Source: Myxococcota bacterium
GTDB taxonomy: Bacteria; Myxococcota_A; Polyangia; Polyangiales; Polyangiaceae
Assembly: GCA_022703255.1 (NCBI GenBank)
Contig: JAKLDZ010000006.1
Coordinates: forward strand, 1 to 37,926
Direction of reading: 5' to 3'
Length of the DNA: 37,926 nt
The translations under genes and the position numbers were made by a program. The notes beneath the pieces were generated by a model, which saw only the letters and a program-made list of their open reading frames with translations, was not told where the DNA came from and did not search any database. Of this stretch, positions 1 through 37,926 are shown piece by piece (the stretch's first letter is position 1; each line of letters begins with the position of its first letter).

Positions 1-351
1 GCCCTTCACGTCGACATGCGCAACGATCAGTCCTTCCGGCTCTCCTGGAAGGAGGGCTCCGTCGTCTTGACCTCGGTCGATGTCGCCCGTCATCCGCAAC
101 GCACTGAGGCGCAGGACGGGTCACTTCGCTTCCCGGAGCTTGCGCGGACGGTGGAGCAGGAGTGGACCGCCCATGGACTCCATCGCAACACGAACGATCG
201 AGCGATGGACCGGGCGGTGGTACACACGGGATCGTCGACGTCGTTCGAGGAAGTCATTGCGGTGATGGATGCGCTTCAGGCGCCGAGGCGCAGCGTGGAG
301 GGAGAGGTCGCGCCGGCCCCGGCGTTCAGGTTGTCGTTCGCCGTGGACTGA
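1..351 (+). CDS. ExbD/TolR-like biopolymer transport protein, C-terminal part (5' truncated)
   Basis: The reading frame is open from the first base of the window, so the gene starts upstream; the ATG at 16 is probably internal. The visible 116 residues resemble the periplasmic domain of ExbD/TolR proteins: a basic beta-strand start (FRLSWKEGSVVL), a helix (LRFPELARTVEQEW), then the family's closing pattern of a strand and helix (AVVHTGSSTSFEEVIAVMDALQ), like the usual 'ADKxxxYxxVVxVMDxxxxAG'. ExbD/TolR proteins work with ExbB/TolQ in the inner membrane to couple proton flow to TonB- or TolA-dependent outer-membrane work. The N-terminal membrane helix with its key Asp would lie outside the window and cannot be checked. 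It converges on the rRNA methyltransferase gene 54 bases downstream. Confidence 0.55.
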   Translation, partial: ALHVDMRNDQSFRLSWKEGSVVLTSVDVARHPQRTEAQDGSLRFPELARTVEQEWTAHGLHRNTNDRAMDRAVVHTGSSTSFEEVIAVMDALQAPRRSVEGEVAPAPAFRLSFAVD

Positions 352-405
352 CGAATCGGGGCGCGTTTCCGGCGGGACAGCTCACGCGACAGAGGCGTCG
401 CCGCG

Positions 406-1257
406 TCATCCTCCGGGACGGAACAGCAGCAGCTGGTAGCTCACGGTCACGGTCATGCTGCGGATCCCCGCGAGCTTGTGCTGCGCGGAATGGCGGGCCC
501 CGCGATAGCTTCCCTGGAGCAGGTCGGCGAGCGCAGCGCCGTCGAGCTCATGAGAAGACCGAACGGTGTGCTCCTCGGCCTGCTCGAACAGGTCCTGCAG
601 CGATGCTCGCGCCGACGCAGCCCGATCCTTGTCCACCGCGCGCCCGAGCAGAGCTTCGCGCAGCTCGGCCAGGTCATCGGGAGCGGGAACGACCAGGAGC
701 AGGGCTCCATTGGCGCTCAGCACGCGGCGGAACTCGGCCGCGTTTCGTCGCGACGTGATCGACGTCACTGCGGAGAATACGCCGTCGAGCAGCGGGATTC
801 TCCGATCCCCGTTGGCGACGATCCACCGCTGCGCCGGCCAGGCGCGCGCTGCGGCCTCCGCAGCGGGAGTGGAGATGTCGAGGCCCCAACCTTCGGCGCC
901 GAGCCGCTCGCTCAGCTCATGCAACAGGAAGCCGTCGCCAGACCCGACGTCGAGTACCCTGCGCGCCGGGCCAAGGTACGGTTCGAGCAGCTCCGTCATC
1001 GCATCGAGCAGCGAGCTTCCGAGGCCTCTCTCCCAGCACCTGCGGCGAGCGATCACCGATTCCCGCGAATCGCCCGGGTGCAGCGACTTGCGGTCCTGGG
1101 GTTGCAGCAGGTTGCAGTAGCCGCTGCGCGCGACGTCGAATGCGTGTCCCCGAGGGCACAGCAGAGTGCGCGAGGACCATGGCATGGGAAGACCGCACCC
1201 GCGAACGGGACAGGAGAGCACGTCGGGAGGGGTCGAAGCACCTGAGCCAGTCACCAT
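406..1257 (-). CDS. rlmA: 23S rRNA (guanine-N1)-methyltransferase, RlmA family
   Basis: The 283-residue protein has the two-part layout of RlmA (E. coli RlmA methylates G745 of 23S rRNA). An N-terminal zinc site is formed by Cys16, Cys21, Cys34 and His38, followed by the family pattern around 'FDVARSGYCNLL' and 'HPGDS'. A class I SAM-binding fold follows, with motif I VLDVGSGDGFLL near residue 101. Later 'AEFRRVLSANGALLLVVPAP' matches the family's 'EL.RV..PGG....P.P.HL' region. The first zinc pair is spaced CX4C rather than CX2C as in E. coli. The gene is the last of the minus-strand operon that starts at glgC, 24 bases after the lipoprotein gene. In some actinobacteria the homologue TlrB methylates G748 and gives tylosin resistance, so the exact target base is inferred. 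Confidence 0.85.
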   Translation of the reverse strand: MVTGSGASTPPDVLSCPVRGCGLPMPWSSRTLLCPRGHAFDVARSGYCNLLQPQDRKSLHPGDSRESVIARRRCWERGLGSSLLDAMTELLEPYLGPARRVLDVGSGDGFLLHELSERLGAEGWGLDISTPAAEAAARAWPAQRWIVANGDRRIPLLDGVFSAVTSITSRRNAAEFRRVLSANGALLLVVPAPDDLAELREALLGRAVDKDRAASARASLQDLFEQAEEHTVRSSHELDGAALADLLQGSYRGARHSAQHKLAGIRSMTVTVSYQLLLFRPGG

Positions 1258-1281
1258 GACCTCGTGCGTCGAGCTGGGGAT

Positions 1282-3051
1282 TCAGCGAGCGGTCGCCGGA
1301 GAGGATTGCGCTGCTGCGGAGATCTCCTCTGCGGCCTTGGCTCGCGACTCGGCAAGGCTGCGCAGGGCGGGATTGGAGAGCCTTGCAGCGGCTTGACGAT
1401 ACCGATGGGCGACCGACGACCAGAATGAGGGATCGGGCAGTCCTGGGGGAGACACCTGCTGGAGGATCGCGGCGTCGAGGGCGGCGATGGCGCCGATCTG
1501 ACCTTGGGGATCGGCGGCAGCGACGGCATCGAGCGGCGCGGTGTCGCCCAGTCCGAGGGAGACCGCGGGGGCCTGCACCATCATCTCGGCAGCGTCCCTG
1601 GGGCCTCCGCGCAGCCCGAGGGACAGGGCGAGCATGAAGGCGTTGGTCGACGAGCTGTCGCCCGAGGCGCGAAGCGGAGCGGCGGAGGCGACGGCCTCGT
1701 CGAAGTCCACGGATCGCCAGTACCTGGTGCCGAGGGCCAGGCGCATGCGCACCACCAGGGAGCCGAGCTCGGCGGGAGGTTGCGCGAGCCCGTTGAGGGC
1801 CTGGCGCATGGGCGCGGGCACGCCGCGAGTCAGCAGCTGGTGGAACATGCCGGGGTCGCGGACCGAGTCTGCCGGGAGGATCATGCCGGCGTACCAGGTA
1901 GGGAGGCGCCCGGCGAGGCGCTGCTCCACGGTGGATGGAGAGGCAGCCTGCAGCGGCGGCAACGCGACCGCATCGAGCGCGTCGATACGTCGTCCCCCGA
2001 ACATTTTCGACAGGAGCCCACGGGCCCGATCGACGCGCGCATCGGAGATCACGCCGACGGCGGCCAGGTCTCGAAGGCCCACGAGGGCGGCATCGCGCCC
2101 GCGGATCTTCCTCGGGTCGAGGGACTGCTCGAGGGATCCGAAGTAGGCGTCCTTCAGCTCCTGGTCCTTGGCGAACTCCTCGGGGAGCGGAACGGATCGC
2201 ACGCCTTCGACGATGCGCATGTCGGCCATGCCGGCCTCGACGGCGACGACGCCGCGGGCGTAGGCGGTGAGGCCGGCGCCCTGGCGCGAGATCTCCTCCA
2301 CGGCAGTTGCCTGGGAGGTCATCCAAAGCTTCATCGGTCCGCCGATGAATTCGGTCACGCGCTGCTTGTCGTGAGGAGGAGCGAGGGTGGGTTGCCCCTG
2401 CGCGGCCCTGCGGAGCCTGGATCCCAAGGCGAGAGCGAACAGCACGGGGCGCACCTCCTGCGAGGCCGTGGCCTTGGCGCCGAGCTCCGAGGCCACGAGC
2501 GCGTCCGCGCACTCGAACGGGGCCAGCTCGGCGCGCAACGCCCGGACGATTCCGGCGGGCAGCCCGGCGCAGGACTCGAGGGCGGCGAGCTTCGCGTCGC
2601 GCGCGAGCGGGTCATCCACCGCCATCGCCTCGTCGAGCAGACCGAGGCTCTCGGCGCGCGTGGCGCAGCTCTTGGGAGGCTTCGCCTTGTGGGAGACATA
2701 GCGCGCGCACGGCTTCGGCGCGGGAGGCACCGCGAGGGCATGAGGGTCGTCCTTTGCGGCCGGCTTGCGGAGCGGAGCGAGGACGTGCTTGGCGGGATCG
2801 AGAGGCGCAGGGACGATCGAAGGGATGGTTTCGCGCTGGAGGTTTGCCGGGATTGCGAACGGGTCCTTGGGTGCGGGCGCCGAGGGTGCGACGGCAGGAG
2901 GGGAAGCCACCGGGGCCACGTCGGTCTGCCCTGCCGGGGTCTGGGGGGCGGCCGGAGCCGCGGTGGCAGCGCATCCCGCGGAGAGGCAGGCGGCGATGAT
3001 CCAAGCCGTCGAGCGCGCGACTCGGGGGACCCACGATTCGTAATACGACAT
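1282..3051 (-). CDS. Large hypothetical lipoprotein, Ala/Pro-rich N-terminus
   Basis: The 589-residue product starts with a signal segment and a lipobox (LSAGC, Cys at about residue 27), so it is probably a lipid-anchored envelope protein. A flexible Ala/Pro-rich stretch follows to about residue 75, then a mostly helical, Leu/Ala-rich body that looks like helical repeats but shows no motif I recognise. Four cysteines near residues 110-170 (CARYV, KSCATR, ESCAG, FECAD) may form disulfides. The start is well supported by AAGGAG six bases upstream of the ATG. It lies between the ATPase gene (91 bases upstream in transcription order) and rlmA (24 bases downstream). No function can be assigned; outer-membrane or periplasmic location is inferred from the lipobox only. 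Confidence 0.75.
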   Translation of the reverse strand: MSYYESWVPRVARSTAWIIAACLSAGCAATAAPAAPQTPAGQTDVAPVASPPAVAPSAPAPKDPFAIPANLQRETIPSIVPAPLDPAKHVLAPLRKPAAKDDPHALAVPPAPKPCARYVSHKAKPPKSCATRAESLGLLDEAMAVDDPLARDAKLAALESCAGLPAGIVRALRAELAPFECADALVASELGAKATASQEVRPVLFALALGSRLRRAAQGQPTLAPPHDKQRVTEFIGGPMKLWMTSQATAVEEISRQGAGLTAYARGVVAVEAGMADMRIVEGVRSVPLPEEFAKDQELKDAYFGSLEQSLDPRKIRGRDAALVGLRDLAAVGVISDARVDRARGLLSKMFGGRRIDALDAVALPPLQAASPSTVEQRLAGRLPTWYAGMILPADSVRDPGMFHQLLTRGVPAPMRQALNGLAQPPAELGSLVVRMRLALGTRYWRSVDFDEAVASAAPLRASGDSSSTNAFMLALSLGLRGGPRDAAEMMVQAPAVSLGLGDTAPLDAVAAADPQGQIGAIAALDAAILQQVSPPGLPDPSFWSSVAHRYRQAAARLSNPALRSLAESRAKAAEEISAAAQSSPATAR

Positions 3052-3142
3052 GTTTGCTCCTTCGGCCGATCCGGGCGCGGAAGTGAATCCTCAGCGGTTC
3101 GCGGGCGCGGATCATACGCGAACGGCACATCTTCGCCAGCGC

Positions 3143-5191
3143 TCAGGCGTTGCGACGAAACGCGATCCGCTTCATGCCGGAGTCGGTAGTCAGGCCGATG
3201 ACGCCCCGCTCCTGCAGCAGATCGAGCGCTCGTGCGACCTGGTCGCGCGGGACACCGAGCATGTCTGCGAGGCGAGCTTCGCGGATGACGGACCTTCGAC
3301 TCGAGAGCAGGTCTTCGATCCGGCGCAAGAGGTCGGCGTCGGCGGAGTCGTCGAGGACCTCGGCGGCCTGGAAGGGCGCGCGCAGCAGCTTGCCGAAGAC
3401 CTCGAGGCGCGCCGCCAGCAGCGCGCACTCGCGGATTGCATCTTGTGGCGACTCCTCGGCCCGACAGGCGTGGGCGAAGGATTCGAAGGCCGCGAGGACC
3501 GCGACGTCTTCGGCCAGAAGCCAGGCAACAGACACCTGATCGACGCTATCCACGATGGTGGCGGCTGCGGCGGGCAGGGGGTTGCTCTGCTCACGGAGCA
3601 TCAGGGCGCGCGTTGCCTGCTTGCTCGCCACGGCCCGCGCGAGTCGTTGGGCAAGGGCCTTGACGCTCCCGCCGTGGGCGCCGTTGGTCGCCTCGATGTG
3701 AACCCGGTGCTTCTCCACGCCGAGCTCGAGCATCGCCACCGTCGCCCCCTCGCCTTCCGTGCGCAAGGAACGTGTCCGCACCTCGGCGACCGTGACTCCG
3801 TGCGCTGGAGTCCCCGAGGAAGCGAGGGTATCCAAAGCGAGGTGAACTGCGGCGCGGGCGATGGATGCGCGGCTCTCGAGGGTGCGATCGAAGATCGTCG
3901 CGCGCTCGCGCAGCAGGTGCTGCTCGAAGGCATCCGGTGCGGGGGGCGACGGGGGCGCATCCAGGCTCGGGGCTTCGGCGGTCGCGGTATCCGTGCCGAT
4001 GCGCGAGGCCATCCACCGCAGGATCTGCCTGGGAGTGCGGCAGGTTTGCGCATCGACGGCGCCGCTGATTTCGGAGCCGGGCACCGGCCAGGTGAGGAAG
4101 GGGGGCTCGATTCCGGCCTGACTCCACATCGGACGCATTCGCGCGGAGCACAGGGCGAGGGCTTCGGCCGGGGAGATGCCACGCAGACGGATGGGGGGCT
4201 CGAGACGATCGCGGATTTGCTGCTCGAGCCTGTCGCGGATCTCGGGCCAGACGCTGGTCTGGCACATGACGATCATGACGAGTCTGGCGCGTTGGTGGAA
4301 CAGCTCGACGAGGGCGGCGAAGAGCTGGCGCGGGGCTTCGACACCGAGCCGTCGCACCCCCTCGAGCTGATCGAATCCGAGCACGAGCGGGGTGTTGGGG
4401 CAGTTGCACAACGAGGTGAGCACGCGAAACGCCCGGTCCTCGTTGTCGATGCACGGCGGGAATCCCCATCGCGACAGATCGCGATCGTCGAGCATGGCGC
4501 CGCGCAGCCACGACAACGCCGCGGCTCGCGTGGGCTCCGCCGGAAGACGGGCAAGGATGCGCCACACGTCGGGATCGATCCGCTGCAAGTCGGCCCAGGA
4601 GCGGGCGCGATCGGCCACGATGGGACCGGCTTGATCCCAGTCGGAGACGGCGCGCTGGACGAAGCTTGCGAGGAAGCGAGGAACGCGCTCCGCGCACCAG
4701 TCGGGGTAGCGTCCTTCGCGGCCGGCGAGGTGGGCAACCGCGCCTGCGAGCACGAGCCAGCCCAGTCGCTCCAGGGGGCTGGCGGGCTGCTCGCCGAAGG
4801 GATCGATGTAGGGGAGCGGGTTGGAGAGCGAGACCGCGGCCTCGCGGTAGATGTGTCCGAAAGGGCGTCCCGGGTCGCGCAGCGGAGCGATGGATGCGAG
4901 CGCGATGGGCAGGTCGGTGCGCCAGCTGTCCTCCGCGAGCTTCCGGAGTCTCCACAGCAAGTGGGTCTTGCCTTCTCCCGGATCGCCGAGGATGACCTGG
5001 ATGCGGGGGCGCGCCTCCAGGCGCACGCGCTCGATGAGCTCGCGCATCTTCCGGAAGGGCGCGGCGTGCAGGTCGGGAACGTCGACGGGGACCGTGTCGT
5101 GGGGATCGCGCACGGTGCTTTCGGCGAACGGGTTGGGGGACCGCCGCAACGCCGTCCTCAGTGCCTCTTCGTTTCCTTCGGGTCCCGCCAC
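3143..5191 (-). CDS. P-loop ATPase with C-terminal winged helix, function unknown
   Basis: This 682-residue protein carries a Walker A motif GDPGEGKTHL near residue 70 and a Walker B-like LVLGFDQLE near residue 268, followed by a sensor-like strand (RLVMIVMCQTS), the order seen in AAA+/ORC-type and STAND-type ATPases. Residues about 400-610 form a second, unrecognised alpha/beta domain. The last 60 residues read as a winged helix (VIREARLADMLGVPRDQVARALDLLQERGVI), so DNA binding is likely. The GTG start has AGGAG five bases upstream. The 149-residue gene ends 8 bases before it, and the two are probably co-translated partners. Related ATPases occur in DNA maintenance and in phage defence, but nothing here decides between these. 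There is no signal peptide or membrane segment, so it is presumably cytoplasmic. Confidence 0.75.
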   Translation of the reverse strand: MAGPEGNEEALRTALRRSPNPFAESTVRDPHDTVPVDVPDLHAAPFRKMRELIERVRLEARPRIQVILGDPGEGKTHLLWRLRKLAEDSWRTDLPIALASIAPLRDPGRPFGHIYREAAVSLSNPLPYIDPFGEQPASPLERLGWLVLAGAVAHLAGREGRYPDWCAERVPRFLASFVQRAVSDWDQAGPIVADRARSWADLQRIDPDVWRILARLPAEPTRAAALSWLRGAMLDDRDLSRWGFPPCIDNEDRAFRVLTSLCNCPNTPLVLGFDQLEGVRRLGVEAPRQLFAALVELFHQRARLVMIVMCQTSVWPEIRDRLEQQIRDRLEPPIRLRGISPAEALALCSARMRPMWSQAGIEPPFLTWPVPGSEISGAVDAQTCRTPRQILRWMASRIGTDTATAEAPSLDAPPSPPAPDAFEQHLLRERATIFDRTLESRASIARAAVHLALDTLASSGTPAHGVTVAEVRTRSLRTEGEGATVAMLELGVEKHRVHIEATNGAHGGSVKALAQRLARAVASKQATRALMLREQSNPLPAAAATIVDSVDQVSVAWLLAEDVAVLAAFESFAHACRAEESPQDAIRECALLAARLEVFGKLLRAPFQAAEVLDDSADADLLRRIEDLLSSRRSVIREARLADMLGVPRDQVARALDLLQERGVIGLTTDSGMKRIAFRRNA

Positions 5192-5199
5192 CGCATCTC

Positions 5200-5649
5200 C
5201 TACCGCAGCGCTGCGTAGTACAGCAGCCCGCGATCCGGATGCGAGATGCCGTCCGATGGGGCCTCGATGCTCATCGGGTCGTTGGCGATCTTGAGGTCGA
5301 TCCGGAACCGGCGCTCCAGGGAGAGCAACACCCGGTCGAGATCGGCGCGCAGGAAACCGGGCAGGCTTCTTCGGACGTGGGGGATCGGCACCAGTCCATC
5401 GAGGCGGTGTTCGCGGTCGAGGGCGAGGAGGGTATCGACGACGACGGGTTCGAGGTCATCGAGGTTGGCACGGGACGGCGCCTGCTGCGGCGGCGACGGC
5501 TGTGCGACGAGGCGTTCCAGCGCATCGAGTCGCGACTCGAGCACCTCGATCCTGCGCAGCAGCACGGCCCGGGTGGGCTCGCCGGAGGTGCTTGGGGCGC
5601 CGCGAGCTGCGGGCTTCTTGGCGGGGGAGCTGGTGCGTGAGCGGCTCAT
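5200..5649 (-). CDS. Small coiled-coil/helical protein, probable partner of the adjacent ATPase
   Basis: The 149-residue protein begins with a basic, disordered Ser/Ala/Pro-rich stretch (about residues 1-25), then a short coiled coil (LLRRIEVLESRLDALERLVAQ, about 29-49). A compact C-terminal domain of about 85 residues follows (VVVDTLLALDREHRLDGLVPIPHVRRSL through LERRFRIDLKI) with a helix-helix-helix-strand pattern that could be a winged helix. I do not recognise the family. The gene sits 7 bases after glgC and 8 bases before the ATPase gene, which implies one transcript and probably a two-protein complex. No clear Shine-Dalgarno precedes the ATG, so translation may depend on coupling to glgC. 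Confidence 0.65.
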   Translation of the reverse strand: MSRSRTSSPAKKPAARGAPSTSGEPTRAVLLRRIEVLESRLDALERLVAQPSPPQQAPSRANLDDLEPVVVDTLLALDREHRLDGLVPIPHVRRSLPGFLRADLDRVLLSLERRFRIDLKIANDPMSIEAPSDGISHPDRGLLYYAALR

Positions 5650-5656
5650 GCCGTTG

Positions 5657-6961
5657 TCAGAGCGAGAACCACTTGGGGACCACTACGACGTAGTCGTCGG
5701 TGCCCGGCAGGCTGGTGGTGGTAAGCCCACGACGCTCGTCTTCGTCGCGGTCGTAGCCGATGACGGTGCCGTTGCCGAGGGCGACGTTCTTGTCGATGAT
5801 CGCGTTCTTGATCCTGCAATTGCGACCGATGGAGGTTTCGATGCGGGAGCCTCCGGCGATCGATCCGCCGAGGAGGACGGAGCTGTCGATGGTGGTGTAG
5901 CTGTGGATGTAGGTTCCGGCGGAGAGGACGGAGTTGCGCACGGAGGCCCCGCTGATGATCACTCCGTCGGAGACGATCGAGCTGATCGCTTCGCCGACCC
6001 GTCCCGGGGCGTCGTGAACGAACTTGGCGGGGGGGAAGTGCTGCGGGTTGTTGAACAGCGGCCACCGCTCGCCGTAGAGGTTGAACTTCGGGCGGGTGGC
6101 CACCAGATCGAGGTTGGCGAGCCAGAACGAGTCGATCGTTCCGACGTCACGCCAGTAGTCGGAGTCGCTCGCCCGGCTCACGAGCTGACGGGTTCGCACG
6201 CCGTTGGCGGTGACGTACTCGTTCTCCTCGATGCGGTTGTGCTCGGAGAAGTCGAAGGCGTAGACGGGCTGTCCGCGGGACACCATTGCGGGGATGATGT
6301 CGCGACCGAAGTCGTTGAGGTGATGGCGGAGGCATTCTGGCAGGACTTCGGCTTCGAACAGGTAGATCCCCATCGAGGCGAAGCACTGGTTGGTGCCCGG
6401 GATGGTGCGAGGCTCACGGGGTTTCTCCTCGAAGCCCGTGACGCGACCGCTGGCGTCGGTCTCGATCACGCCGTAGCTCTCGCGCGCCAGATCCGCATCG
6501 ACCCGGACCGCGCCGACCGTCATGCAGGCACCACGCTCGGCGTGGAAGCGCTCCATGATGCGGTAGTCCATCTTGTAGATGTGATCGCCGGCGAGGACGA
6601 GGACGCGGCTGGCGTCGTTGCGCTCGATCAGGCCCATGTTCTGCCGGATCGCGTCGGCGGTGCCCTTGTACCACTGATCGCCCATCTGCATCTGGGCGGG
6701 CACCTCGTCGATGAACTGGCCGAGACGCCGCGACAAGAAGTTCCAGCCGGCCTTGAGGTGGTTGCTCAGCGAGTGGGACTTGTACTGCGTGAGCACGTAG
6801 ATGCGTCGGATTCCCGAGTTGATGCAGTTGGACAACGAGAAGTCGATGATGCGGTACACGCCTCCGAACGGGACCGCCGGCTTCGCACGCACGTCGGTCA
6901 GGGGCCTGAGCCTCTCACCCATTCCTCCGGCCATGATGACCGCAACCGTACCCTCGGACAT
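5657..6961 (-). CDS. glgC: Glucose-1-phosphate adenylyltransferase (ADP-glucose pyrophosphorylase)
   Basis: The 434-residue enzyme makes ADP-glucose from ATP and glucose-1-phosphate for glycogen synthesis. The N-terminal nucleotidyltransferase signature is clear (AGGMGERLRPLTDVRAKPAV, residues about 11-30), followed by YRIIDFSLSNCINSGI and LTQYKSHSL, the LAGDHIYKMDY acceptor/metal motif and a GFEEKP segment. The C-terminal third is a left-handed beta-helix with isoleucine-rich hexapeptides (SIVSDGVIISGASVRNSVLS). Length matches bacterial GlgC. AAGGAG lies seven bases before the ATG. It is the first gene of a five-gene minus-strand operon and is divergent from the ABC-F gene with a 132-base gap. 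No other glycogen genes are in the window, so its link to the polysaccharide locus is unproven. Confidence 0.95.
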   Translation of the reverse strand: MSEGTVAVIMAGGMGERLRPLTDVRAKPAVPFGGVYRIIDFSLSNCINSGIRRIYVLTQYKSHSLSNHLKAGWNFLSRRLGQFIDEVPAQMQMGDQWYKGTADAIRQNMGLIERNDASRVLVLAGDHIYKMDYRIMERFHAERGACMTVGAVRVDADLARESYGVIETDASGRVTGFEEKPREPRTIPGTNQCFASMGIYLFEAEVLPECLRHHLNDFGRDIIPAMVSRGQPVYAFDFSEHNRIEENEYVTANGVRTRQLVSRASDSDYWRDVGTIDSFWLANLDLVATRPKFNLYGERWPLFNNPQHFPPAKFVHDAPGRVGEAISSIVSDGVIISGASVRNSVLSAGTYIHSYTTIDSSVLLGGSIAGGSRIETSIGRNCRIKNAIIDKNVALGNGTVIGYDRDEDERRGLTTTSLPGTDDYVVVVPKWFSL

Positions 6962-7081
6962 TCGGGTCTCCTTGAGACGGACCCATCATAGCCCAAGGCG
7001 CGGGGGCGGGCGAAGGGCGCAGGCTTTGGGGGCACGATTCGGGGACGCGAGGCTGCCCTTCCTCGGACGCCGCTCCGACGC

Positions 7082-7087
7082 TATACC
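7082..7087 (+). promoter_or_regulatory. Possible -10 element of the ABC-F gene (leaderless transcript?)
   Basis: The hexamer TATACC ends six bases before the GTG start at 7094, and there is no Shine-Dalgarno between them. If it is a -10 element, transcription would begin at or next to the start codon, giving a leaderless mRNA. The -35 region at the right distance (TTCCTC) is weak. This is a pattern reading only. Confidence 0.25.
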
Positions 7088-7093
7088 TGCGCG

Positions 7094-9010
7094 GTGCCCG
7101 TACTCGTAGCATCCGATCTGCAGAAGGCTTTCGGTCCCCAAATCGTGCTCGACGCCGTCGCGCTCTCCATCGAGGAGGGCGAGCGCATCGGGTTGGTGGG
7201 CGTTAACGGTTCGGGCAAGTCCACGCTTGCGCGCATCCTGGCCCTGGCGGACCAGCCCGACAGCGGGTCCATTGCGGTCCGCTCCGAGGCACGGGTCGCC
7301 TACCTGCCCCAGGAGCCAACCTTCGATCCCGATCGGTCCGTGCGCCAGATCGCCGCGGAGGGGCTTGGGGCGTGGACCGAGGCGCGCGATCGTCACGACG
7401 CCGCGGTGGCATCGCTCTCCTCGGGTCGGGGCGACACGGCGGCGTTGGTGGAGCAGCAGGCGCGCGCCGCGGCCGACGTGGAGCGGCTCGGCGGCTGGGA
7501 GCGGATGTACCAGGTCGAGGCGGTGCTCGGACACCTCGGCTTGCGCGACCCCGAAGCCCTCGTGGCGACCCTCAGCGGCGGTGAGCTGCGCCGTCTTGCC
7601 CTGGCGCGCATCCTGGTCGCGCGGCCGGATCTGGCCATTCTCGACGAGCCCACCAACCACCTCGACGTGGAGACGATCGAGTGGCTGGAGCGCTACCTGA
7701 TCGAGGAGCATCGAGGGGCATTGCTGCTGATCACGCATGATCGATACGTGCTGGATCGCGTGGCGCAACGCACGCTGGAGCTCGATCGGGGACGGCTCTT
7801 CAGCTACGACGGGGGCTACGAGGACTACCTCGAAGCCAAAGCGGAGCGGCAGGGGCTGGAAGCGAGGACCGAGTCGAACCGGCAGAACTTCCTGCGCACG
7901 GAGCTGGAGTGGCTGGGGCGCCAGCCCAAGGCGCGTACGACCAAGCAGAAGGCGCGGATCCAGCGCGCGATCGAGGCCCTGGGCACCAGCGCGCCCCCGG
8001 CCGAACGCCGCGTCGCGCTGTCCCTGGACGGTCCACGCACCGGAAAGACGATCCTCGAGCTTCACGATCTGCGGCTGCGACTCGGAGACAAGCTGCTCAT
8101 CGACGGGGTCACGCTGCTGCTCGGCAAGGGGGAGCGCATCGGGATCGTGGGTCGCAACGGCACGGGCAAGACCTCGCTGCTGCGAACCATTCTGGGTCAG
8201 CTTCAGCCCGAATCCGGCTCCGTGGTCGTGGGTGTGAACTCGAAGCTGGCGTACTTCGACCAGGCGCGCACGGGCCTCGACGACGCCCGTTCGATCCACG
8301 ACAACGTGGGCGAAGGACGCAAGACGATCCAGGTGGCGGGCAAGCCCGTGGAGGTGACGTCGTACCTGGGCCGCTTCCTGTTCGACGCTTCGAAGCAGCG
8401 TCAGCCCGTGGGCTCGTTGTCGGGCGGGGAGAGGGCGCGCGTTGCGCTGGCGATCCTGATGCGCGACGGCGGCAACGTGGTGATGCTCGACGAGCCGACG
8501 AACGATCTCGACGTGGCGACGCTGTCGGCGCTCGAGCAGATGCTGGTGGAGTCCGACGGCACGGCGTTGGTGGTGACGCACGATCGGTGGTTTCTTGATC
8601 GGGTAGCGACCTCGTTGCTGGTGTTCGAGGGGGATGGCAAGGTCGTGTTGTATCCGGGCAACTACGAGACGTGGCGGCGTCTCAAGGCGGAGCAGACCGC
8701 ACGCGAAGCGGAGGCCCTCGCGTCACGCTCGGCGTTTGCGCAACCGTCGCCCTCGGTCCGCCCCCCGAAGCCCAAGAGCGCGAAGGCGCTGACCTGGTCC
8801 GAGGCGCGCGAGCTCGAAGGAATCGTGGACCGCATCGAGCAGGCGGAAGCGCAGGTGAGCGCGTTGGAAGAGCAGCTCGCGGATCCCACACTCTACAGTC
8901 GTCGGGCAGGTGAAGTCGCCGGACTCAAGACCTCTCTCGAGCACGCAAAGAGCCTCGCCGGAAGCCTCACGGCCCGCTGGGAAGAGCTCGAGGCCAAGGC
9001 CCAGGGATAG
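7094..9010 (+). CDS. uup: ABC-F family ATPase, Uup-like
   Basis: The 638-residue protein has two ABC domains on one chain and no membrane segments, the ABC-F layout. Domain 1 has Walker A GVNGSGKST (about residue 36), signature LSGGE (about 160) and LAILDEPTNHLD (about 180). Domain 2 has GRNGTGKT (about 353), LSGGERAR (about 441) and VMLDEPTNDLD. The linker carries the 'WLGRQPKARTTKQKARI' stretch typical of the family. A C-terminal coiled coil (about 570-638) matches Uup, which acts on the ribosome and affects precise transposon excision; Uup is the most likely assignment, though an antibiotic-protection ABC-F cannot be excluded. The GTG at 7094 is the only start that keeps the first beta-strand, and it lacks a ribosome binding site. 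The gene is divergent from glgC and converges on metH. Confidence 0.85.
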   Translation: MPVLVASDLQKAFGPQIVLDAVALSIEEGERIGLVGVNGSGKSTLARILALADQPDSGSIAVRSEARVAYLPQEPTFDPDRSVRQIAAEGLGAWTEARDRHDAAVASLSSGRGDTAALVEQQARAAADVERLGGWERMYQVEAVLGHLGLRDPEALVATLSGGELRRLALARILVARPDLAILDEPTNHLDVETIEWLERYLIEEHRGALLLITHDRYVLDRVAQRTLELDRGRLFSYDGGYEDYLEAKAERQGLEARTESNRQNFLRTELEWLGRQPKARTTKQKARIQRAIEALGTSAPPAERRVALSLDGPRTGKTILELHDLRLRLGDKLLIDGVTLLLGKGERIGIVGRNGTGKTSLLRTILGQLQPESGSVVVGVNSKLAYFDQARTGLDDARSIHDNVGEGRKTIQVAGKPVEVTSYLGRFLFDASKQRQPVGSLSGGERARVALAILMRDGGNVVMLDEPTNDLDVATLSALEQMLVESDGTALVVTHDRWFLDRVATSLLVFEGDGKVVLYPGNYETWRRLKAEQTAREAEALASRSAFAQPSPSVRPPKPKSAKALTWSEARELEGIVDRIEQAEAQVSALEEQLADPTLYSRRAGEVAGLKTSLEHAKSLAGSLTARWEELEAKAQG

Positions 9011-9047
9011 GCGGCAGCGCGCGCGCTTCGCGCCATCGAATCGCCGC
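9011..9047. terminator. Possible stem-loop between convergent ABC-F and metH genes
   Basis: In the 84-base convergent gap, GCGGC at 9011-9015 can pair with GCCGC at 9043-9047, and GCGCG at 9021-9025 pairs with CGCGC at 9029-9033 around a three-base loop. No T-run follows on either strand, so it is only a weak candidate terminator shared by the two genes. Confidence 0.25.
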
Positions 9048-9094
9048 AGGCGGTCCGACCTCTTCGAACTGCCCCGGACTCTTCGGGTGATCAC

Positions 9095-12000
9095 TCAGGG
9101 GTCGTAGCCCAGGTTCGGGGCGAGCCACTGCTCGACTTGCGCCGGGGTCATTCCCTTGCGACGCGCGTAGTCCTGGACCTGATCGCGCCCGATGCGTCCC
9201 ACGTTGAAGTACCGCGCATCGGGATGGGACAGGTAGATCCCGCTCACGCTCGCGGCCGGGGACATCGCGAAGCTCGCCGTCAGGTGGATCCCCGAAGCCT
9301 GCGCGTCCAGCAGACGGAACAGCGTGTCCTTCTCGGTGTGGTCAGGGCATGCCGGATACCCGAAGGCCGGCCGGATTCCGCGGTATCGTTCGGCGATCAG
9401 GTCTTCGTTGGACAGGCTCTCCGCGCCGAAACCCCACTCCCTGCGAACCCGCTCGTGCAGCCACTCCGCCGCCGCCTCGGCCAGCCGATCGGCCAGGGCC
9501 TTGGTCGCGATCGCACGGTAGTCATCGTGCTCCTGCTCGAACCGGTGCACGAGCGCGTCAGCGCCGATTCCCGCCGTGACGGCGAACGCGCCCACGTGAT
9601 CCAGGCGACCCGATGAGATGGGTGCGACGAGATCGGCGAGGCACTGGAACGGCGCATCGTCGCTCTTCTGCTGTTGCTGGCGAAGCATGGGGAAGCGCGC
9701 GATCGGCGTGCGATCGACGGCTGTCTCGTAGAGCACGATGTCGTCGCCGTCGGCATTCGCGGGCCAGAAGCCATAGACGGCCCGGGCCGTGAGCAGCTTC
9801 TCCTCGACGATGCGGTCGAGCAACGCGCGCGCCTGCGCGTACAGGTCCCGGGCCGCCTCGCCATAGCGCGGGTGCTCGAGAATCTGCGGGTATCGTCCCT
9901 TGAGCTCCCAGGCGGTGAAGAAGAAGGTCCAGTCGATATACCGCGCCAGCTCAGCGAGCGGGATCTCCTCCACGACACGACTGCCCACGAATGACGGATC
10001 CGGCAGGTCCGCGTCGCTCCAGGAGAGCCGCAGGCCGTGTGCACGCGCGCGAGCGAGAGGGACGAGCGGCTGGCTCAGCTTGCGAGCGTGCTGCTCGCGG
10101 AGCCGGTTCTGCTCGGAGCGGTTGGCCTCGACGAAGTCGTGGCGCCGGACGGGATCGAGCAACGAGCTCAGCACACCCGCAGCGCGCGACGCGTCGGGAA
10201 CATGCACAACGGGCTCGCCGTACTCCGGGGCAATCTTCACAGCGGTGTGCTGCCGGCTGGTGGTTGCGCCTCCGATCAGCAGCGGGAGACGCATGCCCAA
10301 CCTCTTCATCTCCTTTGCCACGTGGGCCATCTCGTCGAGCGAGGGGGTGATCAGCCCGCTCAATCCGATGGCGTCCACGCGCTGATCGACCGCGGCGCGC
10401 AGGATGGCATCGGCCGGCACCATCACCCCGAGGTCGATCACGGTGTAGTTGTTGCACTGCAGGACAACACCAACGATGTTCTTGCCGATGTCGTGGACAT
10501 CGCCCTTGACCGTCGCGAGCAGGATCTTGCCCTGCGCGCGGCGTGCACCCCGAGCGTCCTCGGCGTGCAGGTGAGGAAGCAGGGATGCGACCCCCTTCTT
10601 CATCACGCGCGCGCTCTTGACGACCTGGGGAAGGAACATCTTTCCGGCGCCGAACAGCTCCCCGACGGCCTTCATGCCGTCCATCAGAGGCCCTTCGATC
10701 ACTCGCAGCGCGTCTCCCAGCTTGCCCCGCGCTTCCTCCACGTCGGCGCCCACGTGCTCGTCGATCCCCTGCACCATCGCGTGGATCAGACGCTCTTCGA
10801 CCGGAGCATTGCGCCACGCGAGATCCTGTTGCCTGCGGTCGGCCGTCCCCTTCACCCGCGCCGCAAGCTCGACCAGCCGCTCGGTCGCGTCGGGTCGGCG
10901 CGCCAGGATGACGTCCTCCACGCGCTCGAGCAGGTCCGAGGGGATCTGCTCGTACAGCGCGAGCTGTCCGGCATTGACGATCCCCATGTGCAGGCCTGCG
11001 CGGATCGCGTGATAGAGGAAAGCCGCGTGCATTGCCTCCCGCACGACGTCGTTGCCGCGGAAGGAGAACGACAGGTTGCTGATGCCGCCGCTGACGAGGG
11101 TGCCCGGGCAACGCTCGCGCAGCCGGCGTGTCGCCTCCAGGAAGGCGACCCCGTAGTGGTCGTGCTCCTCGATGCCGGTCGCCACGGCCAGCACGTTGGG
11201 ATCGAAGACGATGTCGCGCGGCTCGAAGCCAGCGCGATCGATCAGCAGACGATAGGCGCGCTCGCACACGGCCACCTTGCGATCGGGCGTATCGGCCTGT
11301 CCGGTCTCGTCGAAGGCCATCACCACGACCGCTGCGCCGTACCTGCGCACACGGCGGGCCTTGTCGAGGAAGGCGTCTTCGCCTTCTTTCAGGCTGAGCG
11401 AGTTGACGATCCCCTTGCCTTGAAGACACTGCAGGCCCGCCTCGAGCACCGACCAGCGTGAGCTGTCGAGCATGATGGGCAATCGTGCGATTTCGGGCTC
11501 GGAGGCGAGGTGCTGCAGGAACGTCCGCATCGCCTGCTCTGCGTCGAGCATCGCCTCATCCATGCAGACATCGAGGATGTTCGCTCCCCCACGAACCTGG
11601 TCGCGAGCGACCTGCAGCGCCGCGGCGTAGTCGCCGTCGAGAATGAGACGCGCAAAGCGCTTCGAGCCGGTCACGTTCGTGCGCTCGCCGATCATGATGA
11701 AATTGCTGTCGGGCCGGATGACGAGCGGCTCGAGTCCTGCGAAGCTGGGGGCGTCAGACTGGGGCGGAACCCGCCTGGGGGGCAATCCCTGCACTGCGGT
11801 GGCGATGGACCGGATGTGATCCGGGGTCGTGCCGCAACACCCGCCGACGAGATTGACCAGCCCCGCCTCTGCAAATTCCCGAAGTAGCAAGGCGGTCTCC
11901 TCGGGCCGCTCGTCGTACTCTCCGAAGGCGTTGGGAAGACCGGCGTTGGGATAGCAGATCACCGGACAAGCCGCGACGGAGGCGAGCTCGGCGAGCCACG

Positions 12001-12769
12001 GTCGCATCTCCCTCGCTCCGAGGGCGCAGTTCAACCCAATGGCCGCCGGACGCACGTGTGCGACGGAAATCCAGAACGCCTCGATGGTCTGTCCGGAGAG
12101 CGTGCGACCACTGCGATCCGTCACCGTCATCGAGAGCAGAACCGGAATCCGCCTGCCCGTCTCTTCGAACACCTGCTCGATCGCCAGGGCACACGCCTTG
12201 AGGTTGAGCGTGTCGAAGACCGTCTCCGCGAGCAGCGCGTCGCAGCCCCCGTCGAGCAGTCCCCTCACCTGCTCTGCGTAGGCCTCTCGAACCTGATCGA
12301 ACGTCACCGCCCGAAAGGCAGGATCCTCCACCCTCGGAGAAATGGACAGCGAACGATTCGTCGGGCCGATCGAACCAGCCACCCACCTCGGCCTGTCCGG
12401 CGTACGAACCGTCCAGGCGTCGGCCACCTTCCGCGCCAGCCGCGCCGCTTCCACGTTGAGCTCGTATGCGAGGGACTCCGTTCCGAAGTCCGCCTGGGAG
12501 ATCGACGTGGCGTTGAAGGTGTCGGTTTCGATCAGGTCCGCGCCGGCCTCGAGGTACTCCTCGTGGATCGCCGTCACCACGTCGGGACGTGTGAGCACCA
12601 GCAGGTCGTTGTTTCCTTTGAGCTCGCGCGGGTGCTGCGCGAATCGCTCGCCGCGGTAATCGCCCTCCTGGAGACGACGGCGCTGGATCATCGTTCCCAT
12701 GGCACCGTCGAGCACCAGGATGCGCTGCTCCAGCGAACGTTCGAAACCGCGGTCCGAGGCTGCCACCAT
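9095..12769 (-). CDS. metH: Cobalamin-dependent methionine synthase
   Basis: The full-length 1,224-residue enzyme transfers the methyl group of 5-methyltetrahydrofolate to homocysteine through methylcobalamin. All four modules are in the usual order. The homocysteine domain (about 1-325) has the zinc-ligand pair in [11 protein letters not shown] near 308 and a third ligand in GLNCALG. The pterin domain (about 355-620) starts at [12 protein letters not shown]. The B12 cap and Rossmann module (about 645-890) has [11 protein letters not shown] near 758, whose His is the lower cobalt ligand. The C-terminal reactivation domain (about 895-1,224) has the SAM-binding [18 protein letters not shown] near 1,131. 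No key residue looks altered. The upstream region shows no convincing cobalamin or SAM/SAH riboswitch. It is divergent from the GH9 gene. Confidence 0.97.
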
Positions 12770-13016
12770 GATGTTCTTTCGTCCTTCCCGATCGATCCAG
12801 CGCCACTCTCATGCCGCGCTGGGACGACGGACGCAATACGCGGAGCTCGGTCCGTTCGCGTCGGACACGATGGGCGCATGCCGACCCGTTCGCTGTGTTC
12901 TGGTCTCCGGCCCGGTTGACACGCGCCTGCCCTTCTCCAACGTTCGTTCGCGTGGCCGGGGCACGAAGGACGCAGTGTCCCTCGTGTCGCCGTGCCCTCA
13001 TGTCCCGGCCGCGAAC
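12770..13016. other. Divergent intergenic region, metH / GH9 lipoprotein
   Basis: This 247-base gap separates the metH start (minus strand) from the GH9 gene (plus strand). I looked on the metH strand for conserved cores of cobalamin, SAM and SAH riboswitches and found none. The plus strand has one promoter-like element, listed separately. Open frames run through it on both strands but lack the codon pattern and homology of neighbouring genes. Confidence 0.5.
12916..12944 (+). promoter_or_regulatory. Candidate promoter for the GH9 gene (perfect -35 TTGACA)
   Basis: TTGACA at 12916-12921 is an exact -35 consensus, unusual in DNA this GC-rich. After a 17-base spacer the hexamer is AACGTT (12939-12944), a poor -10. 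It lies about 70 bases upstream of the GH9 start and faces it. The -35 match is direct; promoter activity is inferred. Confidence 0.35.
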
Positions 13017-15719
13017 ATGTCATCCTCTGCAAGCCCACGACGTTGGCTCCTGGTGCCGCTGCTGCTCGCGGGAATCCACGCCGCTTGCTCCGGCAGCAGC
13101 TGTGCTCAGTCCGCACGGGTGTCCCAGGTCTCGAAGAAGCCTGCCCCGACTCCGGGTCCCACGCCGGACCGTCGCGGTGACCCCACCACCGCCCCTCCGG
13201 TTCTTGACGCATCGCTTGAGCAACCATCGGTCGGCGCATCCCGGCTCACGGTACTGACACCCCGGATTCTCGAGCTCGAGCTGGTCACCACGATGGGACG
13301 TGGTCGCTCACCCGAGCGATGGGACTTCGTCCACGGCACCAAGGCCGAGCTCCCGGGTCCGGAGCGGTTCGCCGTCACCGCGGCGGGGCAGTCGGTGCAG
13401 GTTTCGCGCGTAGGATTCCGTCGTCGCGCGACCTATGCGCCTCTGCACCACAGGGACTTGCGCATCTCGAACCGCCTGTACCTGGAGATCGCCAGGCCAC
13501 TGCCCGACGGTGTTCACGTCGAGGTGAAGAACCCGGACGGGGCGGTGTTCGGCGAAGCGACGCGATTCGAAACGGATCTGGCGCCGATGCGCCAGAGTCC
13601 GGCGGTCCACGCGAGTCAGGTGGGCTACGCACCGGACTGGGTCAAGAAGGCCTTCGTCGGCTACTACCTGGGCACCCTTGGTGAGCTCGAGATCAAGGAA
13701 TCGTCGTTCTGGCTCGTCGATGCCACCTCCGGAGAGCGGGTTTTCCATGGCCGGCTGACGCCGCGTCGCGAGGGGGGGCAGCCGTATGCGACGCCGCCCT
13801 ACCAGAAGGTACTGGAGGCAGACTTCTCTGCGTTCCATCGACCGGGCCAGTACGTGCTGGTCGTTCCAGGCGTGGGAGCCTCGTATCGATTCCGGATCGA
13901 CGAGGGCATCTCCGCGGTAGTCGCCCGCACGTACGCTCTCGGGCTGTATCACCAGCGCTGCGGCGCCGACATCGGTCTGCCCTTCACTCGATTCGCCCAC
14001 GCCCGATGTCACACCGACTCAGTGGAGATCCCGTCGTCGGGCAACGCCAAGGTGCGCGAGAGGCTGCTCGGCTTCACGCAGGGAGCAGAGAAGAACCCGC
14101 GTCACACCGCACCGATTGTCAAGGAGCTCGACGCCGACCTCTATCGTTTCGCGCGGACGGGGAAGGTCGACGTGAGTGGAGGACACCACGACGCTGGGGA
14201 TTACGGGAAGTACACGTTCAACAGCGCGCAGCTGGTGCATGAGCTGGTCTTCGCCGCAGATGCCTTTCCCGGGGCGGCGACGCTGGACAACCTCGGACTG
14301 CCGGAGAGCGGGGACGGCCTGTCCGACCTGCTTCAGATCGCGCGCTACGAGGCGGAGATGCTCGCGAAGCTGCAGGACTCCGACGGCGGATTCTACTACC
14401 TGGTCCACCCGAAGGACCGCCCCTACGAGGACGACGTGCTTCCCGAGCGCGGGGATCGGCAGGTGGTCTTCCCGAAGAACACGATCGCCACCGCCGCGGC
14501 CACCGCGGCCCTCGCGCAGACGGGATCTTCACCGGGATTCAAGAGAGCATTTCCCGCGGATGCCGCGCGCTACCTCGCCGCTGCGCGGAGGGGCTGGGAC
14601 TTCCTTCGGGTTGCGCGCAGCCGGTTCGGCGGAGACGGCTCGTATCAGCGCATCGGGCACTACGGCGACGAGTTCATCCACGACGATGAGCTGGCGTGGG
14701 CGGCGACGGAGCTGTTCCTCGCCACGGGAGACAAGTCGATCCACGAGTGGCTGCTGCAGGCGTTCCATCCCGACGATCCCGGGACCGTGCGATGGACGTG
14801 GCAAAGGATGTTCGAGTCCTACGGCGCGGCCATCCGCAGCTACGCTTTCGCGGCACGGACAGGGAGAGTTGCGGAGCGCGATCTCGACGCAGGTCATCTC
14901 GAGCGGTGCCGAGCGCAAGCGGTCCTGCGCGGCCGGGATCTGGTGCGATGGGCGGAAGAAAACGCCTACGGGACCAGCTTCCCCGAGCCGACCAAGCGGT
15001 TCCGCACCGCCGGCTGGTACTTCTCGGCGGCCAATGCCTTCGATCTCGCCGTAGCCTACGAGATCGACCCCAAGCCCGACGTGCTCGCGGCGATAGCCAC
15101 GAACGTGTCCCACGAGCTCGGAGCCAACCCTCTCGACCTCGTGTTCCTCACGGGGTTGGGTTGGCATCGGCAGCGAGAGATCGTGCATCAGTTCGCGCAC
15201 AACGACCGGCGCGTCCTGCCGCCGTCGGGCATTCCGTTGGGGAGCGTTCAGGCGGGGCCACCTTGGTTGGGGCCCTATGGCGGTGAGCTCCGCGAGCTGT
15301 CGTTTCCGCGCGACGACGACGAGCAGTTGCCGTATCCCATTTACGATCGCTGGACGGACGCCCACAACGTGACGACCGAGTTCACGGTGGACACGCTCGG
15401 CAGAGGGCTTGGAGCCGGCGCATTTCTCATGGCGCGAGGGGCCATGAAGTCTCAACCCTGGCGGTCGGCAACGGCGAACATCGTGGTCCAGACGTCGGGT
15501 GCCGACGCAACTGCGTTGTCGGCGCGACTCGATGTCGAGGGGATGGCTGTCGAGCAGGCTCAGGTGGTCTGGGAGGCGGCGGGGCTGGAGCCGCGCTTCG
15601 GTGCCCCGTCGGTGGAGTTCCCCGATGGAAAGGGGGCGACGTGGCTCGAGGCGGAGGCGGTGTGGCCCGACGGCAGGCGTGTTGCTGCGGTATTGGACCT
15701 GCCCAGCGGGAGGAGGTGA
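13017..15719 (+). CDS. Glycoside hydrolase family 9 lipoprotein (endoglucanase-like)
   Basis: I place the start at ATG 13017 because the next residues form a lipoprotein signal (RRWLLVPLLLAG, then IHAAC); the frame is open further upstream but has no signal. The 900-residue product has a Pro-rich linker, a beta-rich domain (about 55-185), an Ig-like CelD-N domain starting AVHASQVGYAP (about 195), and a GH9 (alpha/alpha)6 barrel. Its catalytic base region GGHHDAGDYGKYTFN is near 387, and a C-terminal NVTTEFTVD near 785 fits the GH9 acid region. A beta domain of about 90 residues closes the protein. GH9 enzymes cleave beta-1,4-glucans by inversion. The barrel's end (YDRWTDAHNVTTEF) departs from plant and clostridial cellulases, so the substrate may be another beta-glucan, perhaps the polymer made by the adjacent locus. 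It precedes the amidotransferase gene by 116 bases. Confidence 0.85.
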   Translation: MSSSASPRRWLLVPLLLAGIHAACSGSSCAQSARVSQVSKKPAPTPGPTPDRRGDPTTAPPVLDASLEQPSVGASRLTVLTPRILELELVTTMGRGRSPERWDFVHGTKAELPGPERFAVTAAGQSVQVSRVGFRRRATYAPLHHRDLRISNRLYLEIARPLPDGVHVEVKNPDGAVFGEATRFETDLAPMRQSPAVHASQVGYAPDWVKKAFVGYYLGTLGELEIKESSFWLVDATSGERVFHGRLTPRREGGQPYATPPYQKVLEADFSAFHRPGQYVLVVPGVGASYRFRIDEGISAVVARTYALGLYHQRCGADIGLPFTRFAHARCHTDSVEIPSSGNAKVRERLLGFTQGAEKNPRHTAPIVKELDADLYRFARTGKVDVSGGHHDAGDYGKYTFNSAQLVHELVFAADAFPGAATLDNLGLPESGDGLSDLLQIARYEAEMLAKLQDSDGGFYYLVHPKDRPYEDDVLPERGDRQVVFPKNTIATAAATAALAQTGSSPGFKRAFPADAARYLAAARRGWDFLRVARSRFGGDGSYQRIGHYGDEFIHDDELAWAATELFLATGDKSIHEWLLQAFHPDDPGTVRWTWQRMFESYGAAIRSYAFAARTGRVAERDLDAGHLERCRAQAVLRGRDLVRWAEENAYGTSFPEPTKRFRTAGWYFSAANAFDLAVAYEIDPKPDVLAAIATNVSHELGANPLDLVFLTGLGWHRQREIVHQFAHNDRRVLPPSGIPLGSVQAGPPWLGPYGGELRELSFPRDDDEQLPYPIYDRWTDAHNVTTEFTVDTLGRGLGAGAFLMARGAMKSQPWRSATANIVVQTSGADATALSARLDVEGMAVEQAQVVWEAAGLEPRFGAPSVEFPDGKGATWLEAEAVWPDGRRVAAVLDLPSGRR

Positions 15720-15835
15720 AGGCTCGTTGAGAAGGGGCGTGGCGGACGGGTACGAGTCCCGGGTTGGCCGTTCGCGCACGAGGGCGAAGATGGGCGAATC
15801 GTGCGGAGTCGGAGGCCCGGGGGAGAGGCCTGGGA

Positions 15836-17779
15836 ATGTGCGGGATTGCGGGGCTGCTGGGACTCGACGGGGAGAGCTCGGACGCGAGTGCCTTGCAGAG
15901 GATGATCGGAACGCTCGGCCACCGCGGGCCCGATGCTGCGGCAACCCTCGTCCAGGGGCCAATCGGCCTGGCTCACGCCAGGCTGAGCATCGTCGATCTG
16001 AGCGGTGGCGCCCAGCCGATGAGCAACGAGGACGGCACCGTGTGGGTCGTGTTCAACGGCGAGCTGTTCAACCATGTGGAGCTGCGGGAGCGGCTCCTCG
16101 CGCGCGGGCACCGCTTCCGCACCCGCTGCGACACGGAAGTGCTCGTCCATGCGTACGAGGACTTCGGGGAAGCGTGCGTCGAGCTCTTCAACGGCCAATG
16201 GGCGTTCGGCCTCTGGGACGCCCGAGAGGGAAAGCTCGTTCTCAGCAGGGACCGTCTGGGCGTGCGACCTCTCTATTACTCGCGAAGCGCCCGCCGGTTC
16301 GCCTTCGCCTCGGAGATCAAGGCGCTGTTTGCGCTGCCCGAGACGGCGCGGGAGCTCGATCTGCGCGGACTCGATCAGCTGTTCACGTTCTGGTCGGTCG
16401 TGCCGCCGCGCACGGTCTTCCGGGACATCCTGCAGGTTCCGCCGGGCCATACGCTCGTGGTGACGAGGGCGCGTTCGAGGCTGGAGCGGCATTGGGAGAG
16501 CTCCTACGCTCCAGAGGAGTCGGTCTCCGAGGGCGAGCATGCCGAGCGGCTGCGGGACGCGCTGGTCGAGGCCACCCGGATTCGACTGCGGGCAGACGTC
16601 CCGGTCGGGGCGTATCTCAGCGGAGGACTGGACTCGGCGGTCGTAGCGGCGGTCGTGCGGCAGCACACGGGGGCACGGCTTCGGACGTTCTCGGTGGGGT
16701 TCGAGGATGCGGCCTACGACGAGACGGGGTTTCAGCAGCAGGTGGTCCGGCACCTGGGGGTGGAGCACGCGCATCTGCGGTGCACGGAGCAGGAACTGGG
16801 AACGGTCTTTCCGCGCGTGGTATGGCACGCCGAGTCACCCACGGTGCGATGCGCACCGGCGCCGATGTTCTTGCTGTCGAAGCTTGCACACGAATGCGGC
16901 TTCAAGGTCGTCCTCACGGGAGAGGGCTCGGACGAGGTGCTCGGCGGATACGACATCTTCAAGGAGGCGAAGATTCGACGCTTCTGGGCTGCCCATCCGA
17001 ACTCGAGGCTGCGTCCTCTGCTGCTGCGCAGGCTCTACCCTTACATGACAGCCTTGCACGCACAGCCGGACGAGTTCCTGCGGAGGTTCTTCCACGTCCG
17101 ACCGGAGGACCTCGACAGCCCGTTCTTCTCGCACCTTCCGAGGTGGAGCGTGACCGCGGGAATCAAGCGCATGTACTCGGGCGCGGTGCAGTCGGCACTC
17201 GATGGCTTCGATGCCCGGGACGAGCTGCGCGCAGCGCTCCCCGAGGGGTACGAGCGATGGGACCCGTTCCAGCGGGCGCAGTTTCTCGAGATGGGCCTTC
17301 TGCTGCCCGGATACCTTCTCTCCACCCAAGGGGATCGAATGGCCATGGCCCACTCGGTCGAGGCTCGCCACCCCTTCCTGGATCCCGGCGTGGTCGAGGT
17401 CGGCTCGCGCATTCCCTCGCGCCTCAAGATGCGCGCGCTCGACGAGAAGTACCTGCTCAAGAAGGCGGTGTCGGACCTGATTCCGCCGTTCCTCATGAGC
17501 CGCCCGAAACAACCGTACCGCGCTCCGGACGTTGGGCCGTTTTTCGTCGCGCACGAGGGCCGCGCCCGCTTCGCCTGGGTCGATGACGTCTGCTCGGAGC
17601 GAAGCATCGAGAGGGCGGGCGTGTTCGACCCCGTTGCCGTGTCCAGACTCCTTTCCAAGCTCCGGCGCGAGCAGGCGGTCGGCGCGAGGGATGGCATGTC
17701 GCTGGTGGCGGTCCTGTCCACTCAGCTTCTCGTGGAGCACTTCATCCAGCGGAGTCCCAAGGCAGGCCCGGCGCTCTGA
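15836..17779 (+). CDS. Asparagine-synthase-like amidotransferase of the polysaccharide locus
   Basis: The start is set at ATG 15836 because Cys2 (MCGIAG) must become the N-terminal nucleophile of the glutaminase domain; GGAGAGG lies seven bases upstream. The 647-residue protein has the class II glutamine amidotransferase half (GHRGPDA about 29, HARLSIVDLS, NGELFNH about 74, TEVL), then the synthetase half with the PP-loop SGGLDSAV (about 261) and TGEGSDEVLGGY (about 360). All catalytic motifs look intact. AsnB makes asparagine, but paralogues in exopolysaccharide and exosortase loci are thought to amidate a cell-surface precursor; the context here (NadE-like gene, two hydrolases, phosphodiesterase) favours that. 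A housekeeping asparagine synthetase remains possible. Confidence 0.85.
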   Translation: MCGIAGLLGLDGESSDASALQRMIGTLGHRGPDAAATLVQGPIGLAHARLSIVDLSGGAQPMSNEDGTVWVVFNGELFNHVELRERLLARGHRFRTRCDTEVLVHAYEDFGEACVELFNGQWAFGLWDAREGKLVLSRDRLGVRPLYYSRSARRFAFASEIKALFALPETARELDLRGLDQLFTFWSVVPPRTVFRDILQVPPGHTLVVTRARSRLERHWESSYAPEESVSEGEHAERLRDALVEATRIRLRADVPVGAYLSGGLDSAVVAAVVRQHTGARLRTFSVGFEDAAYDETGFQQQVVRHLGVEHAHLRCTEQELGTVFPRVVWHAESPTVRCAPAPMFLLSKLAHECGFKVVLTGEGSDEVLGGYDIFKEAKIRRFWAAHPNSRLRPLLLRRLYPYMTALHAQPDEFLRRFFHVRPEDLDSPFFSHLPRWSVTAGIKRMYSGAVQSALDGFDARDELRAALPEGYERWDPFQRAQFLEMGLLLPGYLLSTQGDRMAMAHSVEARHPFLDPGVVEVGSRIPSRLKMRALDEKYLLKKAVSDLIPPFLMSRPKQPYRAPDVGPFFVAHEGRARFAWVDDVCSERSIERAGVFDPVAVSRLLSKLRREQAVGARDGMSLVAVLSTQLLVEHFIQRSPKAGPAL

Positions 17780-17812
17780 TCCGTTCCAACGCTCGTCGGC
17801 GGAGACCTACCC

Positions 17813-18802
17813 ATGCACAGCCCCTTCTCACGAGACATGCTTTTGATCGACCCAGCAGTCGAAACCCGGCGAATCGTCGCGTCGATCACCGAGTCGGTCT
17901 TCGGCTTCCTGCGGCGCAGAGGCGCGGTCGTCGCGGTCTCGGGCGGCATCGACTCCAGCGTGGTTGCCGCGCTGTGCGTTCGCGCTTTCGGCCGCGAGAG
18001 GGTGCTGGCCTTGATGCTGCCGGAGTCCGAGTCCTCCGACGACACCCGGCGGATGAGTCGTTTGCTGGTAGACTCGCTGCGGACTCCGTTCGTCGAGGAG
18101 GACATCTCCCCGGCGCTGCGCGCAATCGGCTGCTACTCCCGGCGCGACGAGGCTGTCAAGGCGGTGATACCTGCGTACGGCCCGGGCTGGACGTGCAAGC
18201 TGGTGCTCCCTCCGTTGCTGCTCGACGGCGAGCGGCTTCGGGTCTTCTCGGTGGTTGCGCGGTCCCCGCACGGGGTGGAGACGACGGCGCGGCTGACGCC
18301 CGAGGCGTACTTCGGAGTGGTGGCCAGCACCAACTTCAAGCAACGGACGCGCAAGATGCTGGAGTACTATCACGGCGATCGGCTGCACTTCGCGGTGGCC
18401 GGGACCGCGAACCGGCTCGAGCACGAGCTCGGGTTCTTCGTGAAGAACGGCGACGGCTCCGCCGACTTCAAGCCGATCGCGCACCTGTACAAGACCCAGG
18501 TGTACCGGATCGGCAGGTACCTCGAGCTGCCCGAGGAGATCCTGGGGCGCGCCCCGACGACCGACACGTATTCTTTGTCGCAGAGTCAGGAAGAGTTCTA
18601 CTTCTCGATTCCGTACGAGCAGATGGATCTGTGTCTGTTTGCGAGGAATCACGATGTTTCGGCGGGCGATGCAGCGGAGGCCATCGGGCTCACGCGCGAT
18701 CAGGTGGAGCGGGTGTATCGCGACATCGACGCGAAGCGCGCGCAGGCGCGCTACCTGCTCGCCCAGCCCGAGCTGGTGGACCCGGGCGTGGGAGGGCGGT
18801 AA
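17813..18802 (+). CDS. NAD-synthase-like ATP pyrophosphatase in polysaccharide locus
   Basis: The 329-residue protein belongs to the NadE family: PP-loop VSGGIDSSVV (about 42), GTANRLEHELGFF (about 196), NGDGSADFKPIAHLYKTQVY (about 209) and a C-terminal PTTDTYSLSQSQEEF (about 248) in the position of NadE's 'PTADLWxxQTDE'. Unlike ordinary short NadE it has a roughly 45-residue insert (about 120-165), and the conserved 'QTDE' is replaced by 'QSQEE'. NadE amidates nicotinate adenine dinucleotide. Being translationally linked between an AsnB-like gene and two hydrolases suggests a specialised amidation or adenylation of another carboxylate. GGAG stands eight bases before the ATG. The stop overlaps the next ATG by one base (TAATG). 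Confidence 0.8.
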   Translation: MHSPFSRDMLLIDPAVETRRIVASITESVFGFLRRRGAVVAVSGGIDSSVVAALCVRAFGRERVLALMLPESESSDDTRRMSRLLVDSLRTPFVEEDISPALRAIGCYSRRDEAVKAVIPAYGPGWTCKLVLPPLLLDGERLRVFSVVARSPHGVETTARLTPEAYFGVVASTNFKQRTRKMLEYYHGDRLHFAVAGTANRLEHELGFFVKNGDGSADFKPIAHLYKTQVYRIGRYLELPEEILGRAPTTDTYSLSQSQEEFYFSIPYEQMDLCLFARNHDVSAGDAAEAIGLTRDQVERVYRDIDAKRAQARYLLAQPELVDPGVGGR

Positions 18803-19638
18803 TGGGATTGCACCGGATGGCCCCGCCGTGTCCGGAGCAGCAGGGCTTCCTGGACTCCGGTGCTTCGCGCATCTACTGGGTCCGGCACCCTTCCCCCGGG
18901 CCCCCGAAGGCCCGGGTCGTCCTCGCCGGACCCTTCGGACTCGAGCGCGAGACGTCGTACATCACCTGGGTCCGTTGGGCCCGCACCCTCGCGTCGCGCG
19001 GTTTCGAATGCATCCACTTCGACTTCGCCGGGCACGGCGAGAGCGAAGGCTCATTCGAGGACTTGTCCCTGTCCGATTGGTCCTCGGACCTCAGCACCGT
19101 GGTCGCCCGGGCTGCGCAGGGGTTCGACGGACCGTTGTTGCTGTGCGGTTTGCGGTTCGGCGCGCTGCTGGCGGCTCGCGAGTTCCGGAACCGGCGCGCT
19201 TGGGCAATGCTGCTGTGGGATCCTCCCGCGGACGCCCGAGCGATGCTTTCCGAAGTCCTGCGCAGGAAGCTCGCCTCCGACGTATTCGAGGGGACCCTCG
19301 GAGAACGCGGGTCACGAGAAACCTATGTGCTCGAGCTGGAGGCGGGGCGTCCCGTCGAAGTCGAGGGCTTTCGTTGGTCGCACCGGCTCTGGTGCGATGC
19401 GGCCCGGTGGTCGCTCGATCTACCTGGCCCGAGCGACGATCGGTTCTGGGTCGTGGTGCGGCTCGATGGTCACGGGCGACGCACCTGCACGGAGCGGGAT
19501 CACACGGCGGTCGTGTCGATCGCGAGGCCTGCGTTCTGGGGGCACGATCCGCTGGTTCTGGCGCAGGTTTCGGAGCTGTTCGATCACGGCGCCGCGTTCC
19601 TCGAGCGAGCCGTGGAAGCGTGGAGGCGACGCGGATGA
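18802..19638 (+). CDS. Alpha/beta-hydrolase-fold protein lacking nucleophile (GLRFG elbow)
   Basis: The 278-residue protein begins at the ATG overlapping the NadE-like stop codon. It has the alpha/beta-hydrolase core: ARVVLAGPFGLE, a YITWVRWARTLASRGF helix, then FDFAGHGES near 73. At the nucleophile elbow (about 116-120) the sequence is GLRFG, so Arg replaces the usual Ser. From memory, this 'GLRxGALLA' elbow is typical of the 'hydrolase 2' proteins of exosortase-associated exopolysaccharide loci, and the C-terminal 'ARPAFW' fits too. Either another residue acts as nucleophile or the fold binds rather than cleaves. It is coupled on both sides, so it likely acts with the next gene on the same compound. 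Probably cytoplasmic, with no signal peptide. Confidence 0.75.
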   Translation: MGLHRMAPPCPEQQGFLDSGASRIYWVRHPSPGPPKARVVLAGPFGLERETSYITWVRWARTLASRGFECIHFDFAGHGESEGSFEDLSLSDWSSDLSTVVARAAQGFDGPLLLCGLRFGALLAAREFRNRRAWAMLLWDPPADARAMLSEVLRRKLASDVFEGTLGERGSRETYVLELEAGRPVEVEGFRWSHRLWCDAARWSLDLPGPSDDRFWVVVRLDGHGRRTCTERDHTAVVSIARPAFWGHDPLVLAQVSELFDHGAAFLERAVEAWRRRG

Positions 19639-20534
19639 GAGGGCTGTTCACGCTGGAGACGGGGAGCTTCCGACTTGTCGGGACGCACCATGTGCCGAGC
19701 TGGTCGGCGCGGACCTGGGGAGTTGGCGTTGTGCTCTTCAACGCGGGGCACCTGCCCAGGGATGGGCACGCGATGATCAACGTTCGCGCCGCGGAGCGCC
19801 TCGCCGCGTCGGGCTTTCACGCGTTCCGGGTGGACCTCCCGGGTCTCGGCGATTCGCCCGGGGAGCTTCCGGTCCACACCGAGGAGCTGTTCCGCCTCGT
19901 TCATCAGGGATGGCACCTCGCGCCCGCGCAGGCTGCGATTCGGGAGCTGCAGCGCCTCCACGGAATCCGCTCCTTCGTCGTGGGAGGCCTGTGTGGTTCG
20001 GCAGGGACCGCCTTGCTCCTGGCTGCGGCCGACCCGACGTTGGTGGCTGGCGTGGTCGCCATGGAGCTCGAGCTGTTTCACGCCTTCAGGGACGTCCCGC
20101 TGTCGCCTCGAGAAGCGGTGTTCTCCCGCGCAGCGTGGCTTCGGCTGCTCACGGGTCACGGGAGGCGGAGCTGGCGGGTGCCTCGCGCGGCCGAATCCCT
20201 GCTTCCGCTGTTCGGCTCCGCGCTGCTCCCCGCTCACACGGATCGCAAGCTGGTCCACGCGCTGGTCGAGCTCGACCGGCGTCGGACTCCGGTGCTCGTC
20301 GTGATGGCCGGCGGCAAGCGCCGGGAGATCTTCTACGACCAGGTTTGCAGGGCTGTCCTTGGCGCAACGGCTCGCCCCTGGCGTGCACACGTGTCCGTGG
20401 CTGGAACGAATCACATCTTCACGACCGGGGGCGGCCAACGCATCGCTCTCGACGCGATCGAGCGGTGGGCGCTTCGGCTTGCTGAAGAGTCGCATGGGAC
20501 GGCTCCTGCGGCCGGGCATCGGTCCCGCCCTTGA
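19635..20534 (+). CDS. Alpha/beta-hydrolase-fold protein with Cys elbow (GLCGS)
   Basis: The ATG overlaps the upstream stop by four bases (ATGA). The 299-residue protein shows VDLPGLGDSPGE near 65, the elbow GGLCGSAGTALLLA near 117, and a C-terminal SVAGTNHIFT near 256 that could supply the catalytic His. The elbow position holds Cys, as in dienelactone-hydrolase-like enzymes, and resembles the 'GLCDxASAALL' elbow I recall in exosortase-system 'hydrolase 1' proteins. Cytoplasmic. Substrate unknown; a thioester or an acylated carrier lipid or sugar is plausible. The two hydrolases, the NadE-like enzyme and the amidotransferase form one translational unit. Confidence 0.75.
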   Translation: MRGLFTLETGSFRLVGTHHVPSWSARTWGVGVVLFNAGHLPRDGHAMINVRAAERLAASGFHAFRVDLPGLGDSPGELPVHTEELFRLVHQGWHLAPAQAAIRELQRLHGIRSFVVGGLCGSAGTALLLAAADPTLVAGVVAMELELFHAFRDVPLSPREAVFSRAAWLRLLTGHGRRSWRVPRAAESLLPLFGSALLPAHTDRKLVHALVELDRRRTPVLVVMAGGKRREIFYDQVCRAVLGATARPWRAHVSVAGTNHIFTTGGGQRIALDAIERWALRLAEESHGTAPAAGHRSRP

Positions 20535-20561
20535 ACGAACGAGGGGACACCGCCTCGGGGG

Positions 20562-21734
20562 GTGGAGCATCGAATCGCCATGGGCAAACGCCTTGCGATC
20601 GCGATGTTCGTGGATGCCTGCGGCTGGGACGTGGTCTCAACGCGGCCCTGGTTCATGCAGTCGTGCTTCGAGCGCCGCAGCGTCAAGTCGATCTTCGGGT
20701 TCTCCTCTGCGTGCGTTCCGTCGATTCTCACGGGGCGGATGCCCCGCGACAACGATCACTGGTCCTCGTTCTACTACTCACCGACGACGAGCCCGTTCGG
20801 CCCGCTGAAAGTGCTCTCGCACTTGCCCCGCGCGCTGGTGGACCGCGGTCGGGTCAGGCGTCTGCTGTCGAAGGCGATTGCTTCGGCCTACGGCTACACG
20901 GGCTACTTCCAGATCTACAACCTGCCGTTCGGAGCGCTTCCCTTGTTCGACTACGCAGAGAAGCGAGACATCTTCGTGCCGGGAGGGATCAACCGGGGAA
21001 CGAGCATTTTCGACGACCTCGTCGGGATGGGGATCGCACACCACGTTGCGGACTGGCGTACGGGGGAGGCGGAGAGCTTCGGGTCGCTGGGCAGGTCGGT
21101 TCGGGAGGGGACGATCCGGTTTGCGTTCATGTACACGAGCAAGCTCGACGCGTTGATGCACGAGCACACGCGGGACTCGGCCCTGGTGGACGAGCGGCTG
21201 CGCTGGTACGAATCGCAGATGCGGGAGGTTCTGCGGGAAGCCTACACGCGATACGACGAAGTGCGTGTTGCGGTGTTTTCGGATCACGGGATGGCGACGG
21301 TACGGAGGGTCGTGGATCTGGTCCCGCGTGTGACGCGGCTGAGTCTGCGGTACGGTCGAGACTACGCGGGGGTGTACGATTCGACGATGATGCGCTTCTG
21401 GTTTCTGGGGTCGGGAGCCAGGGAGCGGATCGTGGGCGCGCTTGGGGATACGGGCACGGGCAGGTGGTTGGAGACGAGCGACCTTTCGAAGCTCGGTGTG
21501 TGGTGGCCCGACAACCGGTTTGGAGACGCGGTCTTCGCGCTCGAGCCCGGGGTGCTCCTGAATCCGAGTCACATGGGAACGGTTCCCGTGGCGGGGATGC
21601 ACGGATACCGCCCGGACGACCCGGACTCCGATGCCGCGCTGCTGACGGACTTCGCCGCCGTCGCTCATGTGGAGCAGATCACGGATCTGTACGGGCTCAT
21701 GCGTGAGATGGCGCTCTGGTCGTCGCGCGGATGA
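20562..21734 (+). CDS. Alkaline-phosphatase-superfamily phosphodiesterase (NPP-like)
   Basis: The protein (390 residues from GTG 20562, or 384 from ATG 20580, either possible) has the metal-ligand pattern of nucleotide pyrophosphatase/phosphodiesterases: FVDACGWD at the N-terminus, SACVPSILTGRMP with the likely nucleophile, TSKLDALMHEHT, VFSDHGM and GMHGYRPDD in the right order. No signal peptide is evident, unlike many secreted relatives, so it may act in the cytoplasm on a lipid-linked or nucleotide-linked intermediate. The gene follows the second hydrolase by 27 bases and ends block A; it converges on the STAS gene 12 bases on. Specificity cannot be read from the sequence. Confidence 0.8.
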   Translation: MEHRIAMGKRLAIAMFVDACGWDVVSTRPWFMQSCFERRSVKSIFGFSSACVPSILTGRMPRDNDHWSSFYYSPTTSPFGPLKVLSHLPRALVDRGRVRRLLSKAIASAYGYTGYFQIYNLPFGALPLFDYAEKRDIFVPGGINRGTSIFDDLVGMGIAHHVADWRTGEAESFGSLGRSVREGTIRFAFMYTSKLDALMHEHTRDSALVDERLRWYESQMREVLREAYTRYDEVRVAVFSDHGMATVRRVVDLVPRVTRLSLRYGRDYAGVYDSTMMRFWFLGSGARERIVGALGDTGTGRWLETSDLSKLGVWWPDNRFGDAVFALEPGVLLNPSHMGTVPVAGMHGYRPDDPDSDAALLTDFAAVAHVEQITDLYGLMREMALWSSRG

Positions 21735-21746
21735 CCTCCTTGGGGG

Positions 21747-22211
21747 TCACGCCGCCAGCGTCGATACCGCCGCCTCCGAGCTCGAATAGACGTCGAAGAT
21801 CTGGAAGAGCTGAGTGACCTCGAAGACGTCGCGCACGAACTCGTTGAGGGAGCTCACGACGATGCGTGTGCCGCGCGGCTTCCTGCGCTGCTCGGCGATG
21901 AGGGCCGAGATTCCGAGACTGTCGAGGAAGACGACGTTGGACATGTCGATGACGACGGTGGAGGCGCCTCGATTCCATGCTGCCGAGAGCTGGGGACGGA
22001 TCGTCAGGCAGGTGCTGCCGTCGAGACGGCGCATCCGGATGCGAACGACTTCCACCCTCCCTGGCACGGCCGGGCGTCGCGATGGGACCCCGCTTCCGAG
22101 GTCGGCTTCGGTTCCGCTCGACTGCTCGAGGTCGGAGTCGGAATGTGTCCTTCCCATCACGCGAGAGGTCAACTCCATCCAAGCACTGGGGACGCTCTTC
22201 ACGGTGAACAT
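21747..22211 (-). CDS. STAS-domain protein, anti-sigma factor antagonist-like
   Basis: I start it at ATG 22211, which has a very strong GGAGGGGGG upstream; the open frame extends 68 residues further without coding character. The 154-residue product has a non-conserved N-terminal 45 residues, then a STAS domain (VEVVRIRMRRLDGSTCLTI through VVIDMSNVVFLDSLGISALI). The Asp-Ser-Leu-Gly near residue 98 occupies the phosphorylation-site loop of SpoIIAA/RsbV proteins and keeps a Ser. A final helix follows (DVFEVTQLFQIFDVYSS). Such proteins release sigma factors or other targets from RsbW-type kinases; an RsbW-like gene lies 4 kb away at 26067. It is last in the minus-strand block after the flippase, but with its own 246-base leader. 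Confidence 0.85.
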   Translation of the reverse strand: MFTVKSVPSAWMELTSRVMGRTHSDSDLEQSSGTEADLGSGVPSRRPAVPGRVEVVRIRMRRLDGSTCLTIRPQLSAAWNRGASTVVIDMSNVVFLDSLGISALIAEQRRKPRGTRIVVSSLNEFVRDVFEVTQLFQIFDVYSSSEAAVSTLAA

Positions 22212-22457
22212 GGTACGTTCCCCCCTCCTGCGCGCGGGAGCCTCGGGCCCCGAGTTCCGTCCGGGGTCCCGCGGTCTCCTGCTCGCCAATCCCCGACGTC
22301 GGGTGTCCGACGATGTAATCATTTTCGTGCACCACCCCCGGACGTCAAGGTTCGTCTCGGCGTACTGCCATCTTTGCGTCGTATTCGCACGCAGCACCGA
22401 CTCAACCGTTCGCAACGCGGAGAGCGGTGCCGCGCTCCGGCAGGCAACGGGTCCGCT
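22212..22457 (-). promoter_or_regulatory. Leader region of the STAS gene with two inverted repeats
   Basis: This 246-base gap between the flippase stop and the STAS start holds CTCGGG-C-CCCGAG (22242-22254, about 31 bases upstream of the start) and the perfect 12-base palindrome CCCGACGTCGGG (22292-22303, about 81 bases upstream). On the STAS strand TTGACG occurs further upstream with AATGAT 19 bases later, a weak promoter. The palindrome could be an operator and the inner repeat a leader hairpin. No gene is seen here. Confidence 0.4.
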
Positions 22458-23969
22458 TCATCCGCTCCTGCGCTGCGCTTCGGATGCCCGATACGCAATG
22501 GGCGGCTCGGCGGCAATCGGGAGCGTGACCGCCCCCACGCCGCGGCTGCGCGCAAAACCCAGCACAACACGGCGGAGGGCCGCGCCCGATGCGGCCAGAC
22601 CGAGGGATGTCGCGATCAGCAGGACCGCAACCACGTGCATGCCGGTCGTATCGAGCAGCGCCGCGCTGACGCCGGAAACGGCGACCGTGATTGCCGGCGG
22701 CCTCACGGCGGAGACGACCTGCGACCAGGTCCAGCGCTCCGCTTTCCTGGTCGCGCGCCACACCAGGGTTGTGCTCACGACGGCGCCGACGGCGGTGCCT
22801 GCGGCGACGGCCCACGGGCCGAAGAGCCATCCGCCGGTCACGGACGCAGCGACATTGGACAGCGAAGCGATCATGACGAACCGGGCGGCGGCCATGGGGT
22901 TGCCGCCGAGCGTCATGGCGGAGGTAGCGACGGTTTCGACGCCGATCAGAATGGCGGCGGCGGCATACCAGGCGAGGGCTTGTCCAAGGATGGGCTGGTC
23001 GACGGCGGGACCGGCCCAGGAGACGATCAGGGGGCGACCGGCGACTCCGAGGGCGGCGAGGGGTGCACCCGCAATGGTCCCGAGGACCACGGTGCCGAGT
23101 GCGATGGTCGATTGCCGGTTGTCGGCCCTGGTGCCCAACCTGGGCACCAGAGCTGCACTGAGCTGCTTGACCAGCGTGAACCCCTGGTCGACGATCCGCT
23201 GCGCGACCGAGTAGGCGCCGATTGTGGCCAGGTTCGCGATTCTCTCCAACACGATCAGGTCGAGGCGAACGGCGAGCACGACTGCGAAGTTGGTCAGAAG
23301 TCCGGCGCCCGCGACCCGGACGATCTCGCGTCGCTGCTCGCGGTTCGGGAATCCTGAGGAGCGGACGCCGTCGCGAACGGCCCACGCGCTGGCCGCAGCC
23401 TCCACGAGGGCGCCTACCGCAAAACCCGAGGCGGGTGCCCGAAGCTTCTGGCCCAGGGAGAGTCCGAGGATCGTAACGAGGAGCTGGATTCCCACGGCTG
23501 CCGCTCGCGCCCAGGCGAGCTTGACCAGATATCCCTGCCCCTGGGCATAGGAGCGCAGAGGCTGGCTGACCGCGGCAATGGCGCCGCCGACGACGGCGAT
23601 GATCACGGCACTGCGGGCGTCGGATTCGAACTCCCGCGGCAAGCGGTTTGCCACGCTCCACAACCACGCGACCGCAGCGAACGTGAACGGGATGCTCACG
23701 ACCGCAGTCACTGCGGCTGCGAGATGCGCCACGGAGCGCGCGTAGGGAGCGTGTTTGCCCGTGGCCGCGCGGAGCGTCGCAGTGTTCAACCCCAGGTCGC
23801 AAACGCTGATCAAGAACGCGACCGTTCCGAGGAAGCTCCAGAACCCCAGGCGCTCGGCGCCGAGGGTGCGGGCGAGGATGGGGACGGTGATGATGGCGGC
23901 GACGACGGTGACCGCATGCCGTGCGACCGAAGCCACCGCATCCTTGGCCAGTCCCTTGGTCGCGCTCAT
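22458..23969 (-). CDS. wzx: Polysaccharide flippase, Wzx/MOP superfamily
   Basis: ATG 23969 is chosen because the protein then begins just before the first membrane helix (VASVARHAVTVVAAIITVPI), the usual N-terminus of Wzx proteins; the longer open frame is not supported. The 503-residue product has about 12-14 hydrophobic segments and family features such as LARTLGAERLGFWSFLGTVAFL and VAQRIVDQGFTLVKQLSAALVPRLG. MOP-family flippases move undecaprenyl-diphosphate-linked repeat units across the inner membrane. It follows the fused glycosyltransferase by 41 bases, so the two are likely co-transcribed. Teichoic-type or O-antigen flippase roles cannot be separated by sequence. Confidence 0.88.
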   Translation of the reverse strand: MSATKGLAKDAVASVARHAVTVVAAIITVPILARTLGAERLGFWSFLGTVAFLISVCDLGLNTATLRAATGKHAPYARSVAHLAAAVTAVVSIPFTFAAVAWLWSVANRLPREFESDARSAVIIAVVGGAIAAVSQPLRSYAQGQGYLVKLAWARAAAVGIQLLVTILGLSLGQKLRAPASGFAVGALVEAAASAWAVRDGVRSSGFPNREQRREIVRVAGAGLLTNFAVVLAVRLDLIVLERIANLATIGAYSVAQRIVDQGFTLVKQLSAALVPRLGTRADNRQSTIALGTVVLGTIAGAPLAALGVAGRPLIVSWAGPAVDQPILGQALAWYAAAAILIGVETVATSAMTLGGNPMAAARFVMIASLSNVAASVTGGWLFGPWAVAAGTAVGAVVSTTLVWRATRKAERWTWSQVVSAVRPPAITVAVSGVSAALLDTTGMHVVAVLLIATSLGLAASGAALRRVVLGFARSRGVGAVTLPIAAEPPIAYRASEAQRRSG

Positions 23970-24010
23970 GGGGTTCCGTTTCGGTTGGAGGCGAATCCAG
24001 TGTTTGACAG

Positions 24011-25984
24011 CTATGCACCGCGCTCTCGAATCGCCTCCAGGGCCATTGCCACGCTGTGCGTGTCCGTGGATGAACAGCGCAGCAACCTGGAGGTGGCTTG
24101 TCTCGCCGCAAGAAGGTCCGGTGAATAGGCGATCAGCACCGCACTCCGTGCCAGCACCTCCCTGGGGTGCACGCCGCACTGTCTCCAGGGAACCACGCCG
24201 TGGGCGAATGCCCGGAGTCCGGAAAGCCAGCGCCCGAGGACGGCGACGTCGTCGATTTCCGGGAACCGCGGCCTGCGCGCGAACGCGTACGCGAACGGAT
24301 CCCTGCACACCGTCTCTCCCAGCCGGAACGCCTCCAGATGCGCGTGGATCGGCCAGAGCGCCGCGACCGCCGCCTCCAGGCCGTCACGCGTCTCGACGTG
24401 CTCGTGCGGTGCGTGTCTGTAGCGCACGGCGTCGGAATATCGACTCGCGAGCTCGGCGACCCAGGGCGCACCGACCGACGAAAGGCGTTGCAGGGCCGCG
24501 ATTCGCTCTGCCGACCGGGCACCGTAGTCGTCGACGGAGATCAGCACGGCGTCCCCGAGCGCGAGCCACGCCTTGGCCACGTGTCGGGCGGCCCTCCTCC
24601 CCTCCGGGGGGCCGTCGCGCTCGAAGCCAAGCCGCGACAGGGCGATTCCCGTACTGCGGTTGGCAAGCAACCTGCCGACTTCTGCCCGTCTCACCGAACG
24701 TGTCGAGAGCCGGGCGAGCGGCGCTGTCACCGAGGCGTCTCCCCAGAGCACGCGAACCCCCCGTATCGCGGCGTCGGCCCAGAGCAGCTTTCCTCTCGTG
24801 GATTCGAGCTCGCTTCGACTCACGCACCACACGTCGACGACGGCGTCGGCCACCTCCGAGGCGCGGCGCGAAAGCCGTTCGCACTCTCGCCGCAGGCGAC
24901 GTGCCTGGGCATCGGTATCCGCGATCGCGACCAGGTCGAGGTCGTTGTGAATGACGAACCGCCCGCGGCGAAGCTCCACGGCGCCCTCACCGTACGCGAA
25001 GCCACCGAGGAGCAGCAGGGCTTCTGCGCGGCCACGCAGCTCCTGCGCCAGCGTTGCGGTGGCGAGCTCGATCGACCGCTTCGCGGCGAGCTCCGTGGCC
25101 GTCTCACGTTGAATCGTGAAGCCGACGTCCTGGGCACGCTGGTTTCGATCCCTTGGAAGCAATCGCTGGGAGGCGCCGACCGTTCTTCCGCGCCATCGAG
25201 CGGCTTGCTCCAGCACCCTTCTCCGTGCGACACTCGCTTCGACCACTCCCGCGCCGGCGTCGCGGACGAGTTGGGCGAACAGTGGCGCAGCAAAACCGCG
25301 CACTACACCCGGGGCACCGATCCGGAAAATCGAGGCGTCGGCTTCCCCTTCACCGAACATCCTCCTCCATCTCTGCGCGGCATCGTACTCGTGGGAGTGC
25401 TCGACCACGGCGTCGGGAACATACCGAATCGTTCTCCCCAGAACCCGCACCCTGCGCGTCCAGTCCACGTCCTCGCTGAACCGGAGCGCCTCGTCGAATC
25501 CGACGACCTCCCAAACGTCGCGTCGAATGGCGCTCGCCGCCATGCTGAAGAAGTGGACCAGACCGTTGCCTTCCCGGCTCGCGGGGAAGGCCCGGGCGTA
25601 ATCGGCTCTCGTGGCCGGCGTCGCGTCGAGACGCGGCACCTGTCTGCCGAACGCGGCGGCGGCTCCGCTCTCGCACACCTCGACGAGGCGTGTCACGGCG
25701 TCTTGCGACAACGGCACGGCATCGGCATTGACGAAAGCCACAACCTCGCTGTCGGTCTGCCGCATTGCATCGTTGAGCACCTTGCCCGGGACGTATTTCG
25801 GGGACCGGCTCGACACGACCTGCACACCCGCCCGGACAGCCTCGTCGATCGATCCATCCGTGGACCCGGAGTCGAAGACTCGAACGCGGAGGCGTGGGTC
25901 CTGCCCAAGCACGCGCAGGGTGCGTGTCACGTGCGGCATTTCGTTGAGGCAACGAACGACGACATCGACGCGGTGGGCGCGCAT
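24011..25984 (-). CDS. GT2 glycosyltransferase fused to a nucleotidyltransferase-like domain
   Basis: The first 240 residues are a GT-A family 2 glycosyltransferase: VDVVVRCLNEMPHVTRTL, FDSGSTDGSIDEA, FVNADAVPL at the DXD position, and EDVDWTRRVRVLG. This resembles rhamnosyltransferase-type enzymes of repeat-unit assembly. Residues about 320-425 look like a pol-beta/MNT-type nucleotidyltransferase: LLLLGGFAYGEGAVE (the helical Gly-Gly/Gly-Ser motif), FVIHNDLDLVAIAD (metal Asp pair) and VDVWCVSRSEL. The remaining 230 residues are helical. Total length is 657, about twice a normal GT2. I know of no common role for this combination; it may regulate or nucleotidylate a partner. GAAGG precedes the ATG by five bases. 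It is divergent from the RsbW-like gene. Confidence 0.8.
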   Translation of the reverse strand: MRAHRVDVVVRCLNEMPHVTRTLRVLGQDPRLRVRVFDSGSTDGSIDEAVRAGVQVVSSRSPKYVPGKVLNDAMRQTDSEVVAFVNADAVPLSQDAVTRLVEVCESGAAAAFGRQVPRLDATPATRADYARAFPASREGNGLVHFFSMAASAIRRDVWEVVGFDEALRFSEDVDWTRRVRVLGRTIRYVPDAVVEHSHEYDAAQRWRRMFGEGEADASIFRIGAPGVVRGFAAPLFAQLVRDAGAGVVEASVARRRVLEQAARWRGRTVGASQRLLPRDRNQRAQDVGFTIQRETATELAAKRSIELATATLAQELRGRAEALLLLGGFAYGEGAVELRRGRFVIHNDLDLVAIADTDAQARRLRRECERLSRRASEVADAVVDVWCVSRSELESTRGKLLWADAAIRGVRVLWGDASVTAPLARLSTRSVRRAEVGRLLANRSTGIALSRLGFERDGPPEGRRAARHVAKAWLALGDAVLISVDDYGARSAERIAALQRLSSVGAPWVAELASRYSDAVRYRHAPHEHVETRDGLEAAVAALWPIHAHLEAFRLGETVCRDPFAYAFARRPRFPEIDDVAVLGRWLSGLRAFAHGVVPWRQCGVHPREVLARSAVLIAYSPDLLAARQATSRLLRCSSTDTHSVAMALEAIRERGA

Positions 25985-26066
25985 GGCGCCTTCATAGGAC
26001 CCGCACGGCAGACCCGGAACCCATGGCTGGCCACTGTTCGTCGCCGGATCTACGTACCATGCACCG

Positions 26067-26633
26067 TTGGTCCATCATCCGGGGGGAGGCTTGGAGCGCA
26101 CGTTCGTGATTCCCGCACGCATCGGAGGTCTCGTCGGCCACGCAGCGCGGATCGTCGAGGCGATGGGAGACGGCTATCGTCGGGGCCTGGTACTCTCCGC
26201 GGTCCACGAGGCACTGACCAACGCGGTCATCTACGGAGCGCTGCGCATACCAGCGTCCGAGCGAGGCCGAGACGTGGACGAGCTTCTCGGGCGGATTCTC
26301 GCGAGGGAAGCGACGGAGCCGGAGGCGGTGGTGCATGCGGCGGTGATGAAGCTCGGTGACGGTTCGGGCGACGCGGTGGTGAGGGTATCGGACTGTGGGC
26401 CCGGATTCGACTGGAGGTCGTGGCTCCGGTTCCGGCGTCAGGTCGCGTCACCTTCTGTGTCGTGGTCCAACGTGCCCACCTGGGGCCGTGGACTGGTCAT
26501 CATGCAGGCCGGGGCCCGTGCGATGTGGTGGAACGAGCAGGGCAACGAGGTCTCGCTTCGCTTCTCGGTGCGGGAAGGGGGCGATTGTTGCGCCAGTGAG
26601 CGATCGAGCGGTGGACGCGCCCGCGGTGGTTGA
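26067..26633 (+). CDS. RsbW/SpoIIAB-like GHKL ATPase (anti-sigma or signalling kinase)
   Basis: The 188-residue protein is a stand-alone HATPase of the anti-sigma-factor kinase type. It has an N box HEALTNAVIYGAL (about 47), G1 box DCGPGFD (about 109) and G2 box GRGLVIM (about 140), with the usual RsbW order and no histidine-kinase domain. The exact start is unresolved: TTG 26067, TTG 26091 just after GGGGGGAGGC, or GTG 26106 with GGAG nine bases upstream; the first strand (RTFVIPA) argues against the last. It is divergent from the GT2 fusion gene and 30 bases before the initiating transferase. A STAS protein is encoded 4 kb away, suggesting a partner-switching pair. Neither a PP2C phosphatase nor a sigma factor is in the window, so the target is unknown. 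Confidence 0.85.
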   Translation: MVHHPGGGLERTFVIPARIGGLVGHAARIVEAMGDGYRRGLVLSAVHEALTNAVIYGALRIPASERGRDVDELLGRILAREATEPEAVVHAAVMKLGDGSGDAVVRVSDCGPGFDWRSWLRFRRQVASPSVSWSNVPTWGRGLVIMQAGARAMWWNEQGNEVSLRFSVREGGDCCASERSSGGRARGG

Positions 26634-26829
26634 GCGGGTTGGTGTGTCCGAGTTGGAGAGGCGATGCCGCTGGCGCTCGGGGGGATTGCGCTCGGAGTTG
26701 GATTCTCCCAAGTGCTCGGAAGGCGGAGTGCACGCGGAGGTGTTCCGCGGTCCGGGGGGCGAATGCGGAGCATGGGGGGTGATTGCGGAAACGCGTCGAG
26801 CGTACCGCCTGCTGTTGCGGGCGGGCTAG
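26596..26829 (+). CDS. Possible small protein overlapping the sugar transferase 5' end
   Basis: A GTG-started frame of 77 codons runs from inside the RsbW-like gene to 26829. Over 26634-26829 its third positions are more G/C-rich than those of the frame used by the annotated N-terminus of the next gene (my hand count is about 76% versus 64%). The predicted product is mixed charged and Cys-containing with no recognised motif. If real, the sugar transferase must start later, near 26867. This is a low-confidence call recorded because the two readings exclude each other. Confidence 0.25.
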   Translation: MSDRAVDAPAVVERVGVSELERRCRWRSGGLRSELDSPKCSEGGVHAEVFRGPGGECGAWGVIAETRRAYRLLLRAG

Positions 26830-27494
26830 AGCGGGCCCTTGCTGGGGTATCGCGGCTGAGGACGGTGGCGCGATTGGGCGTGACGGTGGGGGTTGCGCCC
26901 GTGGTGAGACGAGCGTTCGACCTGGCGGTCGGGTGTACGGGGCTAGCCGCGGCGGCGCCGGTCGTGCTGACGGCGGCGGCGCTGGTCAAGCTGACCTCGC
27001 CCGGGCCGGCATTTTTCACGCAGGTGAGGGTAGGGCGACACGGAGCTCCGATTCGCGTGTACAAGCTCCGCACGATGTACGTGGACGCGGAAACGCGGCT
27101 CGCGTCGCTGATGCACCTCAACGAGTGCTCGGGTGGAGTCACGTTCAAGATCCGGAGGGACCCTCGGATCACGCGGGTGGGACGTTATCTGCGCAGGTAC
27201 AGCATCGACGAGCTTCCGCAGCTCTGGAACCTGGTGAACGGGACGATGACGACCTTTGGTCCGCGGCCTCCGTTGCCTCGCGAGGTAGCGCGGTACGGTG
27301 CGTTGGAGCGCCGCAGGCTCGAAGTCAAGCCTGGGCTCACCTGCCTGTGGCAGGTATCGGGACGGAGCGATCTGTCCTTCCACCAGCAGGTCGCATTGGA
27401 TCTCGAGTACATCGACACGTCCACGTTGCGCCTCGACGCGGACATCCTGGTTCGGACGGTACCGGCGGTGCTCACGGGCAGAGGTGCGTATTGA
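26664..27494 (+). CDS. Initiating sugar-phosphate transferase (polyprenyl-phosphate sugar-1-P transferase)
   Basis: The conserved bacterial sugar transferase core is complete. RRAFDLAVGCTG opens a hydrophobic reentrant helix, then SPGPAFFTQVRVGRHG (about 110), YKLRTM (about 133), IDELPQLWNLVNG (about 180), FGPRPPLP (about 197) and KPGLTCLWQVSGRSDLSF (about 220). It ends at TVPAVLTGRGAY, the standard C-terminus. These enzymes place the first sugar phosphate on undecaprenyl phosphate; the sugar (glucose or galactose are most common) cannot be read. The first 75 residues from ATG 26664 are atypical for this small family, and the true start may be nearer 26867 (see the small overlapping frame). 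It is coupled to the next gene by a TTGA overlap. Confidence 0.88.
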   Translation: MPLALGGIALGVGFSQVLGRRSARGGVPRSGGRMRSMGGDCGNASSVPPAVAGGLERALAGVSRLRTVARLGVTVGVAPVVRRAFDLAVGCTGLAAAAPVVLTAAALVKLTSPGPAFFTQVRVGRHGAPIRVYKLRTMYVDAETRLASLMHLNECSGGVTFKIRRDPRITRVGRYLRRYSIDELPQLWNLVNGTMTTFGPRPPLPREVARYGALERRRLEVKPGLTCLWQVSGRSDLSFHQQVALDLEYIDTSTLRLDADILVRTVPAVLTGRGAY

Positions 27495-28732
27495 CTGCGA
27501 GGGCCTTCATCCTTGGCTCGGACAAGGCTGACTCCACGGCCGATCTCGCGCGTCCCCTGGCCGGGGCACCGCTGCTCGTTCGACAGCTCGAGTGGCTGGC
27601 CGCCGCGGGAATCGAGGAGGTCGCGGTCAATCGAGTCGCGACGACACCGCTTCCGTCGGAGCTCTCGTGCGACGAGCTGTGTTCGGTCGGTCTGAAGGTG
27701 TTGTGGATTCCGTCGGGTTCTCCTCTCGGCGTGCGGGAGCTCGCGGACCGCGTCGGTTCCCACGAAAGGCCGGTGGTCGTGGTCCCCCACGGCGTTCTTG
27801 GCGCGGCCTCGCTCGGCGCAGTCTATTCGGATGCCGAAGCGTCGTCGGCGGACCTCGTGGTCGGGGAGTCCCCGTTGCGGGTTGCGATCACGCATCTCGA
27901 CGGCGCGGAGCACGCGCGCAGGGAGCAGCGCATCGAGGGGTGGCTCTGTCTGGTGGACTCGGAGGCAGCGGCTCACGCGCTGGCAGAGGAGGTGCTCTCG
28001 GCGACGCGCCAGGGGATTGTGGTTCGCGGAACCCAGGTGTCGCCGGGGATCTGGCGTGCGCGCGGGGCCATCGCCGCGGAGACCGCCGTGCTTCGTCCTC
28101 CGTGCTACCTCGGCCGGGGATGCTTCGTCTCGGAAGGGGCCGAGGTCGGCCCTGGCGCGGTCCTCGGGGAACGCAGCATCGTGGAGTCCCAGGCGCGGGT
28201 CATTCACGCACGCATCGCACCGGGTGTCGTGGTGGGCCAGGGTGTCGTGGTGGAGCGCGCGTGCGCATTTCCCGGGAGGCTGGTTCGTCACGCGGGGCGG
28301 GAGTTGCCAATCGAGGATCCGCTGCTTCTCGGGATGCGGGGCAAGACACCGGCGTGGGCGCTCCGGCTTGCCGCCGCGGTCGCGCTGAGCATAGCGGGAC
28401 CCTTTGCTGCGCTGACGGCTACCGAGCGAGTCCGGGTTTTCCGCAGGCTGGCCCGGGTGGTGGAGGGGTCGGGCAGATGGGTCGGAGTGCGAGACGAGCA
28501 GGATCCGGACGGGGTGGTGCTCGACGTGCTGTCGCTGCTGGTTCCACCGGACGCGCACGACGAGGAGTTGCAGGCGGCGCGGGCATTGTACTCGCGCACG
28601 AAGTCGCCGGGACTCGACGTCCGCCTCGTGGCCGGCTTGTTGTTTGGGAATCACGGGCAAGGGTCCCGGGAAGGCGAGAGGCACGCACGATGGAACCCCG
28701 AGAAATACCGCTCGAGCACAGGGCGCGGCTGA
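27491..28732 (+). CDS. Degenerate sugar nucleotidyltransferase with beta-helix and sugar-transferase-like tail
   Basis: TTG 27491 overlaps the preceding TGA (TTGA), with AGAGGT just upstream. The 413-residue protein starts like a sugar-phosphate nucleotidyltransferase (RAFILGS, then PLAGAPLLVRQLEWLAAAGIEEVAVNRV), but the nucleotide-binding GGxGTRLxPLT and the later Lys are missing, so catalysis is doubtful. Residues about 200-256 are left-handed beta-helix hexapeptides (GAEVGPGAVLGERSIVESQA). The tail (about 290-400) has one hydrophobic segment and then a region recalling the C-terminal part of sugar-phosphate transferases (RLARVVEGSGRWVGVRDEQ, ALYSRTKSPGLDVRLVAGLL). A regulatory or scaffold role is inferred. 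Confidence 0.65.
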   Translation: MTARAFILGSDKADSTADLARPLAGAPLLVRQLEWLAAAGIEEVAVNRVATTPLPSELSCDELCSVGLKVLWIPSGSPLGVRELADRVGSHERPVVVVPHGVLGAASLGAVYSDAEASSADLVVGESPLRVAITHLDGAEHARREQRIEGWLCLVDSEAAAHALAEEVLSATRQGIVVRGTQVSPGIWRARGAIAAETAVLRPPCYLGRGCFVSEGAEVGPGAVLGERSIVESQARVIHARIAPGVVVGQGVVVERACAFPGRLVRHAGRELPIEDPLLLGMRGKTPAWALRLAAAVALSIAGPFAALTATERVRVFRRLARVVEGSGRWVGVRDEQDPDGVVLDVLSLLVPPDAHDEELQAARALYSRTKSPGLDVRLVAGLLFGNHGQGSREGERHARWNPEKYRSSTGRG

Positions 28733-29748
28733 GGGATGTGGCGAGGGGCAGGGCGCGGATCGTCGGGGCGAGGACGCGGATCGGGCGCAGGGATCTCGGG
28801 TTGATGCCGGGGGTCATCTCGCCCTACGAGCTGCGCACGAGGCTGGGCCTTCGCTACGGAGATCCTCCGATCGAGGAGGCGCGCTACGAACGCCGGCGGT
28901 CGGGAGTGACCGACGCGAAGCTCGTCGTCCGGTGGGCATTCGTCCACGTGGTCTCCAGTCCCCTGACCGCGCGCGAGACACGGGAGCGTCGGTCGAGATT
29001 CCGCATCCTGTCGGTGCCGGTCGACTCGGTCGACACCGTCGAGGCGATAGCGAGGATACGCAGCTATCTGCGTGAGAATCGGTCTGCGCGGGTGTTCTTC
29101 TCGCATGCGCACGCGATTACCACCTCGGCCCGGACGCCGCAGCTTCGAGAGGACTTCGAGAACGCCGACCTCGTGCTTCCCGACGGGATCGGCCTGCGTA
29201 TTGGCGCGGCGATCCTCGGGTGGCGGTTGCCGGCGAACGTGAACGGAACCGATCTGGTGCCGGAGCTGCTCCACAGACTTGCGGTGGACGACATTCCGAT
29301 TGCGCTGGTGGGTGGGGATCCCGGGGTCGCGGATCGCGCGTTCGAAGCCTGGCGGGGTTCGACATCCTTGAGGCTGGTGGGAGCGTGGCACGGGTTCATG
29401 CGAGAGCAGGACTACGCCGAGATGGCCCGAGTGGTGGCCTCGGCGGCACCGTGCGTCGCGCTGGTAGCGCTGGGGTCCCCACTGCAGGAGCGGTTTGCCT
29501 TTCGTCACTTCGGTGGGAGCCCCGGGGTGGTAAGCATCACGGTGGGCGGGCTGTTCGACTTCGCCTCCGGGGCGAAGCGACGTGCGCCGCTCGCGTGGAG
29601 GGAGCTGGGACTCGAGTGGGTGTGGCGTCTGGCGCACGAGCCCCGGCGACTTGCGGGACGCTATCTGCTCGGAAACCCGGAGTTCCTCGCGCGCGTCGCC
29701 GTCCAGCGGATCCGGCACGGAAGAGCTGCGGTCAGCGCGGAGGAATGA
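28690..29748 (+). CDS. WecG/TagA/CpsF-type glycosyltransferase with N-terminal sugar-transferase-like fragment
   Basis: ATG 28690 has GAGAGG nine bases upstream and overlaps the preceding gene by 43 bases. The C-terminal 240 residues are a typical GT26 enzyme: TVEAIARIRSYL, NADLVLPDGIGLRIGAAILG (about 157), NVNGTDLVPELL (about 183), VALGSPLQERF and VGGLFDFASGAKRRAP. Family members add the second sugar (for example ManNAc) to an undecaprenyl-diphosphate sugar. The first 90 residues are unusual: RDVARGRARIVGARTR and LMPGVISPYELRTRLG look like the end of a sugar-phosphate transferase (GxxxxVGPRP, PGITGLWQ). Length is 352, against about 240 for a plain family member. The gene converges on the co-polymerase gene with a 17-base overlap. 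Confidence 0.82.
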   Translation: MEPREIPLEHRARLRDVARGRARIVGARTRIGRRDLGLMPGVISPYELRTRLGLRYGDPPIEEARYERRRSGVTDAKLVVRWAFVHVVSSPLTARETRERRSRFRILSVPVDSVDTVEAIARIRSYLRENRSARVFFSHAHAITTSARTPQLREDFENADLVLPDGIGLRIGAAILGWRLPANVNGTDLVPELLHRLAVDDIPIALVGGDPGVADRAFEAWRGSTSLRLVGAWHGFMREQDYAEMARVVASAAPCVALVALGSPLQERFAFRHFGGSPGVVSITVGGLFDFASGAKRRAPLAWRELGLEWVWRLAHEPRRLAGRYLLGNPEFLARVAVQRIRHGRAAVSAEE

Positions 29749-31735
29749 CCTCCTCGAGGGCGATCAGCGGCCCCGCGTTGTTCTCCTCGAGCTGAGCGGG
29801 AATCACGGCAGCCCGACGCCGGCGTCGCGGAGGAGGCCAGAACGCGAACGCTGCAGCCGCGGTGCGTGTCGTTGACTGGAGCAGGTCCGGGGGGACGTCG
29901 ATCATCACGAGCCCGAGCCCGTGCTCCTGCAGTCCGAGGGTGTGACGGAGGGAATGCAGACGCTTGTAGGAGACCCGACCGCTTGGCACGATGACCACGA
30001 GGGCATCGATCCAACGGAGCGCCGCGCGCACGGAGGCGGGGTCGTCGAGGGACGGGAGGACGGCGAGCACGGCGTGGAAGTCGGAGCGGAGCACACCGAT
30101 CTCCTCGCCGAGGACCCTGTGCTCGAGGGCGTCGGCAAGCTCGAACTGCTCCTGGAGCACGCGATAGCGCAGGTCGACCATGTTGCTGTTTTCGCCCCTG
30201 GCGTTGAGGCGATCGGCCACGAGCTCCGCGAGCCACGAGGCGGCGTCGGCATCGGACTTCGAAGGTCGGAGGACGGTGAGTCCGACGACGCCGGGGCGGG
30301 ATTCCATCACGTTGGCGAGCTGTCTTCCGAGCTCGCGACACTCGGCTTCGGTGCCTCGGGGCCAACTGCTGGACCACAGGACCGGTGCACGGGCCCAGAA
30401 GGCTGCCTCGATTGCCGTGCGAGCTGAGAGGGACTTCATCTCCCGCAGCAGCAGCAGAAGGATGGCGAGGAGCATGACGGCGACGGGGAACCCGAGGGCG
30501 AAGATCCAGCCGAAGCCGCGCTCCGGATGTTCGGGAGGCGACGCCCTCGACACGATCTGGAAGTAGGAGCTCGCGCTGCGGACGTCGTCCTCCGCAGTGG
30601 CCGACTGCTTGAGCAGAGAGGCGACATGGTCCTGCTGGGCATTCATGTCGGCCAGCAGGCGAGCGGCCTCCCCCTCGACTGCCGTCAGCTTGGAAGCACG
30701 CTCTTCGGACTCGCGAATCACGTCTTGCAGGGCCTTGCGCCGCTGCTCCGCAGCGCGACGCGTCTGCACCGTGTGCTCGAGGCGTCCGGCGCCCGGGGTC
30801 GGTGCGGCTGCGCGCGCGGTGCCGCTCGTGCCGGCAGCGCTGCGGGACCGGAGCTCCGCGGCCTCGGCTTCGAGGAGCTTCACTCGCGGGTGCTCCTCGG
30901 TGTGGCGGGCCCTCGCGTTGGCGAGGTTGGCTTCCACCTCTGCGAGGCGGGCAGCGTTGGCCGGGGATTCGGCGGCGGGACCCGGCGCGCGCGGCGCGCC
31001 CGTGTGGATCCGTCGTTGCGCCGCCTCTTCTGCCTGCGAGCTCTCGAGCTCGACCCTCGCGTCGTTGGCCGCCACCCGCAGCCGCGCCACCTCCTCGATG
31101 GCTGCCTGCACTTCGATGCTCAGATCTCCGATGCGATGATCGGTACGAAAGCGATCGTAGCGGTCTCGCGACTCCTCGAGTGCTTTTCGGCTCTGGACGA
31201 GCGACAGCCTCAACGACTCCGCGGTCTCCCGAAGCCGTGATTCGGACACCTTGCGCTGCGCGTCGAGGTACACGTCAACCATGGTATTCGCGAGCTCGGC
31301 GGCGGAGGTTGGACGCGTGCTGGTAGCGGAGATGCTGATGAGCATCGACGGATCGCCCGTGGAGACGTCGATTCGTTTTGCGAGGACGTGGAGGGGCTCG
31401 CGGTAGCCGAGTCGTTCGCGAACCACGTCGAGGTTGGCGGGGAGCTTGACGCTGTCGACGAGAGTGGAGATCTCGCGGGTGCGTTCGGCGCGGCCGGCGG
31501 CGGGGGGCTCCCAGAGGAGGATGGCTTTGGCGACGTAGGTTTTCGGGATTCCGTGGCGTCCGACGACGGTGCCGAGGACCACCGAGATGGCCAGGAGAAT
31601 TGCGAGCAGCCTGACGTTGCGACGGAGTGCGTGGACGAGGCGCCAGAGGTCGACGGCCATGCCGGTGCGCCGCGACTGGGTTCCACGGTTCGCCGTCAGC
31701 AACATGCGTTCCCGTTCGCCGTTCAATCGAAACAT
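29732..31735 (-). CDS. Wzz/Wzc-type polysaccharide co-polymerase with degenerate tyrosine-kinase domain
   Basis: ATG 31735 has GGGGAAGG six bases upstream. The 667-residue protein has the first membrane helix at about residues 40-60, a long periplasmic coiled-coil region (about 120-390), the second membrane helix at about 410-435 (FGWIFALGFPVAVMLLAILLLLL), and then a cytoplasmic domain of about 230 residues laid out like a BY-kinase. The P-loop is lost: where SxPGEGKT should lie there is LRPSKSDADAA (near 490). The Arg-rich C-terminus has no tyrosine cluster. It should therefore set chain length without autophosphorylation. It follows the GT4 gene by 46 bases in the same block. Confidence 0.85.
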   Translation of the reverse strand: MFRLNGERERMLLTANRGTQSRRTGMAVDLWRLVHALRRNVRLLAILLAISVVLGTVVGRHGIPKTYVAKAILLWEPPAAGRAERTREISTLVDSVKLPANLDVVRERLGYREPLHVLAKRIDVSTGDPSMLISISATSTRPTSAAELANTMVDVYLDAQRKVSESRLRETAESLRLSLVQSRKALEESRDRYDRFRTDHRIGDLSIEVQAAIEEVARLRVAANDARVELESSQAEEAAQRRIHTGAPRAPGPAAESPANAARLAEVEANLANARARHTEEHPRVKLLEAEAAELRSRSAAGTSGTARAAAPTPGAGRLEHTVQTRRAAEQRRKALQDVIRESEERASKLTAVEGEAARLLADMNAQQDHVASLLKQSATAEDDVRSASSYFQIVSRASPPEHPERGFGWIFALGFPVAVMLLAILLLLLREMKSLSARTAIEAAFWARAPVLWSSSWPRGTEAECRELGRQLANVMESRPGVVGLTVLRPSKSDADAASWLAELVADRLNARGENSNMVDLRYRVLQEQFELADALEHRVLGEEIGVLRSDFHAVLAVLPSLDDPASVRAALRWIDALVVIVPSGRVSYKRLHSLRHTLGLQEHGLGLVMIDVPPDLLQSTTRTAAAAFAFWPPPRRRRRAAVIPAQLEENNAGPLIALEEVIPPR

Positions 31736-31781
31736 GGGATAGCCTTCCCCGCTGGCGAACTTCGAGCCGTGCGTGGGTCCG

Positions 31782-32972
31782 TCAAGCGCCCCCCCGCAGT
31801 TGGCAGGCGTTGCCGAGCAGCGCCACCAGATCATCCACGTACGCATCCAAGGACAGCCGTCGGTCCACGAGCTGCAGCCCATCGGCGACGAGCCGCTCTT
31901 GACGGATCGGATCGCGCATGAGGTCGGCTATTGCGCGAGCGATCGCGGGTCCGGAACAGGCGGGGGCCCGGGCGACGACGGGGCAGGCGTCGAGGAGCTC
32001 TTTTGCGCCACCGAGGGGATAGGCGACGACGTTCACGCCGCAGGCCATGGCTTCCATGTACGTGAGTCCCTGGGGCTCGGCCCACCTGGACAGAAACAGC
32101 GCGACGTCGGAGCTCCGATACACGTCGGCGAGCCGATCGCGCGGCACCAGGCCGAGCCAGCGCACGTCTTCGGCGACACCCAGCGCGACGGATCGATGCG
32201 AGAGCTCGACCTGATAGGGTGCGGAGACGGGCGCACCAGCGAAGGTGAGACGAGCGCGGATGCCGAGGCTGCGCAGGGCCGCGAGAGTTTCGAGGGCCAC
32301 CTCTGGGGCCTTGGTAGGGTGCAGTCTTCCTGCGAAGAGGAGCTCTGGTTGCGACGGAATGCGTCGGAACGGGCGGGGGGAGAAAAGCTTCTGATTGACG
32401 CCCTGCCATCGGACGAGACCGGGGGGAAACCAGGGGACCGCGGTGCGCACGAGGTCGCGCGTGCAAGCGGAGAGGTACAGGACGCGATCGACCGCGACGT
32501 CTCTCCACATGTGCTTGCTCCAGGGTGCGCGGTCCAGGGCTCTGCCGATGCGGCCGCGGAGGCCGGGTCCGTTGCCGGACGCGAAGGCGACGGGCCAGTC
32601 GTCGTTGACGGTCAAGACATACGGGACGGCGAACTCGCGCAGGACGCGGAGAGGCTCGACACCCAATCTCCGGAGACTCATTACCAGCGCTGCGTCCGGG
32701 ACGCCCTCGCTGCGGAGGTGATGGCGCACGGCGGTTGCGTTGTGGACTGCCACGATCAGGTGCCGTGCGCGGTCCTTCCGCGCTTCGGAGCCGAAGGTCC
32801 GGGACAGGCGCAGTATTCGCTGTACCCCCTCTACCGCTTGGCCATCGCCTGACGTAAGAACCGACACTGAATGACCTCGCGACCGGAGCTCATCGACGAC
32901 GTCCTGAGCGAGCAGCTCGTAGCCCCCGAGCACATCGGGAGGGTACAGGTTCGTCAGGATCAGCAGCTTCAT
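31782..32972 (-). CDS. GT4 family glycosyltransferase
   Basis: ATG 32972 begins with the family N-terminus MKLLILTNLYPPDVLGGYE; the frame continues upstream antisense to the export gene but is not coding there. The 396-residue GT-B protein has an acceptor-side glycine loop (GGYELLAQDVVDELRSRGH), LFAGRLHPTKAPEVAL near 212, and the E-x7-E donor motif in EPQGLTYMEAMACG near 299. It likely adds a sugar to the repeat unit from a nucleotide donor on the cytoplasmic face. It is divergent from the wza-like gene across only 39 bases and leads the co-polymerase gene. Confidence 0.88.
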   Translation of the reverse strand: MKLLILTNLYPPDVLGGYELLAQDVVDELRSRGHSVSVLTSGDGQAVEGVQRILRLSRTFGSEARKDRARHLIVAVHNATAVRHHLRSEGVPDAALVMSLRRLGVEPLRVLREFAVPYVLTVNDDWPVAFASGNGPGLRGRIGRALDRAPWSKHMWRDVAVDRVLYLSACTRDLVRTAVPWFPPGLVRWQGVNQKLFSPRPFRRIPSQPELLFAGRLHPTKAPEVALETLAALRSLGIRARLTFAGAPVSAPYQVELSHRSVALGVAEDVRWLGLVPRDRLADVYRSSDVALFLSRWAEPQGLTYMEAMACGVNVVAYPLGGAKELLDACPVVARAPACSGPAIARAIADLMRDPIRQERLVADGLQLVDRRLSLDAYVDDLVALLGNACQLRGGA

Positions 32973-33010
32973 TCGGTCTCCGTGGCCGAGCGCCGGGGGG
33001 AATATTGCGT

Positions 33011-33023
33011 GATGACCGTCATC
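33011..33023. repeat. Short inverted repeat over the wza-like start codon
   Basis: GATGAC-C-GTCATC forms perfect six-base arms and covers the ATG at 33012. It lies at the edge of the 39-base gap between divergent GT4 and export genes. It might be an operator or an mRNA hairpin hiding the start; it might also be chance. Confidence 0.3.
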
Positions 33024-34019
33024 TGCAAGGGAGCGTGCGCTGTTGGGCTGTTGTCCGTCCTCTGCGCTTGCGGGCCCGCGCTTCCGTCCGCACCCACGCT
33101 GCCCGGTGACGACTCCGCGTTCCTGCAGGCTCGTCCGCCCCCTCGAGAGGGTATGCAGGAGAGTGCCGTGCAGCCGCCCGATTCCCTCGCTGCAGGTGAC
33201 GTGATTGCCGTCCACTTCCTGGGAAGTCCGGACATGGACCTGGCCCAGGCTCCCGTGGATCGCTCGGGTCGCGTCCACCTGCCGCTCGTCGGGGACGTCC
33301 TGGTTGCAGGACGCACGCTCTCCGAGGCCGAGGCCCTGATCCAGAAAGCTCTCGAACGATACGAGCGCAGCCCCCACGTCACGATCAACCTGGTGGAGGC
33401 GCGGGGACGCTTTGCGACAGTGATCGGCGCGGTCGAGCGACCTGGGAACATCCCGCTGGTAGGCGACGCCCGGGTCGCCGACGTCCTCGCTGCGTCGGGC
33501 GGCCTGCGAGCGGCGGCAACCGACGATCAGCTCGCCGAGCTGGCAGACATCGACGCAGGCCGCCTGGTGCGCGGCGGGGCTGCGCTGCCGATCGATCTGC
33601 GTCGCGCCATGTCGGGGGAACCAAAGCACAACGTGCGTGTACGCCCCGGGGACGTCATCTACATCCCGCCGGCCCTCAGCGGACGGGTCGTGGTGCTGGG
33701 ACACGTCACGCGTCCGAGGGCCTTGACCTGGCACCCGGAGATGCGATTGACGGAGGCGCTTGCGCAAGCCGAGGGGCTCGCGCCGAGCAGCGACGGGGAC
33801 GACGTCCGCGTAATCCGCGGTGGGTTCGCGAACCCGCGGATCTACGGAGTGAGTGCGCGGGATCTGTTCGCGGGAGTTCGCAAGGACGTCGTGCTTGCGC
33901 CGGGGGACGTCGTGTACGTGTCCGAGCACTGGTTCGCGAGCGTGGGCGAAGTCCTCGAGCGGGTGATGCCGCTGACGACGACGTACCTGCTGTATCAGAA
34001 TCTGAATCGGAATCGTTGA
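33012..34019 (+). CDS. wza: Polysaccharide export outer-membrane lipoprotein, Wza-like
   Basis: ATG 33012 (or the adjacent GTG 33009, better spaced from GGGGGGA) gives a signal peptide ending in a lipobox (LCAC, Cys20). The 335-residue protein has the Poly_export domain (LAAGDVIAVHFLGSPDMDL near 58, then SGRVHLPLVGDVLVAGRTLSEAE) followed by two SLBB-like domains (VTINLVEARGRFATVIGAV near 122 and GRVVVLGHVTRPRALTW near 228). The C-terminal segment (VGEVLERVMPLTTTYLLY) is where Wza places its outer-membrane helix. It should form the octameric export channel with the co-polymerase. It is shorter than E. coli Wza by about 40 residues, probably lacking one SLBB repeat. Confidence 0.9.
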   Translation: MTVICKGACAVGLLSVLCACGPALPSAPTLPGDDSAFLQARPPPREGMQESAVQPPDSLAAGDVIAVHFLGSPDMDLAQAPVDRSGRVHLPLVGDVLVAGRTLSEAEALIQKALERYERSPHVTINLVEARGRFATVIGAVERPGNIPLVGDARVADVLAASGGLRAAATDDQLAELADIDAGRLVRGGAALPIDLRRAMSGEPKHNVRVRPGDVIYIPPALSGRVVVLGHVTRPRALTWHPEMRLTEALAQAEGLAPSSDGDDVRVIRGGFANPRIYGVSARDLFAGVRKDVVLAPGDVVYVSEHWFASVGEVLERVMPLTTTYLLYQNLNRNR

Positions 34020-34073
34020 GGGCGGTGGCGAGGCGAAGTCGAGCGAGGCAGAGAGAGCGCGCCGCGCGGTGCT

Positions 34074-35363
34074 TCAGCGTGGGGAGCTCTCCACCGAGAT
34101 GTGGCGGTGGAGGGCGAAGACCAGGGCGGCGAGGCCCCAGTACATGTATCCCATCACGGTCTGCCGCGCGACCCATTCGAGCACGCTGAGGGCCGACAGG
34201 GCGACCATGCCGCCGAAGCAGCCGAGCAGGACGTCGCCCCGGACATCACGGCGCGCCAGGAACGCACCGCGCACGGCGAGCACGATGGGGACGGCCATCA
34301 GCGCTGCAAACGCCACGATCCCGGCGAAGCCGAGCTCCGCGGCGGTGAGCCAGTACAGGTTGTGGACGATACCAGCCTTGTCGTTGGGCGGAAGGTCTCT
34401 CGAGTAGGCGGAGTGCTCGAGGACCCAAGAATACTGGTTGATTCCGACGCCGAAGGGGTGGTCGCGGAGCATGGCCGCGGAGATGGACTCGAAGGAGGCG
34501 CGGATCTGGGATGATTCCTTGGGAGCCATCAGGAATCGCTCGAGGATGGTTCCGGCGGCCTTGACCAACACCACGGCGAAGGCGGCAAGCGCTGCTGCGC
34601 CGGCAAGGAGCTTGCGGGGAGTCACGCCGCGCAGCAGAGAGCCCGCGTACACGATGCCGGCGCCGAGCAGGAACGCGAGCAAGGCACCGCGGGACAGGGC
34701 AAGCACGAGGAGTACGGACATGGCCCCAAGGGATGCCCAAGCAGTCTTGCCGCCCTGGCCCGCCAGCGTGATCGCGAGCGTCACCGGCGCGATCAGGCAG
34801 ATCGCCATTCCGAGGGTGTTCTGGTGCGGGAAGGTCGACGCGACCTGGTGTTGGTGTCCGAGGTAGCGCTGCTCGAGGCCGATCGCCAGCGCGTAGACGG
34901 TTCCCCAGGCGAGGCCTTTCAGCCACGTGGAAGCGAGCTTCCAGTCCTCGAAGGCGCGGGCGAGAACGGAGACGAACAGGTAGAGCCGAAGCACCTTCCA
35001 CAGCCCGAAGAACGCGAAGTGGGGCATGGGGGCCAGCAGCACCGAGAGCGCGACGATGCTGAGGTAGGCGAGGCGCGACCATCGATAGGGCGCGGGCTGC
35101 GTGCGCCGCGGCAGTGCGAAAGCGAGCACGAGCATCAGGATGTCCACGAGGGTGACCTCGAGACCACGCGCATCGCCGCGATAGGTCTCGAAGGAGATCG
35201 GATTCATGGTCACGTGGGACAGGCCGATGAACGGGACGAAGCCGGCGCACCAGACCAGGGCGGTTTGGACGCGTGGCCTGGTGGCCACCAGCCTCCCCAG
35301 GGGCCAGCAGACGGCCAGGGCGCCGAACAGGATCCACCACTTCAGGGCGCTCATGCCGATCAC
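34074..35363 (-). CDS. wzy: O-antigen ligase/Wzy-type polymerase
   Basis: GTG 35363 is preferred because AGGAGA stands five bases upstream; ATG 35354 three codons later is possible. The 429-residue protein has about ten to twelve membrane segments and the Wzy_C pattern: LALSRGALLAFLLGAGIVYAG near 220, a large periplasmic loop (MAPKESSQIRASFESISAAM, then HPFGVGINQYSWV), and HNLYWLTAAELGFAG near 335. In this locus, with Wzx, Wzz and Wza, it is most likely the repeat-unit polymerase; a ligase (WaaL) role has the same fold. It converges on the wza-like gene with a 54-base gap and is divergent from the second GT4 gene. Confidence 0.85.
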   Translation of the reverse strand: MIGMSALKWWILFGALAVCWPLGRLVATRPRVQTALVWCAGFVPFIGLSHVTMNPISFETYRGDARGLEVTLVDILMLVLAFALPRRTQPAPYRWSRLAYLSIVALSVLLAPMPHFAFFGLWKVLRLYLFVSVLARAFEDWKLASTWLKGLAWGTVYALAIGLEQRYLGHQHQVASTFPHQNTLGMAICLIAPVTLAITLAGQGGKTAWASLGAMSVLLVLALSRGALLAFLLGAGIVYAGSLLRGVTPRKLLAGAAALAAFAVVLVKAAGTILERFLMAPKESSQIRASFESISAAMLRDHPFGVGINQYSWVLEHSAYSRDLPPNDKAGIVHNLYWLTAAELGFAGIVAFAALMAVPIVLAVRGAFLARRDVRGDVLLGCFGGMVALSALSVLEWVARQTVMGYMYWGLAALVFALHRHISVESSPR

Positions 35364-35538
35364 GCGCTTCTCCTGGGACGGCTGACTCGCTTTGGACTCT
35401 TGGACCGACGGAGACGGAGCGCCAGCCTCGTCGAAGAATCGATTGGCGGGGCGGCCGCGGTTCGTCGGGGACGGTCCACGCGATTCGCGCTCGCTTCGCG
35501 CGGCCTCGCGCGCCCCCGCCGCATCCAATGGACTACGC
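35364..35538. other. Divergent intergenic region, polymerase / GT4 gene
   Basis: The 175-base gap must hold promoters for both directions. I see no clear -35/-10 pair on either strand and no long inverted repeat; only the ribosome binding site of the polymerase gene at its left edge is convincing. Confidence 0.4.
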
Positions 35539-36768
35539 ATGCCGAAAGTCATCCACGTCGTACGCAAGTTCGTGCCTTCGGAATGGGGGGGAACCGAGAC
35601 GCATCTGGTCAATCTGGTGCGCGAGCTCTCGCGTCTGGGTTGGACCAGTGAGGTGCACGCGCCTGCGGAGGCGGGCACCGACGGCTCGGCGCTGGAGCAG
35701 GCCGGTGCCTCCTTTCGCACCTACCGGGCGCTGTACCCGTATTGGCGCCTCGACCCGCGTCAGCGCGCTACGCTGGTGGCCTCGGGCGGAAACCTCTTCT
35801 CCTTCGACGAGGTCTGGCGTCTGGCGTCGGACCGGCGGGCGTCGATCGTACATACGCACGCCATCGGCCGACTCGGAGGCGTCGTCCGATTGGGTGCAAG
35901 GCTGCGCGGGACTCCGTACGCGGTGACGCTGCACGGGCCCGTGCGGGCGAACTCCGAGGTGGTGCGACAGGATGTGGCGCGTCGAGCGGCAACGATGACC
36001 GACTTGGGGGCGCCGCTCGGGTGGCTCGTGGGGGCGCGACGAGTGGTCCGCGAGGCGAACCTGGTGTTCGTGTTGAATCCTGCGGAGCACGCGGCCTGGA
36101 AGCAGGATCGGCAGGGGCGTCATCTGGAGCTGACCCGACACGGCGTCGATCCCACCCCGGCCACCGCGGCGGCGAGGCGCGCGGCGCGGGCTCGGATTCC
36201 GGCCGTGGGCGATGCGGGTTTCGTTGCAGTGATTGGACGACTCGATGCGACCAAGGGGCAGGACATTGCGATTGACGCCTATCTCCGCGGGTGCGCGCCG
36301 GACCACCATCTGGTGCTCGTCGGCTCGGTGGCCGACCCGGACTACGCCGAGGCGCTGAACCGGGCGATCGGCGGCAAGGGGAGAGTTCACGTGGTGGGCG
36401 GGGTGTGTCCCGAGGTGGCTCGCGGGTTCCTCGCGGAGTGCTCGCTGGCGCTGATGCCCTCGCGGGCCGAGTCCTTCGGGCTGGCATTGCTCGAAGCCTG
36501 GGCCGAAGGAGCGCCGGCGCTGCACTCCGCGGCCGAGGGCTTCGCTGCGATTGCGCGAAATACGGGCTCCACCGCGACACTGGTAGACTCAACCTCGCCA
36601 CAGGCCTGGGCGGCGCGAATCCGTCAGACTCTGGGGGACGCCGCCCTGCTGGAGAGGGAGCGGCGCGAAGGACCACGGCGCGTCCAGCTCCGGTACTCCT
36701 GGCGCGCCGTGGCCGGCGAGGTGGCCCGTGCGTATCGATCGGCAACCCTGGAAGGGGACGCGCCTTGA
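35539..36768 (+). CDS. GT4 family glycosyltransferase (second)
   Basis: ATG 35539 opens with MPKVIHVVRKFVPSEWGGTE, the family N-terminus with the glycine loop. The 409-residue GT-B protein has VIGRLDATKGQDIAIDAY near 233 and the E-x7-E donor motif in ESFGLALLEAWAEG near 311. Between the two Rossmann halves, HTHAIGRLGG and VTLHGPVR match the substrate-side strands. It probably adds another sugar of the repeat unit. The stop overlaps the start of the deacetylase gene (TTGA), so the two are translated together. Confidence 0.88.
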   Translation: MPKVIHVVRKFVPSEWGGTETHLVNLVRELSRLGWTSEVHAPAEAGTDGSALEQAGASFRTYRALYPYWRLDPRQRATLVASGGNLFSFDEVWRLASDRRASIVHTHAIGRLGGVVRLGARLRGTPYAVTLHGPVRANSEVVRQDVARRAATMTDLGAPLGWLVGARRVVREANLVFVLNPAEHAAWKQDRQGRHLELTRHGVDPTPATAAARRAARARIPAVGDAGFVAVIGRLDATKGQDIAIDAYLRGCAPDHHLVLVGSVADPDYAEALNRAIGGKGRVHVVGGVCPEVARGFLAECSLALMPSRAESFGLALLEAWAEGAPALHSAAEGFAAIARNTGSTATLVDSTSPQAWAARIRQTLGDAALLERERREGPRRVQLRYSWRAVAGEVARAYRSATLEGDAP

Positions 36769-37694
36769 CTCTCTATCTGATTCGGGACGACGACGGCAAC
36801 GCGACGACCGATCCGACGCGGCTGGAGCGGGCGTATCTTCCGCTGCTCGACGCGGGGATACCGCTCAACTTCTCGATCGTGCCCGAGGTGCGGCTCGACA
36901 CCCTCGGACCGGACGGTCGGCGGGAGGCGTTCTTGAACCCGTCGACGACAGCGAAGAACGCTTGCGCGACGCTGGAACGTCGGACGCCTCTGGCGGAGTG
37001 GCTGCGCGCGCATCGCGGCCAGGTCGGCGTGATGATGCACGGGTTGTCGCATGAGCGCAGACGTGGCGGGACGGAGTTCGGGGCGCTCTCAACGAGCGAA
37101 GCGGTTCGCCTCATGGTGCGCGGCCTGGACGTGCTGGAGCGCGCGCTCGACGTGTGCCCGCGAGGGTTCGTGGCGCCGTGGGATGCGTTCTGTCGGGAGT
37201 CGCTCGGCGTGGCGACCTCTGCGTTCGATCTGGTGTCGACCGGCTACGTGGACCGGATTCGCCTTGCCCCGCGGAGCTGGGCATCTCACCTGGTGGAGCG
37301 CGTCTCGGGCGCGGGGGTGGTGGCTGCGGGGCGCGGCTGGGTCGTTCGTCATCCGGGATGCGTGTTCACCGCGGACACGCGAGGGGGCGACGTCGACGGG
37401 ATTCTCTCGAGGATCTCCGCGGACGCTCTGGTCTGCGTCGTCGTGCTGCACCACTGGATGTTCTGGGGAAGCGGGGAGCCGCACCCGGTGATTGTGGAGC
37501 TTGCGCAGCGGCTGCGCGGGAAGGGCGTATGCCGGGTGGATCGGGTGATCGAAGAGCTTGACTCGCTTGCGCCTGGGTGGGCGTTGCGGCGAGCGGCGGG
37601 CAGAGGGGCGCAGCGGATCTTGGGCGGGGGGTGGAATCGGCTCGGGGTGGGAGAGAGCGGCGCGACGAGGGACTTCAGTGGCGGGCGGGCTTGA
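36765..37694 (+). CDS. Polysaccharide deacetylase-like protein (DUF2334/NodB-type)
   Basis: TTG 36765 overlaps the upstream TGA, with AAGGGGA six bases before it. The 309-residue protein starts TLYLIRDDDGNATTD, with the catalytic/metal Asp cluster at residues 7-10. The metal pair HxxxH follows in MMHGLSHE (about 90), and FVAPWDAFC (about 134) holds the family's third motif. There is no signal peptide, so it may act on a cytoplasmic precursor or a lipid-linked sugar, unlike secreted deacetylases. All metal ligands appear present. The last 50 residues are Gly/Arg-rich and probably disordered. It overlaps the next, convergent gene by 20 bases. Confidence 0.8.
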   Translation: MTLYLIRDDDGNATTDPTRLERAYLPLLDAGIPLNFSIVPEVRLDTLGPDGRREAFLNPSTTAKNACATLERRTPLAEWLRAHRGQVGVMMHGLSHERRRGGTEFGALSTSEAVRLMVRGLDVLERALDVCPRGFVAPWDAFCRESLGVATSAFDLVSTGYVDRIRLAPRSWASHLVERVSGAGVVAAGRGWVVRHPGCVFTADTRGGDVDGILSRISADALVCVVVLHHWMFWGSGEPHPVIVELAQRLRGKGVCRVDRVIEELDSLAPGWALRRAAGRGAQRILGGGWNRLGVGESGATRDFSGGRA

Positions 37695-37926
37695 AGTACT
37701 CGTATCCTGGGAACAGCTCGATTCCTTGAAGCACGGAGAATCCCATCCAGAGCTCCGGGGTTCCGGGGGTATCGCCTGCCCCGGAGCCGATCATGCCGCG
37801 GAGGTGCGTGGAGCCGAAGCGGATCTCGAGCCCACCGGCGCCGAGGGCGGTTGCCGTCTTGGTTCCCTCGACCTCGAATCTCGAGCTCAGGCTTCCTATC
37901 ACCGAGACCGTGGACTTGTCGGGGAT
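37675..37926 (-). CDS. Unknown protein, C-terminal part (runs past the window edge)
   Basis: The minus-strand frame is open to the last base, so its start lies outside. The 83 visible residues are rich in Gly, Ser and short beta-like stretches (SSRFEVEGTKTATALGAGGLEIRFGS, ELWMGFSVLQGIELFPGYEYF), as in an outer-membrane or envelope beta protein. I do not recognise the family. It overlaps the deacetylase gene end by 20 bases in convergent orientation. Confidence 0.5.
   Translation of the reverse strand: MPDKSTVSVIGSLSSRFEVEGTKTATALGAGGLEIRFGSTHLRGMIGSGAGDTPGTPELWMGFSVLQGIELFPGYEYFKPARH

Follow-up and report, generated by a model that had tools for sequence, protein, structure and literature searches.

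The gene run and its neighbourhood

The window, that is, the whole stretch of 37,926 nucleotides analysed here, comes from a myxobacterium-like genome and contains a tight run of four genes adjoining a Wzx/Wzy exopolysaccharide locus. Its features are as follows.

15836..17779, + strand, AsnB-like glutamine-dependent amidotransferase, 647 aa (TIGR01536, PF00733, PF13537)
17813..18802, + strand, NadE-like PP-loop ATP-dependent amide synthase, 329 aa (NF002048, PF02540)
18802..19638, + strand, Hyd2-like alpha/beta-hydrolase-fold protein, 278 aa (best family TIGR03101, below the cut-off)
19635..20534, + strand, Hyd1-like alpha/beta-hydrolase-fold protein, 299 aa (best family TIGR03100, below the cut-off)
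20562..21734, + strand, type I phosphodiesterase/nucleotide pyrophosphatase-like gene (PF01663, 34.2 bits)
21747..37694, Wzx/Wzy-type exopolysaccharide locus (Pfam matches and gene calls)

The AsnB-like gene begins with the ATG at 15836 and its stop codon ends at 17779, leaving a gap of 33 bases to the ATG of the NadE-like gene at 17813. The NadE-like gene and the first hydrolase gene (Hyd2) share the junction TAATG (18800-18804), and Hyd2 and Hyd1 share the junction ATGA (19635-19638). All four reading frames are intact, and the ATP-loop and glutaminase motifs are retained. Re-reading of the sequence bore out the coordinates, frames, overlaps and spacing given in a preliminary description of this DNA, and its assignment of one AsnB-like protein (PF00733, PF13537), one NadE-like protein (PF02540) and two alpha/beta-hydrolase-fold proteins held. 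That description had also drawn the unit as consisting of four genes; the tight run stood, and the limits of the unit had to be redrawn, with the PF01663 phosphodiesterase gene conserved together with the run and a carrier and a ligase located elsewhere in the genome. The members of the exopolysaccharide locus are genes for a STAS protein, a Wzx-like flippase, a GT2, a sugar transferase, WecG, a Wzz-like protein, GT4s, a Wza-like export protein, a Wzy-like protein and a DUF2334 deacetylase-like protein.

The order AsnB/NadE/Hyd2/Hyd1/phosphodiesterase is repeated in a congener, G081 (92% complete), and the gene run is therefore not a chance arrangement. This congener has the same hydrolase, phosphodiesterase and exopolysaccharide genes, the phosphodiesterase being a 64% identical copy at the same relative position; of the exopolysaccharide genes, the Wzx-like, GT2, deacetylase-like and GT4 ones have stayed next to the module.

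The encoded proteins

The AsnB-like protein has an N-terminal glutaminase cysteine (MCGIAG) and the ATP loop SGGLDS, and scored 503 bits against TIGR01536 (cut-off 267). The NadE-like protein scored 463.7 bits against the NF002048 subfamily (cut-off 313) and also exceeded the cut-off of TIGR00552. With the profiles of the cassette described below, the two proteins, whose genes are adjacent in the window, scored 513 bits (NadE-like) and 967 bits (AsnB-like). The NadE-like protein shares the fold and the ATP-loop motif of NH3-dependent NAD synthetase NadE and of NMN synthetase (model pLDDT 88; nearest folds 2e18 with Z 28.6 and 3fiu, NMN synthetase, with Z 28.4), and differs from NadE in belonging to a distinct family, NF002048, which is marked by an altered motif at the C-terminus and by an insertion of its own near residues 105-165, and in the fact that related genomes keep another NadE.

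The nucleophile position of Hyd2 is occupied by an arginine (GLRFG), so that the protein is probably not a serine hydrolase; in an alignment of 11 relatives, none has serine or cysteine at this elbow. Hyd1 has a cysteine nucleophile (C120, in GGLCGS) and a histidine (H260, in TNH), both invariant across the alignment. A PHA-synthase-like role was weighed for Hyd1 because of its cysteine nucleophile; the fold search, made with a model of pLDDT 79, listed general esterases, lipases and thioesterases instead, a result that speaks neither for nor against such a role. The matches include the thioesterase DcsB (Z 23.1) and the myristoyl-ACP thioesterase 1tht (Z 20.0). Hyd1 is a candidate acyl-thioesterase or acyltransferase.

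The preliminary description had likened the run to the accessory genes of exosortase A (XrtA) and had proposed an HMM search with TIGR03108, TIGR03100 and TIGR03101, in which no cut-off was reached. The AsnB-like protein scored 437.4 bits against TIGR03108 (cut-off 816.9), Hyd2 74.6 bits against TIGR03101 (hydrolase 2, exosortase A; cut-off 202.75) and Hyd1 48 bits against TIGR03100 (hydrolase 1, exosortase A; cut-off 168.45), whereas the AsnB protein of a genuine XrtA locus from the same taxonomic family, used as a positive control, reached 1031.9 bits against TIGR03108. Membership of the three families was rejected, all scores being well under the cut-offs. The likeness itself stood in the sense that, among the named exosortase-system families, none comes closer to the AsnB-like protein, to both hydrolases and to the cassette ligases than the XrtA accessory ones; judged from these scores, it is a matter of distant homology only. 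The XrtA accessory set comprises the same kinds of protein, namely amidotransferase 1 (TIGR03108), hydrolase 1 (TIGR03100), hydrolase 2 (TIGR03101) and an acyl-CoA ligase (TIGR03098), whereas the window system has the NadE-like enzyme as a central member and is without exosortase or PEP-CTERM proteins above the cut-off.

A recurring carrier-protein cassette and its split form

A survey of the neighbourhoods of the NadE-like family, which the preliminary description had suggested, uncovered a recurring four-gene cassette. Of 50 loci, drawn from about a dozen phyla, 41 have genes for a NadE-like protein, an AsnB-like protein, an AMP-forming acyl ligase and an acyl carrier protein within a stretch of 7 kb, and so do 21 of 30 loci of the same order. 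These four genes are the conserved module, and the Hyd2-Hyd1 pair, present in a minority of cassette loci only, is accessory to it. The serine of the DST motif is invariant in the cassette carriers, and the cassette neighbours in other genomes include sugar transferases, glycosyltransferases, hexapeptide acyltransferases and polysaccharide export proteins. Among the papers searched, none describing the cassette in polysaccharide loci was found; a Rubrivivax EPS paper matching both asparagine synthase and 'nadE' was rejected, the latter match being the author name Nadell. Ornithine-lipid synthesis, considered from the closest NCBI family of the carriers, ACP_for_OlsHI, was likewise rejected: the carriers score 54-59 bits where the cut-off is 130, and according to the OlsH paper OlsH works without an ACP.

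A profile search of the window in all frames detected neither the cassette carrier nor the ligase, and this search together with the 33-base gap excluded a carrier hidden between the AsnB-like and NadE-like genes. Both were found elsewhere in the same genome, side by side on contig C10.

C10:7160-7444, cassette acyl carrier protein (106.5 bits; next best 21)
C10:7473-8964, cassette AMP-forming ligase, directly after the carrier (groups with cassette ligases, support 0.998)

The four cassette genes are therefore not united in one locus in this genome, and the window genes are half of a split cassette whose other half lies elsewhere. In the congener, the carrier gene sits between the AsnB-like and NadE-like genes and the best ligase is also on another contig; therefore, a split arrangement recurs in the genus. 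The planctomycete locus L098 (NYXZ01000123.1) shows the window order in unsplit form, AsnB-ACP-ligase-NadE-Hyd2-Hyd1, and differs from the window in holding the carrier and ligase within the run and in belonging to another phylum.

An asnB-ACP-ligase-nadE operon is also found on pSymB of Sinorhizobium meliloti, where all four genes were detected with the same profiles as the cassette. From the plasmid, the gene order and a 2009 paper on SMb20651, we take it to be the SMb20650/SMb20651 operon, the sequence record being without locus tags. The ligase SMb20650 is reported to acylate the carrier SMb20651 in S. meliloti (PMC7232532). The AsnB-like, NadE-like, carrier and ligase families are the same as those of the window genome, which differs in having the carrier-ligase pair on another contig, in the added Hyd2-Hyd1 and phosphodiesterase genes, and in the adjoining exopolysaccharide locus. 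Since the S. meliloti operon is free-standing near minCDE, outside any polysaccharide locus, the polysaccharide link of the cassette may, by this analogy, be incidental.

Proposed pathway and alternative explanations

On the basis of the homologies, the recurrence of the cassette, the presence of the carrier and ligase in the same genome and the active-site residues, our preferred reading, to which we give a probability of roughly 45%, is that the window genes form that half of a split carrier-protein cassette which carries out amidation and transfer, acting on a carrier-bound acyl group. The AMP-forming ligase encoded on C10 would activate a free carboxylic acid and load it onto the phosphopantetheine arm of the dedicated acyl carrier protein; the AsnB-like protein, which has a glutaminase domain of its own, and the NadE-like protein would each amidate a carboxylate at the expense of ATP, either on the acyl group attached to the carrier or on the acceptor. 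Hyd1, through its Cys-His active site, would then remove the acyl amide from the carrier, by hydrolysis or, more likely, by transfer, and Hyd2, the nucleophile being absent, would be a non-catalytic partner. Because the gene set adjoins the Wzx/Wzy locus, the acceptor would most likely be either a sugar within the repeat unit of the exopolysaccharide or the lipid that carries this unit, so that the window genes would modify the exopolysaccharide. Against this reading, the carrier and ligase, being on another contig of the MAG, could serve other enzymes.

More speculatively, and with considerable doubt on our part, the cassette might represent a stand-alone carrier-protein pathway, distinct from polyketide and nonribosomal peptide synthesis and spread over about a dozen phyla or more, in which the AsnB/NadE-like pair converts an acid bound to the carrier into an acyl amide and a hydrolase-fold acyltransferase with a cysteine nucleophile passes this to an acceptor in the envelope; on this view the exosortase-A accessory genes would be a specialised offshoot. 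Annotation as NAD synthase or asparagine synthase hides a cassette of many phyla, the model symbiont S. meliloti included. Treating the cassette as one carrier-linked unit, with the exosortase-A accessory genes as its relatives, would turn two questions, the cargo of SMb20651 and the product of the accessory genes, into one testable question.

The adjoining polysaccharide locus and the non-local carrier and ligase would also fit a uronamide maker working without a carrier, in which the AsnB-like protein, perhaps helped by the NadE-like protein, forms amides on uronic acids in the exopolysaccharide in the manner of WbpS and WbqG, the hydrolases being unrelated tailoring enzymes and the C10 pair serving something else. 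According to the portions of PMC7468200 drawn on here, AsnB proteins of the WbpS type turn uronic acids into uronamides in P. gingivalis, P. aeruginosa and E. coli O121, and WbpS and WbqG, like the window AsnB, are AsnB-like amide makers in polysaccharide loci; unlike for the cassette, those portions mention no carrier, ligase or NadE-like partner. We regard this explanation as unlikely in view of the cassette-wide coupling to a ligase and a carrier, the congener's carrier between the AsnB-like and NadE-like genes, and the distance of the AsnB-like protein from the TIGR03108 cut-off. The NCBI family names, the TIGR01536 and TIGR00552 scores above the cut-offs and the conservation of most canonical NadE active-site motifs would instead suit an asparagine synthetase and an NAD synthetase of ordinary metabolism sitting in the locus by chance, and the window AsnB and NadE are the only ones found in their own, incomplete assembly (73.5% complete). 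Nevertheless, of 48 relatives with the NadE-like gene at least 44, congener included, have a NadE apart from it, for the most part as a frame of at least 530 aa, NF002048 members are set apart from other NadE proteins by a sharp score gap, and the operon with carrier and ligase is conserved across phyla, all of which makes this explanation improbable.

The nearest named families being those of XrtA, and the cassette lying directly beside an exosortase in some relatives (exosortase W in L133, exosortase E in L068), the run could also be a relic, left from the accessory genes of an exosortase A that has since disappeared or is encoded in the quarter of the genome which the assembly lacks. The preliminary description had reported the window to be without exosortase and PEP-CTERM proteins, and this extended to the genome scale: no exosortase (PF09721) was found in the window, in the rest of its own assembly, the flanks of the window included, or in the 92%-complete congener, and no PEP-CTERM tail (PF07589) scored above the cut-off in either genome, three such tails being found in the control genome G102. 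The cassette occurs both with and without exosortase, which is absent in 25 of 50 cassette genomes and, within the order, is hardly commoner with the cassette (7 of 49) than without it (13 of 135). The AsnB-like protein scores 437 bits, where the AsnB of a true XrtA locus reaches 1032. On all these grounds a relic is very improbable. Equally little probability attaches to a decaying module, in which the carrier and ligase have split off and the window genes no longer cooperate. Most relatives do keep all the genes together and the window has neither carrier nor ligase; however, the congener's best ligase is separated from its module as well, the four frames and their motifs are preserved, and the carrier and ligase still form an intact pair.

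The module as a split variant of a conserved cassette

The four genes that the preliminary description had presented as an exosortase accessory-like set belong to a known cassette, here in a split form that also bears hydrolase genes, and the interest of the module lies mainly in its link between two unsolved systems. The window (contig C556, positions 1-37926, from an assembly of 6.29 Mb in 932 contigs, 73.5% complete) carries the reading frames with the coordinates and junctions first described, a spacing of 33 bases between the AsnB-like and NadE-like genes being followed in the sequence by a TAATG and then an ATGA junction, and Pfam agreed with the four fold assignments.

15836-17779: AsnB-like gene
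17813-18802: NadE-like gene
18802-19638: Hyd2-like hydrolase gene
19635-20534: Hyd1-like hydrolase gene

This run of four genes is real, but a survey of neighborhoods in the same order and across bacteria added two more constant partners around the NadE-like gene, an AMP-forming ligase, whose best named family is TIGR03098 (501 bits, below the cut-off of 592), and a small acyl carrier protein in which the serine of a DST motif never varies. Profiles made for this analysis placed the NadE-like, AsnB-like, ligase, and carrier genes within 7 kb of one another in 41 of the 50 loci with enough flank from across bacteria and in 21 of 30 loci of the same order. The 80 loci retained were the best matches and hence not an unbiased sample; by record titles, cassette loci span about a dozen phyla or more.

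The window encodes neither a carrier nor a ligase. Contig C10 of the same genome encodes a carrier of the cassette family (106.5 bits; next candidate, 21) directly followed by a ligase that groups with the cassette ligases (support 0.998). The congener still has the carrier between the AsnB and NadE-like genes, the rest of its locus matches, with the same hydrolases and phosphodiesterase, and its best ligase, on a different contig, groups with the cassette ligases. A planctomycete locus (L098) shows AsnB, carrier, ligase, NadE, Hyd2, and Hyd1 in a single run. Given these three arrangements, the window carries one part of a six-gene set that has been split.

A protein of about 276-340 amino acids also recurs near the cassette (loci L062:6414-7379 and L043:14563-15393, also L063 and L083), with no Pfam match in the two copies scanned and no NCBIfam match for the L062 copy; the congener has it between Hyd1 and the phosphodiesterase gene, a position at which the window lacks it.

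Relation to exosortases

The AsnB-like protein passed the general TIGR01536 cut-off and scored 437 bits on the exosortase A amidotransferase family TIGR03108 (cut-off 817), whereas the AsnB of a positive control, an exosortase A locus from the same taxonomic family (XrtA, 311 bits; cut-off 208), reached 1032 bits. The Hyd2-like and Hyd1-like proteins likewise fell below the cut-offs of TIGR03101 (74.6 versus 203 bits) and TIGR03100 (48 versus 168 bits). These scores rule out membership in the three families; the nearest exosortase-linked families had been correctly named, but the module genes are therefore relatives, not members.

The reported absence of an exosortase extends to the whole of both assemblies searched, since PF09721 had no match in the congener or, with the threshold relaxed to E 10, in the own genome, and neither contained a PEP-CTERM tail above the cut-off. 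As counted from the search results, exosortases occur within the order in 7 of the 49 genomes that carry the NadE-like gene versus 13 of the 135 that lack it. Half of the 50 genomes in which related loci were found (25) have no exosortase, and in 10 of 50 related loci one lies within 10 kb. Because many genomes are exosortase-free and only some loci have an exosortase nearby, the module is compatible with exosortases yet independent of them. In a Candidatus Manganitrophus locus the gene that comes immediately after the NadE-like one encodes exosortase W (L133:9986-12560; NF038142, 556 bits, cut-off 425), and a relative, G077, has an exosortase E/protease fusion (L068:14022-15680; TIGR04162, 204 bits, cut-off 150) between the AsnB and NadE-like genes, adjoining the former and some 4 kb away from the latter. 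Exosortases are similarly close to the NadE-like gene in several Nitrospira loci.

The NadE-like enzyme and the hydrolases

The NadE-like protein passed NF002048 (464 bits, cut-off 313). Full-length members of this family, fragments at contig ends set aside, scored about 450-536 bits versus at most 77 for other NadE proteins, and by our own count a separate NadE, mostly in a long frame, accompanies the NadE-like gene in at least 44 of the 48 relatives that carry it. This sharp gap and the separate NadE make it unlikely that the NadE-like enzyme is the cell's NAD synthetase. No second NadE was found in the own 73.5%-complete assembly, which may reflect its incompleteness. Structural comparison of the model (pLDDT 88) brings up NAD synthetases (2e18, Z 28.6) as well as the NMN synthetase 3fiu (Z 28.4). 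Most ATP-site and substrate-site motifs are retained, relative to the canonical NadE site residues; the protein has extra sequence inserted around residues 105-165, and where 2e18 ends in an HKR motif it reads xKR.

The Hyd2-Hyd1 pair is present in a minority of cassette loci. The nucleophile position of Hyd2-like proteins holds Arg or Gly, never Ser or Cys, in all 11 aligned proteins. The Hyd1-like alignment, in which one relative is cut off at a contig end, shows a GG(L/F)CG elbow whose Cys never varies, together with a His conserved toward the C-terminal end. The Hyd1 model (pLDDT 79) is similar to esterases, lipases, and thioesterases, among them DcsB and a thioesterase acting on myristoyl-ACP. 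Because of this Cys/His active site and the thioesterase-like model, Hyd1 is a candidate acyl-thioester hydrolase or transferase, although its fold is common to many enzymes.

A proposed pathway and the genes around the module

A plasmid survey found the NadE-like gene on plasmids of Sinorhizobium, Mesorhizobium, Azospirillum, and others. The Sinorhizobium meliloti pSymB operon has the order asnB, acyl carrier protein, acyl ligase, nadE.

1450582-1453424, minus strand: carrier to nadE, pSymB of strain 1021

This operon fits the carrier being SMb20651 and the ligase SMb20650. The original 2009 report on SMb20651 is said to have also listed an asparagine synthetase and an NAD synthetase in the operon. 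SMb20650 and SMb20651 are co-transcribed, SMb20651 is acylated by SMb20650 in E. coli, and FadD is not replaceable by SMb20650 (2020 paper, PMC7232532); a 2017 paper held that the function of SMb20651 calls for further study (PMC5686131).

Homology, gene coupling, active-site residues, and the presence of all cassette parts in the own genome are direct observations. In the pathway that we propose, the ligase would load an acid on the carrier, as reported for the S. meliloti pair, the AsnB-like and NadE-like enzymes would amidate either the acid bound to the carrier or the acceptor, and Hyd1 would transfer the amidated product, possibly to an exopolysaccharide. This acceptor is the weakest step, since in S. 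meliloti the operon is free-standing, unlike the window module beside its exopolysaccharide locus; the earlier interpretation holds in part, and modification of an exopolysaccharide is what we infer. Even so, genes found near the cassette at other loci encode sugar transferases, glycosyltransferases, hexapeptide acyltransferases, and export proteins, among others. The main rival is WbpS-like uronamide formation (PMC7468200), which would proceed without a carrier.

Gene calls and Pfam place a Wzx/Wzy-type exopolysaccharide locus downstream of the module, and further genes surround it.

12999-15719, plus strand: glycoside hydrolase family 9 with a CelD_N domain (Pfam), directly upstream of the module
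21747-22163, minus strand: small STAS-domain protein (Pfam), separating the module from the flippase gene; the congener has one too
24011-25984, minus strand: GT2 glycosyltransferase that extends far beyond its GT2 domain at the C terminus; Pfam covers the N-terminal GT2 part only

The glycoside hydrolase gene is also kept near the module in the congener, the STAS-domain protein is possibly a regulator, and the C-terminal extension of the glycosyltransferase looks nucleotidyltransferase-like by eye (stretch HNDLDLVAIADT).
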